Positions 1 to 64,000 of a stretch of DNA of 64,000 nucleotides are shown here, piece by piece. Origin of the DNA: an uncultured Lachnospiraceae bacterium (GTDB taxonomy: Bacteria; Bacillota; Clostridia; Lachnospirales; Lachnospiraceae); contig CANRFZ010000004.1 in the NCBI GenBank assembly GCA_947630025.1, positions 110,738 through 174,737 of the forward strand, given 5' to 3'. Each line of letters starts with the position of its first letter. Positions within the stretch are counted from its first letter, which is position 1. The notes beneath the pieces are model-generated. The model saw nothing but the letters and a program-made list of their open reading frames with translations. It was not told where the DNA came from and did no database searches. A program made the position numbers and the translations under genes.

Positions 1-507
1 TGAGATCCAACACCCCTTGCCTATTCTAAGCGTCTTCCCCCATAATGATTTTTCATTGTTGGAAGTATTAATCGTAATATTTTGATTAATAACTAAAAAA
101 TCGCTATATTCAGCATTCCCTATTACACTTCCTACCGCATGGTTAAATAGGAATATATTGGGCAATCCGGCCTTATAGGAAACAAAAAAACCATGAAGAA
201 TCCTATTCAAATACATGAGTTTGTCACATACCATCCTATTGTGTGAACGTGTCCATAACGTGTTGGCAAAATAATATAAAAACTGCGCGTATTGATCACT
301 GTGTAGATGGGAGAAAAAAGTCTGCCCCGCATCGTTGCAATAACTTGTGTCTGCCACAAAAGAAAAACTATATTCCAACCGTTCAAGCGCTATGGCAAAC
401 GCCTCGTCTATTCCCCCCCCCGATAGCTCTGCATTGTCCGGAAAATACAGGGCACACTGGCGAAGCACATATTGTTTTAATTCCTGTTTGGACATTGACA
501 TATTCAT
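1..507 (-). CDS. Hexapeptide acetyltransferase, serine acetyltransferase-like (3' end outside window)
   Basis: Reading starts at ATG 507, preceded by a GGGGAG ribosome-binding site, and runs open off the left edge, giving 169 residues. The protein is clearly a paralogue of the complete 228-aa product at 17900-18586: both carry an FFSHLH-x-DQY motif, a YKAGLP-N/D-IF motif and a VxGNA stretch leading into the hexapeptide region. The family transfers acetyl groups from acetyl-CoA; serine acetyltransferase is the closest textbook relative, and in this setting a sugar amine or hydroxyl acceptor is more likely (inference). It is the last gene of the left operon visible here, 47 bases after the PIG-L gene. 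A run of nine C (413-421) encodes three glycines at about residues 30-32 where the paralogue has an ordinary KGEDV stretch. The frame is open in this copy. Confidence 0.8.
   Translation of the reverse strand, partial: MNMSMSKQELKQYVLRQCALYFPDNAELSGGGIDEAFAIALERLEYSFSFVADTSYCNDAGQTFFSHLHSDQYAQFLYYFANTLWTRSHNRMVCDKLMYLNRILHGFFVSYKAGLPNIFLFNHAVGSVIGNAEYSDFLVINQNITINTSNNEKSLWGKTLRIGKGCWIS
413..421. repeat. Poly-C tract (C9), in frame
   Basis: Nine C on the plus strand, read as nine G in the minus-strand acetyltransferase gene, encoding part of Ser-Gly-Gly-Gly. A change of one base would truncate the protein near residue 32. This copy is in the ON frame. Confidence 0.85.
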
Positions 508-554
508 GACGCATTCTCCCCGCCGCTTATCAACAATGGCTTGCCCTTCCTCTC

Positions 555-1214
555 CTAACCGTCTATCATCTTCACCACCCGGAAGCTTTCCGCGTAGCGC
601 ACGCCTGCCTCACTTCCCCGCAGTGTCGCGAGCGCTCTGATGGCCTCCTGATTTCTGGGAAACGGGTGTGCCCCCATCTCCGTGTCATAGATTGACGCCG
701 CCTGTAATTTTCCCTCCAGCGTATGTGATATATCAAAATAGAAATTCGGCGAAAAAGGATTCTCCGGTCTTCCGTAATTGGTCTCAGACAGGATTTCCAT
801 CGTCATCACCATCCTGACGCTCGGATGCCGGAACACCTTGGTGCACGCCAGACACCAGTCGAATACCCGCCTGTGATCCGAGTGAATGTCATTGTAGTCC
901 GGCAGGAAGATCCAGTTTGCCCCTATCTCGCTGATATACTGTCCTATCATGCCGATAGCCTCATCATCCGCCACCTCCCTCAATTTGGTGGTAGGCAAAC
1001 GCAGATTTCTGACGCTATCGAAACCATAGAACTCGCTGATTTTCCCGATCTGCTCTCTCCGCCGCTCTATCTGTTCCGTCGTATATCCCAGCTTTTCGTG
1101 CAGATCCGTGATATTGAGCCAGTAGAGCCGGTGCTTTTCACGCAGCTTTAACAACGTGCCGCCCGCGCCCAGCGTCTCGTCGTCCGGATGTGGAGATACC
1201 ACCAATACATTCAT
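555..1214 (-). CDS. PIG-L/LmbE family N-deacetylase
   Basis: A 219-aa protein of the PIG-L deacetylase family, zinc hydrolases that remove N-acetyl groups from GlcNAc-type sugars or related amides. The zinc-binding signature PHPDDE lies at residues 8-13 and the second family motif HSDHRRV near residue 115. No signal peptide is present, so it should act on a cytoplasmic sugar or sugar nucleotide. The ATG at 1214 overlaps the stop of the formyltransferase-like gene by 4 bases (ATGA type), which implies translational coupling. Beside formyltransferases and an acetyltransferase, a plausible role is to free an amine that is then re-acylated (inference). The exact substrate cannot be told from the sequence. 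Confidence 0.85.
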   Translation of the reverse strand: MNVLVVSPHPDDETLGAGGTLLKLREKHRLYWLNITDLHEKLGYTTEQIERRREQIGKISEFYGFDSVRNLRLPTTKLREVADDEAIGMIGQYISEIGANWIFLPDYNDIHSDHRRVFDWCLACTKVFRHPSVRMVMTMEILSETNYGRPENPFSPNFYFDISHTLEGKLQAASIYDTEMGAHPFPRNQEAIRALATLRGSEAGVRYAESFRVVKMIDG

Positions 1215-2098
1215 AGCAGATATCCCCCTTCCTGCAGGCTGATATTGTCACAGTCCAGAATGTGCACCGCACCTTCCCCTGTCTTGACGACAAAATCCCG
1301 ATCGGAACTGACCTTGATAATTCTGCCCGGCTCCCAATACACGGCAACGGGCTCACGCCAGACCTCTGCACGCCAGACTTTGTATTCTTCTCCCTGATGG
1401 CAAAAATGTGCGCCCACATACGGATGGGTCAGTGCGCGTATCAAATTGTAAATGCTTTCGGCGCTCATCCGCCAGTCAATCCGACCGTCCTCTTTGCCGC
1501 GCTTACGCCAGCTATTACCGCCCGCATTCGCACGGACATAAGGGAAACGTCCCGTCTTCTCCGCATATTCTGTAAATTCTATCATCTGCCGTGCGGCGCT
1601 CTCTGCCACCTTCTGATAGAGCGATCCTGCATCGTCTTCAGGCGAAATCGTGATCGGCACCTGACTAATGATATCCCCTGCATCCGCCTCCGGCGTCATC
1701 TTGAAAAAAGTGGAAGCGGTCTCCGGCAGTCCCAGCGCCAGTGCCCAGATCAGCGGATGTCTGCCGCGATTATTCGGCAGCGCGGCAGGATGAAAACCGA
1801 TCCCGCCCATAGGAGGAATCTGCAGGATTTCTTCCGACAATAGCTTAGACCAGCCAAAACAGTAGATGACATCCGGTGCAGTATCACGTATGAATGCCTC
1901 AATAGCTCCCTTATCGGCTTCTTCCTCGCATATAAAAGGGATTTTCTGCTGCCGGCACAACGGAGCGAGCGACTGAAAATCAGCGTTGAACGCGCTGCTC
2001 CCTCTCGTGACCACCCCTGCAATCTGCTTTCCATGCTCCAACAATGTCTGAAACAGTACAACAGACGACTGCACACAACCGATAAAACAAATCTTCAT
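1211..2098 (-). CDS. Formyltransferase-like protein (methionyl-tRNA/sugar formyltransferase fold)
   Basis: A 295-aa protein with the N-terminal formyltransferase fold and a C-terminal Fmt-type domain. Family members transfer formyl from N10-formyltetrahydrofolate to an amine, here presumably of an amino sugar nucleotide. The catalytic loop reads GIGFHPAALPNNRG around residues 99-112. The His (103) and the LP..RG context are kept, but the usual Asn two residues before the His is Gly101. The acidic motif EADAGDI lies at 137-143. Two other formyltransferase-like genes in the same operon keep the Asn. Loss of the Asn could mean altered chemistry or a different acyl donor. It overlaps both neighbours by 4 bases. 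Confidence 0.8.
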   Translation of the reverse strand: MKICFIGCVQSSVVLFQTLLEHGKQIAGVVTRGSSAFNADFQSLAPLCRQQKIPFICEEEADKGAIEAFIRDTAPDVIYCFGWSKLLSEEILQIPPMGGIGFHPAALPNNRGRHPLIWALALGLPETASTFFKMTPEADAGDIISQVPITISPEDDAGSLYQKVAESAARQMIEFTEYAEKTGRFPYVRANAGGNSWRKRGKEDGRIDWRMSAESIYNLIRALTHPYVGAHFCHQGEEYKVWRAEVWREPVAVYWEPGRIIKVSSDRDFVVKTGEGAVHILDCDNISLQEGGYLL

Positions 2099-3273
2099 TC
2101 CGCCACCTCCCCGACAGGAAGGTCATAGAATGCCTTCTTGATATTCACTTCACCGTTGGCAAAACGCTCCTCTAGGATACCCATAATTGCATCAGAAGTG
2201 TTCCCCGTTCCGTAAGGATTGGGAACATGGCGGACACGTTCACGGAACTCCGGCTCCGCAGCCTGCGCCATACCTTTCAGGATGTCCGCGCATTCCGGAC
2301 GGCAGTTGATAATGCTTGCCGCCTGCACACGCCCTTTCTGTCGGTCGCCGATATTGACCGTAGGGATACCAAAGGCCGGAACTTCTACAATGCCGCTGGA
2401 GGAGTTGCCGATCACCATCTCACTGTGCTTCACGGCACTCAGGTATCTTCTCATCCCCAATGACTCATAGAGACGGATATTGTTCCGGTCGGCGGCATAT
2501 TCTTCCCACATACGGTTAATCACCCTGCCGCCCGCGTCCGCGTTGGCCTTGGTACACAGATAGAGGTATTCCGGGTGCCCGTCCATCGCGCACATCAATT
2601 CCCGCATCTGTTCCTGTGCGGTATTGTCTTCCAGCGTAACAGGATGAAATGTGACCACTGCATAGGGTTTCTGCAGATCGCAGTCGATTTCCCGTGATAA
2701 CTCCTCTTTTGACAAGAGCTTTTCCTGCAGCACATTTTCCACGCCAAGGGCGCCCACATTAAATACCCGGTCAGGCTGCTCGCCCATCTGAATAACGCGC
2801 CGGCGATATACTTCCGTACTGGTAAAATGGAAATAACTCATCTTTGTGACGGAATGCCGGATTGCCTCGTCGATCAGTCCTTCCGTGGCTTCTCCGCCGT
2901 GAATATGGAAAATCGGAATCCTTGCATTCATGGCCGCGCAGCACACCGCCATAATCTCATAGCGGTCCCCCAGAACCAGAACCGCATCCGGAGCGCTTTT
3001 TTCAAAATATTCCGAAAAGCTGATCATCGCCAAGCCCATCGACTTGGACATCGCCGTCGGCGTGTCGGAGCTGAGCAGTATTTCTATTTTGTTATCAATG
3101 TGCAGTCCGTCCTGCTCTATCTCATGATAGGTAGAGCCGAACTCCGGCGACAGGTGCATCCCTGTTACCGCCAGTTCCAATGTAAAATGCAAAGAGCGGT
3201 TCAGTTTCATGATAAGCGGTCTTAACAGTCCGTATTCCGCTCTGGTTGCCGTCACAACAACAATTTTTTTCAT
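2095..3273 (-). CDS. neuC: UDP-N-acetylglucosamine 2-epimerase, hydrolysing (NeuC/LegG type)
   Basis: A 392-aa hydrolysing sugar-nucleotide 2-epimerase. Family members convert UDP-GlcNAc (or the UDP/GDP-bacillosamine-type sugar in LegG) to the free ManNAc-type sugar consumed by NeuB. Visible family features are the N-terminal TATRAEYGLL motif, LGDRYE near residue 102, HIHGGE..EG followed by D-AIRHS, and the C-terminal GNSSSGIVE loop and HVPNPYG segment. It is a close paralogue of the adjacent upstream gene (3308-4478), an unusual tandem pair. Because that neighbour is out of frame in this copy, this gene may be the only complete NeuC of the operon. The ATG at 3273 has no strong ribosome-binding site, so translation may depend on read-through from upstream. 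Confidence 0.88.
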   Translation of the reverse strand: MKKIVVVTATRAEYGLLRPLIMKLNRSLHFTLELAVTGMHLSPEFGSTYHEIEQDGLHIDNKIEILLSSDTPTAMSKSMGLAMISFSEYFEKSAPDAVLVLGDRYEIMAVCCAAMNARIPIFHIHGGEATEGLIDEAIRHSVTKMSYFHFTSTEVYRRRVIQMGEQPDRVFNVGALGVENVLQEKLLSKEELSREIDCDLQKPYAVVTFHPVTLEDNTAQEQMRELMCAMDGHPEYLYLCTKANADAGGRVINRMWEEYAADRNNIRLYESLGMRRYLSAVKHSEMVIGNSSSGIVEVPAFGIPTVNIGDRQKGRVQAASIINCRPECADILKGMAQAAEPEFRERVRHVPNPYGTGNTSDAIMGILEERFANGEVNIKKAFYDLPVGEVAE

Positions 3274-3307
3274 AATGTGCTTTGCCGCAGCACAGGATGA
3301 TAATCCG

Positions 3308-4478
3308 TTATGTCCTCTGAGAAGGGAGGTCGTAAAAGCGCTTCATCAGATCGATACGATTCTGAAACAAGAACTCCTTACAGACGGACAGGATTTTCAT
3401 ACTTGTGCTATCCGCTGCATACGGATTATGCGCTGCCCCCCCCCCGATATTTCCATTCTCTGGCTCTGTCCATCGCCTTTCCGATCTCCTCTCTGTTTGT
3501 CCCACAATGAATGACCGACTCTGCTGCCAGCCTTCCTCTCTGCCTGTCTCCGATATCCACCGTCGGCACACCCAAGGCTGGGGCCTCCACAATGCCGCTG
3601 GAAGAATTGCCAATCACCATCTCACTGTACTTCACCGCACTCAGATACCGCTTCATGCCCAGTGAAGCCACCGCGCACACATTGGGGCGTGACGACGAAT
3701 AATCATCTATCATTTCATTGATGGTACGCCCATGCGTATCTGCATTGGCCTTGGTAATCAGATACCGCATATCACAGGCATCCAGCGCCGCAAAGAGTTC
3801 TTCCACCTGTGCCCTGACATCTCCCTGTTCCAGCGTAACCGGATGAAAAGTCACAACCGCGTACGGAGCTTCCAGTGAAAATTGAAGCGCCGCCGACAGT
3901 TCCTCTCTGGACAACAGTACCGTATTCCTGATATTCTCCACGCCGAGGGCGCCGACCGTAAATACCCGATCCGGAGATTCTCCTAATTGGACAATGCGCC
4001 GGGCATATGCCTCCGTTGTCGGGAAATGCAGATAGCTGAGCTTGGTGATGGCGTGGCGGATCGCGTCGTCTGCCGCCCCTTCCGTAATCTCTCCGCCGTG
4101 GATATGCGCAATCGGAATGCAGGCATTCATGGCCGCCAGACACACCGCGAGAGCCTCGTAGCGATCTCCCAGCACAATCAGCATATCCGGCCTGTTCTCT
4201 GCAAAATATACGCCGAATCCCTCCAATGCCCGCGCCATCGCCCGGCTGGTATCGGCGCCCGAATCGCCCTCTCCCAAAATTGGAATGCGGACTGCTATCG
4301 GAAATCCGTCATCCAAAATCTCCTGAAAGGTATTGCCGAACGCCTGTGACAGATGCGTTCCCGTAACCAATAGCTGCAGTTCCAGTTCGTCGTCTTCCGC
4401 TATGCGCCGTATCAGCGGTTTTAAGAGCCCATATTCGGCTCTGGTGGCCGTCAGCACCGCGATCTTCCCATGATTCAC
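3308..4478 (-). CDS. neuC: NeuC-type 2-epimerase, phase-variable, out of frame in this copy
   Basis: Reading from ATG 4478 gives a hydrolysing 2-epimerase that ends at 3426 after 350 aa, just past a run of ten C (3436-3445). The next frame continues from the same run to a stop at 3308. That tail includes an HNPYAADSTS stretch and ends in KRFYDLPSQRT, which matches the C-terminus of the intact paralogue at 2095-3273 (NPYGTGNTSD, then AFYDLP). With nine C the product would be 389 aa, against 392 for the paralogue. The current protein lacks the conserved C-terminal segment that closes the nucleotide site and is probably weak or inactive (inference). Core motifs TATRAEYGLL, LGDRYE and HIHGGE are intact. 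Its start overlaps the neuB stop by 4 bases. Confidence 0.85.
3436..3445. repeat. Poly-C tract (C10), neuC OFF
   Basis: Ten C, read as G10 on the coding strand near the 3' end of a neuC paralogue. G10 leads to a stop within four codons. G9 (or G12) restores a 389-aa protein whose tail aligns with the intact paralogue. Confidence 0.9.
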
Positions 4479-5482
4479 AACTGCACCTCAATCAAATCAT
4501 CCGCCTCATAATCCCGGTCCGCCGTCCGCCCCAATATCTCGTTCCATCTCATAGGCGAGATACCGCTGCCGGGCCGCTTGACGGCCAGATTGTCCTCCGT
4601 GAAGACTTCCCCCTTACGGATCGACACGCCGGCCACAATGCTCTTGCGCACGATCACGAGATTTTCTCTCTCGGATGCCGTAACCCTCTTATGTCCGTCT
4701 CCCATGGCCGCCTCTATATTACGGATAGAAGCCACCATCTGTTTCAGCTCGTCCGGCTCCAGACTCGCCCGATGATCCGGCCCTTCCATGTCTCTGTCCA
4801 AAGTAAAGTGCTTCTCTATGATGGCGGCGCCCAGCGCTGCCGCCGCAATCGGCACTTCGATGCCCAGCGTATGGTCGGAGTAACCTACCGGCACCCGGAA
4901 CATTTCCCGCATCTGTTCCATAGCCCGCAGATTCACATCCTGCATGGGCGTGGGATACTGCGTGTTGCAGTGCAGCAGGGAGATATCCGCCGTGCCGGAC
5001 TGCCGCAGCACCTCCAGCGCCCGACCGATCTCCTCCGGTTCGCTCATACCCGTGGACAGGATCACCCTGCCGCCGAACGCTCCTATTGTCTTGAGCAGAG
5101 GATAGTTCGTGATCTCCCCGGAAGGGATCTTATAGGCAGCCACGCCGATCTCATGCAGGAATCTCGCACTGTCCAGATCGAAAGCCGTAGACAGGAAAAG
5201 AATTTTCTTCTCCTCGCAGTACGCCTTCAGCTCACGAAACTCGTCAAATGTCAGTTCCAGCTTCCGGATCATGTCGAGCTGGCTTCCCGCCTCGCCGACA
5301 GTCTCCTTCTGATAACTCGCTTTCTCCGCTCCGGCTGAGACGCAGTTCGTCCCGATAAAAGTCTGGAACTTTACGGCGTCCGCTTTTGCCTCCGCCGCCG
5401 CATCCACCAGCTTCTTGGCGAGCCCGATGTCTCCGTTATGATTCACTCCCGCTTCCGCGATGATAAATATGTGCTCCTGCAT
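4475..5482 (-). CDS. neuB: N-acetylneuraminate/legionaminate synthase NeuB
   Basis: A 335-aa nonulosonate synthase condensing a ManNAc-type sugar with phosphoenolpyruvate. The TIM-barrel domain starts with IIAEAGVNHNGD (residues 7-18) and carries DAVKFQTF, STAFD, IPSGE, STGMS, HCNTQYPTP and a D-PDHRASLEP stretch. The C-terminal SAF (antifreeze-like) domain follows from about residue 280. ATG 5482 was chosen over an upstream start because it has AGAAAGG before it and overlaps the stop of the preceding formyltransferase as TAATG. It sits directly before two neuC genes, the expected partners. The CMP-transferase for its product is probably the neuA at 45462-46142. Whether the product is sialic, legionaminic or pseudaminic-like cannot be fixed from sequence alone. 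Confidence 0.92.
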   Translation of the reverse strand: MQEHIFIIAEAGVNHNGDIGLAKKLVDAAAEAKADAVKFQTFIGTNCVSAGAEKASYQKETVGEAGSQLDMIRKLELTFDEFRELKAYCEEKKILFLSTAFDLDSARFLHEIGVAAYKIPSGEITNYPLLKTIGAFGGRVILSTGMSEPEEIGRALEVLRQSGTADISLLHCNTQYPTPMQDVNLRAMEQMREMFRVPVGYSDHTLGIEVPIAAAALGAAIIEKHFTLDRDMEGPDHRASLEPDELKQMVASIRNIEAAMGDGHKRVTASERENLVIVRKSIVAGVSIRKGEVFTEDNLAVKRPGSGISPMRWNEILGRTADRDYEADDLIEVQL

Positions 5483-6417
5483 TACTGTATCCTTTCTGCC
5501 GCCTGTGGCAAACTGCTCTCCACCGTCCGACAACTTCTTAGCCTGTCTCCGATCCGTACCTTGCCGTCATAGGTATATTCCAGAACTTCCAGCATAGTGT
5601 CGCCGGTCTTGACCAAAAAGCCGTCGCCCGTTCTGCCTACGACCTGTCCGACAGTGTTCTTATAGACATGACTCCCGGGAACCATCCGTGCACGGTTGAT
5701 ATAGATCGGCCTGCCGTCGATCCACGATACGGCCTGCGGCCCCGGCGTGCATAACGCCCTGATAAAATTGAAAATTTCGCGGCTGGTATGATTCCAGTCA
5801 ATGATCTCGTCGCCCTCCTGCCGCGCGCCGCAGTAGATGCCGACAGGATCGATATCCTGCTGCCGGATGCGCTCCGCCTGACCGGTCTGAATCAACTTGA
5901 TAGCCCGATACAAAACATCTGCGCAGCCTGCATAGGCCCGCTCCAGCAACGTGGCGTAATTATCCTCATCCGTGATCGGATAGGTCTCCTGCAGGATAAT
6001 ATCTCCGGTGTCGATCCCCTCATCCACATAATGAACGGTGATGCCGAACTCCTTCTCGTCATTGATAAGCGCCCAGTTCAGGATGTTCCTGCCCCGATAG
6101 AACGGCAGCTTGCCCGCATGACAGTTAATCGTCTTGTATACAGGCAGTTCTATCATCTCTCTCTTAAAAATCTGATTGAACGACATGGAGACAAATAACT
6201 CCGCGTGATACCGCTCTATCCGTTCCCTAAATTCCTGTGAATTGATATTAGCGCTCAATTCCACGGGAATCCCATGTTCTTCGGCTTTTTGCAGGAGATA
6301 GGTGTCGCGCTTATCGTACCTGACTGTCATGAACACAATCTCAATCGAATCATCCGATATGATCTTCTCGAACGCCTGATGCGCCCACGGGCCGTCCGCA
6401 AAATATCCTATCCTCAT
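5482..6417 (-). CDS. Sugar formyltransferase (Fmt/ArnA-like)
   Basis: A 311-aa formyltransferase with complete catalytic signature: NCHAGKLPFYRG (Asn98, His100) and the DTGD motif at 136-139, followed by a C-terminal Fmt-like domain. The family transfers formyl from N10-formyl-THF to an amino group; in a sugar cluster the acceptor is likely a 4-amino-4-deoxy or related amino sugar nucleotide (inference). Its ATG (6417) overlaps the 3' end of the FemAB-like gene by 4 bases. A run of eight C lies 42 bases upstream of this start, so slippage there would change where upstream translation stops relative to this start and could alter coupled expression. Its stop overlaps the start of neuB. Confidence 0.87.
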   Translation of the reverse strand: MRIGYFADGPWAHQAFEKIISDDSIEIVFMTVRYDKRDTYLLQKAEEHGIPVELSANINSQEFRERIERYHAELFVSMSFNQIFKREMIELPVYKTINCHAGKLPFYRGRNILNWALINDEKEFGITVHYVDEGIDTGDIILQETYPITDEDNYATLLERAYAGCADVLYRAIKLIQTGQAERIRQQDIDPVGIYCGARQEGDEIIDWNHTSREIFNFIRALCTPGPQAVSWIDGRPIYINRARMVPGSHVYKNTVGQVVGRTGDGFLVKTGDTMLEVLEYTYDGKVRIGDRLRSCRTVESSLPQAAERIQ

Positions 6418-7562
6418 GCGGCAAGCCCTCCGCGCCTATTTACAGGGAAGGGATTACGCCCCCCCCTGATCGAATCTGTTACACAAGTCTGCATATCAGC
6501 GTTTTCCTCCATGGCCCTGTATGTAATCATAAACGGCACATCAGCACAAAAGGAACTGTCATGTTTCTTTCTCAACCCTACCAGTTCATCAAATGCTGAC
6601 TGGTCAAAAATCGTCCTCCCAATATAAAAATCTGCAGCGCCCTGCGGACAAAAATTCCGTTTAAATCTATATAACGTATCTTCCGCTTCCGTACCGCCGC
6701 CCAGATGAAGCGCACGCATACCGTTTTGATTGGCCCAGCGAGCCGCTGATCGTAATAGTAAATTGAAAGGCGCATATTTCCGGCCCTCGATTGTCGTGCC
6801 GCCGAGGTGATAGTGCATATACCTATCGCTATACAAAAAAACAGCCGCGCTGATAATCTCCCCATCCTTTCGTGCATAAAAGAAAATAAGATGATCATTC
6901 ATATTTTTAATCAAATATGTGAAATACTCTTTTTTAAAATAATAGTACGCATCCGCCTGATGGTGCTGCATTGTCATATAGTATATCCGCAGAAATTCAT
7001 CCAGTTTCTCACCTCTGTCATGCAGCACCTCCACGGCATTCTTTTCAGCTTTCCGCACCCGATTCCTGCATTCCGACGTCATGTTTTGATCAATAGCTTC
7101 ATAGTCCGATGTATCTATCGCTACAGTTTTCTTGAGAGATTTCATTTCACATATATCCGTAAACAATCTGTGATTATGCAGCAGCGGATGAAATCTGAAA
7201 AATTGCGATACAATATGATGCCCGGCACAATAAGAAAATAATTCCGCTCTGAATCGCTCCAATACGTCATGGGTTATCTGCCCTTCCGTCAACGGCCCGC
7301 CATATCCATAGGGTGATGTCCAGTCATAATAACGACCGGTCTCCAATAGATGCCGAAATGCCCGGCTTTCCGCAATATCGTTTTGAAACATCACATACGC
7401 GATTCTGGCACCCTGCTCCTCATAATAGATAAGCAGCGGCTGCCCATCTCCGTGCAGCATCAGCGCCGCATTATATTCGTATGTAAAATAAATATCCCAT
7501 TGTTCAAAACTCTGTATCAGACAATTCCACCGTTCCCGGTTTGCCGTGTCGATTATTTCCAT
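6414..7562 (-). CDS. FemAB/GNAT-type acyl- or aminoacyltransferase
   Basis: A 382-aa protein resembling the FemAB-like GNAT fold (Acetyltransf_6 type): an N-terminal half with the GYGGP motif near residue 94 and a C-terminal GNAT half containing LHLGGGTEAEDTLYRFKRNF near residues 290-310. Members transfer aminoacyl or acyl groups to amines in peptidoglycan or glycans, so modification of an amino sugar is a reasonable role here (inference). It overlaps both neighbours. A run of eight C (6459-6466) encodes Arg-Gly-Gly about 15 residues before the end. In one slipped frame the protein ends at once after the run, in the other a few codons later, so slippage changes only the tail and the distance to the next start. 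Confidence 0.75.
   Translation of the reverse strand: MEIIDTANRERWNCLIQSFEQWDIYFTYEYNAALMLHGDGQPLLIYYEEQGARIAYVMFQNDIAESRAFRHLLETGRYYDWTSPYGYGGPLTEGQITHDVLERFRAELFSYCAGHHIVSQFFRFHPLLHNHRLFTDICEMKSLKKTVAIDTSDYEAIDQNMTSECRNRVRKAEKNAVEVLHDRGEKLDEFLRIYYMTMQHHQADAYYYFKKEYFTYLIKNMNDHLIFFYARKDGEIISAAVFLYSDRYMHYHLGGTTIEGRKYAPFNLLLRSAARWANQNGMRALHLGGGTEAEDTLYRFKRNFCPQGAADFYIGRTIFDQSAFDELVGLRKKHDSSFCADVPFMITYRAMEENADMQTCVTDSIRGGRNPFPVNRRGGLAA
6459..6466. repeat. Poly-C tract (C8) at 3' end of FemAB-like gene
   Basis: Eight C, read as AGG GGG GGG near the C-terminus. G9 gives a stop within two codons (GCG TAA). G7 gives a stop seven codons after the run. In this copy the reading ends at 6414, overlapping the next start. 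Confidence 0.75.
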
Positions 7563-8353
7563 ACATATTCCTCACAGATCAATACATATCTTTTGCCGTT
7601 TTTCTTCAACTCGATTGGTACGGATTTCCCTTTTTCGCTCTCTGCCTCATCTTCTGTTACGATTTCCCTGACTCTGTATTTCATCTGATCCAACAGAATA
7701 ACCGCACCGCCAAAATCTTTTACTGCCCTGATTTTCCGTTTTATCACATCATACGTGTCATTTTCGATGTCTATCGTATAATCGGCCTCCTGCACCTTAG
7801 GCCTGTACGTTCCCCGCTCCTTTCGCACTGTTTCTGCTATGCAGCCTTCTTGTATAAAATCTACATATCTATCCAGCACTTTCTCCAAATGTGCATCCAG
7901 CTTATGATCCAGCTCTATATAATCGCTGCTTCCTACCTCTATCTCCTCCTCACAGATGACATTTCCCTCGTCAATCCCAGTGATCTGATACAATGTCAGC
8001 CATGTCTTCTCATCGCCAAGCAGAATCGTCCATCGGAGCGGGTGCGCGCCTCGATTGTTTTCTATACTGCCTGGATGAATATTATAGAAATCGTGTCTGG
8101 CAATAATATCTCGCGGTATGATATATCCGAACTTGTAAATCAGAACTTTGTCCGTTCGAATATGATCTTCTATTCGACAAATATCCGCCTTCTCATTCAT
8201 TTCATACAAATCAATTTTTTGATCGGCAATCATCATCTTCGTTTCAGGAGAGATAACGCCCGGCTTTGTGATAATGCCGACCAGTGTCAGCCGTTCATCC
8301 GCAAGCAGGCATTGTATCATTTTCTCGGAATAACCTATATAAGTCAGGCGCAT
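7553..8353 (-). CDS. Formyltransferase-like protein
   Basis: A 266-aa protein with formyltransferase N-domain: YNIHPGSIENNRG (Asn91, His93) and DEGNVI replacing the usual DTGD. The C-terminal part is short and basic. The third formyltransferase-like protein of this operon, it is the most divergent in the acidic loop. The likely role is N-formylation of an amino sugar nucleotide, or a related one-carbon or acyl transfer (inference from family and context). ATG 8353 lies 3 bases after the stop of the ThDP enzyme gene, and the 3' end overlaps the FemAB-like gene by 10 bases, so expression is probably coupled. Confidence 0.78.
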   Translation of the reverse strand: MRLTYIGYSEKMIQCLLADERLTLVGIITKPGVISPETKMMIADQKIDLYEMNEKADICRIEDHIRTDKVLIYKFGYIIPRDIIARHDFYNIHPGSIENNRGAHPLRWTILLGDEKTWLTLYQITGIDEGNVICEEEIEVGSSDYIELDHKLDAHLEKVLDRYVDFIQEGCIAETVRKERGTYRPKVQEADYTIDIENDTYDVIKRKIRAVKDFGGAVILLDQMKYRVREIVTEDEAESEKGKSVPIELKKNGKRYVLICEEYVWK

Positions 8354-8356
8354 GAT

Positions 8357-10144
8357 TCATCTATCCTTAATCATCAATTCTTTGTATTCGTCTTCCGGCA
8401 GGAACGGATACATATCCTGCAGCGCAGGCGTGAGCATTTTGCCGTTCTCGTCCAGTCGGGACATCACGCGCGGCATAACAGGATCGTCAAAGCGCTGTTC
8501 TATCTCCAGCAGCACCCGTTCTTTACTTCCGGTCAGCCATTTCACGCTTTCCTCCACTTCCGCATTGGAAGCGCATTTCCTGTACGCAAAGCCGAAAGTA
8601 TCCGCAACTTTGGCAAAATCCGGAAAGCTGACGCCCGTATCCGGCGTGCAGCCGATGTAAGCGCCTGCGAAGAAATTCTTGCTCGTCTGCCGGATGGCTC
8701 CGTAGCCCTCGTTGGAAAAGATCACGAGGCTGACCGGCAGGTCGTTCTGCACGATCGTCTGCAGCTCCTGCAGATTCATCATCACACTGCCGTCACCGGT
8801 GATACAGTACACTTTCCGGCCGGAAGCCACCGCCGCCCCGATTGCCGCCGGCAGATCATATCCCATGGAGCCGCAGGTATAGTTGGTCAGTGTCCGCTGC
8901 CCCGCATACTGCACGCCGACCTGCAGCTTCGCCGTGTTCGCGGTATTGTTGCCCAGCGCCAGTATGCTGTCATGTTCCTCGTACTGCTGAAATATTTTCC
9001 AGAAATAATAGGAACATACCCGCTCGTCCATCGCGATCTGCTCTGCCGCCTCAAACGGCGTAAACCTGTTTTTCAGCATATTACAGTAGTCCAGCCAAAC
9101 TTGCGGAGCTTCCACCGCGCAGTCCATGTGCAGCAATACATTCATCACTTCCCGCACATCGCCGTGCAGGAATCTGCTGATTCGCAGCCCCGGTTTTCTG
9201 CTCTCGGCCTCGTCCGCATCTACCATAATGATCTTGGCATCCGGCGCGAACGCCTCCTGATTGAATCCTGTCTGGCGGAATCCCAGACTGTTTCCCAATG
9301 TCAGAATCACATCCGCATTCTGCAGGATAAAATTGCCTGTACGCGGCCCAACATTACCGGAAGTTCCATAATATAACGGATGCTCGGTATACAGATTGTC
9401 CGCAACCCATGAACCGCCTATCACAGGAACGCCCATGCGCTCTGCCAGCTCTGCAAACAGGCTCCGGCTCCCGCTGCTGATAATGCCCGATCCGCCCAGA
9501 ATACACGGCCTGTCCGCCTGCCGCAGCAGATCGATGATACCCTGCGCATCCGCCATACTGACTGCCGGCACGCTGCTGGGCGTCTCCTCCGCCGCATACA
9601 GTTCCCCTGCCTCTACTCTGGCGTTCTGGATGTCCTGCGGCACATCGATCCATACCGGCCCTCTCCGGCCATCCAGCGCTATCCGGATAGCCTTAATCAG
9701 TTCTCTCCTGACCGCCAGAGGATCGGTCAGCATCACGGCATATTTGGTCATATTTTTTACCGCAGGAATGATCTCAAATTCCTGAATGCCCCTGTACCTG
9801 AGCGGCAGACCGGATTTGGGAACGGAGATTTCATACCGCACCTGCCCCGACAATACGATCATCGGCAGACTGTCCTGCCATGCGCCCATCACACCGGTCA
9901 GGGTATTCGTAGCGCCCGGGCCGCTGGTGACGCAGACCGCCGCCATTCTGCCGCTATATCTGGCGTAGGCTTCCGCTGCCATGGCACACGCCTGTTCGTG
10001 GTGGTTGAAATACTTGTGTATTCCGTCACAGACCAGCAGTGCGTTGTCTAGGTGCATCGCGCCGCCGCCCACCACGGCGAAACAGTCGGTAATCCCATAT
10101 TCCACCAGTGTATCCATGATGATGTCTGCTACTCTCTTACCCAT
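8357..10144 (-). CDS. Thiamine diphosphate-dependent enzyme, acetolactate synthase-like
   Basis: A 595-aa three-domain ThDP enzyme of the acetohydroxyacid synthase superfamily. The cofactor-activating Glu is in HHEQACAMAAEAY (Glu50), and the ThDP/Mg motif GDGSVMMN...SNEGYG lies in the C-terminal domain. The start MGKRVADIIM and the GGGAMHLD loop near residues 26-33 are nearly repeated in the right-operon paralogue (14925-16691). A biosynthetic IlvB is unlikely: there is no small subunit gene and the surroundings are purely sugar genes. By analogy with YerE-type enzymes it may add a two-carbon unit from pyruvate to a keto-sugar nucleotide, but this is inference. One such paralogue sits in each of the two operons that the invertible promoter can reach. 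Confidence 0.85.
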   Translation of the reverse strand: MGKRVADIIMDTLVEYGITDCFAVVGGGAMHLDNALLVCDGIHKYFNHHEQACAMAAEAYARYSGRMAAVCVTSGPGATNTLTGVMGAWQDSLPMIVLSGQVRYEISVPKSGLPLRYRGIQEFEIIPAVKNMTKYAVMLTDPLAVRRELIKAIRIALDGRRGPVWIDVPQDIQNARVEAGELYAAEETPSSVPAVSMADAQGIIDLLRQADRPCILGGSGIISSGSRSLFAELAERMGVPVIGGSWVADNLYTEHPLYYGTSGNVGPRTGNFILQNADVILTLGNSLGFRQTGFNQEAFAPDAKIIMVDADEAESRKPGLRISRFLHGDVREVMNVLLHMDCAVEAPQVWLDYCNMLKNRFTPFEAAEQIAMDERVCSYYFWKIFQQYEEHDSILALGNNTANTAKLQVGVQYAGQRTLTNYTCGSMGYDLPAAIGAAVASGRKVYCITGDGSVMMNLQELQTIVQNDLPVSLVIFSNEGYGAIRQTSKNFFAGAYIGCTPDTGVSFPDFAKVADTFGFAYRKCASNAEVEESVKWLTGSKERVLLEIEQRFDDPVMPRVMSRLDENGKMLTPALQDMYPFLPEDEYKELMIKDR

Positions 10145-10153
10145 TGTTCCGCC

Positions 10154-11206
10154 CTATACGTTTAATTTCTTTCTCATAGACTCCAGTTCTTCCAGCTGGC
10201 CCATATCCATATAGGCGTCTTCCTCTACCACGTACACGCCTATTTTGGCTCCCCGCCGTCTGGAATCGTCAACCAGCTCCGGAAAAGATATATTTTCCCC
10301 ATGCGGCATCCGCCGCAGAAGGTCATGATCGACGACATACATACCGGTATTGATCAGATAGTCCATCTCCGGCTTTTCCCGCATGGCTTCATACTGGCCG
10401 CCGCCGTCGCACACCACCACGCCGTAAGGCACTTTCTGGCGATATTTAGCGGCTACCATTGTGATATAGTTTTTTTCTCTCTGATGATAGTTGTATATTT
10501 CAGCGTAGTCGGCATCTATGATAATGTCGCAGTTGATCAGAAAAAAATCCTGCTTTATTCTGTCTTCCAGCAGATACAGGCCGCCGCCTGTCCCTAACGG
10601 CTGCGCTTCTTCGATATAGGTGATCTGATAATTCTTGTGCACACTGTTGTAGTACGCCTGAATCATATCCTTTTTATGATTCACGATAAAATAAAACTGT
10701 CCGCAGCCAAACTCCACAAAATTATTGACGATACGCTCCGAGATCGGGATATCGCCGACCGGAATGAGCGCTTTCGGCAGAATCTTCGTATACGGATATA
10801 ACCTTGTTCCTCTGCCTCCGGCCATCATCACCACAGGGCAAGCCAGCGTACACGCCCGGCGCACACGGCGGCCGTTTCTAAACACCACCTCGACGACCTC
10901 CTGATTGTAATTGACGATCGGCAGGGAATAAATCTCTGTGCGTTCAAACACCGCGTCGATTTTCTCTTTCTCATAGCGGGTTAGGTATTGAGGGGTACTG
11001 CTGGCAATTTTTCGCACCGGCAGGCTCATGTCTCCCTCCTGCAGAACGAAACGCCGCACGTCGCCATCCGAAACCGACGCGGTCAGCTTGCCGTTATTGA
11101 CGACATAGATCACCTTGCATCTGACACGCTCCAACTGTGCCACGGCGCTTCTGATATTACTGTTCTCATCAATCAGAATATCTTCCAACTGCATAGACTC
11201 ACCCAT
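10154..11206 (-). CDS. ptmE: CBS-domain sugar-phosphate nucleotidyltransferase (PtmE-like)
   Basis: A 350-aa protein with two CBS motifs in the first ~115 residues and a nucleotidyltransferase domain beginning VVMMAGGRGTRLYPYT (signature at 129-140) with LPKALIPVGD. This architecture is that of PtmE in the Campylobacter legionaminic-acid pathway, which makes GDP-glucosamine from glucosamine-1-phosphate. The CBS pair may sense adenosyl ligands. The nucleotide used here cannot be assigned from sequence. The ATG at 11206 overlaps the stop of the epimerase gene. An ATG at 11194 behind GGGTGAG is an equally possible start. With neuC and neuB in the same operon a legionaminate-type GDP-linked route is plausible, though no 4,6-dehydratase is seen in the left operon. 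Confidence 0.82.
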   Translation of the reverse strand: MGESMQLEDILIDENSNIRSAVAQLERVRCKVIYVVNNGKLTASVSDGDVRRFVLQEGDMSLPVRKIASSTPQYLTRYEKEKIDAVFERTEIYSLPIVNYNQEVVEVVFRNGRRVRRACTLACPVVMMAGGRGTRLYPYTKILPKALIPVGDIPISERIVNNFVEFGCGQFYFIVNHKKDMIQAYYNSVHKNYQITYIEEAQPLGTGGGLYLLEDRIKQDFFLINCDIIIDADYAEIYNYHQREKNYITMVAAKYRQKVPYGVVVCDGGGQYEAMREKPEMDYLINTGMYVVDHDLLRRMPHGENISFPELVDDSRRRGAKIGVYVVEEDAYMDMGQLEELESMRKKLNV

Positions 11207-12095
11207 AAATCAACGACATCACATCTATCTCATCTTCATGCCGCCTGTACCAGTCGTACAACGCTCCCACCGAATCCCTGATATCCGTAAAACGCATCTG
11301 CGGAAGCTCCTTCAGAATCCTGTCATTATTGGCCGTATACTCGTTGGCATAACCTTCCTGACACACGAGGATCGGCTGCGGTGTTCCAGCCGCTTCATTG
11401 ACGAGTTCCGCCAGTGTGTATAAATCAATCCTCTCGCCGCGCACGGCATTGTAAGTATGGTGCTGCGGCTTGTCCAACTGCAGGAACAACTCCAGCATAC
11501 GGCAGAAATCATCTATCCACAGATAGTCGAAATAACAGTTCCGGCGCATGGATAGCGGCAAACCCTTAATCGATTTGCAGCACAGATTGGAAATATACTT
11601 GCTTGGCCAGTGCTCATATTTGCCGAAGATGCCGAACAGACGCAGATTATATATGTTCTCGCTGCACTCTATCATCTGATTCACGGTGTATTTCATCAGT
11701 CCGTACGGATCGACCGGAACCGTGTGCCGCACGATATCGTCCTCCGTCACGGATGCGATCGGAAAACGCTTGTCATACTCCGCGCCCGAACCCGTATAAA
11801 TCATTCTGCCGTACAGGTCGGAATGCACTCGAAAATTGTGAAAAATCCGCAAATTATATTCTAACGACTTCGTACCGTCCTTGTTCTTGTCGATGGCATC
11901 GCCGTATACCGCGAAGTGCAGGACGACATCATAGCATCCCTGCCGCAGACAGGCGGCTACGCTGCGCTCGTCGATGCAGTCCAGTTCTCTGCTCGCAGGC
12001 GCATACACATCATATCCCCGATTCACAAGATATTCTTTTACATTCCGCCCCACGAAGCCGGAGCCGCCCGTAATCAGTATCTTCACACTTTTCAA
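11199..12095 (-). CDS. NAD-dependent epimerase/dehydratase (first gene of left operon)
   Basis: A 298-aa extended short-chain dehydrogenase: nucleotide-binding GGSGFVGRN near the N-terminus and the YxxxK pair in PYGLMKYTVNQ. It acts on a nucleotide sugar, as epimerase, reductase or dehydratase. A paralogue with the same signature order is encoded at 27201-28073. No ATG is suitably placed: the likely start is TTG at 12095 behind AGAAAG, or GTG at 12086; the 27201-28073 paralogue also appears to use TTG. It is the first gene of the left operon and lies only 34 bases from the left recombination site, so after inversion the mobile promoter would transcribe it with a leader of about 70 bases. In the present orientation no promoter for it was found. 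Confidence 0.85.
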   Translation of the reverse strand: MKSVKILITGGSGFVGRNVKEYLVNRGYDVYAPASRELDCIDERSVAACLRQGCYDVVLHFAVYGDAIDKNKDGTKSLEYNLRIFHNFRVHSDLYGRMIYTGSGAEYDKRFPIASVTEDDIVRHTVPVDPYGLMKYTVNQMIECSENIYNLRLFGIFGKYEHWPSKYISNLCCKSIKGLPLSMRRNCYFDYLWIDDFCRMLELFLQLDKPQHHTYNAVRGERIDLYTLAELVNEAAGTPQPILVCQEGYANEYTANNDRILKELPQMRFTDIRDSVGALYDWYRRHEDEIDVMSLIYG

Positions 12096-12128
12096 ATCAG
12101 CTTTCTGTCAACGAAATTGTCGGTTTGA

Positions 12129-12160
12129 TGAGAAAACATTCTGTGCAAAATGTTTTCTTC
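12129..12160 (+). repeat. Left inverted recombination site
   Basis: Arms TGAGAAAACATT and AATGTTTTCTTC flank the 8-base spacer CTGTGCAA. The arms are mutual inverted repeats at 10 of 12 positions. The right half plus spacer is repeated exactly, inverted, at 12932-12952. Confidence 0.85.
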
Positions 12161-12216
12161 GCGCGCAAAAGGGCGGATAATGGCAGTACGACTGTAACTT
12201 ACAAAGGAGGAAGCAT

Positions 12217-12798
12217 ATGAGTACAACACAGCCACTGAAAAACATTGACGAGATTGAAGAACTGAAACGGTATTTCCTGCGGAGGGGAGAGATAAGGAAT
12301 TATGTGCTGGTTACGCTGGGGATCAACACGGCGCTGCGGATCAGCGACCTGCTGCAGGTGGTCTGGAAGGATGTGTATGATTTCAGGTTTGAACGTGTCA
12401 GGCAGCACATGACTATTGTCGAACACAAAACCGGCAAAACGGCAAATGTTTATCTTAATCACCACTGCGCGGAAGCATTGGAGATGCTGAAAACGCATCT
12501 GAAACGAGAGATCCAAGACTGTGAATATGTATTTCGGAGCCGCGTCGGTGCAAACAAGCCCATCAGCAGAAACCGCGCCTATGTGATTATCAAGAATGCC
12601 TGCCTTGAACTGGGGTACGAAGGAACGCTGAGCTGCCATTCCCTGCGCAAAACGTTTGGCTATCACGCATGGAAACAAGGGACATCCCCGGCGGTTCTCA
12701 TGTCAATCTATAACCACTCCTCCATGAAAATCACCATGCGCTACCTCTCCATTGAGCAGGACGACAAGGATGATGTCTACAAGACTGTCATGTTGTGA
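12217..12798 (+). CDS. Tyrosine recombinase (invertase, FimB/FimE-size)
   Basis: A 193-aa site-specific recombinase made of the catalytic domain almost alone. The catalytic set can be seen: Arg41 in TALRISDLL, Lys71/Lys74 in HKTGK, His141 and Arg144 in HSLRKTFGYHAW, His167 in YNHSS and nucleophile Tyr176 in TMRYLSI. The N-terminal core-binding domain of phage integrases is missing, as in the ~200-aa FimB/FimE inverters. A strong AAAGGAGG precedes ATG 12217. It lies entirely inside the segment flanked by inverted sites, so it would flip with it, and it is the obvious candidate to recombine those sites. No clear promoter of its own was found; a GATAAT near 12176 lacks a good -35. Confidence 0.92.
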   Translation: MSTTQPLKNIDEIEELKRYFLRRGEIRNYVLVTLGINTALRISDLLQVVWKDVYDFRFERVRQHMTIVEHKTGKTANVYLNHHCAEALEMLKTHLKREIQDCEYVFRSRVGANKPISRNRAYVIIKNACLELGYEGTLSCHSLRKTFGYHAWKQGTSPAVLMSIYNHSSMKITMRYLSIEQDDKDDVYKTVML

Positions 12799-12856
12799 CG
12801 CGCAGCACCGGCGAGAGCTGCAGAATTTCCGTTGCGGAAAGGCTGATCGAGGCAGG

Positions 12857-12886
12857 CTGATCCGGGCAGTGATCAGGGCAGTTTTT
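12857..12886 (+). terminator. Possible weak terminator after the recombinase
   Basis: CTGATC and GATCAG form a 6-bp stem with an 8-base loop, followed by GGCAG and five T. It lies between the recombinase and the outward promoter and may insulate them. The stem is short and its distance to the T run is not ideal. Confidence 0.35.
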
Positions 12887-12893
12887 AAAATTC

Positions 12894-12922
12894 TTGCAAT
12901 ACCCCTGACTTTGTACTATAAT
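12894..12922 (+). promoter_or_regulatory. Outward sigma-A promoter inside the invertible segment
   Basis: TTGCAA (12894-12899), a 17-base spacer and a perfect TATAAT (12917-12922). Predicted transcription starts near 12929, just inside the right recombination site, about 90 bases before the NeuB-like ATG at 13018. In this orientation it drives the right operon; inverted, it would drive the left. The same TTGCAA-17-TATAAT arrangement occurs at 60479-60507. Confidence 0.8.
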
Positions 12923-12933
12923 AAAATAGCTGC

Positions 12934-12965
12934 GAAGAAAACATTTTGCACAAAAAGTTATCTTC
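12934..12965 (-). repeat. Right inverted recombination site
   Basis: Arms GAAGAAAACATT and AAAGTTATCTTC flank the 8-base spacer TTGCACAA. Reversed, the spacer reads TTGTGCAA, one base different from the left spacer CTGTGCAA. The inner half is the exact inverse of the left site; the outer half is more diverged. Confidence 0.85.
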
Positions 12966-13017
12966 ACGCGGCGGCACAGGCCGGCGGGGACGCGCGCCGG
13001 ACGGAGGGAAAGGGACC

Positions 13018-13842
13018 ATGCACACATTCATCACTGCCGAGATCGGCATCAACCACAACGGGGACTTGGGACTGGCCAAAAAACTGATCGACGCGGCAGC
13101 CGTGGCGGGCTGCGACGCGGTGAAGTTCCAGAAGCGCACCGTTGACACCGTATATACGAAGGAATACCTTGACAGCCCGCGGAAAAGCCCGTGGGGAGAG
13201 ACCCAGCGCGCCCAGAAGGAAGGGCTGGAGTTCGGGAAAGAGGAGTATGACGAGATCGACCGCTACTGCCGGGAAAAGGGGATCGAGTGGTATGCGTCGG
13301 CATGGGACGCCGGCTCCCAGAAATTCCTGCGGCAGTATGGCTGCAAATATAATAAGGTGGCCTCGGCCATGCTGACCAACGAGGAGCTGCTGGAAGAAAT
13401 CGCCGGGGAGGGGAAGTACACGTTCATCGCCACGGGGATGAGCACCTTCGGGGAGATCGACCGCGCGGTGGAGGTCTTTAAAAAGCACGGCTGCCCTTTC
13501 GAGCTGATGCACTGCAACAGCACCTATCCCATGCCCATGGAGGAGGCGAACCTGAAGCTGATCGGCGTGCTGGCACAGAGGCACGGCTGCAGGGCGGGCT
13601 ACAGCGGGCATGAGGCCGGGACGCTGGTGAGCACCTGCGCGGTGGCGGCGGGGGCTTCCTCCATAGAGCGCCACATCACGCTGGACAGGACGATGTACGG
13701 CTCGGACCAGAAGGCCTCCATAGAGCCCTATGAACTGTGCGCGCTGGTAAAGGCCATACGGGACGTGGAAAAAGTGATGGGCACGGGGGAGAAAGCCTTA
13801 AGCGCGGCGGAGGAAGAAGTCAGGAAAAAACTGAGGGGATAG
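13018..13842 (+). CDS. NeuB-family synthase lacking the SAF domain
   Basis: A 274-aa PEP-condensing synthase of the NeuB family: FITAEIGINHNGDLGLAKKL at the start, then DAVKFQKR, ASAWD, STGMS-like ATGMST, MHCNSTYPMP and SDQKASIEP. It ends right after the barrel (about residue 270), whereas NeuB proteins continue with a SAF domain to ~340 residues; the left-operon NeuB has it. ATG 13018 was preferred because GGAGGGAAAGGG precedes it; upstream open frame runs into the recombination site. It is the first gene of the right operon and is followed by a phosphatase-isomerase fusion, an order recalling the Kdo pathway (isomerase, aldolase, phosphatase). Its sugar acceptor is unknown. Confidence 0.85.
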   Translation: MHTFITAEIGINHNGDLGLAKKLIDAAAVAGCDAVKFQKRTVDTVYTKEYLDSPRKSPWGETQRAQKEGLEFGKEEYDEIDRYCREKGIEWYASAWDAGSQKFLRQYGCKYNKVASAMLTNEELLEEIAGEGKYTFIATGMSTFGEIDRAVEVFKKHGCPFELMHCNSTYPMPMEEANLKLIGVLAQRHGCRAGYSGHEAGTLVSTCAVAAGASSIERHITLDRTMYGSDQKASIEPYELCALVKAIRDVEKVMGTGEKALSAAEEEVRKKLRG

Positions 13843-13861
13843 GAAGGGATAAGCCTGGACG

Positions 13862-14932
13862 ATGATAGAACTGATCGTATTGGACATAGACGGCGTGGTC
13901 ACGGACGGCTCCGTCATCATCGACTCTGACGGGAAGGAACAGAAGCAGGTCAACTTAAAGGACATCGACGCCATATTTGAGCTGCACCGCAGGGGATACA
14001 AGCTGGCGGCGGTCACCGGGGAGGAGACGGAGATCGTCGGCTACTTCGAGAAGCGCTTCCCGTGGGAATATTTCTACCGGGGGAGCAGGACGAAGAAGGA
14101 GACCATGAGGCAGATCGAGGAAGGCAGCGGCATAAGCCGGGAGCACATCTGCTATGTGGGGGACGGCAAGTACGACGTGGAGCCCCTGTCCTATGCAGGG
14201 CTCGGGGTGTGCCCCGCCAATGCCATAGACAGGGCGAAGGCCGCCGCGGACATCATCCTGCAGAACGACGGCGGGAAGGGGTGCCTCTGGGAGCTGGTCT
14301 CGTTATTGGAGAAGTACAATGACCCGGCCTGCGCCCACAGCTACTTTTTGGGGAGGCTGGAGGAGCACACAGGCATCTTTAAGAAGCTGGCGTCCGACCG
14401 GGAGCTGGCGGACACGGTCATGGCGGCTGCGGAGAGGCTGGCAGGCATCCTGGAGGCCGGAGGGCGGTTGTACCTGTTCGGCAACGGCGGGAGCGCCGCG
14501 GATGCGCAGCACATCGCGACGGAGTTCATCAGCCGTTTCTATAAGGAGAGGCCGGGGCTCAACGCGGAGGCGCTGACGGTGAACACGTCCACGCTGACGG
14601 CGGTGGGGAATGACTACGGCTACGAGAGGGTGTTTGCGAGGCAGCTGGAGGCGAAGGCCGAGGCCGGGGACATGGCCGTGGGGATCAGCACCAGCGGGCG
14701 GTCCGTGAACGTGCTGGAGGGGCTGCGGTATGCGCGCCGCAACGGGCTGGTTACGGTCCTCCTGACGGGAGGCTATGAGAACCCGGAGACTGCGGACACA
14801 GCGGAGTATGTGGTCAGGGTGCCGTCGTTAATCACGCCGAGGATACAGGAGGCGCATATCTTCATCGGCCATGTGATGGCGGAGTATGTGGAGCACAGGT
14901 TGTTTGGAGATAAAAGCAGGAAAGATGATTAA
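13862..14932 (+). CDS. Fusion: KdsC-like HAD phosphatase + GmhA-like SIS isomerase
   Basis: A 356-aa two-domain protein. Residues 1-150 are a KdsC-type HAD phosphatase: LDIDGVVTDG with Asp8/Asp10, VTGEE, and a GDGKYD motif near 100-105. Residues ~160-350 are a GmhA-type sugar isomerase: LFGNGGSAADAQHIATEF near 205-222, VNTST, GISTSGRS and the C-terminal EAHIFIGH. KdsC releases phosphate from an ulosonic acid-8-phosphate and GmhA isomerises sedoheptulose-7-phosphate to a heptose-7-phosphate. Joining them in one chain beside a NeuB-like synthase suggests production of an unusual ulosonic or heptose-derived acid (inference). The gene is very GC-rich compared with the genes after 16.7 kb. Its stop overlaps the next start by 8 bases. 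Confidence 0.88.
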   Translation: MIELIVLDIDGVVTDGSVIIDSDGKEQKQVNLKDIDAIFELHRRGYKLAAVTGEETEIVGYFEKRFPWEYFYRGSRTKKETMRQIEEGSGISREHICYVGDGKYDVEPLSYAGLGVCPANAIDRAKAAADIILQNDGGKGCLWELVSLLEKYNDPACAHSYFLGRLEEHTGIFKKLASDRELADTVMAAAERLAGILEAGGRLYLFGNGGSAADAQHIATEFISRFYKERPGLNAEALTVNTSTLTAVGNDYGYERVFARQLEAKAEAGDMAVGISTSGRSVNVLEGLRYARRNGLVTVLLTGGYENPETADTAEYVVRVPSLITPRIQEAHIFIGHVMAEYVEHRLFGDKSRKDD

Positions 14933-16691
14933 ACTATCGGATTATGTATTTGCATTCTTAAAGGCCAAAGGAATCCGGCACGCATTCATGCTGCCGGGCG
15001 GCGGCGCCATGCACCTTGACGACTCCCTGGGGCGTTCCGGGATCGAATATACCTGCTTCCTGCATGAGCAGGCCGCGGCGATAGCTGCCGAGGCATATGC
15101 CCAGCACACCAACACGCCGGGGCTGGTGCTCGTGACTTCCGGGCCGGGAGCGACCAATGCCATTACGGGCGTGGCGGCAGGCTGGATCGATTCCACGCCC
15201 ATGATCATCATTTCCGGGCAGTCGAAGCGGAGCGATCTCGTGGGGGACAAGGGCGTGCGCCAGACCGGTTCGCAGGAGGTGCAGATCGTGCCCATGGTGA
15301 AGCCCGTCACGAAATACGCGGTGCAGGTTCTGGAGCCCGAAAAGATCCGTTACCATCTGGAACGCGCCTGGCATGAGGCAGGCACCGGGCGGCCCGGCCC
15401 CGTCTGGCTGGACATCCCGCTGGACGTGCAGGCCGTGGTGCTGGATGAGGATGACCTTACCGGCTATGAGCCGGACAGGCGGGAAAGCTGCGATATTTCC
15501 GCTGCAGTCAGGACAACGGCGGAACTGCTGGAGAAATCGGAGAAGCCCCTGTTCCTAGCCGGGAACGGAATCAAGCTGGCGGGTGCGGAAGACCTTCTGT
15601 ACCGCCTGTTAGGGAAACTGCAGATCCCCGTGGAGACCACATGGAAGGCCATAGACCTGTTCGGCGAGGATGACCCCCTGTATGCCGGGCATCCGGGCAT
15701 CATGGGCGACAGGGGTGCCAACCTGATCCTGCAGGAGGCGGACCTGCTCCTGTCCGTGGGCTGCCGCCTGGACACCAGCGTCACGGCATTCAACGACAGG
15801 AATTTCGGCAGGTGCGCGAAGAAAGTCATCGTGGACATCGATCCGCATGAAATCGCCAGAATGGACATGGATATGGAGGCATACGCCGCGTGCGACGCGG
15901 GAGATTTCCTGCAGGCTCTGCTGGAGTTTACGGAAACGGACGGCACTGCCCAGAATTCAGGAGAGGCCGGCGGGAAACGCAGGGCATGGCTCTCCCGCTG
16001 CCATGAGCTGCGGCAGAAATACCCCGTCGTCACGCAGGCGCACAGGGAGGCGGAGGGATATGTAAGCGCCTACTACTTCATCGGGGAACTGTGCAGGCTG
16101 CTGCGGGAAGACGACGTGGTCGTGCCGGAGAGCTCGGGCGGCGCGGGCGAGATCACCTATCAGGCGTTCCGGCTGAAGAAAGGCCAGAAGATGAAGAACG
16201 CGGCGGGGCTCGGCTCGATGGGGTTCGGGCTGCCCTATGCGATCGGTTCCTGTATTGCGAATGGCAGGCGGCGGACCATCCTGATCAACGGCGACGGTGC
16301 CTTCCAGCTGAACATCCAGGAACTGGAGACCCTGCACAGGCTGCGCCTCCCCGTCAAGATGTTTATCTGGAACAACGGCGGCTATGCCAGCATCCGCGCC
16401 ATGCAGCGGAACAACTTTGAAGGGCGCTACGTGGCGAGCGATGCGGGGAGCGGCCTGACGATGCCTGATATTTCCAAGGTGGCGCAGGCGTACGGCTTTA
16501 AGAGCTGCCGGATACAGGACAATGCTGAACTGGACAGGGTGCTGCCGGAGATCATGAAGGACGACGAGCCGGTCCTGTGCGAGCTGATGGTGCTGCCGGA
16601 GGAGACGGTGTCGCCCCGGGTAAAGGCTGTCGTTGGTGAGGACGGCAGGATGACGTCCGGGCCGCTGGAAAAAATGTGGCCGTATCTATAG
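14925..16691 (+). CDS. Thiamine diphosphate-dependent enzyme, acetolactate synthase-like (right operon)
   Basis: A 588-aa ThDP enzyme paralogous to 8357-10144. Catalytic Glu48 lies in FLHEQAAAIAAEAYAQ, the PGGGAMHLDD loop near 24-33 matches the paralogue, and the cofactor motif GDGAFQLNIQEL...WNNGGYAS lies in the last domain. ATG 14925 was chosen because AGGAAAG precedes it and it overlaps the isomerase stop. Like its partner it probably forms a carbon-carbon bond from pyruvate, or another 2-keto acid, onto a sugar (inference). One such enzyme in each of two alternatively promoted operons suggests parallel pathways yielding different branched sugars. Composition is GC-rich, like 13018-14932. 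Confidence 0.85.
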   Translation: MIKLSDYVFAFLKAKGIRHAFMLPGGGAMHLDDSLGRSGIEYTCFLHEQAAAIAAEAYAQHTNTPGLVLVTSGPGATNAITGVAAGWIDSTPMIIISGQSKRSDLVGDKGVRQTGSQEVQIVPMVKPVTKYAVQVLEPEKIRYHLERAWHEAGTGRPGPVWLDIPLDVQAVVLDEDDLTGYEPDRRESCDISAAVRTTAELLEKSEKPLFLAGNGIKLAGAEDLLYRLLGKLQIPVETTWKAIDLFGEDDPLYAGHPGIMGDRGANLILQEADLLLSVGCRLDTSVTAFNDRNFGRCAKKVIVDIDPHEIARMDMDMEAYAACDAGDFLQALLEFTETDGTAQNSGEAGGKRRAWLSRCHELRQKYPVVTQAHREAEGYVSAYYFIGELCRLLREDDVVVPESSGGAGEITYQAFRLKKGQKMKNAAGLGSMGFGLPYAIGSCIANGRRRTILINGDGAFQLNIQELETLHRLRLPVKMFIWNNGGYASIRAMQRNNFEGRYVASDAGSGLTMPDISKVAQAYGFKSCRIQDNAELDRVLPEIMKDDEPVLCELMVLPEETVSPRVKAVVGEDGRMTSGPLEKMWPYL

Positions 16692-16734
16692 ATACAAGTA
16701 ATGTAATGAAAACTATCAAGAAGGATGATAGATA

Positions 16735-17919
16735 ATGATCAGATATGAGGCTGCAATCAAAAAGAGAATTGCCAATCTAAAGGATAGAAAGCTTTTACTA
16801 TGCGGAGACGATGCTCTCACAGATTATATTGCAAAAGATTTCATGGCAATGGGTAAGGACATAAAATGCAGAGGCGGCATTAAAGGCGGTGTTTTCTGCA
16901 TTCAGGATGGCAATAGTCATGAGATGAAACTTGAGGATGTAAATCCTAAAAATTATTTTGTACTGGTAGCAGTATTCGAAAGACACAAGGAATATGTGGA
17001 TTGTCTCGAAAAAATGGGATTTACTTATGGCAATGATTATGAAGTGATGGGGATAGGCGGGTATTGTACGCCGATTACGCATATCAGTCCTTTATTGACA
17101 TACTGCAGAAATCCGGAATATGCCCATATGGGAAATGGTAAATATACCATTTTAATTTATGGCGGGAGTACCAGCGACGTTGGGCGTGGAGGAATAAAAG
17201 GCTGGCCTGAATATTTTCAGGAGGAATTAAACCTGCAAGGGGGGGGGTATTTTGAGGTGTATAATGGCGCAGTTTCAGGATATGGGGCTGCACAAGAGTT
17301 TTTAAAGCTTTGCAGAGATATTACGGTGTTTCATCCAAACTTGGTTATTTCTTTTTCGGGAGTTAATGATATTGGCGGAGGTGTACGGGCAGGAAATTAT
17401 CCATTTTTACATAAATATCAGAAAAAAATGTGGAAGCAAATTTTAGAAAAAGGGAATTGTATTCCCGACTCTATGGATATGAGAAATATGCATGAAATAT
17501 CATGGGGAATTGAGAGAAATGATAATCCCGGTGACGCGGCAATCTGGCTGGATTACGAGCGGATGATGTATGCGGTATGTATGGAATTTCAAGCATTTTT
17601 TCTTGGGATCGTCGAACCTATGAGTTATTCTCATGTGTTGGACAAAACTCTGGAACAAGACTTAGTGGAATTACTGCAGGCAAAAGGTATAGACAAAACA
17701 TATTTTAAAAAACAAAAAAAATTTGTTATGGAAGTGCACGATCATATATGTCAAAAACATCTGGATTATATGATTGATTTGTCGGAATATCTGTCAGGTG
17801 AAACGGGTGTTTTTTCAGACTATATTCATTATACAGAAAAAGGCAATCAACTGATAGGAAATTATATGGCCGGTTTGGTTATCAAGAAAATAAAAGAAAA
17901 TGGAAATATCATTAAATAG
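16735..17919 (+). CDS. SGNH/GDSL-type hydrolase with N-terminal Rossmann-like domain
   Basis: A 394-aa protein. The N-terminal ~110 residues resemble the Rossmann-like domain shared by several methyltransferases of this locus, with a worn glycine motif (LLLCGDDALTD). The SGNH part follows: YGGSTSD with Ser145, a block-II-like NGAVSGYG near 177, GVND (209-212) and the C-terminal SDYIHYTEKG with Asp362/His365. SGNH enzymes are esterases or O-acetyl transferases/esterases; trimming or transferring ester groups on the glycan is plausible (inference). No signal peptide is visible. A G9 run (17239-17247) encodes Gly169-171 inside the SGNH domain and is in frame here. Composition drops sharply in GC from this gene on. 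Confidence 0.75.
   Translation: MIRYEAAIKKRIANLKDRKLLLCGDDALTDYIAKDFMAMGKDIKCRGGIKGGVFCIQDGNSHEMKLEDVNPKNYFVLVAVFERHKEYVDCLEKMGFTYGNDYEVMGIGGYCTPITHISPLLTYCRNPEYAHMGNGKYTILIYGGSTSDVGRGGIKGWPEYFQEELNLQGGGYFEVYNGAVSGYGAAQEFLKLCRDITVFHPNLVISFSGVNDIGGGVRAGNYPFLHKYQKKMWKQILEKGNCIPDSMDMRNMHEISWGIERNDNPGDAAIWLDYERMMYAVCMEFQAFFLGIVEPMSYSHVLDKTLEQDLVELLQAKGIDKTYFKKQKKFVMEVHDHICQKHLDYMIDLSEYLSGETGVFSDYIHYTEKGNQLIGNYMAGLVIKKIKENGNIIK
17239..17247. repeat. Poly-G tract (G9), SGNH gene ON
   Basis: Nine G encode Gly-Gly-Gly between the first and second SGNH blocks. Gain or loss of one base would truncate the protein before the GVND block. Confidence 0.88.
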
Positions 17920-18586
17920 CGATGAATTAAAAACATATATAGGAAATCAACTGGATTCTTTCTTCCCTGACAAATACAGATTCAAGGGAGAAGATGTTGA
18001 CAGAGCTTTTTGCCTGGCTTTAGAACGTCTGGAATATTGCTATAAGTTTATTGTTGTTCCGGCCTATAACCATAATGGACAAACTTTTTTCTCTCATTTA
18101 CATGGTGACCAGTATAGCCAGTTCCTGTATTATCTGTCAAACAGTCTTTGGACAATAAGCGAAAATAAGCCAATCTGCGATAAGATCATTCAATTGAATA
18201 GATTACTGAGCGGTATGTTCTATTCTTACAAGGCGGGATTGCCGGATATTTTCTATTGGTCTCATCCGATAGGTACAGTCCTTGGAAATGCACCGTATGG
18301 TAATTTTTTCTCTTGTATGCAAAATTGTACTGTTGCCACACAAGTTGGAGATCACAGAAAAACATTTGGACAAGGACTTCATTTAGCCTCCGGAGCGCAG
18401 ATTTTGACAAAAGATGTTGAAATTGACGACAGAGTAGTTATTGGAGCAGGAACTACTATTCGTAATGCCAGTCATTTAATGTCAGATACTTTAGTAATAA
18501 ACAAAGGCGGAGTGACAGAGCAGATAAAAAGAACTAGGGAAGTGTATGATAAATTTATGTTGCCGCTTTGGAATGTGAAAATTTAA
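17900..18586 (+). CDS. Hexapeptide acetyltransferase, serine acetyltransferase-like
   Basis: A 228-aa protein with an N-terminal helical region and a left-handed beta-helix built of hexapeptide repeats near residues 130-215 (GDHRKTFGQGLHL, ILTKDVEIDDRVVIGAGTTI). It is a paralogue of the incomplete gene at 1-507. The ATG lies inside the 3' end of the SGNH gene (20-base overlap), so the two are translated together. Acetylation of an amino sugar or hydroxyl from acetyl-CoA is the likely reaction; cysteine synthesis is unlikely in this context (inference). Unlike the left-operon paralogue it has no poly-G run at the equivalent site, where it reads KGEDVDRAF. Confidence 0.82.
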   Translation: MEISLNSDELKTYIGNQLDSFFPDKYRFKGEDVDRAFCLALERLEYCYKFIVVPAYNHNGQTFFSHLHGDQYSQFLYYLSNSLWTISENKPICDKIIQLNRLLSGMFYSYKAGLPDIFYWSHPIGTVLGNAPYGNFFSCMQNCTVATQVGDHRKTFGQGLHLASGAQILTKDVEIDDRVVIGAGTTIRNASHLMSDTLVINKGGVTEQIKRTREVYDKFMLPLWNVKI

Positions 18587-18654
18587 TGAGAGGCTTTTTC
18601 GGAGAAAAAATCGAAATATAAGTTATGGCAAAATAATAGGAGAACTATCTTACA

Positions 18655-19707
18655 ATGAAACCATTAAAAGTAATTATTTACGGAACCAAAGTGCTGGGAC
18701 AGGAAATATATCGACAAATAGAGTGTTATAACAGAATAGTCCGCTCAAAATGCCACTTGGGGGGGGGTATAGAAGTTCTGGCATTTACGGAAAGCATATA
18801 TAAAGGAGGGTATATAGAACAAATACCTATACTTCCTTTGGAACAATGCGCGCAGCTGCCGTACGATTATATTATCGTAGCTAATGCACATTATGAGGAG
18901 ATCAAAAAGAATGTGATCGCCAGTGGTCTTTTGGATGTCAGAAAAATAGTAAGACACTTTGAATGGTCTCCTGAGAAAAACGGACTTAACCTGTCACAAT
19001 TAAACACGCTATATTATTATCATTGCGCTTTACCCGGAGAAGATAATGAAGAACTTGCACTGCTTTATCAAAAATTTGATGATCAGCATTATTTTACAGA
19101 TATCGAAAACAGACGTCGCTTTGTCGAAAATAAGAACGAATTAGAAAGATGGCGTAATACGGAAATCCTCTATGACACGGAGGAAAATCTAAACTATGTA
19201 TTTGTGGAAGGAAAACGCTTATATTATCCAAAAGACTGGAGTCATGCAAAGATCACAGAATATCATGCGCTCAATATGTATACGTGCATGAGTAAATCGT
19301 CGGCACACTGTTATTTGTCCGACAGTTTTGATGTAAATGAAAATGATATCGTTGCCGATATCGGAGCGGCAGAGGGTTTATTCTCCTTATATATTGTAGA
19401 TCGTGTCAAGAAAATCTATCTTTTTGAAGTTGATGAAACTTGGCTGGCGCCTTTATACGCAACCTTCAAACCGTACCGCGCCAAAGTTGTCATTGAGAAT
19501 AAATTTATAACCAACATAGACCAGTGGGAATTTGCAACTTGCGACAAGTATTTTCGGGATAAAGAAGTCAATCTGGTGAAAATGGACATCGAAGGCGAAG
19601 AACAAAAGGCACTTCTTGGGTGTAGAGAACTCCTGAAACGTAAGAACATAAGATGGCTTATTACCACTTATCACAGGAGCTTGGTGTGGGATACAAACTA
19701 TACCTGA
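18655..19707 (+). CDS. FkbM-type methyltransferase with N-terminal Rossmann-like domain; damaged 3' end
   Basis: A 350-aa protein. The N-terminal domain begins VIIYGTKVLG. The FkbM-type SAM-binding motif is ADIGAAEGLFSLY near residues 233-245, and the VKMDIEGEEQKALLG signature is near 305. The frame stops after ...TTYHRSLVWDTNYT. Another frame immediately beyond encodes QELGVGYKLYLRHYWDCNGTDTVLFAM to 19756, which matches the ends of the FkbM proteins at 23719 and 26115. About 13 codons plus a frame are missing between TTYH and ELG, so a small out-of-frame deletion seems to have removed the tail. A G9 run at 18759-18767 (residues 35-38) is in frame. FkbM enzymes O-methylate sugars; activity here is doubtful. 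Confidence 0.75.
   Translation: MKPLKVIIYGTKVLGQEIYRQIECYNRIVRSKCHLGGGIEVLAFTESIYKGGYIEQIPILPLEQCAQLPYDYIIVANAHYEEIKKNVIASGLLDVRKIVRHFEWSPEKNGLNLSQLNTLYYYHCALPGEDNEELALLYQKFDDQHYFTDIENRRRFVENKNELERWRNTEILYDTEENLNYVFVEGKRLYYPKDWSHAKITEYHALNMYTCMSKSSAHCYLSDSFDVNENDIVADIGAAEGLFSLYIVDRVKKIYLFEVDETWLAPLYATFKPYRAKVVIENKFITNIDQWEFATCDKYFRDKEVNLVKMDIEGEEQKALLGCRELLKRKNIRWLITTYHRSLVWDTNYT
18759..18767. repeat. Poly-G tract (G9) in fkbM-like gene, ON frame
   Basis: Nine G encode part of Leu-Gly-Gly-Gly at residues 35-38 of the N-terminal domain. The downstream frame is open in this copy. Confidence 0.88.
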
Positions 19708-19781
19708 GACATTACTGGGACTGCAACGGCACAGATACGGTTTTGTTTGCGATGTAATCGGCGGATAAGGAGCTTTCCGAA

Positions 19782-21296
19782 ATGAAACTTTCCCCTCAAA
19801 GTACATTTGTTATCTACGGCGCCGACACCCGCGGGCGGGAGTATTATAAGGCCATTGTCGGAAATGGTATGCGCGTTGTGGCATTCATAGACAAAAAAGC
19901 CGCTGCAATAGGGCATATCGAAGATACTCCCGTCTATAAACCAGACGATTGGATCACAAAAGATAAAAATAAAGACACAAACATTGTCGTGATTTCCATC
20001 AGTAATGTATTCCGGCATCAGACAATGGCCAAACAGATGCACGATGCCGGATATTCGTATATTGTATACAAAGAGTTGTATGACGGCACAGACTACGGCA
20101 AAGCGCTCAACACTGTCTATCAGGCTATATCTATGGTATCCGGCGCAGAGCGTCTGATCGGTCTGGAACTTCCCGCTTTTCGGTTGTGCGCACCTGACAA
20201 TATATCTGTCGGAGGCGGAAAATACGAAGTGCAGCTTGTTCCCATAGAATTGCTTTTCGGTTTGACCAGAGAGCTATATGTGAAGGCCAGGGCCGTCAGC
20301 GACCGGCATATGGAAGATCTGATTCCCGACAAAAGCCTGCTTTATTTTACCATCAACAAAGAAATGATGTATTTTTTCACCTATGGGTTCATGGAATCGG
20401 ATCTCGACGCATGGGATGCCTACATCCGCCTGTACTTTGCCCAGCGTCGCTGCATGGTCAGCGGAGATACCGTAAACGCACAGGACGAAGCGGAACATTT
20501 ACGGGATCGCTACTCCATCTTTCAGAATATGGAGCTTCTGTACAATAACAATATAAGTTTCTTTTATGAGAATCCCATTGATGTCGTCTGGAATCCACGG
20601 GGATACTTCAATATGCAGGACGGAAATAACCGTGCGGCTTTTCTGTTCGCCAAGGGCTTTACGATGTTGCCCTGCAGGATGTCCGCAGAAGATTACCGCC
20701 TATGGCTGAATGAGGAGAAGCTCGCCGCAGTTTGGCATATTGCGGATAAAATCGGCACATTGGAATATCCGATCCCGAATCCCAGCTTTTCTGCTATGCT
20801 TGCTTCTTCGATGCCTTTTTGCCGGCTCAAGCTGCGGGAGATTTGCGGTTATCTATACAGAGAGGCGATAGACCCGCAGAAGTTGTCTGTACTGGATATC
20901 GGCTGCCGCAACGGTTTTATGGGACAACATTTCGCAAGAATGGGCGCCTCCGTCACCGCGGTAGAGCAGGATGCTTCCTATCGCCTGTTATGCGAACAGG
21001 TGGATGAACTGCTTTATCTGAAAGAGACCGTTTCGGATACTTGGCAGACTTCGGGTAAGCGCAGTTTTGACATCATTTTGATACCGGAGTGGATGGTGGA
21101 GGAGCTGCCGGATATCCTCGTACATACAGACGGACGCATACTGATCGTGGACACACCCGATCCTCAACGGCTTTTGGGCATTCCTGCTCTGCGTGACAAC
21201 TACACTGCCGTGGAATTATGCCGTCTTTTTAACGGCGGACGGATTATTCATACTATCATTTTTACATTCAAAGGGCACGCGCATGACACACTATGA
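19782..21296 (+). CDS. Class I SAM methyltransferase with N-terminal Rossmann-like domain
   Basis: A 504-aa three-part protein. Residues 8-110 form a Rossmann-like domain (FVIYGADTRGREYY). The middle contains NPRGYFNMQDGNNRAAFLFAKG near 285-305, reminiscent of ParB/sulfiredoxin-like pockets. The C-terminal part is a SAM-dependent methyltransferase with motif I VLDIGCRNGFMGQHF near residues 370-385 and an acidic VEQD after the second strand. It has AAGGAGC before ATG 19782. The next gene is a paralogue in which the SAM motif has decayed; the two overlap by 14 bases and may form a hetero-oligomer (inference). A sugar or glycan intermediate is the likely acceptor. Confidence 0.7.
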   Translation: MKLSPQSTFVIYGADTRGREYYKAIVGNGMRVVAFIDKKAAAIGHIEDTPVYKPDDWITKDKNKDTNIVVISISNVFRHQTMAKQMHDAGYSYIVYKELYDGTDYGKALNTVYQAISMVSGAERLIGLELPAFRLCAPDNISVGGGKYEVQLVPIELLFGLTRELYVKARAVSDRHMEDLIPDKSLLYFTINKEMMYFFTYGFMESDLDAWDAYIRLYFAQRRCMVSGDTVNAQDEAEHLRDRYSIFQNMELLYNNNISFFYENPIDVVWNPRGYFNMQDGNNRAAFLFAKGFTMLPCRMSAEDYRLWLNEEKLAAVWHIADKIGTLEYPIPNPSFSAMLASSMPFCRLKLREICGYLYREAIDPQKLSVLDIGCRNGFMGQHFARMGASVTAVEQDASYRLLCEQVDELLYLKETVSDTWQTSGKRSFDIILIPEWMVEELPDILVHTDGRILIVDTPDPQRLLGIPALRDNYTAVELCRLFNGGRIIHTIIFTFKGHAHDTL

Positions 21297-22758
21297 AATC
21301 AAAAATAAAATAGCGCTTATCTACGGAGCCGGTTCGGTTGGCCAAGTTGCATCCGGTACACTGGACAGAGCCGGAATGATTATCGCAGCATATATAGACC
21401 GGCGGGCCGACGTGATACGGGAGCATAACGGGAAACCGGTATTTCATCCCGATCAACTGAAATCCAAAATCACCGGCAAAGACAACTATGTGATTCTCAT
21501 CACAATCCGCAACGTCTTCGAACATTCTTCCCTAGCGGCACATTTCGCATCTGCCGGCTTCAAAAATATCATATACAAACCGTTGTCCATTCTGCGCGGC
21601 GGCGGGAACGAGGCCGCTGAGAGCATCAACGCGGTTTATGAAGCGATAACAGGACACTTTACCGTGCCGGAACAATGCGCCTGCTATGAGGAGGAACCTT
21701 TCCGGTTCCATGATTTTGCATTACAGGAAGAATCGGCAGAAGAACTGCTGGTGAAACTGCCTGCGGAACTCCTTTTCTCCAATACCAACCCTAGGATTCC
21801 GGTATGGAGTTGTCGGAATTTTTATGCTGACTACATCGCAGTCGATCTGTACGCTGCCTTCCACCATTCCGGCGGCGGAATGACGGAACAGATAGAGCGG
21901 TATATTAACCGCTTCGCACTGCCCGGCGCGCGGACAATGGAGGTAAATACAGAAGGGAATTGGCGGGAGCTTCTCATCGAGAGCCGTCAGAAAGTCTACT
22001 ATGAAATGGAATATAAGCTATGTATGGACTATGACTTTTTCGTAAAAAACTGTGTGAAAGTACGTCCTCGGAGCGGCGGGGGATTTGAACTTGTTACCAG
22101 CGGCAAAAACCGCGTCTCTTTCCTGATTGCGAAGGGGATGCGTTATATACCCGTCAAAATTGACAGAACGGCATACGCCAGTTATTTGCACTTGGACACG
22201 GTCAACAAAATGATTGCTTATTATCAGTCTTCCCATCCAACCGTGTTTGCCGGAATACCACATCCCTTTTTCTATCGGCTGGATGTGACCGCACCGGATT
22301 ATGCTATGAAAATTGTCAAGCCGCTGGCCCGCTTTCTGGCGGAACAGATATATCTGGAAAACGAGCGCTATGCGTATGAACGTTATACGTTGTCGATTGG
22401 GATCAACGACGAAGGATATATGGGCCGTTTTTTTAGAATGCTCGGATATCAGGTGCAGAGAACAGTGACAGAAAACACAGAATTATGTGCGCTTCTGGAT
22501 GAATTGTTTTACTATGCCACCGACGATTTTATCACGGACGGCCACGCTTCTTACTGCAGTATCCTGTCCGATGATATGCCGGATAATATCATTCAACAAG
22601 CAGCGGAAAACACGGAAAAATTCCTAATATGGATCACCGGTTTCGCGTCTGGGCCGGCTGGACTTCAATTACAGGAACAACACCTTGTCAGACGTAAAGA
22701 ATTGGTGGAAACGATATGGAGCGGAAAGTGTATCTGCGCATACCTGTACGAAAAGTGA
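21283..22758 (+). CDS. Paralogue of the preceding methyltransferase, SAM motif degenerate
   Basis: A 491-aa protein with the same order of parts as the gene before it: an N-terminal Rossmann-like domain (IALIYGAGSVGQVASG), a middle region with a matching GKNRVSFLIAKGMRYIPVK stretch, and a C-terminal region where LSIGINDEGYMGRFFRMLG aligns with the SAM motif I of the paralogue (VLDIGCRNGFMGQHFARMG) but has lost its acidic and glycine signature. ATG 21283 lies within the 3' end of the preceding gene; an upstream open extension was rejected as overlap. It may be a non-catalytic partner of the active methyltransferase (inference). Confidence 0.65.
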   Translation: MTHYEIKNKIALIYGAGSVGQVASGTLDRAGMIIAAYIDRRADVIREHNGKPVFHPDQLKSKITGKDNYVILITIRNVFEHSSLAAHFASAGFKNIIYKPLSILRGGGNEAAESINAVYEAITGHFTVPEQCACYEEEPFRFHDFALQEESAEELLVKLPAELLFSNTNPRIPVWSCRNFYADYIAVDLYAAFHHSGGGMTEQIERYINRFALPGARTMEVNTEGNWRELLIESRQKVYYEMEYKLCMDYDFFVKNCVKVRPRSGGGFELVTSGKNRVSFLIAKGMRYIPVKIDRTAYASYLHLDTVNKMIAYYQSSHPTVFAGIPHPFFYRLDVTAPDYAMKIVKPLARFLAEQIYLENERYAYERYTLSIGINDEGYMGRFFRMLGYQVQRTVTENTELCALLDELFYYATDDFITDGHASYCSILSDDMPDNIIQQAAENTEKFLIWITGFASGPAGLQLQEQHLVRRKELVETIWSGKCICAYLYEK

Positions 22759-22777
22759 TAAAGGAGGATTCATTATA

Positions 22778-23680
22778 ATGCTATTCGGGAACAAAAAGAT
22801 ACATGAGAGAATTTACAACGAAGTGGAGCAGTTTGAACAGACGCATGACGTCAAGGTCATATACGGAGCCAATGTCGGCGGTATCTCCAGAGGACTGCAA
22901 TATAAAGACAGTGATTACGATACGCGGTTTCTCTATATACATGGAGATTTCCCTCACAAAATATATGTACCCGATACACTCCCCGAAAAATCCCTTATCT
23001 GCAGAGTGTATTTTGACAATGCACCGTTTGAATGGATTCCGTTTTGGGAGTTCTCATCCTTTATACAGTTTTTGAACAACCCGATGATTGACGCTAAATT
23101 TTCAGTCGGCCTATACAATGTAGTGGGCTGGACTTTTCTGTCGCCCTATACTTATGATCCCTATGGGATTCAGCCCAAAATATGGCCCCTGATACAGAAA
23201 GTTTTTCACAAAGACTATTTTATTGCTTATCACAAAAAAATGATGGAGAGCTTTGCTTTGCATGATGAAACCGTCGCAGCCAAGGACTATCTGTACGCCC
23301 TGCACGCTGCGTTGTCGATCAACTGGGCAGACAGACATAACGAATATGCACCGGTTTATACACCGACGCTATTGGCAGACGAACCGCATATTTTCCATGA
23401 AGTCTGTGATCTTATCCATAAATATCAAAAAGAGGCGGCAGACATGGCAGATGCAGATATGGGAAAAAGACTGCACGATACGCACTTCAAGGTTATGACG
23501 TCTCATGTACCGATGATCGACGATTACTTAAAAGCAACTGCGAAAAGTCTGGAAACCTTTAGCGTGCATCCCCTTACACCGGAAGAAAAGCAGCGTTGTG
23601 CCTGTGTCATAGGCGAAATCTATGATATTGTGCAGACGACATTGTATAGCGAACAATCTGTGCGCGACGTCAACTGTTAA
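22778..23680 (+). CDS. Predicted nucleotidyltransferase (polymerase-beta superfamily, COG3541/YcgL-like)
   Basis: A 300-aa protein with the nucleotidyltransferase signature GGISRGLQYKDSDYDTRF at residues 34-51, where the DxD acidic pair binds metal. ATG 22778 was chosen because a strong AAGGAGG lies 11 bases upstream; the longer open frame begins inside the preceding gene. The closest family is the uncharacterised YcgL-type nucleotidyltransferase group, not the sugar-1-phosphate nucleotidyltransferases (no GGxGTR motif). Its place in the middle of a methyltransferase operon is unexpected. It may transfer a nucleotide to a protein or glycan acceptor, or act in phage defence-like tasks; the sequence does not decide. 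Confidence 0.7.
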   Translation: MLFGNKKIHERIYNEVEQFEQTHDVKVIYGANVGGISRGLQYKDSDYDTRFLYIHGDFPHKIYVPDTLPEKSLICRVYFDNAPFEWIPFWEFSSFIQFLNNPMIDAKFSVGLYNVVGWTFLSPYTYDPYGIQPKIWPLIQKVFHKDYFIAYHKKMMESFALHDETVAAKDYLYALHAALSINWADRHNEYAPVYTPTLLADEPHIFHEVCDLIHKYQKEAADMADADMGKRLHDTHFKVMTSHVPMIDDYLKATAKSLETFSVHPLTPEEKQRCACVIGEIYDIVQTTLYSEQSVRDVNC

Positions 23681-23718
23681 AAAACCGGCAGCCAAAAATG
23701 GGAGGAATAAAAGTTCGC

Positions 23719-24885
23719 ATGAATTATAAAGACTTGTCACTGCGTTTGATTGAAGATCACTATGAAGAACTGCTGGATCGTATGGCGCAATACCGTCACT
23801 GTCAAGCTCCTGTCATTGTTATATGGGGAACCGGAGCATTAGGACATATCTTATATCAATACCTGAAAAAGAATGGTGTCAAGATACACTTTTTTTGTGA
23901 CAATGATACGGATATCGTCGGCAGCAGACTGACAGAGGATCATATACCGGTGGTATCTGCCGAACAGGTTTTGCAGATGCGGGATGCTGACATCTATATT
24001 GCCAGTACCAGTCTGGATGCCATACGGAAACAAATCAAAGAAAACGGATTTTCCGGAAATGTAATCACTCCGCCTCAGGATATGCTCGCTTTTATGGCCA
24101 TCTCGCTGAGCAGACTGGAGACATACACCAAAGATGATGTACTGCACCACATCACGGAAACGTTTGATCTCCTGCATGATGAGCAGTCACAAAAAACGCT
24201 ATATTTTAAAATATGGGGCTGGTTTGCCTCCCCGGAGCAGATGCGGGATTATGCTTTTGAGGATATCGTTCTGCCGGACCAATATGCGCCCGACGGTATT
24301 GTGACATTGAAAGATACCTCCGTGATTGTAGACTGTGGAGCATACTGTGGTGACACACTGCATTTCTTTGCCGAGAAGCAGCCGCATTTTAGCAAATACA
24401 TCGGATATGAACTTGATCGCGGCAATTTCGCTATGCTGCAGCAGTCAGCAGCCACTCTTGCCCCAGAGCTGCGGGCCGGAACAGAATTATATAATCTGGG
24501 TGTGGGAGACACGGAACAGAATATTTCTTTCTTTTCCAAAAATTATAGCTCTTTGGTTTTAAACAATACCGGACAGACAGGCGATGAGAATATGGCGACA
24601 GGCAGAATCGTGCCGCTTGACAAACATCTGTCAGGCCGTGCCATATCTTATCTCAAAATGGATATAGAAGGCTCGGAGATGGCGGCTCTCAGAGGCGCCC
24701 GCAATCTGATCCGGCAGAACCGGCCGGACTGTGCAATCTGTATTTATCATAAGGCGACTGACCTGTGGGAAATACCGCTTTTCCTGAAAATGTGCTGCCC
24801 GGATTACAGAATTTATATCCGGCATCATGCCGCGTGTTATTTTGATACCGTCTGCTATGCCATCAGCGACGGAAATAATAAGTAA
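23719..24885 (+). CDS. FkbM-type methyltransferase with N-terminal Rossmann-like domain
   Basis: About 388 aa. The N-terminal domain contains VIVIWGTGALGHILYQYL near residues 32-49. The FkbM catalytic part has IVDCGAYCGDTLHFF near residue 203 and YLKMDIEGSEMAALRG near 310, ending in DTVCYAIS. ATG 23719 follows GGAGGAATAAAAGTTCGC; an ATG at 23698 is in frame but would put that GGAGG inside the gene. O-methylation of a sugar hydroxyl with SAM is the family function; the acceptor is unknown. It lies between the nucleotidyltransferase and the radical SAM gene, all in one direction with short gaps. Confidence 0.82.
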   Translation: MNYKDLSLRLIEDHYEELLDRMAQYRHCQAPVIVIWGTGALGHILYQYLKKNGVKIHFFCDNDTDIVGSRLTEDHIPVVSAEQVLQMRDADIYIASTSLDAIRKQIKENGFSGNVITPPQDMLAFMAISLSRLETYTKDDVLHHITETFDLLHDEQSQKTLYFKIWGWFASPEQMRDYAFEDIVLPDQYAPDGIVTLKDTSVIVDCGAYCGDTLHFFAEKQPHFSKYIGYELDRGNFAMLQQSAATLAPELRAGTELYNLGVGDTEQNISFFSKNYSSLVLNNTGQTGDENMATGRIVPLDKHLSGRAISYLKMDIEGSEMAALRGARNLIRQNRPDCAICIYHKATDLWEIPLFLKMCCPDYRIYIRHHAACYFDTVCYAISDGNNK

Positions 24886-24909
24886 AAGATACAGGAGGAT
24901 ATCACAACG

Positions 24910-26061
24910 ATGAAATGGACAAATAAAGGCCATGAATATGATGAAATAGCCGCCCATCTTATCGATAAGAAAACGCGGTATTACATATGGGGAGCCGGAA
25001 CATTCGGCATCGCTTTCTGCGAAGAATTCTGCAAGGAATTTTCGTTTACTGCTTTTGTAGACCGCAATATCCGCAAACAGGGGACAGAAGTCTGCGGACT
25101 GCCGGTTCTGTCGCCGTCGGATTTTCAAAAACAGTGGAACGGAGAAATCGTGATCGTATCCACCGGTATGACGCGCTCCGCCTATGAGCAGCTGGAATCT
25201 TTCGGTCTGGTTCGGCACAAAGATTTCTATCATATTGATGAGATTTCATCGATCTATATGCTATACAAATATGGCAAAGTATATCTCAGCGATCTCACCA
25301 TACCGATTACACAATACTGCACTTTGAAATGTAAATACTGTAACTCCTTTATTCCCAAAATCAAAAATCCGATCAATTTTGATATACAACAGATCCGGGA
25401 TGAACTGGAGGCTTATTTCCGCTGGACAGACACGGTAAACATATTGGGACTGGTAGGCGGTGATGCCATGTCTCACCCGCGTTTCAATGAAATCCTGCGC
25501 TGGATCGGTGATACCTACTACCCTGAGAGAGCAAGGCATCTGGAGATATACTCCAACGCCGTCATCACACCGACGCCGCAGACTTTGGAGTTATTCCGAA
25601 AATATAATGTCTTTTATCGCTTTACGGACTACGGCGGCAGCTCCGGAAAACAAAATATAGATCAGATTACTGCAATCTTGCGTGAGAATGGCATTCGCTA
25701 TGATCATGTAAAATTTACCGACTGGTTTGATAGCGGATATCCCCAGACAACCAACGGTATTACGTCCGAAGACGGGCTGCGCAGATTTTTCGATATGTGC
25801 GACCGCAAAAGCTGCCACACCATATATGGCAGTAAACTTCTTTTCTGCGGGCAGTGTATGAGTGCCGATTGGATCGATTACTGCAGACTGGCGGATTCCG
25901 ATTATTTTGATCTGAGTATATATGATGAAACCCGCAAGCGGGAGTTCGTAGAATATAATCTTGGGTTCAATCAAAAAGGGTATATGGAATATTGCAGAAT
26001 GTGTAATGGCAGTTTAAATGTAAACACTCACAAGATCATTCCCGGAGAACAACTCGGGTAA
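24910..26061 (+). CDS. Radical SAM enzyme with N-terminal Rossmann-like domain
   Basis: A 383-aa protein. Residues ~22-115 are the Rossmann-like domain (YYIWGAGTFGIAF). The radical SAM cluster motif CTLKCKYC (Cys137, Cys141, Cys144) follows, with LGLVGGDAM as the GGE-like element. Extra cysteines near the end (CDRKSCHTIYG, LFCGQC, EYCRMCNG) suggest a SPASM-like auxiliary cluster. Radical SAM enzymes in glycan operons carry out epimerisation, dehydration, C-methylation or cross-linking; with FkbM neighbours, modification of a sugar nucleotide or a glycan-attached group is plausible (inference). A GGAGG site lies ahead of the ATG. Confidence 0.85.
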   Translation: MKWTNKGHEYDEIAAHLIDKKTRYYIWGAGTFGIAFCEEFCKEFSFTAFVDRNIRKQGTEVCGLPVLSPSDFQKQWNGEIVIVSTGMTRSAYEQLESFGLVRHKDFYHIDEISSIYMLYKYGKVYLSDLTIPITQYCTLKCKYCNSFIPKIKNPINFDIQQIRDELEAYFRWTDTVNILGLVGGDAMSHPRFNEILRWIGDTYYPERARHLEIYSNAVITPTPQTLELFRKYNVFYRFTDYGGSSGKQNIDQITAILRENGIRYDHVKFTDWFDSGYPQTTNGITSEDGLRRFFDMCDRKSCHTIYGSKLLFCGQCMSADWIDYCRLADSDYFDLSIYDETRKREFVEYNLGFNQKGYMEYCRMCNGSLNVNTHKIIPGEQLG

Positions 26062-26114
26062 GAAACAGGTATAAGTCCATTAGGTGCAGACGCAGCCCGG
26101 AAAGAGAGGTAAAA

Positions 26115-27185
26115 ATGACAGGAGCAGAAAAATTCAACAAAAAGAACCTAATTGCAACAAACTGCAGCACATTGGGGATTTATGGAACCGGTCTGGCCGC
26201 ACGCGAGGCCCTGCACGCCCTGAGAAAAATGAATCTGTATGTCAACTTTCTGATTGATAATACCCCCCCCCTATGTGCTGACATTGACGGAACAAAAATC
26301 GTCGGGCTTGATGCGGTCAATAAGGATAGCTATGTCTTGATTGCCGCCAATCCAAGCTATGACATTCATCTTCGTCTGGAAAATGCCGGCATCAAGAATT
26401 GGGATTACGTTGATCCCGAATGGCTGCGGTTGTATAGCAACGGAATAGACGGTAAACAGATCAGACAGTCTTTGCGGGCAGCCGAATCTCAAATACATAA
26501 AGTATATGATGCGTTGTCGGACGATCTTTCCAAAAAAGTATTGCACTCCGTACTAATCCATCGAATGGAACACCGTCTGGAATTGATAGACGATATTTAT
26601 GACCAAAACCAGTATTTTGACAACGATGTGATTCCTGCGGCAGGGCAAAACTTTGTAGACTGCGGTGCGTTTACAGGAGATACCCTGAAGCGCTATTTGC
26701 AGCATCCTCCTAAAGAATATCAATACTACGCATTTGAGGCGGATGCGGAGAATTATGAAGCCATTGTCACCTATTGCAGACAGAATAGCCTGCAGTATGT
26801 CAAGACATATCATATGGCGTGTTACGATGAAGCAAAACCACTCACCTTTTTACATGACAACAGTGAAATCAAAGTGTCCGGGAAAATAACGGATTCGGAT
26901 ACGCCGGATACGTTTCAGGTGCAGGGTGTCCGGCTTGATGACGTTCTGCGCGGCAACAGAATAGACATGATCACTATGGATATCGAAGGCGCCGAAATCC
27001 GTGCCCTGCGCGGTGCGTCTATGTGTATCAGGGCATACAGACCCAAACTTGCCATCTCGTCATACCATTCGCTTTCGCATCTATGGGAAATACCACTTCT
27101 GATTAAAGAACTGAATCCGGATTATAAACTTTATTTCCGACACCACCAGTGGAATATGCACGATACCGTCTGCTATGCAGTATAG
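26115..27185 (+). CDS. FkbM-type methyltransferase with N-terminal Rossmann-like domain (last gene of right operon)
   Basis: A 356-aa protein. The N-terminal domain has STLGIYGTGLAAREAL near residue 18. The FkbM part has NFVDCGAFTGDTLKRY near 180 and MITMDIEGAEIRALRG near 285, ending HDTVCYAV. The C9 run 26263-26271 encodes Thr-Pro-Pro-Leu at about residues 50-53 and is in frame. The last codons form the left arm of a hairpin with the bases just after the stop. The last plus-strand gene of the right operon, it converges with the epimerase gene at 27201. AGAGAGG precedes the ATG. Confidence 0.85.
   Translation: MTGAEKFNKKNLIATNCSTLGIYGTGLAAREALHALRKMNLYVNFLIDNTPPLCADIDGTKIVGLDAVNKDSYVLIAANPSYDIHLRLENAGIKNWDYVDPEWLRLYSNGIDGKQIRQSLRAAESQIHKVYDALSDDLSKKVLHSVLIHRMEHRLELIDDIYDQNQYFDNDVIPAAGQNFVDCGAFTGDTLKRYLQHPPKEYQYYAFEADAENYEAIVTYCRQNSLQYVKTYHMACYDEAKPLTFLHDNSEIKVSGKITDSDTPDTFQVQGVRLDDVLRGNRIDMITMDIEGAEIRALRGASMCIRAYRPKLAISSYHSLSHLWEIPLLIKELNPDYKLYFRHHQWNMHDTVCYAV
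26263..26271. repeat. Poly-C tract (C9) in fkbM-like gene, ON frame
   Basis: Nine C on the coding strand (ACC CCC CCC CTA) in the N-terminal domain. It is the only tract of the set that reads C rather than G on its coding strand. A one-base change would truncate the protein before the methyltransferase part. Confidence 0.88.
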
Positions 27186-27192
27186 CAGACGG
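27166..27192. terminator. Hairpin at convergent gene ends
   Basis: CCGTCTGCTAT and ATAGCAGACGG form a perfect 11-bp stem with a 5-base loop, spanning the fkbM stop and the gap before the end of the minus-strand epimerase. No clean T run follows on either strand, so it may be a bidirectional terminator helped by other factors or a processing site. Confidence 0.6.
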
Positions 27193-27200
27193 CATCCTAT

Positions 27201-28073
27201 TCAAATCAACTTTTCGGCGTCGATGTTATCGATATGATTTCTATAATAAGCGCCCAATACTTCAATCGATTTCCGGAAGCCGGTAAACTTGATATTACCA
27301 ACTTCCCGCAGCAGCCGTTCATTGTTCCCGGTATACTCCGGTTTCCAGCCCGGCTCTCCGACTACGATATCGCAAGGAATATCCAAGATCTCTCTGACCA
27401 TAAGCGCCAATGTATACAGGTCTATTTTTTCACCCCTGCATACGTTGTAGTGCTTATGCTTCGGTGTATGACCGATAAACCAGTCCATAATGCAGCAGAG
27501 GTCGTCTATCCAAAGATAATCAAAATATACATTTTTTTGTATCGTAATATCCTTCCCCTTTAGGGCACGGCAGATCGCATTGGAGATAAAGCGGCGCTCC
27601 CACTCCTCATATTTGCCATAGACGCCGAACAACCGGAGATCATAAATATGATCAGTGTTTTCGCAGGCACGGGACATGACATATTTGGAAAAACCGTAAG
27701 CGTCTTTCGGCACATGAGTACCGAAGTAGTCTTCACGCATAGCAGGAATATAATGCTGCATATCATACTCGGCTCCGGAGCCGAAGTAGTACATTCTGCC
27801 GTAATATTTCCTGCAGCGTTCCAGATTGAAAAACATACGCAGATTGCCGTCAAGCGCTTGGTCAGAAGTTGGAGTGTGATTGCGGAAACTGTTTGTAGTT
27901 GCTGCATGAATGATGACATCGAAAGCGTGGCTTCGCAGATAGTTTTCCACCGCTTCTGTATCTAATAAATCCAGCTCGCCGCGCTGCGGGGCCAGTATGG
28001 TATATTTATTCTGCAGCTGCTCGGCCAGATTGCGCCCGATAAAGCCATGTGAACCTGTGATCAGAATTTTCAA
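27201..28073 (-). CDS. NAD-dependent epimerase/dehydratase
   Basis: About 290 aa, an extended SDR: LITGSHGFIGRN at the N-terminus and the YxxxK pair in DAYGFSKYVMSRA. It parallels the left-operon protein at 11199-12095 through its whole length, including NLRLFG-x-F/YGKYE-W and YFDYLWIDD. TTG 28073 is taken as the start: AAAGGAA lies 9 bases upstream and the longer frame has no ATG. A good promoter (28148-28176) sits upstream, so this paralogue has its own fixed promoter while the other depends on the invertible one. The likely role is epimerisation or reduction of a nucleotide sugar. It is the most downstream gene of the long minus-strand cluster. Confidence 0.85.
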   Translation of the reverse strand: MKILITGSHGFIGRNLAEQLQNKYTILAPQRGELDLLDTEAVENYLRSHAFDVIIHAATTNSFRNHTPTSDQALDGNLRMFFNLERCRKYYGRMYYFGSGAEYDMQHYIPAMREDYFGTHVPKDAYGFSKYVMSRACENTDHIYDLRLFGVYGKYEEWERRFISNAICRALKGKDITIQKNVYFDYLWIDDLCCIMDWFIGHTPKHKHYNVCRGEKIDLYTLALMVREILDIPCDIVVGEPGWKPEYTGNNERLLREVGNIKFTGFRKSIEVLGAYYRNHIDNIDAEKLI

Positions 28074-28147
28074 TTTCGCGTATTCCTTTCCAATATGCAG
28101 TATGTTAAACAAATTGACCGGTGGGTGGATTGATTACATCTGGGTCT

Positions 28148-28176
28148 ATTATACTATATCGGGCTTCTTAAAACAA
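28148..28176 (-). promoter_or_regulatory. Sigma-A promoter for the epimerase gene
   Basis: On the minus strand: TTGTTT (28176-28171), 17-base spacer, TATAAT (28153-28148). The predicted start is near 28141, about 70 bases before the TTG start at 28073. Confidence 0.7.
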
Positions 28177-28307
28177 TTGGCATCTTAACAGAGCATTTCT
28201 CTCCCTTTTCTCCGGATTTTCAAAAAATATTTTCCGCAGACACTGCGCCTCAATAGTACCTATATTACATTAGCAGAATTGCGGCACCTTCAGATAGGGT
28301 AATGTAT

Positions 28308-28535
28308 TTAAAAAGGCACCCATTCATTATTTCTTTTGCAAATAACATTTTCCCTTGAAAATGATCTTCTGTTATTTCCGCTTTTTTCAAATTGACAATT
28401 ACATACGTCTAAAGTAGTATATACCCATTCGCGTATATAATTTCTCTGTTTTACATCAGCAATTACAGTAGCAAGAGTTTCAAAATCAACCGGAGCTTGC
28501 TACCACTCTTCTTTAACATTTGAACGGAAAGACAT
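28308..28535 (-). pseudogene. Unrecognised short gene remnant interrupted by an in-frame TAG
   Basis: From ATG 28535 the frame reads MSFRSNVKEEW, then TAG (28502-28500), then about 63 further codons starting QAPVDFETLATVIADVKQRN to a TAA at 28308. The stretch after the stop is long and codon-like for such AT-rich sequence. There is no ribosome-binding site before the ATG and no ATG after the TAG. I do not recognise the product. It could equally be a chance open frame. Confidence 0.35.
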
Positions 28536-28597
28536 CTCTAAAATAGAAAAATAAAGAAATAGCAGAACGACAAGAACGATATTAGAAAGACGCGGCG

Positions 28598-29128
28598 CTA
28601 TATTCCAGCGCCATATAATTTCGCAATAATTTGACTCCATTCGCCACGCTGCCGCAGCAAATACGATACAATATCCCGCACCGCGCCGCTGCCGCCCCGG
28701 TACGCAGATACATAGTCGGCAATCTCCCGGATCTCCTCACAGGCGTCCTGCGGGCATCCAACAAATCCGCATAACCGCATAGCCTGCAGATCATTCAAAT
28801 CGTCTCCCAAATAGCCGACATCTTCTGCTTTCAACGCATTTTCACACATAAACTCTTTTAAGTAAGCGGCTTTGTCCTTAATATTCTGCACGAGGAGATC
28901 GACTTTCATTTCTGCCATCCGCCGCGTAGTAGCCTGACACTCCCGTCCGGTCAGCACTATCGTCTTAATGCCTGCTCGTTTTGCGGCAAAAAAGCCGACG
29001 GCATCTTTTGTGCAGAACTTCTTTAATTCATTACCATGATCGTCATAATATATCCCGGCATCTGTCATAGTGCCGTCAACGTCAATAATTAAATATTTGA
29101 TTTTTTTTACGTTAATTTCTGCTTTCAT
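28598..29128 (-). CDS. KdsC/YrbI-type HAD phosphatase
   Basis: A 176-aa HAD phosphatase: YLIIDVDGTMTDAGIYY with the nucleophile Asp pair, VLTGRE, and GDDLNDLQAM. The length fits KdsC-type 8-phosphate phosphatases, which act on Kdo-, KDN- or nonulosonate phosphates. ATG 29128 was chosen for the strong GGAGG just upstream, rather than the longer open frame that overlaps the preceding gene. It is a stand-alone counterpart of the phosphatase half of the fusion at 13862-14932, so the locus holds two such activities. A partner synthase could be either NeuB-like protein (inference). Confidence 0.88.
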   Translation of the reverse strand: MKAEINVKKIKYLIIDVDGTMTDAGIYYDDHGNELKKFCTKDAVGFFAAKRAGIKTIVLTGRECQATTRRMAEMKVDLLVQNIKDKAAYLKEFMCENALKAEDVGYLGDDLNDLQAMRLCGFVGCPQDACEEIREIADYVSAYRGGSGAVRDIVSYLLRQRGEWSQIIAKLYGAGI

Positions 29129-29159
29129 GAGATACCTCCTGTCAGCAAATTTTCCTCTG

Positions 29160-30108
29160 TCATGCGGAAGTTTCCTCACAGACAATCAACTCGGATTTTC
29201 CGTACATCGCTGCAAACCATGTAAAACAACTGGTATACGAACCTAAAATAGTTTTGCATCTGGACAGACAAATCAAGTCAACTATTGCGCTTCCCATCCC
29301 TTCTGTAAAATCACGTCCCCAGTCTTTTCCCTGTTGTATAATAATTTTTCCTTTATATCGATCCATGATATTTTTTTCTGTTACTTTGTCATCTGTTGCC
29401 AAGAAAAAAGTAGTAAATTGATTACTCTTTATTTGGCTCTCAATGTTTTGATAAAATGCGATGTCTGTACTGTGGGCAATCGCAATATCATGATCTGTAC
29501 GCCTTATGTGAACACCGCACACGTTTATATCTTTCACTAAGATATCAGCTTTTTTGACATATTTATCATTAAAAACAATCGCAGAATAATCTATCCCCAA
29601 TCTTTCCTCCCCTATAACAATACCACTATAAGCATGGACAAATAACGGCTTCTTCTTTATTGTCTTTAGATAATCTGATACGCGCTTCCACACATTTTCC
29701 AAAAAAACATAGCGTTCCGCTTGACTCATGCCCATATTATCATAATCAATATATGTACTCCTTGATTTTAAAAATTGGGCATATCTTTGAAAAAGCCACC
29801 TTTTAAATCGTTTACGCAACTCCAAAATAATATGATAAAATTGTTTGTTTTTTATATATTCAGGTATGCTATGTAAATCTGTCATGTCAACGTCAATCAC
29901 TTTCAGCGGTACATCGCTGAACTGCTCTTTAGAAAACGCTTCTGCATAACTGATGTTACATGCACGGACTTGCGTCCACAAGATTATAAGTTTCTCCGGA
30001 GAGTGCCCCCCCCCTCATCCGTTTTTCGTTATATTGTTTTAACAGGGCATATGCCTGTGCCAAAGTAATGCAGCGACTGGCGAATCCAGTATAAGGCCAT
30101 ATTATCAT
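29160..30108 (-). CDS. Fucosyltransferase-superfamily glycosyltransferase, phase-variable, out of frame in this copy
   Basis: Translation from ATG 30108 (GGAGG upstream) gives MIIWPYTGFASRCITLAQAY and ends out of frame at 29956, after a run of nine G on the coding strand (30006-30014). The adjacent frame continues from that run to 29160 and carries GVHIRRTDH and the C-terminal MGSAIVDLICLSRC...GSYTSCFTWFA. Together they give a 315-aa protein of the fucosyltransferase-like GT-B superfamily (HxRRTD motif), probably using a GDP-sugar. A close relative at 60556-61489 has the same structure and a tract at the same position. With eight G the gene would be ON. Confidence 0.82.
30006..30014. repeat. 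Poly-C tract (C9), glycosyltransferase OFF
   Basis: Nine C, read as G9 after ATG A on the coding strand. With G9 the protein ends shortly after the run. G8 or G11 joins the two frames into a 315-aa glycosyltransferase. Confidence 0.9.
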
Positions 30109-30139
30109 AGATAAAATCCTCCATAAATTTTCCAAATAA

Positions 30140-31186
30140 CTATTCTATAATACCATCATAAATCAAATATGTATATTCATATTTTTGCCGATTCAACAAA
30201 TAGGCCAACTCACCTGCTCCTCCCTTTGTTCTAATCAACGAATCACATTTTGATAATAGTATAATTTCCATCGCATACTCAGTAATTCTCTCTCTAATAC
30301 TCTGTTGTGCTATTTCCTCACACCTTTCATCTGCATCCATAATTGGATTCCCACTCATATCAAAAAAATGGGGCAACGTTCTATCAGGGACATACAGACA
30401 TCTCTCCCCAAACTCTCTTTTGATTTTCTCCATATAATATCTGTCATCGCATGACACAAACACACGGTCACAATGGAACTTTTGCATATATTCATAGAGT
30501 AAACTAATAAAATCACTGACGGATATACCTTTGGGATGGCCGGCATAAGATGAGTCACCACCAACCTGTCCCCAATATAAACCAGCACGCACCGATGCCC
30601 CTAATACTTTCTTATCTTTTGCACTCTGAAATATGTCCGCATACATTTTCTCTGCATTGCTGCGTATTTTCAAATTAAACCTTATATATTTTTCTGCCAG
30701 CCTGAAATATTCAATATATCTCTCATCAGTTGCATTTCCAATAGCGCCAAATGAAAGACTGCCATACGGTTGCCCTCTTAAAGGCCCCAAGACAACATGA
30801 CTGCTTCTATATACTTCGTCCAGAGTATATGGGGGAACCGGTTGTTCAAAATAATATTCCCAAGCATTCTCCTCTCCGCGTTTTTCCTGATCCTGCAGGC
30901 CTTGCAAATAATAATTCTTGTAATCGACTATTGGTATCCAGCCTCGAGCAATCGCATATTTAATATTATTAAGTACCATAGTACAGGTTGAACCCAATCC
31001 CCACGCCTGCGTCGAGTCCGTACGAATCACATAAAAAGTCTTGTCCTTATTCAGATCCCCAAAACTCACTCTTTTCATATCGTGGCGATTATAATGTTCC
31101 GTTCTGATGTTTTGATATTTTTGGTTAAAATCTTCTCTTATCTGCTCAGGTATTACACCCCTGTATATTTTTAATAATAAGTTCAT
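30140..31186 (-). CDS. Predicted glycosyltransferase (fucosyltransferase-like, uncharacterised)
   Basis: A 348-aa protein with FYVIRTDSTQAWGLGSTCTMVLNNIKYAIARGWIPIVD at about residues 50-87, similar to the opening beta-alpha-beta unit of fucosyltransferase-superfamily enzymes (G-x-G-S, then an ALAY-like helix and a WxPIVDY strand). A later VLGASVRAGLYW may stand for the HxRR motif, and the C-terminal IILLSKCDSLIRTKGGAGELAYLL resembles the LSxCD...SG helix of that fold. Assignment as a glycosyltransferase rests on these patterns and the position between a flippase and another fucosyltransferase-like gene. Its ATG overlaps the flippase stop. Confidence 0.6.
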   Translation of the reverse strand: MNLLLKIYRGVIPEQIREDFNQKYQNIRTEHYNRHDMKRVSFGDLNKDKTFYVIRTDSTQAWGLGSTCTMVLNNIKYAIARGWIPIVDYKNYYLQGLQDQEKRGEENAWEYYFEQPVPPYTLDEVYRSSHVVLGPLRGQPYGSLSFGAIGNATDERYIEYFRLAEKYIRFNLKIRSNAEKMYADIFQSAKDKKVLGASVRAGLYWGQVGGDSSYAGHPKGISVSDFISLLYEYMQKFHCDRVFVSCDDRYYMEKIKREFGERCLYVPDRTLPHFFDMSGNPIMDADERCEEIAQQSIRERITEYAMEIILLSKCDSLIRTKGGAGELAYLLNRQKYEYTYLIYDGIIE

Positions 31187-32973
31187 TAAAATTCTCCTAT
31201 CCGATATATCTCAGATTTTTCTTTTTTTGTCGCACTGCCATGCCCGATTTCGTATATTATGTCGCAGTTCTTTACTGTTGTCAGCCTATGCGCCACCACA
31301 ATCAGAGTCTTTACTTTTTGAAGTCTTTCTATAGACTCCACAAATGCTTTTTCAGTCTCATTATCAAGTGCTGATGTAGCTTCGTCCAGCACTAATATCT
31401 CCGGATCCGGATACAATGCCCTTGCAATTGCCAATCTTTGCCTTTGTCCGCCTGAAAACCGCACGCCAGCCTCTCCAATCTTTGTCTCCAGACCATAAGG
31501 CAGGCTTTCCACAAACTCTTTTAACTGCGCCTGTTCCAGAGAATCCCACACTTTCTCGTCATCGATATATTTCGCTTCAATGCCAAACGCTACATTATTC
31601 CGAATCGTATCGTTAATCAGGTACGACGTCTGTGGCACATATCCAAGCAGATTGCTCCAACCTCTCCCCAATTCCCGAATATCCCTGCCATCCAGAGTGA
31701 CATTCCCCTCCTGTGGCTGCAGCAGCCCAAGGATAATATCTGCCAGTGTCGTCTTGCCGGCTCCGGACGCACCAATAAAAGCGACTGACATTCCCTTTTT
31801 AATCTTCATGCTGAGTCCGTCTATCACCTTATTTTCCGCATTCGGATACTGCCATGAGATATGATTAATGGAAATTTCATTTTCAAATTTAGCTTTTATT
31901 TCGTTATCGTCATCCTCCTCTTGACGCATACCGTTTCCTCTAACATCTTTCATATGCTCATATGTGGCATTTACCATAGGAACAGAATAAACCACATTGT
32001 TAATGCTGCTGGATATCTTACCGAGCGACGGAAGCACTCTGAATGCCGCTATCGCAAATGCTGCGAGCTGCGGCACCATCGACTGCAGATCCGCCGAAAA
32101 GACATTCCCTAGGCAGAGTGTAATCAGAAATCCGGATACAAACAACGCCTCGATCATATAGGCCGGACTTGCCAAGGCTATGGCGAATTTACCGTTCAGT
32201 CTGCTCTGTCTTTCGTTTGCTTCTTCATACTTTCTTACAAAGAAACGTCTTCGACCTAATATTTTTATCTCTTTGATTCCCTGAAACAATTCCAAAGAAT
32301 ACTTATGCAGTTGTTCCCCATTGATACGCTGCTTCTGTCCCCACTCTCTGCACAGATTTCTGAAAACCTTCAGCACCAGCAGAAGACAGAGCGCTGCTAT
32401 GGCAAGTACCACCAATGCAAATTTATAGTTGACACACAAAATAAAAATAACGATCAAAAAGACTGTAATACAGTCTGTCAACAGACTGAAACCATTCGTG
32501 AGCACGTTGATCACACCACTCACATCCGTTCCTATATCTCGAAGACACTCACTTGACGAATACCCCAAAAAGAAAACATATTCCCGCTGCGTATATGCTT
32601 TTAAAATCTGGGTCGCGAGTTCCCTGCCTATTTTGTTGGAATAGGTGGTTTTGACATAAGCCAGAAGGCACATATACAGATTTTTAACGACATAGATCAA
32701 GATAGTAACTATACAGATCGCAGTAACCAGTTTTGAAATGGTATCCAGCGACAGAGCTTCCGCGACAAGCGACACATATTTATTGCGAAGCAGCTGCTCT
32801 GGTTGTATCATCACCTGCACCAGCGGCAATACAACCGAGACGCCAAGCGTCTCGAAAATGCCGCCTACGATCGTCATCGCAAAAACCAAAATGGCATACC
32901 GCTTCTGCTGACCAGTCATAATTAAGTTCAGCTTTTTTAGAATATCAGTAGTACTCTTTAAATCATTGATCAT
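31186..32973 (-). CDS. ABC transporter, permease fused to ATPase (lipid-linked glycan flippase, PglK/MsbA type)
   Basis: A 595-aa half-transporter: about six membrane segments in residues 20-310, then an ATPase with Walker A GASGAGKTT, signature FSGGQRQRLAIARAL, Walker B EILVLDEATSALD and the H-loop VVAHRL. Such single-chain exporters flip lipid-linked oligosaccharides (PglK) or lipids (MsbA), acting as homodimers in the cytoplasmic membrane. Being the only ABC exporter in a glycan locus, it is the likely flippase for the lipid-linked precursor (inference). No Wzx or Wzy gene was recognised with confidence in the window. Confidence 0.88.
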   Translation of the reverse strand: MINDLKSTTDILKKLNLIMTGQQKRYAILVFAMTIVGGIFETLGVSVVLPLVQVMIQPEQLLRNKYVSLVAEALSLDTISKLVTAICIVTILIYVVKNLYMCLLAYVKTTYSNKIGRELATQILKAYTQREYVFFLGYSSSECLRDIGTDVSGVINVLTNGFSLLTDCITVFLIVIFILCVNYKFALVVLAIAALCLLLVLKVFRNLCREWGQKQRINGEQLHKYSLELFQGIKEIKILGRRRFFVRKYEEANERQSRLNGKFAIALASPAYMIEALFVSGFLITLCLGNVFSADLQSMVPQLAAFAIAAFRVLPSLGKISSSINNVVYSVPMVNATYEHMKDVRGNGMRQEEDDDNEIKAKFENEISINHISWQYPNAENKVIDGLSMKIKKGMSVAFIGASGAGKTTLADIILGLLQPQEGNVTLDGRDIRELGRGWSNLLGYVPQTSYLINDTIRNNVAFGIEAKYIDDEKVWDSLEQAQLKEFVESLPYGLETKIGEAGVRFSGGQRQRLAIARALYPDPEILVLDEATSALDNETEKAFVESIERLQKVKTLIVVAHRLTTVKNCDIIYEIGHGSATKKEKSEIYRIGEF

Positions 32974-33034
32974 TTTACCACCTGCACTTTCCTATTATAG
33001 AAAGCAATCACAATAACTGCCAAATAGCCGAATC

Positions 33035-34133
33035 TTATTCAGTCCCGCACACGAACCGGCGTTTCACTTTTTCATAGAGGAACCTATACAATATATAATA
33101 ACTATAACATACAATACACGTGCAGCCAAATATAAGAATAAATCTAACGCTTCCATGCGTACTCACACCGGCAAAAAGCGAGCCAAACCATCCCGTGATT
33201 TTTCCATGAATACAGTATACGGCGAAACTTCCCTCGGCCAGAAATTTGATGATCTTTTCCAAAGAACCTTTTATGGGAATCGGATTCTGCAGAGAACCCA
33301 TCAAACACAATGTCATAATAATCTCCCAGTTATATGCCCCCATATTAAATACGTACAGAATCATCAGCAGATATATGATATATATAAATTCTCTTTTCTC
33401 TTTGATGGCATAATATACCGTCACGCCGAACAAAAAACAATAGAGCTCCGCTATCGGCGTATTCTCACAGAACCATCCTATCTGACTTGCCTCGCTCTGA
33501 TAAAAATTATTAAGGAACTGCTCTAATGCTGAACGAAACAAAGGCGTAAATCCGAGCATAATAGTGAGTACTGCTGCCGATTTAACAAAATTATTAATGA
33601 ATTTGTGTAGCAAAGGAGCTAATAGATAAAAAAACATAAAGGAACTCATTGTCCACCATGCATTTCTGTTGTTCCACAAATACCAGTCATCTGACGGGAG
33701 AAAAAGATTGGTAAACGTAAAGTAACGTAAATACCGGATTCCATAGGGTGCATTATAAGCTCCGACCGCTTCGACGATCCCCCCCCCACCCGGACACAAA
33801 CACGGATTCAATCACTCCAACAAACCAATACAAGACAAGCGCCGTCCAGTACTCAGGGACAATCCGCATAACTCTCTTTTTATAAAATGCACCGACGGAT
33901 ATACCGCTACTCAGCGACTGAAAGATCAAAAAACCGCTTAACACAAAAAACAACTGCACTCCATACTGGCCGGCCTCAACATATTGCGTCCAGCCTGCAT
34001 TTATCCCCGTATGTATGGAAACTACCATAAAGCACGCAACGATACGCAAAATGGACAGATTTATGTTGAATTGTGAATCAGACCCTTTTTCTCCAGTATG
34101 CATCGCATTTTCCTCTTTGATGTTTTCTTTCAT
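33035..34133 (-). CDS. Acyltransferase family 3 (O-acetyltransferase), phase-variable, out of frame in this copy
   Basis: Two overlapping frames encode the halves of one integral-membrane acyltransferase. The first part (from ATG 34133, or ATG 34103 behind AGAGGAAA) has the family start LSILRIVACFMVVSIHTG and runs ...LFFVLSGFLIF...KKRVMRIVPEYW. It goes out of frame at a run of nine G on the coding strand. The other frame continues IVEAVGAYNAPYGIRYLRYFTFTNLFLP and six or more membrane segments to 33035. Losing one base gives a 365-aa protein of usual family length. These enzymes O-acetylate surface polysaccharides. In this copy the gene is OFF. Confidence 0.85.
33779..33787. repeat. Poly-C tract (C9), acyltransferase OFF
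   Basis: Nine C read as TGG GGG GGG G on the coding strand. G8 (or G11) restores the frame into IVEAVGAYN and a 365-aa acyltransferase; G9 truncates shortly after the run. Confidence 0.9.
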
Positions 34134-34145
34134 CAGCGCAATCCA

Positions 34146-35246
34146 TCATAGGTCCAGCAAAATGTCACATATCCTGTCCACATCTTCTATTGCCAGATCC
34201 TCATACAACGGCAGCGTCAGTACCCGTTCACTAACATATCGTGCGACCGGCGTATCGTCCGGATCAAATCGGTCTTCATAGCACGCAAAGCTGCTGGTTA
34301 AAGGATAAAAATATTTGCGTGCAAAAATATTATGCCGTGCAAGACGTTCCGATATCTCATCCCGATCCATTCCAAACACGGTCTCATCAACAACAATCGG
34401 AAAATAAGCATAGTTGGGCGCAACATCCGCCTGCCTTGGCATCAGTTTTAAGCCCGCTATGCCAGACAGACGCTCAGAATACCTCTCCACCAGTACACAT
34501 CTTTTTGCTATGCCTTCCTGAATGTGTCTTAGATTGCACAACCCCATAGCTGCACAAAATTCATTCATCTTGGCATTTGCGCCGACACTATCCACCAGTT
34601 CCTGATCTCGAATTCCAAAATTCTTGAGCCCATACATGATTCTTCCGAACTCAGGATCTTTAAAACTGACGGCGCCGCCTTCTATCGTATTAAAAACCTT
34701 GGTCGCATGGAAGCTGAAACAGGATACATCGCCGTAACTGCCGATTCCCTTACCTCTATATCTCACTCCAAATGCGTGCGCTGCATCATAAACCACCTTC
34801 AGATGATGCCTGTCCGCTATATTTTGAATCATCTCTACGTTGCAGACGTTGCCATACACGTGCACCGGTACAATCGCACTTGTTTTATCCGTAATCAACT
34901 GTTCTATCTTTGCGGCATCTATCGTATAATCATTCGGATCGATATCGCAAAAAACCGGCGTCAGACCGTTCCTTACAATGGCGTGCGTAGTAGAAGCAAA
35001 CGTAAACGGAGTCGTTATTACTTCACCTGTCAGATTCAGCGCCTGCAGGGACAGTTCAAGGGCCATATGCCCATTGGTCAGCAAATCTATATTTTCGACT
35101 CCCAGATATTCTTCCAGTTTTTTCTGCAATTCTTTATGTTTTACTCCCATATTGGTCAGCCAATGAGAGTCCCAGAGTTCCTTTATTTCATCTACATATT
35201 CCTGAAACTGCGGCATTGATGACCGGGTAACCAATATTTCGTCCAT
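34146..35246 (-). CDS. DegT/DnrJ/EryC1 aminotransferase
   Basis: A 366-aa PLP-dependent sugar aminotransferase. The PLP lysine is Lys183 in FSFHATKVFNTIEGGA, with YDAAHAFG near residues 153-160 for the ring-stacking Asp/Ala-His segment. Family members transfer an amino group from glutamate to a keto-sugar nucleotide. ATG 35246 was preferred because AAAGGAG lies upstream. It is distinct from the second DegT gene (53351-54484), which resembles WbpE. The present one is closer in look to WecE/FdtB-type enzymes that act at C4 or C3 of dTDP- or UDP-sugars (inference). Confidence 0.88.
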   Translation of the reverse strand: MDEILVTRSSMPQFQEYVDEIKELWDSHWLTNMGVKHKELQKKLEEYLGVENIDLLTNGHMALELSLQALNLTGEVITTPFTFASTTHAIVRNGLTPVFCDIDPNDYTIDAAKIEQLITDKTSAIVPVHVYGNVCNVEMIQNIADRHHLKVVYDAAHAFGVRYRGKGIGSYGDVSCFSFHATKVFNTIEGGAVSFKDPEFGRIMYGLKNFGIRDQELVDSVGANAKMNEFCAAMGLCNLRHIQEGIAKRCVLVERYSERLSGIAGLKLMPRQADVAPNYAYFPIVVDETVFGMDRDEISERLARHNIFARKYFYPLTSSFACYEDRFDPDDTPVARYVSERVLTLPLYEDLAIEDVDRICDILLDL

Positions 35247-35281
35247 TATATTACTCCTTTCCACAACCTGAGCACTGATAT

Positions 35282-36487
35282 TTAATCATTCGAGACATCA
35301 ATACTTATATACTTATCAATATTATTGAGATAAAAATACATCTTATCTTCAGTATTAAAATGCATAAAAATAATTCCAATTGCCTTCGCTGCATTATCAA
35401 AATATTCCACATTATCGCCTTTGCTCTTATAAATACACTGCCGAATGATATACGGGGATAATTCTGCTGATATTCTAATTCCCTGAAAACGTCCATTTTG
35501 AGCCGTGTGCAAATTATAAGTTGCATAATAATCTTGTTTCTCTTGATTTGTAGAACAAGGAATCTTTTTTTCTCCCATAGCGACTTTAATAGTCATCTCT
35601 ACAATATTCAAGCCAAATATCATGCTTAAAAGTTCTGGAATCATATTCCCTCCGCTTCGCGGACCAACATCAAGCAATCTAACATTATTTTGTTTATCCA
35701 CTATCAACTCTACATTTAATGCCCCAAACTTAATACCCAGCTTTTGTATAAGCGCCTGTAATGTTTCCTTTATATGCTTTATGTCATCATCATCCAAGTA
35801 TAGCGGGAAACTTTTTCCAGCTGGCACCAACGGATTTACATTCACATCTCTATGGCAGTTTAATAATCCCCATATGACTATTTTTCCATCCAATACAAAT
35901 ATATCACCACCCACAAGATATCGGTGTTTCTTTTCTATATATTCCTCTACAATAAATCTTCGTTTACGTGAAAAATTAATCGCATAATTAACCGCCTTTT
36001 CTATTTCGTTCCAATCATACACCACGCTTATCCCCTTGCTTCCAGAAGAATCGACCGGTTTCACTATCAAAGGCATAGTGTACATCTGCTTATCGGAATA
36101 TAGCAAATCCATGCTACTATATCCTTTTGCTATGGGAGGATTAAAATCATTTTCCCGTAAAAAATTTCTAAATAATTCCTTGTTACAAAGTGTCTCTACG
36201 GCTATAAACGGATTTGTTGGTAATCCCAACTTCTCTGACACATATGCCGCCGTAGGCGCTGCAGGGTCAGACGCATAAGCAAGTACACCGTCTATTTTTT
36301 CCTCATTTGCGACTTCCATTATTTTATTTATATCTGTTGTGCTGACTAAATAAAATTTATCAGCGACATACTGCCCCGGATTATCTGGCAGATAATCACA
36401 TAATATTGTATATAATCCCAATCTTTTTGCAGTTTCAATAGCAATTACTTGTTGATCCGATCCACCTAAAAGAAGTATCTTTTTCAT
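35282..36487 (-). CDS. ATP-grasp ligase
   Basis: A 401-aa ATP-grasp protein related to biotin carboxylase/CarB-type ligases: N-terminal LLLGGSDQQVIAIETAK, ATP-binding VKPVDSSGSKGISVV, FIVEEYI, and the metal-binding LLDVGPRSGGNMIPELL. The family joins a carboxylate to an amine with ATP. In glycan clusters such ligases attach amino acids or other acids to amino sugars (inference). The gene is AT-rich, like its downstream FkbM neighbour, and lies between an aminotransferase and a methyltransferase, which fits formation and acylation of an amino sugar. Confidence 0.8.
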   Translation of the reverse strand: MKKILLLGGSDQQVIAIETAKRLGLYTILCDYLPDNPGQYVADKFYLVSTTDINKIMEVANEEKIDGVLAYASDPAAPTAAYVSEKLGLPTNPFIAVETLCNKELFRNFLRENDFNPPIAKGYSSMDLLYSDKQMYTMPLIVKPVDSSGSKGISVVYDWNEIEKAVNYAINFSRKRRFIVEEYIEKKHRYLVGGDIFVLDGKIVIWGLLNCHRDVNVNPLVPAGKSFPLYLDDDDIKHIKETLQALIQKLGIKFGALNVELIVDKQNNVRLLDVGPRSGGNMIPELLSMIFGLNIVEMTIKVAMGEKKIPCSTNQEKQDYYATYNLHTAQNGRFQGIRISAELSPYIIRQCIYKSKGDNVEYFDNAAKAIGIIFMHFNTEDKMYFYLNNIDKYISIDVSND

Positions 36488-36517
36488 TATCCCCTCTTTA
36501 AAACACTTTTTTTTAGT

Positions 36518-37621
36518 TTATTCTCTAAATTTTGTTGGAATAGCATATAATGTCAAACAATCTGCCGAAGCATTCATAAATCTCAGATAGAAACAATAAC
36601 CATTATCTTCTGTCAGTTCTTCAATGATTGGTATATACTTTACTAGGGCATATTTATCAATTCCTGCTGAGATAACGAGTACTGGCATATTTTTCTTGAT
36701 TGTATCTTTCGCTCCATATAGTAACGGAATAATTGTATTGCCAATACAGATTTTAATTAAAGTTACTTTTTTGTCTCCAAGTAATTTATCTATTGTCGTA
36801 ACCTTAACAGGTGTGCCACTTTTACCGGTCAAGCATGTGCCTTGACTATCAAAATTAAAATAATCTACTCCTTCATGATCGCTAATACCAACATTATATA
36901 TTTCCACACCAGAATTGTTAGCCCATTCTTGTTCTCTTAATTTCTGATACATTTTGGGCATAACTTCAACGGCAATAATTTTCTCATATTTTCCTTTTGT
37001 CTCTTTAATAAATTCACAAATGGATTTTCCATCATATGATCCCAAGTCTAGATAACTCTCGCTATCGTGCAAATGCAAAATGTTATTACTAAAAAAATTG
37101 CTCTGCTTAACAAAATGTTTCATAATATGACTGATATCATGTGTAACCTTTGCATTCAAATAATCGATCATATTGCATTTAGATATATCATCAGACAATC
37201 TATTGTAACAATACTCTAATTCATTCACATTATTTTCTACAAATACATTATCAATCACAATATCATTCCGAACTACACCTGCCAAAATCCAAATATTCTC
37301 TATCAAATCATTATGAAGGTCCCTTACAAATTCATAATTAGAATGTCCCACAACAACAGAAAATTTTTGATCTTTCTTCACCAAGTCATCTAACAAAACA
37401 ACCTTATCAGAGTCAATTCTTGGATCAATAACCGCATTCTCAATATTAACAAAGTAGCCACATATAGAAATATTATTTTTTTGTAAATCGCTAGTTACAC
37501 CAACTGCTACTGAACCTGCTCCCCATATATAAAGCAACGGATTGGAACTATGTTTCTTCCATTCATTTATTTCTCCATAAATGTCTTTCTTATTTACTAA
37601 ATCAAGCTTATCTATTAACAT
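36518..37621 (-). CDS. FkbM-type methyltransferase with N-terminal Rossmann-like domain
   Basis: A 367-aa protein of the same build as the right-operon FkbM proteins: N-terminal LLYIWGAGSVAVGVTSDL near residue 30, FkbM motif SYLDLGSYDGKSICEF near 190, and a weakened second signature (TLIKICIGNTIIPLLYGAK where others have MDIEGxE). The loss of the acidic MDxEG motif makes activity less certain. No poly-G/C run is present. It is very AT-rich compared with most of the cluster, suggesting separate acquisition. The role would be sugar O-methylation (inference). Confidence 0.72.
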   Translation of the reverse strand: MLIDKLDLVNKKDIYGEINEWKKHSSNPLLYIWGAGSVAVGVTSDLQKNNISICGYFVNIENAVIDPRIDSDKVVLLDDLVKKDQKFSVVVGHSNYEFVRDLHNDLIENIWILAGVVRNDIVIDNVFVENNVNELEYCYNRLSDDISKCNMIDYLNAKVTHDISHIMKHFVKQSNFFSNNILHLHDSESYLDLGSYDGKSICEFIKETKGKYEKIIAVEVMPKMYQKLREQEWANNSGVEIYNVGISDHEGVDYFNFDSQGTCLTGKSGTPVKVTTIDKLLGDKKVTLIKICIGNTIIPLLYGAKDTIKKNMPVLVISAGIDKYALVKYIPIIEELTEDNGYCFYLRFMNASADCLTLYAIPTKFRE

Positions 37622-37678
37622 TTTCCCTCCAATACATATACCATTTCAAAGCACCCATCTTCCAAACCAACCCTCAAT

Positions 37679-38590
37679 CTACACGCCTAACAATACCCAT
37701 TCATCCATATATAATTCTCTGCCGCTGCCATCTCTGCACCACTTATTCGGCGCAATAACAATCTTATCGTTATTCTCTGATAAAAATTGCGCCCACCAGC
37801 TATATGTGCTGTTTGAAATGATAAAGTGCCTGCACTTGGACATTAGGTATAGGCTTTCAACATTGGTATGCCTTTCATCATCAAAAAACACCGGATAATG
37901 AAAATCCATTTTTTTTACTTCTGACAAACTATCCGAAAAAATATAAAATATCGGATTTCTTACTCTCTTTGCCATTTCCTCCATGGCATGATAAAAATAT
38001 TCTTCCGTGCAAATACCAAATTGTGGATGATTCACATAATCGCCTCGGCGGATGTGCATACACACCGACTCTGTCTCCCGGATATCACTTTCCATCCGCA
38101 ATATTTCTGCATTCGGCTTATGAATCTGCTTAAAATCATTGAGCAGAATCGATCTGATCTCATTGATTTCTCCTGCCTCCTGAAACCATCCGTTCATATA
38201 GATATTTTTATGCAGCCTTAATCCAAACCTGCTGACTGTTTTATCATGATAATCTCTCTGGACAATTCCGAGCAGTCCAAATACTTTTTCTAATTTTCTT
38301 TCTCTCATCTCAGCCACTTTCGGGGATCGTCCGGCTGCAAAATATGCAATCAGTCTTCTGGCTATATTCTCCTGCAATCTCACTATCCCGCTAACAGTGC
38401 CATCAGACATGACTTGAACACTTTCGAGGAGTCTGAATTGATCCAGCCCAAACTCCCGCAGATCATCCCGATTTACCCGCGTGATATCAAGCACGATTTG
38501 CTCAATTCCCAGATCGAGTGATAACTTTCTGGCCATGGCATACTCAAACATCTGATTACCCAGCCCGCCTTTAATCTTAACGACAATCAT
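37679..38590 (-). CDS. GT11 alpha-1,2-fucosyltransferase-type glycosyltransferase
   Basis: A 303-aa GT11 enzyme: start VVKIKGGLGNQMFEYAMARKLS, donor-site motif MHIRRGDYV near residue 175, and FSDSLSEVKK followed by MSKCRHFIISNSTYSWWAQFL, all hallmarks of bacterial alpha-1,2-fucosyltransferases such as FutC and WbwK. It uses GDP-L-fucose or a similar GDP-sugar and acts at the cytoplasmic face during repeat-unit assembly. No GDP-fucose synthesis genes were seen in the window, so the donor must come from elsewhere. Confidence 0.92.
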   Translation of the reverse strand: MIVVKIKGGLGNQMFEYAMARKLSLDLGIEQIVLDITRVNRDDLREFGLDQFRLLESVQVMSDGTVSGIVRLQENIARRLIAYFAAGRSPKVAEMRERKLEKVFGLLGIVQRDYHDKTVSRFGLRLHKNIYMNGWFQEAGEINEIRSILLNDFKQIHKPNAEILRMESDIRETESVCMHIRRGDYVNHPQFGICTEEYFYHAMEEMAKRVRNPIFYIFSDSLSEVKKMDFHYPVFFDDERHTNVESLYLMSKCRHFIISNSTYSWWAQFLSENNDKIVIAPNKWCRDGSGRELYMDEWVLLGV

Positions 38591-38595
38591 TTTAT

Positions 38596-39582
38596 TTATC
38601 CTCTATGAGTAACCTTCATAAACCGTTTCCGCCCCATTAAAAAATAAGCCAAATATAGCAACGGATCATTATACCATTTTGCCAAATCCCTGTTCCACTC
38701 GTCATTATCGTCAAGCAGTCTGTCATTGTATTTACAAGTTTTTACCTCATGAACATGATATTCAAAATCGTCATCACCATCCAGTGCCAACCGTATATGC
38801 CCCGTATTTCCCTGTTCGCTTCCGACTATATTCACTCCGCTTCCATCCCATCCCCAATTTCTGACCTTGGAAACAGTTGGGTTGATCGTGCAATACCCAT
38901 TACAGGCTAAAATTATCCCCCTGTTAATATCCGTATTAGGCAGTTGTCCGTTGTTATCGCCATTTTCCAATAACGTACCCAGCATTCTGGAAAAGAGCCG
39001 TCTCCTTCGGCTGTATATCCTCCACATCAAACAAAACTTTTTCGACTGTTTTATCCAGTATTGCATAGTAAGCCGCTGATGAATAGCTTTTTCTTTTTCT
39101 CTCCATATTCCCATCCCCCAAGCAGAAAAATTAGTCAGTGCAATCGCATTATCCGTTCCGCTTTCAAAAGGAACCTCATCTGCGTATCCGCATATACCAT
39201 ATACCGCTGGATGCTTTTCATACAATTCAAGGCCTTTGTCCACATACGTCAAAAAATTGGCAGAAAATTCGTTATCGTCTTCAGTAAAGATAAGCCTGTC
39301 ACACTGTTGGAAAATCAGTTCTTCTAAATACTGATAATTCGAACTTGCTCCTAAATTTTTCCCCTGATAATAGATATGAACCTCCTTAAAACCTGTCAGG
39401 GGTTCTTTCAGAAAGTCACATACCTTTTCCCACCCCGGTCTATATTCTTCACTCGGCGGATAATCCACGCTGATGTATACTTCCGTCTCGTCTGCGTAAG
39501 TGTTTTTCTGTAAAGATGCAAGACACCTTTTCAGATGCTCATATCTATTACACGTTGTTATCATGACCGGCGCGTAAATCAT
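38596..39582 (-). CDS. Glycosyltransferase, GT2-like
   Basis: A 328-aa GT-A-type glycosyltransferase: start APVMITTCNRYEHLKRCLASLQ, and the acidic metal site FTEDDNEFSANFL near residue 105. The motif order resembles eukaryotic GnT-I/POMGnT-like and bacterial GT2 enzymes. ATG 39582 was chosen because GGGGAG lies upstream. It ends a few bases before the GT11 gene, so the two transferases are probably co-translated. The transferred sugar cannot be read from the sequence. Confidence 0.8.
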   Translation of the reverse strand: MIYAPVMITTCNRYEHLKRCLASLQKNTYADETEVYISVDYPPSEEYRPGWEKVCDFLKEPLTGFKEVHIYYQGKNLGASSNYQYLEELIFQQCDRLIFTEDDNEFSANFLTYVDKGLELYEKHPAVYGICGYADEVPFESGTDNAIALTNFSAWGMGIWREKEKAIHQRLTMQYWIKQSKKFCLMWRIYSRRRRLFSRMLGTLLENGDNNGQLPNTDINRGIILACNGYCTINPTVSKVRNWGWDGSGVNIVGSEQGNTGHIRLALDGDDDFEYHVHEVKTCKYNDRLLDDNDEWNRDLAKWYNDPLLYLAYFLMGRKRFMKVTHRG

Positions 39583-39628
39583 AACTGTCTCCCCAAACAA
39601 CATCCAAGCCTGTTTCCTAAAGGCAGCA

Positions 39629-41230
39629 TCACTTGTTATACAACGACTCCGTTATAAACACAATCTCTATCTGCTTTCTGATATCGGCTACATATCTGTT
39701 ATTCTTGATATTGGCCTCTACCCCTTTGGTGTGCTGGCTTGCCATATAGGATGTCGCATAATTGCTTGTCTCCTCTTTATAGCCGTCAAAGCCCGCCACG
39801 TAAACCTTAGTAATTCCCAGTTTAATCAGCAGTTTCAGGAACATAATGACGCAGTTGTCACTGCTGCCCTTTTCATCAAAACACAGGTCCGTGTAATTTA
39901 ACACATCTTTTTCATCACACACATCCATGAGGTTCGACGTCACCAGAACCTGATATTTCCTGTCGGATAAATCCAGCGCGCTATAGCGCATCGCGTTGGA
40001 ACAGAAAACATAATCCTGCGCATACTCGCCGGAAGCAAAATTGGCGGATACCACAATCGGCTTCTGTTCCTCCATAAAGGCGTGTATCTTATCTTTCTGA
40101 GAAACAATGCTCGAACCAGGCGCCAGAATAAGCAGCGGCCTGCCGCGCCACTCCTGTTGCAGTCTTTGCCGCAACTGCCGGTCATCTACTTCATGATTCT
40201 GAAACTGCTGGTATAGCTCCTCTATATAAGCCTCGTCATATGCCGTCTTCTTATGTTCCTCGATACTCGCCAGAATATGATTGATCTGTTTTGCGCGCAG
40301 CCGTCCCTTGTTCAGCAGAAATTCCGCATAATTGCGGTGGAGATTATACTTGGCTGACAATGCGTATGCCGTACTGTACCCCCACGGCTCTATCTCCTTA
40401 AGCCGGATAATATAGTCGTCGATACCGTCCAGCACCGGATTGACATCATAGGTGCTCCCTTGAGTTCTGTTCATATAGTCCATGATCAGTTCCATACACA
40501 GGTTGCCCGGCACCCTGCCCATGCCCAACATAGAGGCATCAATCACGCTTCTGCGCCCGCTTGCCTTCATATCGATAAATTCCTGCGCCAGCGAATAAGA
40601 CAGGGCAAGATTTTCATGCAGATGCAGGCCGATTACGACAGACTCGTCCAGATTATGCTCAATCAGGGAATAGATTCTGAGCAGATCAGACTTCATCATG
40701 GAGCCGAAAGTATCAACAATCGAAAAGGCGTATGGTTGTATTCTGTTCACTTTGTGAAGCAGTTCCAGAATCTGCTCGTCGGAATACCCCATAATATTGA
40801 TCGGATTGCAAAAGACCTTATATCCTTTCTCTTTCGCCTTGCCGATAAATACCAGCCCTTCGTCAATGTCATAATCGTGAAATGTCACCCGGATGGCTTC
40901 AATCGTCCGACCGTCATAAGGCTCCAGTTGATCAATATCATATTTGTTGTGAAGCGCCATGGCGGTGAACATGGTATTGCCGCGTCTACCCGGCAGAACC
41001 GGCAGCATCTCGGCGCAGTTATTATACAAAGTCCTGTTCCTGTCATATGCACAGTTCCGCAGGAAACCCACTTCCACATAGTCCACCTGTGAATCCACAA
41101 GCTGCCTGATCACATTCCGGATGGTATGATATCCGAAATTCCAGTCATTGATATATCCGCCGTCCCGCAGCGTACAGTCCAATAATTTAATTTTCGACGC
41201 ACTTTGATAATCACGACGCGCTTTTTCCAT
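39629..41230 (-). CDS. Fusion: HMGL-like aldolase + C-terminal DUF115/MAF-like domain
   Basis: A 533-aa protein. Residues ~10-290 are an HMG-CoA lyase/4-hydroxy-2-oxovalerate aldolase barrel: IKLLDCTLRDGGYINDW with the conserved DxTLRDG, YVEVGF, HLHEN and MLGMGRVPGN. Residues ~370-530 have LLILAPGSSIVSQKDKI...IVVSANF and VYVAGFDGYKEE, resembling the DUF115/6-hydroxymethylpterin-kinase-like domain of Maf flagellin-glycosylation proteins. The aldolase part would cleave or form a C-C bond of a keto acid. ATG 41230 is the probable start (AAAGG upstream), overlapping the previous gene by 20 bases. The combination in one chain is unusual. Confidence 0.75.
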   Translation of the reverse strand: MEKARRDYQSASKIKLLDCTLRDGGYINDWNFGYHTIRNVIRQLVDSQVDYVEVGFLRNCAYDRNRTLYNNCAEMLPVLPGRRGNTMFTAMALHNKYDIDQLEPYDGRTIEAIRVTFHDYDIDEGLVFIGKAKEKGYKVFCNPINIMGYSDEQILELLHKVNRIQPYAFSIVDTFGSMMKSDLLRIYSLIEHNLDESVVIGLHLHENLALSYSLAQEFIDMKASGRRSVIDASMLGMGRVPGNLCMELIMDYMNRTQGSTYDVNPVLDGIDDYIIRLKEIEPWGYSTAYALSAKYNLHRNYAEFLLNKGRLRAKQINHILASIEEHKKTAYDEAYIEELYQQFQNHEVDDRQLRQRLQQEWRGRPLLILAPGSSIVSQKDKIHAFMEEQKPIVVSANFASGEYAQDYVFCSNAMRYSALDLSDRKYQVLVTSNLMDVCDEKDVLNYTDLCFDEKGSSDNCVIMFLKLLIKLGITKVYVAGFDGYKEETSNYATSYMASQHTKGVEANIKNNRYVADIRKQIEIVFITESLYNK

Positions 41231-42768
41231 CCCCAAATACCTTTTCACACATATCATAATAATTCTCAAAGATATAAAGTTTATAACCTTCTATACCGTC
41301 ATATCCCTCTAAATGATCCAGCGTATCTTTAAAATAACATTCTTCATATTCATTCTGAGACAACAAAATAAACACTTTCCCGACTCCTTTTCCGGGCTTC
41401 TCTGTCTCATGATCCATATCCTGCAGCCACGCCAGCAAATGATCCGGAGACGTCAATTGCGAGACATCATCATTCCAACACCACACCTCTAAGAATCCAT
41501 CCGAAAGCTCCGACAATACATTTCCATTCCAGAAAGTTGCGTAACCCTCTCCGACGCCTTGTTCTTCCAGATATTGCGCTGCCATTCGCAGCTCTTTCGT
41601 CTTATCTGTCTGACCGTATCTCACATATCTGCCTATCCCGCATGATAAGATACCCGCCACCAGCACAATCACAACACCAATCTTAAGCCATTTCCTCAAT
41701 TTCACTCGATCCAGACTCACAAAAATAATGGGGATTGCAAAAGCCAGCGCCGACATACTATATCTGTCCGAATACAACAGATCTGTAAATGAATACAATC
41801 CGGCAAGCATAACAAGCGCACATACCACATATGCCGCCATAATCCACATTTCGTCTGAACACTCTATTCTTTTTAAAATAATTCCCAGCAAACATATGAA
41901 AAAAACCATACCGATCAGGCAGCTGACTCCGCTTCCGAACGGATCTGACCGTTCTCCGTATGAATATCCGAAAAACCGTAAAATGCCAAAAAACATATCC
42001 ACCAGTCGTTCTGCGGAAAACCCTGTAATCTTGATGCCGCCCCAGTCTGCAAAATAAAAGTTTGGTTCAATAAATGCCTTGTTTACAACATATCCTATAC
42101 CTGCAAATCCGCAGTTCACCACCGAACATATCAGCAGCGGCGATAATTTACGTCTGACTATACATTGGACGAAAACGGCGGCCAGCAGCGGAAGATATAA
42201 ATTCGCCAGAAGTCTTAAACCGCCGAGCCCCCCCCCCGAAAGCTAATACCGCTAAAACAATCAGCAAAATCACCTTGCCGGTTTTAGAGGCATTCGGATA
42301 ATGAAACGTCATCCCGATAGTCCAAAAAGAAATACTGATAAAAGTCGCATACAACAACGCCAGCAAAACATATTCAAAATAGCCGTCTGAAAACGGAAAA
42401 ATCAGAAAAACCGCCGAAAGCGGAAAATACTTTGTCAATTTCATCTGGCGGAGCATATAATAATAACCGGAAAGCATAAGCAGATAGGAAACCATAGAAG
42501 AAAGTATCCTGATCAGCTTCCAATCATGAAGAAACCTGAAAAAAATTGAATAAATCAAATGAATGTTTATAACTCTAAGTTCTGTCGAATAATACCACTG
42601 CGGAATGATAATTGCATTTTCTCTTGCTGCAAGCCTTCCCAGAATCATTTCACTGGAAATATCCGAATCCGTCAAGCGATCACCGCAGCACCACATAAAA
42701 ACAGACAAAAAGCAAAAAGCTATGAGCAGGCATATCCACGCCAAACAGATCGTCTTCTTTTTAGTCAT
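41211..42768 (-). CDS. Polytopic membrane protein, phase-variable, out of frame in this copy
   Basis: From ATG 42768 (GGAGG upstream) the frame encodes several membrane segments up to VLLIVLAVLAFGGG. It goes out of frame at a run of ten G on the coding strand and stops at 42148. With nine G it would continue LGGLRLLANLYLPLLAAVFV and further membrane segments into the frame ending at 41211, giving 518 aa. The C-terminal soluble part includes YATFWNGNVLSELSDG. The build suggests a GT-C glycosyltransferase or a polymerase-like membrane protein of the cluster; no family signature was certain. In this copy only about the first 180 native residues are made. Confidence 0.75.
42228..42237. repeat. 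Poly-C tract (C10), membrane protein OFF
   Basis: Ten C, read as G10 after TTC on the coding strand. G9 (or G12) joins the frames 42768-42148 and 42122-41211 into one 518-aa membrane protein. G10 ends early. Confidence 0.9.
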
Positions 42769-42840
42769 ATTGTTTATCCTCCGCGGTTCTCTCACACTTG
42801 CTGCTATTTTATCACAATATACCGCTCGATTCAACTTTAT

Positions 42841-45444
42841 TTAGAATAGCGATAGCCACGTCTCTACAACCAGAAACAAAAGCGGAATCAAATAAAATAC
42901 CGCCATCAGCACTCCGAATAGCATCTCATCCAAGAAGAACAAAATGCGTCCTGCCGGACGGAAACGCCCCGAACCGATAGCATCGGCAATATTCTTGCTA
43001 AATGCAACGATACCTGTCAGAAGCACACCCAACACAGATAGCACAAGCCCCGGCCACCGTCCCGGCGGCGTATAGGTCAGAGCAATATCGTTATGTCCGT
43101 CCTCCACCGGCACTGTCAGAAAATAATCCCCCAATTCTTCCGGCTCTATTTTACTGCCGTTGACAGAGCAGCTCCATCCCGGTTCGTGATAGACCGGCAG
43201 GAACAGAAATTTACCCGCGTCCGCGTTGTCCAAAGATATCTTGATCGAATTGTCGTCTGCCTCCGCCATATAGTGATCCACACAAACCGGCGGATGCTCT
43301 GCAAATTCCTGTATCGGCAGCACGGCGCAGAGTATTTGCTGCACCGATTCCTCTGCAGATATTTCAATGGTTAAGGAAGCATTCTCCCAGACACCCAACT
43401 CCAGAATCCCGTCTATCCACCCAGATTCCGACGGTTGAAGCCGTTGAACCTGCCCGGAATAATCATCCGTCACTGTAATATTCCTGATGGATCTGCACTG
43501 TGGGGAATAGAAATAGAGTACGCTTTTATCCTCTATGTCTACGTGCCCACCCGATGGTGTGACCTCCTCGATCCCGCGCAGCGGTACGTATTCCCCCCCC
43601 CAGACAGCTTCCGCCATCCGATTCTGCATGGTAAACGGATCATTATCTCCATCCGGCACGCAGTCTGCATCATGTAACAAAATCCCTTGATCGTAGGTGT
43701 ATAGGCACTGATAAGTACTGTATTTTCCATAACTTTTCTCATATTGGTACAAATCACCGTCAGCGCCCTGACTGTCGATCACTTCATGATATCCCAGCAA
43801 AGCGTCGGAAAACAAAGTACCGCCGTAGTCGCTCATGCGGTAACCAACGCTGGCATATCCCAAATATTTCAAGCCGGCCATTTTGCGCTGACTGTCCGCC
43901 ACAAGATAATCGGATGCAGAATATTTCCCTGCTACAAGCGGATAATTATGATCTAATCCCGGATCGATACTTTTCGTGCGGTACAATGGATTCTGTGTCG
44001 CCTGCCTTTTTTCTGCTTCCATCAAAACACAGTCCGCAATATATGTGTCGCCTTTGGCGTCACATGGTATAACCGTGTTGACCGGGATTGTCACTATCTG
44101 CATGATCACAAGGCAAAAGACCGCTTTTTCATATATATGCCTTTCATAACACAAAAGCCCGCATCCTGCGGCCACACCCAAGACCACGATCGCGATCACA
44201 TACACCGCCGGGATTTTCTCTTTATACACTGACATATCCGCACTTTTTAATAGCAGAAACTGTACTGCCGTTACCGCCGCCATAAGGATAAATCCGAAAG
44301 AACCAAACAGTATAGCCGATCTCTTACTAATCGTGTTTTCCTGCGGAAGCGCACCGTTGCAATAGGCGTATGCACCGGCAGTCAAAATCCAGAAAGTGAG
44401 CATATAGGCAAACCGCATCGTGTAGCCCTGATAGGAGCCTCCGTGCCATAGCAGATTCGTGCTTTCCAGCAGAATCGGAGCGCCTAATATCGCCAGAACC
44501 GCCGCCAGAAACCGGCTGGCTTTCTGTCCGCGGTGCCGCACAAGATACAGGAAAAACAATGACAACGGAATGCCTGTGTTTAACAACTTCATCCATTTCG
44601 CCGTAAAAAATACCCATACAGACCGCCAGATACCGACCAGATCAATGCCGGAATCCAATCTGGAGGATTGCAGGATCTGCAGACTGCCCGGCAGATAAAT
44701 CCAAGCCGACAACATAATCGCGAGAACCGTCGAAAGCAGCAACGCAGGCAGCCGGCCCTGATAACGTTCTCTCGCTGTCAGCGGCAAAAGCCCTGCCAGA
44801 AACAACAACATCAACAGGATCATGCAGCTATGCTGAAAGTTCATCATACAGGCAAGGGAAAGCAGAAGAATATACGGAAGGCAGCGCCTTTCTTCCATCA
44901 GCAGGAAAAAGGCGTACATAACCAGCGGAAACAGAAAGGAGACATCCAGCCACATCACCGCATAATAATACTGCATATTAAAGACAGAAAATACATACAG
45001 AAGGCTGAACGCCATACGCAGCAGCATCGGGAAACCGGGGAACCATTTATACAGGACAAACCGTATACTGCATCCGATGGCAACTAATTTTATCAGCATA
45101 TATACGGACATCAGCGGCTCCACCGAGCCGCGGCCGATAAACAGGAAAAAGAGATTGAACGGGCTGATCAGCCCGAAATGCAGCGTGGCGCCGGCCATAT
45201 TATTGCCCAGACCGGTATACCAGTCGAACCACAACGATTTTGCGCCGTGCAGCACATCCCACAAATGAATATACATCGGCACATACTGCCCTATCATATC
45301 GCCAAACTCCAGCAGCCTGCCGCCAAAAGGATAGATGCCCTTAACCGCGCAGCTAATACTCCATACCGCCGTAATGAGTAACGCCAATATGGAGTATTCC
45401 AACAATGCTTTCCGGGATTCAGTTTTCCGCGTTTCTCCGCTCAA
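42841..45444 (-). CDS. YfhO-family large membrane protein (GT-C-like)
   Basis: An 867-aa YfhO-type protein: a multi-spanning N-terminal half beginning after residue 20 (YPFGGRLLEFGDMIGQYVPMY near 40-60 and FDWYTGLGNNMAG near 73-85 are family marks), a long extracytoplasmic region, and two or three C-terminal membrane helices. YfhO relatives in Gram-positives glycosylate lipoteichoic acid or other polymers outside the membrane from undecaprenyl-linked sugars. A run of nine G on the coding strand (43593-43601) falls in the extracytoplasmic region, Trp-Gly-Gly-Glu near residue 615, and is in frame. A slip would remove the last third. The gene precedes the phase-variable membrane protein. Confidence 0.85.
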   Translation of the reverse strand: MSGETRKTESRKALLEYSILALLITAVWSISCAVKGIYPFGGRLLEFGDMIGQYVPMYIHLWDVLHGAKSLWFDWYTGLGNNMAGATLHFGLISPFNLFFLFIGRGSVEPLMSVYMLIKLVAIGCSIRFVLYKWFPGFPMLLRMAFSLLYVFSVFNMQYYYAVMWLDVSFLFPLVMYAFFLLMEERRCLPYILLLSLACMMNFQHSCMILLMLLFLAGLLPLTARERYQGRLPALLLSTVLAIMLSAWIYLPGSLQILQSSRLDSGIDLVGIWRSVWVFFTAKWMKLLNTGIPLSLFFLYLVRHRGQKASRFLAAVLAILGAPILLESTNLLWHGGSYQGYTMRFAYMLTFWILTAGAYAYCNGALPQENTISKRSAILFGSFGFILMAAVTAVQFLLLKSADMSVYKEKIPAVYVIAIVVLGVAAGCGLLCYERHIYEKAVFCLVIMQIVTIPVNTVIPCDAKGDTYIADCVLMEAEKRQATQNPLYRTKSIDPGLDHNYPLVAGKYSASDYLVADSQRKMAGLKYLGYASVGYRMSDYGGTLFSDALLGYHEVIDSQGADGDLYQYEKSYGKYSTYQCLYTYDQGILLHDADCVPDGDNDPFTMQNRMAEAVWGGEYVPLRGIEEVTPSGGHVDIEDKSVLYFYSPQCRSIRNITVTDDYSGQVQRLQPSESGWIDGILELGVWENASLTIEISAEESVQQILCAVLPIQEFAEHPPVCVDHYMAEADDNSIKISLDNADAGKFLFLPVYHEPGWSCSVNGSKIEPEELGDYFLTVPVEDGHNDIALTYTPPGRWPGLVLSVLGVLLTGIVAFSKNIADAIGSGRFRPAGRILFFLDEMLFGVLMAVFYLIPLLFLVVETWLSLF
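43593..43601. repeat. Poly-C tract (C9) in yfhO-like gene, ON frame
   Basis: Nine C, read as TGG GGG GGG G on the coding strand, at about codon 615 of 867. The frame is open here; gain or loss of one base would truncate the protein before its last membrane helices. Confidence 0.88.
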
Positions 45445-45461
45445 CCGTTTTTCTCCCGTCT

Positions 45462-46142
45462 CTACACCGTGGGGTGCGGATCTTTCATGGCATACAGAAT
45501 CTTAGCCATCTCATAGTCGTATACGTCGTCGATATCGGCTGCTTCACGCTTATTTACGAGCAGTCTGTAGGCTTTCGGGCCGTAATTGTAATGCCACTCC
45601 TTCACTTTCTCCTTAGGCGCCAGATCGATACCGTTCGTAAAGTGATATAGCATCGGAAGCTGCTCGGAATTCTTGTGTTCTAAGCCCATCTTGAAATTCA
45701 GCGGCCCGTTCTCATCCATCAGATAAGTCTGATAGGGCGCGCAGGTAATCAGGGAATCATATCCCTCCTCCAGCTTTTCAAAATAGACTTTGATTGCCTT
45801 TTCATACAGATAAGGCTCTACACAGGGCGATGTCGCACACGCCCACATCAGATGGTCACCTTCGATAATCCCGCACACATATTCAAGGAACATACCGAAA
45901 GGAACGGATTCATCCGCATACTGCTTCGGCCTCTTAATGGCCTTGACACCACATTTCTCGCCGATCTGAAGCATCTCGTCGGAATCGGATGATACGATGA
46001 TCTCGTGGAGTCCGTCTACCTTCTTGAGCTGCTCGATCTTATGCTGCAGCAGGTTAGAATCTCCAAACGGCAGAATATTTTTGTTTGGCAGTCTGGAACT
46101 GCTCCCCTTTACCGGTACGATTGCAGAAATAGTTTTGTTCAT
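45462..46142 (-). CDS. neuA: CMP-nonulosonate (CMP-sialic acid type) cytidylyltransferase NeuA
   Basis: A 226-aa cytidylyltransferase: start SAIVPVKGSSSRLPNKNILPFG (the P-loop-like R-x-PxKN motif), SSDSDEML, RPKQYADESVP and DIDDVYDYEMA. It activates a nonulosonic acid with CTP to the CMP-sugar. It is the only such gene in the window, so it probably serves the products of NeuB (4475) and perhaps the SAF-less synthase (13018), both about 30-40 kb away in differently switched operons. Placing the activating enzyme in the constitutively oriented cluster fits a scheme where only the precursor supply is switched (inference). Confidence 0.88.
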   Translation of the reverse strand: MNKTISAIVPVKGSSSRLPNKNILPFGDSNLLQHKIEQLKKVDGLHEIIVSSDSDEMLQIGEKCGVKAIKRPKQYADESVPFGMFLEYVCGIIEGDHLMWACATSPCVEPYLYEKAIKVYFEKLEEGYDSLITCAPYQTYLMDENGPLNFKMGLEHKNSEQLPMLYHFTNGIDLAPKEKVKEWHYNYGPKAYRLLVNKREAADIDDVYDYEMAKILYAMKDPHPTV

Positions 46143-46155
46143 AATGTCTGTCCTC

Positions 46156-47529
46156 CTATTTTTCCAGCTCTTTTGCTATTTTTGCGATAATGGCGTTGAT
46201 CTCTTCTTCGCTCGTCTTTTCAAAATCATTCGCAATATGCTCTAATCGTCTTCTTTCCCGACGCTTTGCCTCCAGCCATTTCCATCTGGGCTTATCGTTT
46301 TCCAGCATAGTAAGATATACATTATAAAGCGGCGTCACCTTGGTCAGCGTTTTTGTGATCTTCTCGCCGATGCCCATCTTATGATAATACGCTTTCAGCT
46401 GCTCTCTGGTAAGGGCATAGTAGGGATCGCGGAGCACTTCCTCCGCCATATCCGCAAATTTTAAATAACTCGGCTTATCCCAGTCGATCGTATACACCTG
46501 ATCTATCAGCTTCTCGCTGACAGGGAACGGCCTGTCGTCATGATAGACCGTCTCCCTGAAATCGTCGAATGTCGTAATCTTGTCCGCGTCCTTTAGAAAC
46601 GCCAGCTCATAATCCGCGGGAACCGGCACCGGAAATAGCAGATAGCACATTTTTTTCCCGAAGAATGCCTCCACAAAGGTGGAACTGTTACCGGTATAAA
46701 TCTTGTCACTGACCAGTATCCACTGCTTGACCGACCGGTCTCCGATCACTCTGAAATTGGGATATTTCTTGGCCGTTTCCTCCGCCAGAGGGCTCTCCTC
46801 GCCGGGATGGGGACGATATATGAAGACGACATCCGGACGTTCCTCGCAGATTCTTCCCATCCACTCAAAAATGATTTTTTTGGAAGGAAGCATACAGTCC
46901 TGATAATAATACCGCCATCCCTCGCCGAATCTTCTGCACATTTCCTGCAGATATTCCTCGGTATGGTGATCCGAATAATAAGGGGAAACAAAAAGAAAAA
47001 TCTTCTTGTCCGCCGGAATGCCATAGTCCTTCAGAACTTCTTCCTTGGAAAGATAGTAACCCTTCAGCTCGTCCCGCAGAAAATCCATGCCCACGTGCCC
47101 AACCAGCTTGACCTTTTTCGGGTCCATACCGGCGGCCTCCAGCATCCGCGTCTTATTCATCACACCCCAAGACACCCGAACCACTTCTTTGGCCACGCCG
47201 GAATAGTTTTTGTACGCCTTCACATCTTTCTCATCCTTGGGATAGACGATATTTTCCCACTGCATATCGATGAGCTTGTCAAATTTGACAAAATTTTTCG
47301 TGTGCCACTCGATGGAACTGTTCTGATAACACGCCATCGTCACCACCACTTTGGTGTGATAGATGGGGCGCATCGCTTTCAGCGCCTCCGCATCCTCGAT
47401 GTGAATAATCTTTACCTTGTATCCCCGGCGGTCCAACTCATATTTCAGAAGACACAGATTCTCAAGCTCTCTCACCTTATGTTCATAGATAAAAAGGAAA
47501 TCCAGTTCTTCCATTTTGTACTTGACCAT
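46156..47529 (-). CDS. CDP-glycerol glycerophosphotransferase-like surface polymer transferase
   Basis: About 457 aa. The C-terminal half holds family marks of the TagB/TagF-type GT-B fold: FLFVSPYYSDHHTEEYL, VFIYRPHPGEE near residue 255, then VSDKIYTGNSSTFVEAFF. Such enzymes transfer glycerol-phosphate from CDP-glycerol, and distant members transfer CMP-sialic-type sugars in capsules. Lying directly after neuA, a CMP-nonulosonate acceptor role is possible, but not proven. ATG 47529 was preferred over the long open frame beginning inside the previous gene. A C-terminal basic, helical segment (about the last 50 residues) could bind membrane. Confidence 0.72.
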   Translation of the reverse strand: MVKYKMEELDFLFIYEHKVRELENLCLLKYELDRRGYKVKIIHIEDAEALKAMRPIYHTKVVVTMACYQNSSIEWHTKNFVKFDKLIDMQWENIVYPKDEKDVKAYKNYSGVAKEVVRVSWGVMNKTRMLEAAGMDPKKVKLVGHVGMDFLRDELKGYYLSKEEVLKDYGIPADKKIFLFVSPYYSDHHTEEYLQEMCRRFGEGWRYYYQDCMLPSKKIIFEWMGRICEERPDVVFIYRPHPGEESPLAEETAKKYPNFRVIGDRSVKQWILVSDKIYTGNSSTFVEAFFGKKMCYLLFPVPVPADYELAFLKDADKITTFDDFRETVYHDDRPFPVSEKLIDQVYTIDWDKPSYLKFADMAEEVLRDPYYALTREQLKAYYHKMGIGEKITKTLTKVTPLYNVYLTMLENDKPRWKWLEAKRRERRRLEHIANDFEKTSEEEINAIIAKIAKELEK

Positions 47530-47536
47530 ACTCAGC

Positions 47537-48817
47537 CTATATCCTTTCCAATTCCTCAGCCAGCGCACTGAAATTGCGGCGTGCATTGAACTGTGCCGCA
47601 TAGAGTTCCAGAGAGCGCTCACACATCTGATAATATGCTTCTGTCCCGTACCGTTTTGCCATATCCGCAATCGCTGCCGCCACCTCGTCTGCGTTCGGAT
47701 TTTCGGAAAGCAGCGTTCCGTTTCCCTCCACCATATGCGGCAGTTCCGCCACTGACGTCGCTATCACCGGCACGCCAAAAGACAACGCTTCCTGCACGGA
47801 AACCGGGGAGCCTCCCTCCGTAGAGGTCGTTGTGATAAAACATCCCACATAATGCTCCCTGTAAAACCGCACAACCTCCTCGTTGACGATGGAACCCATA
47901 AACTCATAGTGTATATGCGCTTTGCCCGCAAGTTTTCGGTCTGCCTGCCGCCGCAGTTCCTGCAGCAGTTCGCCGCCGCCGATGTGAACCCAGCGGATCT
48001 CGCGTCCGCCATCCGCGGTTCCGGCCAGTCCGTCAATAATCAAACCGACCCGCTTCAGCGGTATCATTTCAGAACAACTCAATAACAAAAAGAAATTCGG
48101 CCCCGGATGACGCCTGTCTTCTTTCGTAACATTCTGTTCCTGAACGCCCAGCCGGTACAGAGGGTATTTCGCACTGTCCTGTATTCGGTACCGCCTCAGA
48201 TAATAGTCCTTAGCGTACTGCGCCGCGAAAATCAGCCGCTCCAGCCGCCGATCCGTCTGCGGTTTAAAAAACTGTTTCCCGTAGAGTTCCCGTTCGTCGT
48301 ACAGATCATAGCCATGCGTTCTGGCAACCATTCTGATCTTAGGGTATTTGTGCTTGTGCATGGCCAGACCGAAGCATTTATAATCATTCCAGTAGAAATA
48401 AAAAAGCGCCTGCGTATCTCTCGTCAAAGAAATACTTTGCTTCAGTCTCCTGTAAAAAGTCTCCGCCGCCGCTCCGAACATAAGCGCCCTGTAGATTCTC
48501 CGGAATATTTTTTTACCGCTCCTTATAATGGAAACAATTTCAGTATAGCAGTCCTTTGTCAGAAGAAAGCAAAACAATGAGAACAGTTTCTCCGTAATCT
48601 TCTGCCGGTTAGAAATAATTCGCGCTTCAAACCCCTTATTTTCAACTTCTTCTTCCGATAGCAGTTCAGTGTCCGGCGGTACCTCCGCTGCAATAATGGA
48701 TATATCGAAACGTTCACACAGATAGGGATATTCCGGCCCGACAAAAGAGTCCTCCAAATGTCCATACGGAAAATCCTGTGTAATAAGATACATCAGGGGC
48801 TTTTTATTTTCTCCCAT
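47537..48817 (-). CDS. Glycosyltransferase family 4
   Basis: About 426 aa, a GT-B glycosyltransferase: LLLSCSEMIPLKRVGLIIDGLAG starts the donor domain, and EGGSPVSVQEALSFGVPVIATSVAELPHMV is the classic GT4 E-x7-E donor motif. ATG 48817 (MGENKKPLMYLITQDFPYG) is the likely start; a longer open frame upstream lacks support. It is separated from the HisF-like gene by about 67 bases with no recognisable signal and is followed closely by the CDP-glycerol-type transferase gene. The sugar transferred is not evident. Confidence 0.88.
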   Translation of the reverse strand: MGENKKPLMYLITQDFPYGHLEDSFVGPEYPYLCERFDISIIAAEVPPDTELLSEEEVENKGFEARIISNRQKITEKLFSLFCFLLTKDCYTEIVSIIRSGKKIFRRIYRALMFGAAAETFYRRLKQSISLTRDTQALFYFYWNDYKCFGLAMHKHKYPKIRMVARTHGYDLYDERELYGKQFFKPQTDRRLERLIFAAQYAKDYYLRRYRIQDSAKYPLYRLGVQEQNVTKEDRRHPGPNFFLLLSCSEMIPLKRVGLIIDGLAGTADGGREIRWVHIGGGELLQELRRQADRKLAGKAHIHYEFMGSIVNEEVVRFYREHYVGCFITTTSTEGGSPVSVQEALSFGVPVIATSVAELPHMVEGNGTLLSENPNADEVAAAIADMAKRYGTEAYYQMCERSLELYAAQFNARRNFSALAEELERI

Positions 48818-48884
48818 ATTTCCGTGAATCCTTCCTGCGCATCTGCCGACGGCATCGTCCGGCATGATACGACTCCCCGGCATC

Positions 48885-49658
48885 TCATCTTTCCGCCGCA
48901 GAAGCAAACAAATCATCTGTCTCCGCACGATCCGGATAATTAATCAAAACCGCTTTGTTGGCTCCCCAGAACACAAAAATACTTCCGGCAGCCGCGGCAC
49001 TGGCGCCGCTATCTATCGCGCGCCTGCAGTCCTGTAAACTGCCTGCACCTCCGCAGGCGATAACAGGCACTTGCACATTGTCTGCCACTTCATGTATCAA
49101 TTCATAATCATATCCCGTCATCATGCCGTCATTGGGAATGACATTTACAAATATCTCTCCGGCTCCCGCATCCTGCAGCCTTTTTGCATACTCCTTCGGA
49201 CTGTACTTCGTATTTTTGGTGCCGTTTTGTGCCTTGACAATGATTTTGCCGAACATATTTTTTCCGACATCCATAGCGCCCACGATGCTCTGACTTCCAT
49301 AGATCTGTGCGGCCTCACTGATCAGCTGCGGGCGCTCCAGCGCCGCCGCATTGACAGAAACCTTTTCCATTCCGATGCGGAACAAGGCTCCGATATCTTC
49401 CAGCGAATTAACACCTCCGCCATAGCACAAAGGCATAAAACACTGCTCGGCAATCTTTTTCAGATACTCGAAATCCGGTTTTTTATGCGAGCGGGTGGCA
49501 TTGATATCCAAAAAAATCAATTCGTCCACTTCTTTATCGTTAAAAATTTTAACGGCGTTGATAGGATCTCCCACGTATACCGGTTTTTTAAACTGTACCG
49601 TCTTCACCAATTTCCCATTGTCCAGGAGCAGACAAGGAATCAGTCTGTTATGATACAT
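48885..49658 (-). CDS. hisF: HisF-like cyclase subunit of the WbpG amidotransferase system
   Basis: A 257-aa TIM-barrel protein of the HisF family (RLIPCLLLDNGKLVKT, FLDINATR, PLCYGGGV, KVSVNAAA, VIACGGAG). In LPS and flagellin clusters HisF/HisH copies (WbpZ/WbuZ, PtmF) do not make histidine: HisH produces ammonia from glutamine and the HisF-like protein channels it to WbpG, which amidates a sugar. The direct neighbourhood hisF-hisH-small ORF-wbpG supports that role, and no other histidine gene is present. The start is ATG 49658, a few bases after hisH. Confidence 0.9.
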   Translation of the reverse strand: MYHNRLIPCLLLDNGKLVKTVQFKKPVYVGDPINAVKIFNDKEVDELIFLDINATRSHKKPDFEYLKKIAEQCFMPLCYGGGVNSLEDIGALFRIGMEKVSVNAAALERPQLISEAAQIYGSQSIVGAMDVGKNMFGKIIVKAQNGTKNTKYSPKEYAKRLQDAGAGEIFVNVIPNDGMMTGYDYELIHEVADNVQVPVIACGGAGSLQDCRRAIDSGASAAAAGSIFVFWGANKAVLINYPDRAETDDLFASAAER

Positions 49659-49667
49659 AAATATATT

Positions 49668-50279
49668 TTACCCTTTCGCAAAATTTCCAAGAATCCTCAT
49701 TCCAAAACGATGACTCTTTTCCGGATGGAACTGCGTTCCCATAATGTTATCTTTCTGTACAACAGAATCAAAACGAATCCCATATTCTGTCACCGCCGCC
49801 GCATCCGCGCGGTCGCGGCACGTCACATAATAAGAGTGCACAAAATAATATCTTTCTCCGTCCGTCATGTCATCGAACAAAACCGATTGTTTCTGCTTCT
49901 CTATATAATCCCAACCCATATGGGGAATTTTCAACTCCGGCTGCTTGGGAAATGCAAACCGCGTAACCTTACCGGGAATCCATCCCAAGCCGTCACAGTC
50001 TCCTTCCTCGCTATGCTCCATGAGAAGCTGCATTCCGAGACATATCCCCAAGATCGGCGTCTTTTCTTCCAGCACTTTATGATCCAAAACATTTTTCAGC
50101 CCGGATCGGCAGATCACATCCATGGCCCTGCCGAAATTGCCGACTCCGGGAAGGATCAGCTTGTCCGCCGCTTCTATTTGTGAGATCTCTCCCGTGACGC
50201 TGCTCTCATATCCGAGATATTTCAGCATATTCTGCACAGAATAGAGATTTCCCATTCCATAGTCCACGATTGCAATCAT
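49668..50279 (-). CDS. hisH: HisH-like glutamine amidotransferase
   Basis: A 203-aa class I glutaminase: IVDYGMGNLYSV at the start, nucleophile Cys in LGICLGMQLL near residue 84, and the His-x-Glu pair in TQFHPEKSH near 187. It supplies ammonia from glutamine to the HisF-like partner and, in sugar clusters, to WbpG-type amidotransferases. The ribosome-binding site GGAGG lies inside the 33-codon frame ending 3 bases upstream, so translation is probably coupled to that frame. Confidence 0.92.
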   Translation of the reverse strand: MIAIVDYGMGNLYSVQNMLKYLGYESSVTGEISQIEAADKLILPGVGNFGRAMDVICRSGLKNVLDHKVLEEKTPILGICLGMQLLMEHSEEGDCDGLGWIPGKVTRFAFPKQPELKIPHMGWDYIEKQKQSVLFDDMTDGERYYFVHSYYVTCRDRADAAAVTEYGIRFDSVVQKDNIMGTQFHPEKSHRFGMRILGNFAKG

Positions 50280-50282
50280 AAT

Positions 50283-50384
50283 CTAAGGCCTCCACTGCTT
50301 ATGAATATGAAAATGCCACAAGTGGATGATATCTTCCACCAGATAAATGCAACCGAACAGAATTTTCTTAATCACCTTTTTCAT
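50283..50384 (-). CDS. Small ORF of 33 codons between wbpG and hisH
   Basis: ATG 50384 overlaps the wbpG stop in an ATGA arrangement and the frame ends with TAG at 50283, three bases before the hisH start. The peptide begins MKKVIKKILFGCIYLVEDII and is basic then hydrophobic, compatible with a small membrane-associated peptide. The tight packing with both neighbours suggests it is translated, if only to couple wbpG and hisH. I do not recognise any family, and chance is possible at this length. Confidence 0.4.
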   Translation of the reverse strand: MKKVIKKILFGCIYLVEDIIHLWHFHIHKQWRP

Positions 50385-51493
50385 TTGCCTGCCCCGCCAA
50401 ACATTTTGGAAATTTTCTTTATCATTCTTCCCGTCAGGTCATTTTCATTGTTAGGATAATCCCAATAACTCAACGGCTTTTCCTGCATGATCCGTTCAAA
50501 CTCCTCTCGGGGAATCTGCATCTTCTCAAGGAAATATTCGATATCCCTTTCAATGGTCTTTTCATCATAAGGAGGCGTTTTCAGTACTGCAAGCGCTTCT
50601 TCGCGGCTTAACTGTCCGGCCACAATCAAACTCGATAAGTGCATCCTGCGCTTATCATATCCGAATTTCACCGGCAGTATATAGGTCTGATAAAATTTTG
50701 TATAAAAGGATTCATAATGCTTTCCGCCATAATCCCGCCAGTTATAATTTTCCTCCAAAAATCTCTTTGCAGCTTCCTTGTCATAATCAATATGATCCAG
50801 CAGATTGAACCACACAAATTTTCTCATAAAATAATCATAATCCGGACGGTCAAAATGGGGCAGTTTTTTAATTCCCTTAGAACCGTCTCCGTGCATTTTA
50901 TATACCGACCGGATATAATGCCAGTCAAAGTGCCCCTGTGACCAGCTTCTCGGGAGAATGCTCTCCGAGGCAGTATTATGTCCGGTAATAATATATTTAC
51001 ATTTATACTTATGCGCCATCATACCCAAAATCGGGAAAATCAAATGGTCTGTCGGAATCTCACAGTCCGGCGTGGACGCCCTGAAAAAAGCCAGTTGCAG
51101 CGCGCGGAACGCCTGCCAGTCCACCACGTAAGTATACAAATCTACCTCCAGTTTTTCCAACAGACTTTTGATATTCTGCACCGCCAGCTCGGAATTCCAC
51201 CCATTGTCAAAATGCACCGCCAATGGGCGCAGTCCCATTTTTTTCACCAAGTACATCACATAGCAGCTATCCACGCCGCCGCTGATCCCGACAATGCAGT
51301 CGTACTTTTTCCCTTTTCCCGCCGCTTTCACTTCCCCGCTGAAAGCGTCAGGATCAAATTGCTCCCGTTTTTCCTGTACTTCCTGCAATTTTCTTTCTGC
51401 ATCCCTGCAGTGATTACAACGTCCCTGTCTGTCAAATACGATTTCCGGGTCCGATGTGTCCATAACGCAAGTGCTGCATATCCGATATTCCAT
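50381..51493 (-). CDS. wbpG: N-acetyl sugar amidotransferase WbpG/PseA type
   Basis: A 370-aa PP-loop ATPase: N-terminal CSTCVMDTSDPEI...CNHC, ATP-binding VGISGGVDSCYVMYLV near residue 68, and a later SQGHFDWHYIRSVYKMHG. WbpG/PseA enzymes activate an acetamido or carboxyl group and, with HisH/HisF ammonia, make an acetamidino or amide sugar (for example in the mannosaminuronate series of Pseudomonas O5 or in pseudaminic acid derivatives). Here, with WbpB/E/D/I homologues downstream in the same cluster, the di-N-acetylated mannosaminuronic acid series is the natural acceptor (inference). AAGGAG precedes the ATG. Confidence 0.9.
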   Translation of the reverse strand: MEYRICSTCVMDTSDPEIVFDRQGRCNHCRDAERKLQEVQEKREQFDPDAFSGEVKAAGKGKKYDCIVGISGGVDSCYVMYLVKKMGLRPLAVHFDNGWNSELAVQNIKSLLEKLEVDLYTYVVDWQAFRALQLAFFRASTPDCEIPTDHLIFPILGMMAHKYKCKYIITGHNTASESILPRSWSQGHFDWHYIRSVYKMHGDGSKGIKKLPHFDRPDYDYFMRKFVWFNLLDHIDYDKEAAKRFLEENYNWRDYGGKHYESFYTKFYQTYILPVKFGYDKRRMHLSSLIVAGQLSREEALAVLKTPPYDEKTIERDIEYFLEKMQIPREEFERIMQEKPLSYWDYPNNENDLTGRMIKKISKMFGGAGK

Positions 51494-51631
51494 AAGTCAT
51501 GCTCCTTCTTTTCATGCCAGCCAGTATACCACCATGTTCTCCGGCTCCAATAACGTAAATCATTTCGGAAGAATTTTACTCCACATTCCGTCCGGCCACG
51601 CGTACAGACTACTCTTTCCATGAGTCAAGTC

Positions 51632-53311
51632 CTAATGAAAATACTGTTTTGCCGCCGCCAGAACTGTCAGCGCCATCGTCTTATCTGTCACATTTCCTTT
51701 TAGGAACATCTCAGTCAGATCATCCCGAAGCCAATTGTTGAACACTTCATTTTTTATCTCACGTTCATAATAACTCTGAAAAAACTGTTGTATACCGATG
51801 TCTGCATCATACCACGCATCAATCGGGTTCATATTGTCTTTATCCGGCATCTTCAACATCCGCTTGGCCGCCGCCATCAGCAGTCTCTCCGTCGTCCTGA
51901 TCTTCCTGAAAAAGATATGGCTTTCCAGCGGCCTGACACCACCCCACTTTTCCCAACCGAACCGAGTCGCGCCGGGATATTTTTCTTTCATCCATCGCAG
52001 ATAAATATGATGCCGGTTTCGATAGGCAAACGGAAGCGAGAAAACAGTATCGAGGAAATCCACATCCATAAACGGCGACGCCGTTTCCACAAAGTGCTGT
52101 CGGATCATATACGAGGACTGCGCTCCCAGAATGCCTCTCGTATATACCGCAAACATCTCCTGACACGGATATGCCTTTAAAATAGCCGGATCAAACTCAT
52201 ATTGCAGCCGTTCGGAGTAGCGGTGCAGGCCAAACCGCGGCGCAGAATCATTGAACTGCTTATCATAATAGAAAGTGGACAGGATCGCATCCCCTATCAT
52301 CCCGGTATGTTCGATACCGAATCTGTCTCCGTTCAGAGCCGCCAGACACCGCTGCCCGCCGGAAATCCCGGAATAAAGAGCCGCGCCGTTATTCATCGAT
52401 ACGATATCTTCCACGTCGTATAGCCACTTTGCGTCATCCAGCGACTTAAACATATATTCATGGCCCAAGGCAACCGCTATCTGCTTAGAAATCTTATCAT
52501 CCGCGTACCCCGCCTGACAGTACGTTAGATTGAGCTGGTCGGTGTACCCCATGTCATGCGCCACCCACGCGACCATGCGGCTATCCAGTCCGCCGCTTAA
52601 ATCGACCAGATGACGATATCCGTATTCCCTGTCTTTGCCAAACTCCCGGCGGATAGCTTCCCGGAACGCCGCATCGACCTTCTCGATAGCCTCCTCCTCT
52701 GTCACGGAGACTTCCTCATGGCGGATAAAATAATACCGTGTGGTGGATATTTCTCCGCCTGCGATATCCGCATACTGCCCCGGCAGAAGCCGGTGAATCT
52801 CCCGTACGAACGTACTGTCGTCCAACATAGAACCGTAAGTCAGCATATACTGTGCCGCCACCGGATTAAAATGATAAGCAGCACCGTTGGCCCGCAACAC
52901 ACGCACCATAAATTCGACACAGTTCGACACCATCCAGCTATCCTGCGTGCAATAATAGTAGACGGCCTTATTAGAAACCTGATCCGTAAATACCGTAAGC
53001 CTGCGCTCTGTTTCTTCATACAGATACCCGCAGAACCCACCCCGGAGTTTCTGGAGAAACGTTTCCGTATTTTCCCATATCGACGAGGTAAAGACATTCT
53101 GCCAATCGGAGCCTGTTCCTTCCGCAAAAGCGCTTTTGTTTACCACGTATCCGTCCATGAAGCACACTGTTCTGCCGTCCGACGCAAATACGCCGTCTTC
53201 GGGAAATTTGTTCAGCAGATGCCTGTATTGGAAGCATACTCCCAGATCTTCCGTTTCTCCAAGGCATTCGATATTCAGATTTTTTGCCGCCAGCCAGCCG
53301 AACTGCTCCAT
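51632..53311 (-). CDS. Asparagine synthase-like amidotransferase with degenerate glutaminase domain
   Basis: A 559-aa AsnB-like protein. The synthetase domain has the PP-loop LVDLSGGLDSRMVAW near residue 230. The N-terminal glutaminase-like domain keeps its scaffold (FASDGRTVCFMDGYV, LRGGFCGYLYEE) but the protein begins MEQFGW, so the N-terminal Cys nucleophile of class II glutaminases is absent. Ammonia must come from elsewhere or the enzyme may form another amide, as in beta-lactam-synthetase-like relatives. It is placed between wbpG and the wbpE-like aminotransferase, which fits amidation of a uronic acid (inference). Confidence 0.82.
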   Translation of the reverse strand: MEQFGWLAAKNLNIECLGETEDLGVCFQYRHLLNKFPEDGVFASDGRTVCFMDGYVVNKSAFAEGTGSDWQNVFTSSIWENTETFLQKLRGGFCGYLYEETERRLTVFTDQVSNKAVYYYCTQDSWMVSNCVEFMVRVLRANGAAYHFNPVAAQYMLTYGSMLDDSTFVREIHRLLPGQYADIAGGEISTTRYYFIRHEEVSVTEEEAIEKVDAAFREAIRREFGKDREYGYRHLVDLSGGLDSRMVAWVAHDMGYTDQLNLTYCQAGYADDKISKQIAVALGHEYMFKSLDDAKWLYDVEDIVSMNNGAALYSGISGGQRCLAALNGDRFGIEHTGMIGDAILSTFYYDKQFNDSAPRFGLHRYSERLQYEFDPAILKAYPCQEMFAVYTRGILGAQSSYMIRQHFVETASPFMDVDFLDTVFSLPFAYRNRHHIYLRWMKEKYPGATRFGWEKWGGVRPLESHIFFRKIRTTERLLMAAAKRMLKMPDKDNMNPIDAWYDADIGIQQFFQSYYEREIKNEVFNNWLRDDLTEMFLKGNVTDKTMALTVLAAAKQYFH

Positions 53312-53350
53312 AGTCTTATACTTCCCAATACCGCCAAGATATACCGCTTC

Positions 53351-54484
53351 TCACTTTGCCTGCGCCAAGGCTTCCCTGATACTGCCGCATACCGCCTCGA
53401 TCTGTGCATCCTCCAGATAGGGATGCATCGGCAGGGACAGACATCTTTCGCAGATGCTCGCAGTCCGAGTGCAAGACACCGCTTCCACCTGTCGATCGGA
53501 AAACGCCTGCTGCATATGCATGGGCTTTTTGTAATACACCGCACTGGGTATCCCGTTCTCCCGCAGCCGTTCTATCACCCGGTTCCGCTCTCCAGCATCC
53601 TGCAGGCAGATCGTGTACTGCGCCCAGCCGGAGCGCATCCCGTCTAAGATCACCGGAATCTTTACCTGCCCGCATAGCTGCTGATTATATTTCTCCGCCG
53701 CCCGCTCACAGGCAGATATTTCCTCTTCAAAAAATTTTAATTTTGCCGACAATACCGCGGCCTGCATAGTGTCCAGCCGGGAATTTATGCCGACACGGAC
53801 ATTATCGTACTTATCCGCGCCTCTGCCGTGCACACACAACGATCTGAGTTTTTCCGCCCAAAGGTCGTTATCTGTAAAAACTGCGCCGCCGTCTCCATAA
53901 CAGCCAAGAGATTTGGCCGGGAAAAATGAAGTCGTAGAGATATCGCCAAAGCTGCACGCGGGCCTGCTATCGATTCTGCCGCCGAATCCCTGTGCCGCAT
54001 CCTCCAAAATCAAAAGACCGTACTCCTCGGCCAAGGCGCGTATCTTCTCATATTCCGCCGGCTGCCCGAACAAATCCACCGCTACGACAACTCTGGGCCG
54101 CAGCGCAGTGTGGTGAATCACATACTCGACCGCATTTCTCAGACTGTCACAGTCGATATTATAAGTATCCTCCCTGACATCCACAAAAACCGGAGTGGCG
54201 CCCACAAGAGGAACAACTTCTCCGCTGGAAAAAAAAGTGAAGTCCGGCACAAACACCGCGTCGCCCGCGCCGATATCCCACGTCATCAGCGCAAGCTGCA
54301 ACGCATCTGTCCCATTGGCACAGGTAACGCAGTGCTTAACTCCCGTATACGCGGCCAGCTCGTCCTCCAGTGCCCGAACCTGCGGTCCGCTGATGAACTG
54401 GCTGGTGTCCAGCACAGACTGTATAGCAGAATCGATCTGCACTTTATGAATCTGATACTGCTTGTTTAAATCGCGGAACTGCAT
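53351..54484 (-). CDS. wbpE: DegT aminotransferase, WbpE type
   Basis: A 377-aa PLP aminotransferase. The PLP lysine is Lys191 in SFFPAKSLGCYGDGGA, a motif typical of WbpE/WlbC enzymes that aminate C3 of UDP-3-keto-GlcNAcA. LEDAAQGFGG (residues 160-169) is the ring-stacking segment. The pathway partners are present: dehydrogenase (57148), acetyltransferase (54466) and 2-epimerase (58226). Its start overlaps the 3' end of the acetyltransferase gene by 19 bases. Confidence 0.9.
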   Translation of the reverse strand: MQFRDLNKQYQIHKVQIDSAIQSVLDTSQFISGPQVRALEDELAAYTGVKHCVTCANGTDALQLALMTWDIGAGDAVFVPDFTFFSSGEVVPLVGATPVFVDVREDTYNIDCDSLRNAVEYVIHHTALRPRVVVAVDLFGQPAEYEKIRALAEEYGLLILEDAAQGFGGRIDSRPACSFGDISTTSFFPAKSLGCYGDGGAVFTDNDLWAEKLRSLCVHGRGADKYDNVRVGINSRLDTMQAAVLSAKLKFFEEEISACERAAEKYNQQLCGQVKIPVILDGMRSGWAQYTICLQDAGERNRVIERLRENGIPSAVYYKKPMHMQQAFSDRQVEAVSCTRTASICERCLSLPMHPYLEDAQIEAVCGSIREALAQAK

Positions 54485-55047
54485 ACTACAAATCGAATCC
54501 TTTCCTTATCAGTCTTCTCGTATTCCCTGCCGCATTTATCACAGTGTAATCTGTTGTCCAGAATATTTCCGCACCGGCACACCCATCCGGTCTGTCTGGC
54601 AGGCACCCCCGCCATCAGCGCATATGGCTTTACGTCCGTTGTGACCACAGCCCCCGCCGCTATCATGCAGTATTCTCCCAGCTCATGACTGCATACTATT
54701 GTGGCATTGGCGCCGATTGTGGCGCCGCGGCGAACCAGAGTGGGTTTATAGCCGGCGCTTCCTTTCGGATATTCCGCCCTAGGTGTCAGATCATTGGTAA
54801 AAACCATCGACGGCCCGCAGAAAACACCGTCTTCCAGCTCCACGCCTTCATAGAGCGAAACATTATTCTGTATCTTACAGTTATCGCCTATTTTGACATG
54901 ATTGGAAACATTGACATTCTGGCCCAGCGTACAGTTCCTGCCAATTCTTGCGCCGCTCTGGATATGGCAGAAGTGCCATATTTTAGTATTGTCTCCGATC
55001 TGCACGTTTTCGTCGATATAACTGCTCTCATGAACGAAATAATTCAT
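54466..55047 (-). CDS. wbpD: Hexapeptide N-acetyltransferase, WbpD/WlbB type
   Basis: A 193-aa left-handed beta-helix acetyltransferase. Family-diagnostic stretches include FVHESSYIDENVQIGDNTKIWHF at the start, GQNVNVSNHVKIGDN, VFTNDLTPRAEYPKG and PTLVRRGATIGANATIVC. These match WbpD, which N-acetylates the C3 amine of UDP-GlcNAc(3NH2)A. A C-terminal CRCGNILDNRLHCDKCG stretch looks like a zinc ribbon. ATG 55047 follows a GGAGA site; a longer frame upstream overlaps no signal. Confidence 0.9.
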   Translation of the reverse strand: MNYFVHESSYIDENVQIGDNTKIWHFCHIQSGARIGRNCTLGQNVNVSNHVKIGDNCKIQNNVSLYEGVELEDGVFCGPSMVFTNDLTPRAEYPKGSAGYKPTLVRRGATIGANATIVCSHELGEYCMIAAGAVVTTDVKPYALMAGVPARQTGWVCRCGNILDNRLHCDKCGREYEKTDKERIRFVVCSSAI

Positions 55048-55090
55048 AGGCACATCTCCACCTTCGCACTCCATTCGACAAGCGCATAGC

Positions 55091-55486
55091 CTATATCATC
55101 ACTTTTGCCGTTCCTTTGACGACTTCCTGCCGCTCTTGGTTCAGGACGCTCGTTGATAACCGAACAATATTATCCTCTATCGCCTCGACAATAACATATA
55201 CCGTAACTGTATCTCCGATATAAACCGGCCTACAGAATCGAAGGGATTGTTCCAGATAGATGCTGCCCGGTCCGGGAAGATACATACCCAATACCGTAGA
55301 AATAAATGATGCTACCAGCATACCGTGACAGACTCTTGCACCGAACCTCGTCTTTCCTGCAGCTTCTTCGTCCATATGCACAGGATTAAAATCACCGCAT
55401 ATTTTGGCAAAATCACATACATCCTGCTCCGTTATTGTTTTAGACACCGAGGCGTTATCCCCTATCCTGATCTTTTTATCCTGCAT
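55091..55486 (-). CDS. MaoC-like (R)-hydratase
   Basis: A 131-aa hot-dog-fold protein of the MaoC/PhaJ family: the FAKICGDFNPVHMDEEAA stretch near residues 28-46 carries the Asp-x4-His hydratase pair, and FGARVCHGMLVASFIS follows. Such enzymes hydrate enoyl-CoA to (R)-3-hydroxyacyl-CoA. Beside an LpxD-like acyltransferase it could supply a hydroxyacyl group for N-acylation of a sugar amine, as 3-hydroxybutyryl groups are in some surface sugars (inference). It lies in tight series between the acetyltransferase and the LpxD-like gene. Confidence 0.85.
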   Translation of the reverse strand: MQDKKIRIGDNASVSKTITEQDVCDFAKICGDFNPVHMDEEAAGKTRFGARVCHGMLVASFISTVLGMYLPGPGSIYLEQSLRFCRPVYIGDTVTVYVIVEAIEDNIVRLSTSVLNQERQEVVKGTAKVMI

Positions 55487-55496
55487 ATAATAAATA

Positions 55497-56408
55497 TTAT
55501 TTATTCCTTTCGCGAATAATTCTGGCTGGAATCCCCACTGCCACTTTATTTGGCGCTATATCCCTAGAAACCATAGTGCCGATCCCAATCACGGTATCTG
55601 CCCCAACGCTGCACTGATTTTTAACAATGCTGCCCACTATATATGCGTTTTCACCAACGTGCACACTCCCATATAATTGGGAGCATATCACAGTTGCATT
55701 TGATTCAATATAGTTATTATGACCAATATGCGTTGACGGAGCGATTTTAACGCCGTCTCCAATTACAGTGTCTCCCATTGTCCCTCTGGCAATATTGGTG
55801 TGGGAACCTATGAAAACAGAATCCCCTATTATAACACCGCCATGGTGCAGTATCATCTCTTTGGTATGATCTGCTGTTTCAAAATACCCGAATCCATCCT
55901 CACCGATCACCGTCATCGCCTGAATACAACAATTTTCTCCGATGCTTACCCTATTTTTTATTACGACATTATCGGAAATCTTTGTGCCGTTTCCGATCAA
56001 AACCTCCCCGGTAATCGAACAATTATTGCCAATCGTCACGTTCTCACCAATCTTTACCAGATCGCCGATTACAGTATTGCTTCCGATATCTGTCCCCGTG
56101 TCGCCATCTGAGAAAAAACGGTTTAGAACTGAGAAAAAAACGGCTTTCGGCGTTGGAGTTATAATAACTCCTATGTTATCTCCTCTATAATTTATCATCT
56201 GATCAGTAACAACAACCCCGCCTGACAGACTGCTAAAATCATACAGGCAATTTGAGTCAGCCTTTTTGATCCACGTGATACTTCCGGCCCGCAGATGCTC
56301 CAACTGGCAGTACCCATTTACACTCTGCTCGCGATCGCCGGCATATTCGGTCGTATAGTGATTGCCTTCTAAGTATTCCAATACTTCTTTTACTTGAATC
56401 ATCCGCAT
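55497..56408 (-). CDS. LpxD-like sugar N-acyltransferase (hexapeptide repeats)
   Basis: A 303-aa protein with an N-terminal LpxD-type substrate domain (residues ~1-100) and a long hexapeptide beta-helix (SNTVIGDLVKIGENVTIGNN, then SISENCCIQ-like turns). LpxD normally adds a hydroxyacyl chain to UDP-sugar amines. In a Gram-positive without lipid A, a role in acylating a surface amino sugar with a short hydroxyacyl group made by the adjacent MaoC protein is plausible (inference). The acyl acceptor His of LpxD may lie in APSTHIGHNNYIES near residue 225. It overlaps the deacetylase gene by 10 bases. Confidence 0.85.
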   Translation of the reverse strand: MRMIQVKEVLEYLEGNHYTTEYAGDREQSVNGYCQLEHLRAGSITWIKKADSNCLYDFSSLSGGVVVTDQMINYRGDNIGVIITPTPKAVFFSVLNRFFSDGDTGTDIGSNTVIGDLVKIGENVTIGNNCSITGEVLIGNGTKISDNVVIKNRVSIGENCCIQAMTVIGEDGFGYFETADHTKEMILHHGGVIIGDSVFIGSHTNIARGTMGDTVIGDGVKIAPSTHIGHNNYIESNATVICSQLYGSVHVGENAYIVGSIVKNQCSVGADTVIGIGTMVSRDIAPNKVAVGIPARIIRERNK

Positions 56409-57136
56409 ATTTCATTCAATCCCAGCACCGACTCCAGATCGGTAAAATTGTTCTTATAGTTATCATAGCGCTCTCTATTTGCCCCGCAGATAAATGACTT
56501 GACAGTATCGTGAAGATCTTTTTCCTCATCATAATACCAAAACGAATGTGTCAATATCTGCAGCCGCCTGTATTCTCCGGAAGTCAAAATAGATTCTACC
56601 GGTTCCCGCCAATTTCTTCGGGAATCCGAAATATACTTAAATTCCTTAAAGAACAACCGCCCATATGAATTTGTCATACCCGGTATCTGCAGATCCCCCT
56701 CCAAGATCTGTCGGCTTGGCCTGTGCATAGACACAATGTTAACGTTCTTCTCAGTCACCGTTTTTAACTGCTCTGCTTCGCACAGTATTTTCTCACGGAT
56801 GGTATGCGTATCCAAGGCCAGCTCTCCATATACTGTCTGATCAAAATGAAGACCAATTTCATGGCCTAAATCTATTATATCGCGGATGACCTTTCGGTTA
56901 TGTCGTGAGAAAATATTATAAAAATCGCCGGTAACAAGGACAAAATAAGTGCTCTTTACGCCTTTCTCCCACTCGAACCGTGCAAACTCCAACGCTTTAT
57001 CCAGACTATTGTCGATATCATGTCTCAAAATTACGCAACGATCGAATGATTCCCAATTATAATAATCCGCTATTTTATATCCTTGTTCTTGTATAATAGC
57101 TAACAATCTCCCATAACTATCAAATGTAAAATCCAT
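56399..57136 (-). CDS. Polysaccharide deacetylase-like protein
   Basis: A 245-aa NodB-fold protein: CVILRHDIDNSLDKALEF near residue 31 with the metal-binding HD pair, STYFVLVTGDFYN, GHEIGLHFDQTVYG near 92-105, and a MHRPSR stretch near 145. Family members remove N-acetyl groups from GlcNAc-type sugars or act on related substrates. No signal peptide is visible, so it is probably cytoplasmic and acts on a nucleotide- or lipid-linked sugar, preparing an amine for the LpxD-like acyltransferase encoded next to it (inference). Confidence 0.82.
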   Translation of the reverse strand: MDFTFDSYGRLLAIIQEQGYKIADYYNWESFDRCVILRHDIDNSLDKALEFARFEWEKGVKSTYFVLVTGDFYNIFSRHNRKVIRDIIDLGHEIGLHFDQTVYGELALDTHTIREKILCEAEQLKTVTEKNVNIVSMHRPSRQILEGDLQIPGMTNSYGRLFFKEFKYISDSRRNWREPVESILTSGEYRRLQILTHSFWYYDEEKDLHDTVKSFICGANRERYDNYKNNFTDLESVLGLNEICG

Positions 57137-57147
57137 ATTTTCACCGT

Positions 57148-58224
57148 TTATCTGCCAAATCTTCCTTTAAAATCCATCGTACTGCACTCCCGCAGCGGAA
57201 GTTTAACAATGCTCCCCGTCGCTGCCGACTGATAGACTGCCAGCACCAGTTCCAGCGCTCTTTTGCCTGCTTCGGCATCGACGTAGGGGTGTCTGTCGTT
57301 CCGTATGGCGTCAATCACATCCGCATACAACGGCGTATGCCCATAGCCGTATACATTAGGCGGGTTTTCATGGAAACGCTGCTTCACTTCTTCCGGATCG
57401 TCAAGCATATCCGAGAAACGCCATTCCTCAATGATATTCACCGACTGCCCGCCGGCTTTGACTGTTCCTTTTTCGCCGAACAGATATAACGTTTCCTCAA
57501 GATTCCGCGGATATACGTCAGTCGTTCCCTCAATAATGCCGTAGGAACCGTTCTTGAATTTTACAAGCGCGATTCCCAGATCTTCCGCTTCTATATAATC
57601 GTGATGAAGCCTGTCCGTCATTCCTACGACTTCCTTCACTTCGTCACCCATCATCCAGCGGAGCAGATCAATGTTGTGGATACACTGGTTCATCAGCGCC
57701 CCGCCGTCCTGCTCCCAAGTTCCGCGCCAGCTTGCCCGGTCATAATATTCATGATCCCTGCACCACCTGATATGGGCGGTGCCATAGAACATTTTGCCAA
57801 AACGTCCTTTTTCGACGGCATCCCTTATTTTCTGAATAGACTTGTTAAACCTGTTCTGGTGGCAGGCGCATACTTTTAATCTCGTCTCTTTGGCTTTCGC
57901 AATAATTCGATCCGCATCCTCAATGGAAAGCGCAATCGGCTTCTCAATGATCAGATTGCAGCCCTGATCCAGACAATCCAGCGCAATCTGAGCGTGTTTG
58001 CCGCTCTCCGTGGCGATGGCTACCAGTTCTGGTTTTTCCTTGGCAAGCATTTCATGATAATCTGTATAACGCTTTACGTTTTCGTCCAATTCAAACTTTA
58101 CCGCTTTGTCATTCATATTGGCGGTTACTATATCACAGATTGCCACGAACTCTAGCTGATTTGCTTTCGCCGCCGCGATATGATTCGGTGATATCCTGCC
58201 GCATCCGATCAGCGCATATTTCAT
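57148..58224 (-). CDS. wbpB: Gfo/Idh/MocA oxidoreductase, WbpB/WlbA type
   Basis: A 358-aa NAD(P)-dependent oxidoreductase: N-terminal ALIGCGRISPNHIAAAK, catalytic EKP motif in LIIEKPIAL near residue 95, and a C-terminal substrate domain with WCRDHEYYDRASWRGTWEQDGGALMNQCIHNIDLLRW. WbpB/WlbA oxidises C3 of UDP-GlcNAcA before WbpE amination; the presence of WbpE, WbpD and WbpI homologues beside it supports this. The UDP-GlcNAc 6-dehydrogenase (WbpA) that would feed it was not found in the window. Confidence 0.87.
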   Translation of the reverse strand: MKYALIGCGRISPNHIAAAKANQLEFVAICDIVTANMNDKAVKFELDENVKRYTDYHEMLAKEKPELVAIATESGKHAQIALDCLDQGCNLIIEKPIALSIEDADRIIAKAKETRLKVCACHQNRFNKSIQKIRDAVEKGRFGKMFYGTAHIRWCRDHEYYDRASWRGTWEQDGGALMNQCIHNIDLLRWMMGDEVKEVVGMTDRLHHDYIEAEDLGIALVKFKNGSYGIIEGTTDVYPRNLEETLYLFGEKGTVKAGGQSVNIIEEWRFSDMLDDPEEVKQRFHENPPNVYGYGHTPLYADVIDAIRNDRHPYVDAEAGKRALELVLAVYQSAATGSIVKLPLRECSTMDFKGRFGR

Positions 58225-58225
58225 G

Positions 58226-59314
58226 TTAATCCCCCTGTTGCTTCAAGATATATTCTTCCATCAGATCCACCATTTTATCGGCGGCATGGCCATCTCCATA
58301 AAAACATGGCCGTTCCTCCTTTGGTATTCTGACGGCATTCTTGCCAAATTTTAACGCCTTTTCTACACTTGGCCCATCTTCTGGATTCATTTTCAGTATC
58401 CAATTAGCTTTTACCAGATCATCCCAGATGTCCGCTTCCAACATAAATACGCATTTGGCTCCTGCAAATGATGATTCTTTGGACACTCCCCCGGAATCTG
58501 TGACGATCAATCTGGCTTTATTCATCAAGGCGACCATTTCCAGATAACCTACCGGCTCCACGATCCGAAAATTGTCAATGCCTAACGCAGCATCCCACAG
58601 ATTAAAATATTTCAACTGCTTTCGTGTTCTGGGGTGCATGGGACAAACAATCTCCCCTTCCAGCCGATCAATAAACTTCAATATGCTCAGCATCCGATCT
58701 TTGTCCCCTGTATTTTCCTGTCTATGCCATGTCAGCAGGATCATATTTCCACTATCGTTTTTTTTGTCCATACTTTGTCCTGCATCTGCGGCAAGAAACA
58801 TATCATACATGATATCGCCGGTCAAAAAGGCTTTTTTATCTAACCCCTCAGAGCAGGCATTTTCAAGCGATATCTGATCCGGACAAAATAACAGATCAGA
58901 CAGATGATCTGCCACAATACGATTGTATTCTTCCGGATTCCCTCGATAGTGCGTTCTTGTCCCTCCCTCCACATGAGCGATGGGAATATTCAGCTTGGCT
59001 GCGGTAACGGCTCCTGCAAGAGTCGTATCCGTATCGCCATAAAGAATAAGAAATTCCGGTTGTATCTGCACAAGCTGCTTTTCAAATCCAAGCATAACGC
59101 CCGCCGTGATCTCCGCATGACTTCCGCTTCCCACTTTCAAATTGACATAGGGCTGCGGTATATTCAATTCCTTAAAAAACACATCAGACAGACTTTCATC
59201 ATAGTGCTGGCCACTGTGTATAATACATTGTTCATAATTTCTTGCTTGCAGTGCACGATATAGCGGCGCCAATTTGATAAATTGCGGTCTGTTGCCAACC
59301 AAATGCAGTATCAT
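58226..59314 (-). CDS. wbpI: Non-hydrolysing UDP-sugar 2-epimerase, WecB/WbpI type
   Basis: A 362-aa 2-epimerase of the WecB family: HLVGNRPQFIKLAPL at the start, SGQHYDESLSDVFF, YGDTDTTLAGA, HVEGGTRTHYRGNPEEYNRIVADHLSD near residues 128-155, and VTDSGGVSKES near 280. Unlike the NeuC pair it has the VEGG..R..EE-NR signature of the non-hydrolysing class. WbpI inverts C2 of UDP-GlcNAc(3NAc)A to the ManNAc(3NAc)A form. It is directly next to the wbpB-like gene (1-base gap). Confidence 0.9.
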   Translation of the reverse strand: MILHLVGNRPQFIKLAPLYRALQARNYEQCIIHSGQHYDESLSDVFFKELNIPQPYVNLKVGSGSHAEITAGVMLGFEKQLVQIQPEFLILYGDTDTTLAGAVTAAKLNIPIAHVEGGTRTHYRGNPEEYNRIVADHLSDLLFCPDQISLENACSEGLDKKAFLTGDIMYDMFLAADAGQSMDKKNDSGNMILLTWHRQENTGDKDRMLSILKFIDRLEGEIVCPMHPRTRKQLKYFNLWDAALGIDNFRIVEPVGYLEMVALMNKARLIVTDSGGVSKESSFAGAKCVFMLEADIWDDLVKANWILKMNPEDGPSVEKALKFGKNAVRIPKEERPCFYGDGHAADKMVDLMEEYILKQQGD

Positions 59315-59320
59315 ATTTTT

Positions 59321-60439
59321 CTAATCCTCTATAAAATTTATAATCGGCCGCATAGCAGAAGAAACTCCGACATGGTCAACCGCATATTTTCTAATAATCC
59401 CGGCGATATCTCGTTTATTCCATCCTGTTGCCAATATACTGCGATAAAAATCTACAACTTTAGATATATCTACTGTCTGAGGGCCATTCTCAAAATTCTT
59501 CACATACTTATAGTCATCATCCAAGACGTCAATTTCGCAGCCTGTAATCTGCAGCATACCCTTGGCCAGACATTCCCGCGTTTTAAGTGCGCTGAGTTTT
59601 CCTGAGAAACCCGATTTATATACCCCAAACGACGCCAGCGCAATATCGCTCTTATCATACATTTCATCCAACTCGTCACCAGACATTGTAGGGTAAAACG
59701 TAATATAGTCGCCTAACCCATATTTTTCTGTCAGTTCCTGATATTTCGGCTTCTCCGGACCATCGCCTACCAGCATCAGGTACACGCGGAATTTTCTTTC
59801 CTGACCACTATAGTACTCGTGCAACCCCTCTATCACACGCTCGTAACCGTGATGACGCTGCATATAGGCAACGCCGATCATCGTGAGCTGATCCTCTCGA
59901 TACTCGCCCCGCACCATGCGCACACTATCCACATTGATACCGTTGATTGTCTGTATCGCAGGCACGCCGAAGATCTCCTCATCCTTCGTATAAGTCACGA
60001 ATCTGTCCACATATTTTTTCTGCCTGCCGCGATAAATCCGCTCCTTGATATAAAAAGGCCAAGCATTCCATTTGCCGAAATCATCCTTATCATAGGGGTA
60101 GGTGAAAATTTCAATAATGATCTTGCATTTCGGGAATTTCTGCTTCACCCGCCGCAGGAAATTCACATACGCCCGGTCTGCGACAGTCCTGCGGATATAG
60201 AGAAACGCCGGCTCCTCCAGCTGTCCGAGCGCCGAATCATAATCACGGCTGATGGAACAGGTCGGGGAAAGCCCGATCACCCGCTGCAGCAGCGACCGGT
60301 GCAGCGTCTCCACCTCTATCTCCCGCATCTCATAATACTTGCGGAATTCTTCCATCTGCATATCTATCTTTTTGGCAACGCCGATTGAAGTGCGTCCCTC
60401 AAAGTGAATATAATATCCCTTTTTCATGCTCCCCGCCAT
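59321..60439 (-). CDS. Glycosyltransferase (GT-B, GT4-like)
   Basis: A 372-aa glycosyltransferase: YIHFEGRTSIGVAKKIDMQM in the acceptor domain, LTMIGVAYMQRHHGYERVIEGL at the start of the donor domain, LMLVGDGPEKPKY, and FGVYKSGFSGKLSALKTRECLAKGM with the GT4-type donor Glu/Lys region. It is the first gene after a good minus-strand promoter (60479-60507). ATG 60439 is kept as the start; ATG 60427 is in frame but sits only one base after GGGGAG. The sugar is not predictable from sequence. Confidence 0.85.
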   Translation of the reverse strand: MAGSMKKGYYIHFEGRTSIGVAKKIDMQMEEFRKYYEMREIEVETLHRSLLQRVIGLSPTCSISRDYDSALGQLEEPAFLYIRRTVADRAYVNFLRRVKQKFPKCKIIIEIFTYPYDKDDFGKWNAWPFYIKERIYRGRQKKYVDRFVTYTKDEEIFGVPAIQTINGINVDSVRMVRGEYREDQLTMIGVAYMQRHHGYERVIEGLHEYYSGQERKFRVYLMLVGDGPEKPKYQELTEKYGLGDYITFYPTMSGDELDEMYDKSDIALASFGVYKSGFSGKLSALKTRECLAKGMLQITGCEIDVLDDDYKYVKNFENGPQTVDISKVVDFYRSILATGWNKRDIAGIIRKYAVDHVGVSSAMRPIINFIED

Positions 60440-60478
60440 AGCAGATCCGAGTCCAACTTCGCTTAGTAAATATCAAAA

Positions 60479-60507
60479 ATTATACCATAAATACTTATAA
60501 CTTGCAA
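60479..60507 (-). promoter_or_regulatory. Sigma-A promoter internal to the minus-strand cluster
   Basis: On the minus strand TTGCAA (60507-60502), 17-base spacer, TATAAT (60484-60479), with a predicted start near 60472. It would drive the glycosyltransferase at 59321 and the Wbp-type genes after it. Both hexamers and the spacing are the same as in the invertible promoter. Confidence 0.75.
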
Positions 60508-60555
60508 ACCGGACTCAATTTACCTTTGATCCAAACACACTTTTCCTCTCACCGC

Positions 60556-61489
60556 CTACGCATCTTCTTTACATATCACGAGCTCACATTCTCCATATTT
60601 GCTTGCAAAAAAGGAAAAAACGCTTGTATAAGAACCCAGTATAGAATCGCATCGGGATAAGCAAATCAGATCTATGATGCCGGACCCCATTTCTTTTGCC
60701 GAATTTCTTCCCCAATTTTTATTTTTCTGTATGATTATGTTGTCCTTATATCTTTTGAGAAATTTCTTTTCCTCCGCCGGGTCATCAGTAGACAGAAAAA
60801 ACCGGATATTTTCATCTCTGTTCAACGCTTCATCCATTTTTTGTATAAATGCTTTATCCGTACTGCATTTGATGGCCCTATTGTGATCCGTGCGCCGGAT
60901 GTGGACACCGACATAGTTTCCGCTTCCCGCCATAATTCGATTCGCTTTCTCTAGGTACTTCTCGTGAAACCGAATCGTTCGGCTTGTTATCGCATCTGCC
61001 TCGCTGCCTTTCACAATTCCGGCGTATGCGTGTATAAACAAATTTTCATGGCCATGCTGAATCAGATGTCTTTCACATTCATTCCAACGCTTCTCCAGAT
61101 GTATTCCTCTTTCTTCTGCCGTCATTCTTTTATAATTATAATCATAATCAATATATTTTTTACTTCTTTTCAGGACACCTATCCATACATTAAAAGCCGC
61201 TCTTTTCGCTCTTTTTTTGATCTCCCATGCAATATCGAGATATTTATGATCTATCAGATAATCGGGGATACTGTGAAACTCAGTCAGATCAACATCGATT
61301 ACCTTTAAATCAATATCTGCGAACTGCTCTTTGGAAAAGGCTTTTTTATAACTTATATTGCACTTGTTGTCTCTCGGCCATATGACAACCAAGCCTCCCC
61401 CCCCCCGAGCTATACTGCTTTACTAGGTGGTATGCGTGTGCAAGCGTAATACAACGGCTGGCAAACCCTGTATATACCCATACAATCAT
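60556..61489 (-). CDS. Fucosyltransferase-superfamily glycosyltransferase, phase-variable, out of frame in this copy
   Basis: Translation from ATG 61489 (GAGGGAAAG upstream) gives MIVWVYTGFASRCITLAHAY and goes out of frame at ten G on the coding strand, ending at 61346. The adjacent frame resumes LVVIWPRDNKCNIS and continues to 60556 with GVHIRRTDHNRAIKCSTDKAF and MGSGIIDLICLSRCDSILGSYTSVFSFFA. With nine G the product is 310 aa. It is a close relative of 29160-30108, with the tract at the same structural point (between the first helix and second strand). It probably uses a GDP-sugar. OFF in this copy. Confidence 0.82.
61397..61406. repeat. Poly-C tract (C10), glycosyltransferase OFF
   Basis: Ten C, read as TCG GGG GGG GGG on the coding strand. 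G9 (or G12) restores the frame into GLVVIWPRDN and a 310-aa glycosyltransferase. Confidence 0.9.
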
Positions 61490-61537
61490 TTTCTGCTTTC
61501 CCTCTTTCCTTTATGGTTTTCCTTCTGCCCCTGCAGC

Positions 61538-63079
61538 TTATTCTCGCACATATACGTAGTATCTGTCCATAACATTGATTTTCTGCCAACTGCCTGCGCT
61601 GCGTGTCAGTCTGTCGCTCTCCTCCTCGTCTTCATGCCAAGCGACGAAAACATCCGCATCCTGCAGCGTCACGGTTTCCTGTGTCCCGTCTCCGACATTC
61701 CCGCCATCGGCAGACGCATTCTGCAGCTCCAGATAATGATAAATATTGGGCCGGCCTTGAAGCTGCATAAAAGTGCTGAAAGAACTTCCCGCCTCGTTGT
61801 TTCCCAGATTGTCAATGATAACGCCGTCTGCCTCCGTATGCGCCAGCACGATATCATACACCCTGTTGACGGCATTCGCCTTCTGCGCATAGTCCAGACT
61901 GTCATTGACAATGGCGAGTTTAAACCTGCTCACAAGAAAGATGCCTATGATACATCCCAATAGAATCTCGTATGGCCGCCGCCGTATCAAGCAGCTTGCG
62001 GCAATCACAAAAACCGCCCCAAAACCGACCACTGCCGGGAGCAGATAACGGTCCCACATACCGCTTTCGGCATAGAGCACCATCTGGGTAGATACAATAT
62101 AGCCGCCGAAGATCAGGAGTACCGCCGCCAGCCCCACATTTTCGTCCCCACGGACATGGAACCTCTTGGCCACGAGCAGGCCCAGTATCCACAAGACAGT
62201 AACGCCGCTCAGGACATAGGCCAGCAGCACATAGGCGTGCAGCGACTCTCTGCACATACGCTGGATGGCCCAGACATATCCTTTGATTCCGTAGTTGACA
62301 TCAATCCCTGCATATCCGATCTGATTGACTCCCACATGGCGAACAATGACAACCGCACATATCAGAAAAACCGCCGCCGGAACTGCAATAAACAGAATAT
62401 TTTTTTTGAGCAGCTTCCACACATCCCTGACAGAACGAACCGTTATGACTGCCTCCAGCCCCAGACGCAGCCATACCACCGCCGGCAGAAGCAAAAGAAA
62501 ACTCTCTTTCATCAGGGCGGAACACACCGCCATAATCAGGATGACGGCATCCGTCTTTTTGGAAAAACGCTTCTCCCGATACTGTCTCGCCAACAGATAC
62601 AGGCAGACCGCAAAGAAAAGCATTCCCAGATTTTCCTGATTGGACACGCGGTACCACATTTCAAACTGCCGGCCCACCGTGACGAGCAGCGCAAACAGAT
62701 GGGACAGAACAATGGAGCATTTTAAATATCTTGCGCTCCAATACATCAGGGCATACACCGCGATTCCCATAAGGCACGTTATCACTTTGTAAACGATGGG
62801 ATGATCTCCCACCAGATAGCTCAGGGCGACGCGGAACACCCAATACAACGGGCGAAAACGAATGTTGAAATCGTTTCTCAGGAAGAACAGGAGGGCGTCC
62901 GTCCAGGGCACGTTCCGATCTCTGTAAAGTTTGATAATTCGATACATTTCATGATCGTCCACATAGTGCCAGCCGGTAAAAAGCACGCCGGTGCCGATAA
63001 TGATCCCGCCGATCACAACTGCTGCCACGAGCAGCACAATCCACCATTCTTTCAGCCAGCCGCTCCGCTTCTCACCCAT
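61538..63079 (-). CDS. Polytopic membrane protein, GT-C/PMT-like
   Basis: A 513-aa membrane protein with about 10-12 hydrophobic segments. The first external loop has GWHYVDDHEMYRIIKLYRDRN near residues 37-57, an acidic DDHE-like pair typical of GT-C glycosyltransferases, which use lipid-linked sugars on the outer face. ATG 63079 was chosen because AAAGGCGG precedes it; a longer frame overlaps the upstream GT2 gene. It overlaps the GT2 gene's 3' end by 8 bases, so the two are co-translated. The donor and acceptor are not predictable. Confidence 0.75.
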   Translation of the reverse strand: MGEKRSGWLKEWWIVLLVAAVVIGGIIIGTGVLFTGWHYVDDHEMYRIIKLYRDRNVPWTDALLFFLRNDFNIRFRPLYWVFRVALSYLVGDHPIVYKVITCLMGIAVYALMYWSARYLKCSIVLSHLFALLVTVGRQFEMWYRVSNQENLGMLFFAVCLYLLARQYREKRFSKKTDAVILIMAVCSALMKESFLLLLPAVVWLRLGLEAVITVRSVRDVWKLLKKNILFIAVPAAVFLICAVVIVRHVGVNQIGYAGIDVNYGIKGYVWAIQRMCRESLHAYVLLAYVLSGVTVLWILGLLVAKRFHVRGDENVGLAAVLLIFGGYIVSTQMVLYAESGMWDRYLLPAVVGFGAVFVIAASCLIRRRPYEILLGCIIGIFLVSRFKLAIVNDSLDYAQKANAVNRVYDIVLAHTEADGVIIDNLGNNEAGSSFSTFMQLQGRPNIYHYLELQNASADGGNVGDGTQETVTLQDADVFVAWHEDEEESDRLTRSAGSWQKINVMDRYYVYVRE

Positions 63080-63986
63080 AATATGCCGCCTTTCCGAACG
63101 TCCCCCTGCAATAGTCCGCGATTCCTCTCCACACGCCGGCAACCAGCCGCGGCTTGCCCTGCAGCAGCCACAAAAGGCTCAACACGCACCGGTTGATGAT
63201 ATAATAGACCAAGAAAACCGGGTAGCGTCCTCCCAGATACTGTCTGTTGCACAATAGCCAGTTTCTGGAGATATAATAGGCGCACAGAGGGCTTTCCGCT
63301 CCGTTGGAGCTGCCGCCCACCTTATGATACAGGCGGGCCGTAGGGCAGTAATAAATCGAAATCCCCAGCTTTTGCAGCCGGAAGCTATACTCCGTATCTT
63401 CATAGTAGAGAAAAAATCTCTCGTCCAGACCGCCGGCCCGCTTCAACACCTGCATCGGCAGGAACAGGCAGCAGCCCGTGGCAAAAGCCGTCTGTTTCTC
63501 CGTGTCAAACCGCCCGTCGTCCGGCTGATTCCATCCGTCATGACTGACCTTGCGTATGATCGGTGACACGCTGCCGCCGGCAGACCAGATTTTATTCCGC
63601 TCGTCACTATAGCAGATCTTGGGCACGATCATGCTGCCGGGATGCCTGTCCGCACAGTCTGCAAGCTGCCGCAGCATATCCGGCGCAGCCTCCGTATCGT
63701 TATTCAATAGCAGCACATAGTCCGCCCCCAGCTCCCCGGCACGGGCTATCCCTCTGTTGTTGGCCGCGGAAAACCCATAATTTTTATCCAGACACAAATA
63801 CTCTATCCGATAACTGCCACTGCCGTCGCCATACCGTCTGCGCAGGCATTCCACGGAACCGTCTGAGGAAGCATTATCCACGACTAAAATCACATTTTGC
63901 TCCGGCATCGTATTCTGCAGAAGCGAGTCGATGCAGGCGCTATTATATTTGATACCGTTATAATTCACCAGAACGATCGCGATCAT
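63072..63986 (-). CDS. Glycosyltransferase family 2 (rhamnosyltransferase-like)
   Basis: About 304 aa, a GT2 enzyme: IAIVLVNYNGIKYNSACIDSLL at the start, VVDNASSDGS, LDKNYGFSAANNRGI, VLLLNNDTEAAPDML (the DxD-equivalent NND) and the acceptor-side FLYYEDTEYSFRLQKLG. This pattern is typical of bacterial rhamnosyl- and related transferases (WbbL type). ATG 63986 or the preceding GTG may start; AGGAAAGAG lies upstream at the window edge. The gene is complete within the window and is the first of the minus-strand series visible here; its promoter lies outside or is unrecognised. Confidence 0.9.
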   Translation of the reverse strand: MIAIVLVNYNGIKYNSACIDSLLQNTMPEQNVILVVDNASSDGSVECLRRRYGDGSGSYRIEYLCLDKNYGFSAANNRGIARAGELGADYVLLLNNDTEAAPDMLRQLADCADRHPGSMIVPKICYSDERNKIWSAGGSVSPIIRKVSHDGWNQPDDGRFDTEKQTAFATGCCLFLPMQVLKRAGGLDERFFLYYEDTEYSFRLQKLGISIYYCPTARLYHKVGGSSNGAESPLCAYYISRNWLLCNRQYLGGRYPVFLVYYIINRCVLSLLWLLQGKPRLVAGVWRGIADYCRGTFGKAAYYG

Positions 63987-64000
63987 CACGGCTCTTTCCT

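Follow-up and report, generated by a model that had tools for sequence, protein, structure and literature searches.

Invertible promoters are known in bacteria, in some cases with the recombinase gene inside the inverted segment, as exemplified by the Hin system of Salmonella. In the Hin segment, a promoter at the far end reads out across the recombination site and drives one operon in one orientation. In the fim switch of E. coli, a promoter is inverted by FimB and FimE, small tyrosine recombinases that consist of the catalytic domain only and lie outside their 314-bp switch. Recombinases are described as lying mostly beside their switches and occasionally within them, with Hin named as an example of the latter (PMC5903667); FimB and FimE are named in PMC6083910 and PMC11868660, and on/off promoters are presented as the best characterised invertible kind in PMC7241687. 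The targets of the RecV switches of C. difficile (cwpV, flgB and others) are described as surface and motility functions (PMC5903667, PMC7241687), and the effects of the cwpV and flagella switches are suggested to be post-transcriptional (PMC7241687). In Bacteroides fragilis, invertible promoters precede the capsular polysaccharide operons (PMC5903667, PMC7241687), and one master serine recombinase, Mpi, acts on many scattered promoters.

The locus described here lies in a 64,000-nt stretch of DNA (hereafter, the window) from an uncultured Lachnospiraceae bacterium (GCA_947630025.1, contig CANRFZ010000004.1, positions 110,738-174,737; the assembly consists of 30 contigs and is 82% complete). 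As in Hin, the recombinase gene is inside the putative invertible segment; however, Hin is a serine recombinase that drives one operon, whereas the window encodes a tyrosine recombinase and has an operon on both sides of the segment. The fim switch, too, depends on small tyrosine recombinases with the catalytic domain only, but FimB and FimE are outside their switch, whereas the window recombinase is inside and scores far below the cut-offs for tyrosine-type DNA invertases. With the RecV switches, as described in PMC5903667 and PMC7241687, the window shares a clostridial tyrosine recombinase and inverted repeats, although RecV is one recombinase for many switches, whereas the window recombinase lies inside one. 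The B. fragilis promoters resemble the window in preceding polysaccharide operons and differ from it in depending on one master serine recombinase for many scattered promoters. Finally, the clostridial invertons of group 139 are linked to a family of tyrosine-type recombinases, invertase group 35; two examples of group 139 with known coordinates are approximately 255 bp long, and the invertase is described as nearby, in contrast to the segments of 740-833 bp with the recombinase inside that are found in the window and its closest relatives (PMC11892184).

We estimate a probability of roughly 0.8 that positions 12131-12963 of the window are a self-contained two-way switch, in which one promoter drives either the NeuB operon on the right or the epimerase operon on the left. 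What appears to be new, judging from the comparisons above, is that the predicted two-way switch contains its own tyrosine recombinase and separates two operons, both of which encode a NeuB-family synthase and a thiamine-pyrophosphate (TPP) enzyme. Among the listed titles and opening lines of abstracts of open-access papers, we found no description of a recombinase-bearing two-way switch or of an invertible csrA/flagellin cassette (see below) in Lachnospiraceae, although an earlier description is possible.

The predicted invertible segment (12131-12963, no strand assigned) comprises 833 bp including both sites and is bounded by an inverted repeat, in which 29 of the 32 bases match (12131-12162 and 12932-12963). 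A first-pass annotation of the window had pointed to a perfect 21-base match (12142-12162 and 12932-12952); this match is indeed present and forms the core of the longer repeat. By simple arithmetic, the chance of a perfect 21-base pair in a stretch of such size is about 4e-7. The left site (12131-12162, forward strand) consists of an outer arm, the spacer CTGTGCA and the inner arm AAATGTTTTCTTC, and can also be located from the inner-arm motif alone; the right site (12932-12963, reverse strand), with the spacer TTGTGCA, was recognised as its inverted copy by sequence match. A degenerate pattern derived from the sites, with up to three mismatches, had four matches in the window, all at the two sites, and none in 100 shuffles. 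To look for further sites on which the recombinase might act, the exact pattern AACATT-N8-AATGTT was searched on both strands of the same genome and was found at the left site only, which is a weak test because this pattern misses the right site of the window itself.

The same annotation had assigned to each site 12-base arms around an 8-base spacer. In this layout, 10 of the 12 arm bases pair within each site, and the 8-base spacers (CTGTGCAA and TTGTGCAA) agree at 7 of the 8 positions in inverted alignment, as had been counted. The six bases beside the inner arm, TGTGCA, are identical at both sites; the sites differ at 3 of the 32 bases, one of these differences being inside the 8-base spacer. 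Each site is nearly palindromic, and direct-repeat alignment of the two still yields 83% identity. Deletion between the sites was considered on account of this direct alignment and rejected: the spacers agree at 7 of 8 positions in inverted alignment compared to only 5 of 8 in direct alignment (6 of 6 and 4 of 6, respectively, for the core), so that inversion is favoured over deletion. The earlier expectation of inversion thus holds, with the near-palindromic character of the sites as a refinement.

Between the inverted sites, as proposed previously, lies the gene for a 193-aa tyrosine recombinase (12217-12798, forward strand), preceded by AGGAGG, the likely ribosome-binding site (12205-12210, forward strand). 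The protein consists of the catalytic domain only and matches PF00589 (Phage_integrase; E 5e-24), with no other Pfam family at E 0.001; with this sole Pfam match, the catalytic domain of serine recombinases of the Hin/Gin/Mpi type is absent. The recombinase also matches the PHROG 216 integrase. In an alignment of the window protein with six relatives, R41, K71, K74, H141, R144, H167 and Y176 are invariant, and all of these except the lysines align with their counterparts in XerA (5hxy); the catalytic lysine is either K71 or K74. Thus, both the PF00589 profile match and the R-K-H-R-H-Y residues of the tyrosine recombinase family are in place. The scores against the NCBIfam models of tyrosine-type DNA invertases (NF007370, 28.4 with a cut-off of 221; NF007371, 46.3 with a cut-off of 222) and of XerC and XerD (46.4 and 41.2 with cut-offs of 335 and 330, respectively) are far below the thresholds, which places the recombinase outside these subfamilies. 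A phage origin of the cassette was considered and rejected, given that a single-sequence query complemented with six peptide patterns detected no relative of the recombinase in viral contigs (eight stretches matched a pattern, none of them a relative). A protein cluster 97% identical to the recombinase (P0002) includes 11 member sequences. The longest contig of this cluster is only 835 bases, close to the 833 bases of the segment, and may come from assemblies breaking at the sites where both orientations coexist.

The closest relatives that we analysed are loci L034-L038, which together with the window make up clade A (six loci). Their recombinases are 65-68% identical to that of the window, and the source genomes are mostly labelled Lachnospiraceae, with one Clostridium and one Blautia. 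In all five, inverted repeats of 26-40 bases enclose a segment of 740-804 bases. Close relatives were found in 5 of the 77 genomes in a survey of the genus and in 3 of the 397 genomes in a sample of the family, the window's own genome being counted in both; the family sample added L115 and L116, and genus searches around these two returned the same matches again, with no further relatives. A protein search yielded at least 60 proteins at 60-72% identity among the best 120 of 5785 matches, some of which are those of L034-L038. Beyond clade A, L117 (58% recombinase identity) lacks a flanking repeat as well as any match to the glycan genes of the window; L118 (53%) has a perfect 25-base repeat, and its left gene reads toward the cassette.

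If the paired sites are recombined, their spacers are expected to change together. Of 84 recombinase copies, 47 entered the comparison, with the inner-arm motif located independently to the left and to the right; for the 37 excluded copies, the motif of one or both sides was either not found or truncated. Among the six clade A loci, five different sequences occur at the six bases next to the inner arm, and in every locus the two sites agree at these bases. The 7-base spacers in this clade show a mean agreement of 6.67 of 7, with 4 of the 6 pairs perfect, and 27 of 20,000 shuffled pairings are as good, where with six loci the shuffle cannot fall below about 28 in 20,000. In the wider clade B, 36 of 41 pairs are perfect (some of the 41 are near-copies of one another, and L073 contributes two), and the mean agreement is 6.76 compared to 3.19 for shuffled pairings, a mean that none of the 20,000 shuffles reached. 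The low agreement in one clade B locus (L081, 1 of 7) is probably due to the motif having matched in the wrong place. Thus, the spacers differ between loci and match within a locus, as site-specific recombination between paired sites demands. Mismatches in the outer arms are common across the loci of this recombinase family.

A single outward promoter in the segment had been claimed, and we predict one of the sigma-A type, TTGCAA-17-TATAAT (12894-12922, forward strand; 10 of 12 consensus positions), which reads rightwards, out across the right site. The region 11700-13400 contains three promoter-like sites, compared to 1.5 expected from shuffles (sd 1.1), so that the count means little alone. 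One other match in the segment, weak and leftward (12326-12299, 9 of 12), lies inside the recombinase gene. A promoter of the same form is found in all six clade A loci, where it aligns in the interval from the stop codon of the recombinase to the right site, with the exact hexamers TTGCAA and TATAAT in four of them and the variants TTGTAA-17-TATACT and TTGCAA-17-TATACT in L034 and L037, respectively. The promoter match of a single locus is weak evidence: among 500 shuffled stretches, 34 contained a match of at least 9 of 12 for the window and 146 to 232 did so for the five relatives, and a reverse-strand match also occurs in two of the six loci. The case for the promoter rests, instead, on its common position and sequence in loci with only 65-68% recombinase identity.

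Outside the segment, no outward promoter was predicted within 130 bp to the left of the cassette in any of the six clade A loci or within 110 bp to the right in five of the six. Specifically, in the window, no promoter-like site was found between either recombination site and its adjoining first gene, in line with the original suggestion that neither flanking operon has a promoter at its head. As for the recombinase itself, only 14-31 bases separate its start codon from the left site in all clade A loci but the window (54 bases, 12163-12216), and such short distances leave little space for an inner promoter. Inward promoter-like matches are present in some clade A flanks and are not consistent across the loci. 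Transcription of the recombinase may depend on the flanking DNA and hence on the orientation of the segment.

The two flanking operons, with extents deduced from gene spacing, are divergent and read away from the segment, as previously noted. The right operon (13018-27185, forward strand) is a series of co-directional, overlapping or closely spaced ORFs. Its first gene (13018-13842, forward strand; PF03102, E 4e-72) encodes a NeuB-family synthase and starts 54 bases outside the right site; among the genes that follow are a HAD/SIS fusion, a TPP enzyme, GDSL-like and radical SAM genes, weakly acetyltransferase-like and FkbM-like genes, and genes without a named family. The left operon (555-12095, reverse strand) starts with an NAD-dependent epimerase/dehydratase (11199-12095, reverse strand; PF01370, E 6e-23), 35 bases outside the left site, and includes an NTP transferase, a TPP enzyme, three formyltransferase-like genes, a GNAT/FemAB-like gene, a NeuB with a SAF domain, two UDP-GlcNAc 2-epimerase-like genes and a PIG-L deacetylase. 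The ORF at 3426-4478 was named via one L034 protein, which matches both this ORF (49%) and its neighbour at 2095-3273 (52%, PF02350). A NeuB-family synthase and a TPP enzyme are thus encoded separately on each side, and judging from the gene families, the products would be nonulosonate-type sugars. Beyond the right operon, a long, mostly leftward gene run occupies 28112-63989; glycosyltransferases, DegT aminotransferases, a YfhO-family membrane protein and an ABC transporter are among the 19 ORFs that were scanned outside the two operons.

In clade A, divergent first genes are present at both sites in five of the six loci, namely, the window, L034, L035, L036 and L038. In the remaining locus, L037, the left gene reads toward the cassette, and given the lack of a divergent left gene, this would be a one-way switch. 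The scanned flanking genes of L034, L035, L036 and L038 are mostly glycan genes, with a radical SAM gene first on the right in L038. Two of the operons recur in different surroundings. In the window and L037 (NeuB 80% identical), the NeuB operon is to the right of the cassette, the side that the promoter faces; in L036 (NeuB 67% identical to that of the window), it is to the left. Five genes of this L036 operon occur in the same order in L037, with unmatched genes interspersed. The left operon of the window is also on the left in L034, where five genes match at 52-74% identity; a direct comparison of the TPP enzymes gave 81%. Thus, one and the same operon has different partners in different species, and the cassette is turned in one species. 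Had the segment always been the same way round in relatives, the idea of inversion would have been undermined; this is not what we found, with the NeuB operon being on the opposite side in L036.

The cassette layout belongs to a wide family, mostly from Lachnospiraceae, that the first-pass annotation had not recognised and in which L039-L113 are mostly located at csrA/flagellin loci. An inverted repeat with a score of at least 15 that spans the recombinase within 600 bases was detected in 61 of 80 relatives, five of these 80 being from clade A, compared to 0 of 246 shifted control stretches, which leaves 19 relatives without such a repeat; at a score of 14, the counts were 62 of 80 and 3 of 246. 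In one of the 61 repeat-bearing loci, L055, the repeat is a pair of flagellin genes. Within 4 kb, csrA is present in 64 of 81 loci, flagellin in 63 and either of the two in 67; the five clade A relatives are counted among the 81 although both genes are absent there. The csrA gene is on the left of the recombinase in 54 loci, 8 of which have no repeat with a score of 15, and on the right in 10, with 1 such exception; in all of them, it reads away from the recombinase. Among named strains, csrA is on the right in Roseburia porci (L094) and on the left in Petralouisia muris (L077).

A quick tree, built from 82 recombinases, requires at least seven changes in the side of csrA, with six of the changes forced by well-supported branches, and recombinase pairs up to 87% identical have csrA on opposite sides. 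When the cassette of L072 is aligned with those of L098, L095 and L078, the matching csrA flanks are on opposite strands, so that the cassette is turned relative to its flank. Nevertheless, csrA sides are clustered on the tree (only 4 of 500 shuffles are as low), and given this clustering and the lopsided 54 to 10 distribution, some of the differences may be old rather than ongoing flips, and the flips visible between species do not make up the full record. The pattern TAAA-N14-16-CCGATA, taken as a sigma-28-like promoter, was searched for with at most one mismatch; it reads out downstream of the recombinase in 48 of 76 loci, whereas the reverse strand has it in 3 of 76 and shuffled sequences in 133 of 3800.

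Taken together, the window displays bounding repeats, a predicted outward promoter, a recombinase inside the segment and matching spacers, and orientation differs among the relatives. On the negative side are the relatives in which no repeat was found (L117, and 19 of the 80 at a score of 15) and L037 with its lack of a divergent left gene. In the two-way switch, the recombinase encoded inside the segment would act on both sites and invert the segment, such that after each inversion the single predicted promoter would face one operon or the other. In the present assembly, this promoter faces the right NeuB operon, and the left operon would be off; the outcome would be an either/or choice of the nonulosonate-type sugar made for the cell surface. 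We infer the action of the recombinase on the sites, the activity of the promoter and the lack of any other operon promoter from the sequence, and the current silence of the left operon and the choice of surface sugar are put forward on the same grounds. The original proposal that the segment chooses between two sugar operons is supported, in particular, by the divergent genes near both sites in five of the six clade A loci. The same pattern speaks against a one-way arrangement, in which only the right NeuB operon depends on inversion, in an ON/OFF fashion, and the left operon has a promoter of its own that the consensus scan missed. One-sided L037, a close relative, and the weak leftward sigma-70-like match inside the recombinase gene are compatible with such an arrangement, but this match lies on codons of a conserved stretch of the protein, the left site and the first left gene are separated by only 35 bases, and in none of the six loci was a promoter-like site found in the interval from the left site to the first gene beyond it; we consider this variant unlikely.

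Still less probable, in our assessment, is that a formerly invertible segment has become locked, with the recombinase and the sites decaying. Such decay would fit the three bases at which the sites differ, including one in the spacer, as well as the clustering of the csrA side on the tree of the wider family and the fact that the flipped state was not seen in the genome assembly of the window. However, the recombinase ORF is intact and keeps all catalytic residues, the six core spacer bases match, mismatches in the outer arms are common in the family anyway, and the 11 sequences of the 97% identity cluster suggest that the protein is kept. That the cassette is a small integrase-bearing mobile element, with ends that are attachment sites and with no regulatory role, seems highly improbable. 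Its recombinase does belong to the integrase superfamily (PF00589; PHROG 216 integrase), and the clade A cassettes do occur at varied glycan loci; yet the cassette sits between divergent operons without predicted promoters of their own, its outward promoter is conserved in place, the related clade keeps its csrA/flagellin neighbourhood (67 of 81 loci within 4 kb), unlike a free mover, and the single-sequence query found no relative in viral contigs.

If the two-way switch operates as proposed, one cassette with the recombinase, the sites and the promoter would choose between two sugar pathways, each with a NeuB-family synthase, and switching would yield a population of cells that differ in their surface chemistry, with two forms side by side. 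A broader reading, which we offer tentatively and rate at somewhat less than even odds, is that the cassette serves Lachnospiraceae as a portable either/or selector, which can be placed between any two glycan operons, with the partners exchanged over evolution, and that a sigma-28 version gates csrA-flagellin. Denoting the left operon of the window alpha and the NeuB operon beta, the partner of alpha is beta in the window and another operon, gamma, in L034; beta, in turn, has delta as its partner in L036 and no partner in L037. The genome of the window itself encodes a second such cassette (L114:10670-11414, contig C16), with perfect 25-base sites, a recombinase 48% identical to that of the window and a sigma-28-like promoter; it lies immediately upstream of csrA and flagellin genes, which were named from the sequence and from matches in relatives. 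If the portable selector is real, one genome would have two independent switches of the same design, one for surface sugars and the other for the flagellum.

In Roseburia and Eubacterium, csrA is described as part of the flgM-fliC locus (PMC3720852), in a text that contains neither the word recombinase nor integrase. The csrA/flagellin cassettes suggest that flagellin expression is phase variable in many motile Lachnospiraceae. The flagellins of such commensals are described as pro-inflammatory (PMC3720852). One contig in the family, CAJTHM010000002.1, carries three cassettes, two of locus L073 (5976-6731 and 8827-9580) and one of L071 (7951-8689), with flagellin genes between and around them.
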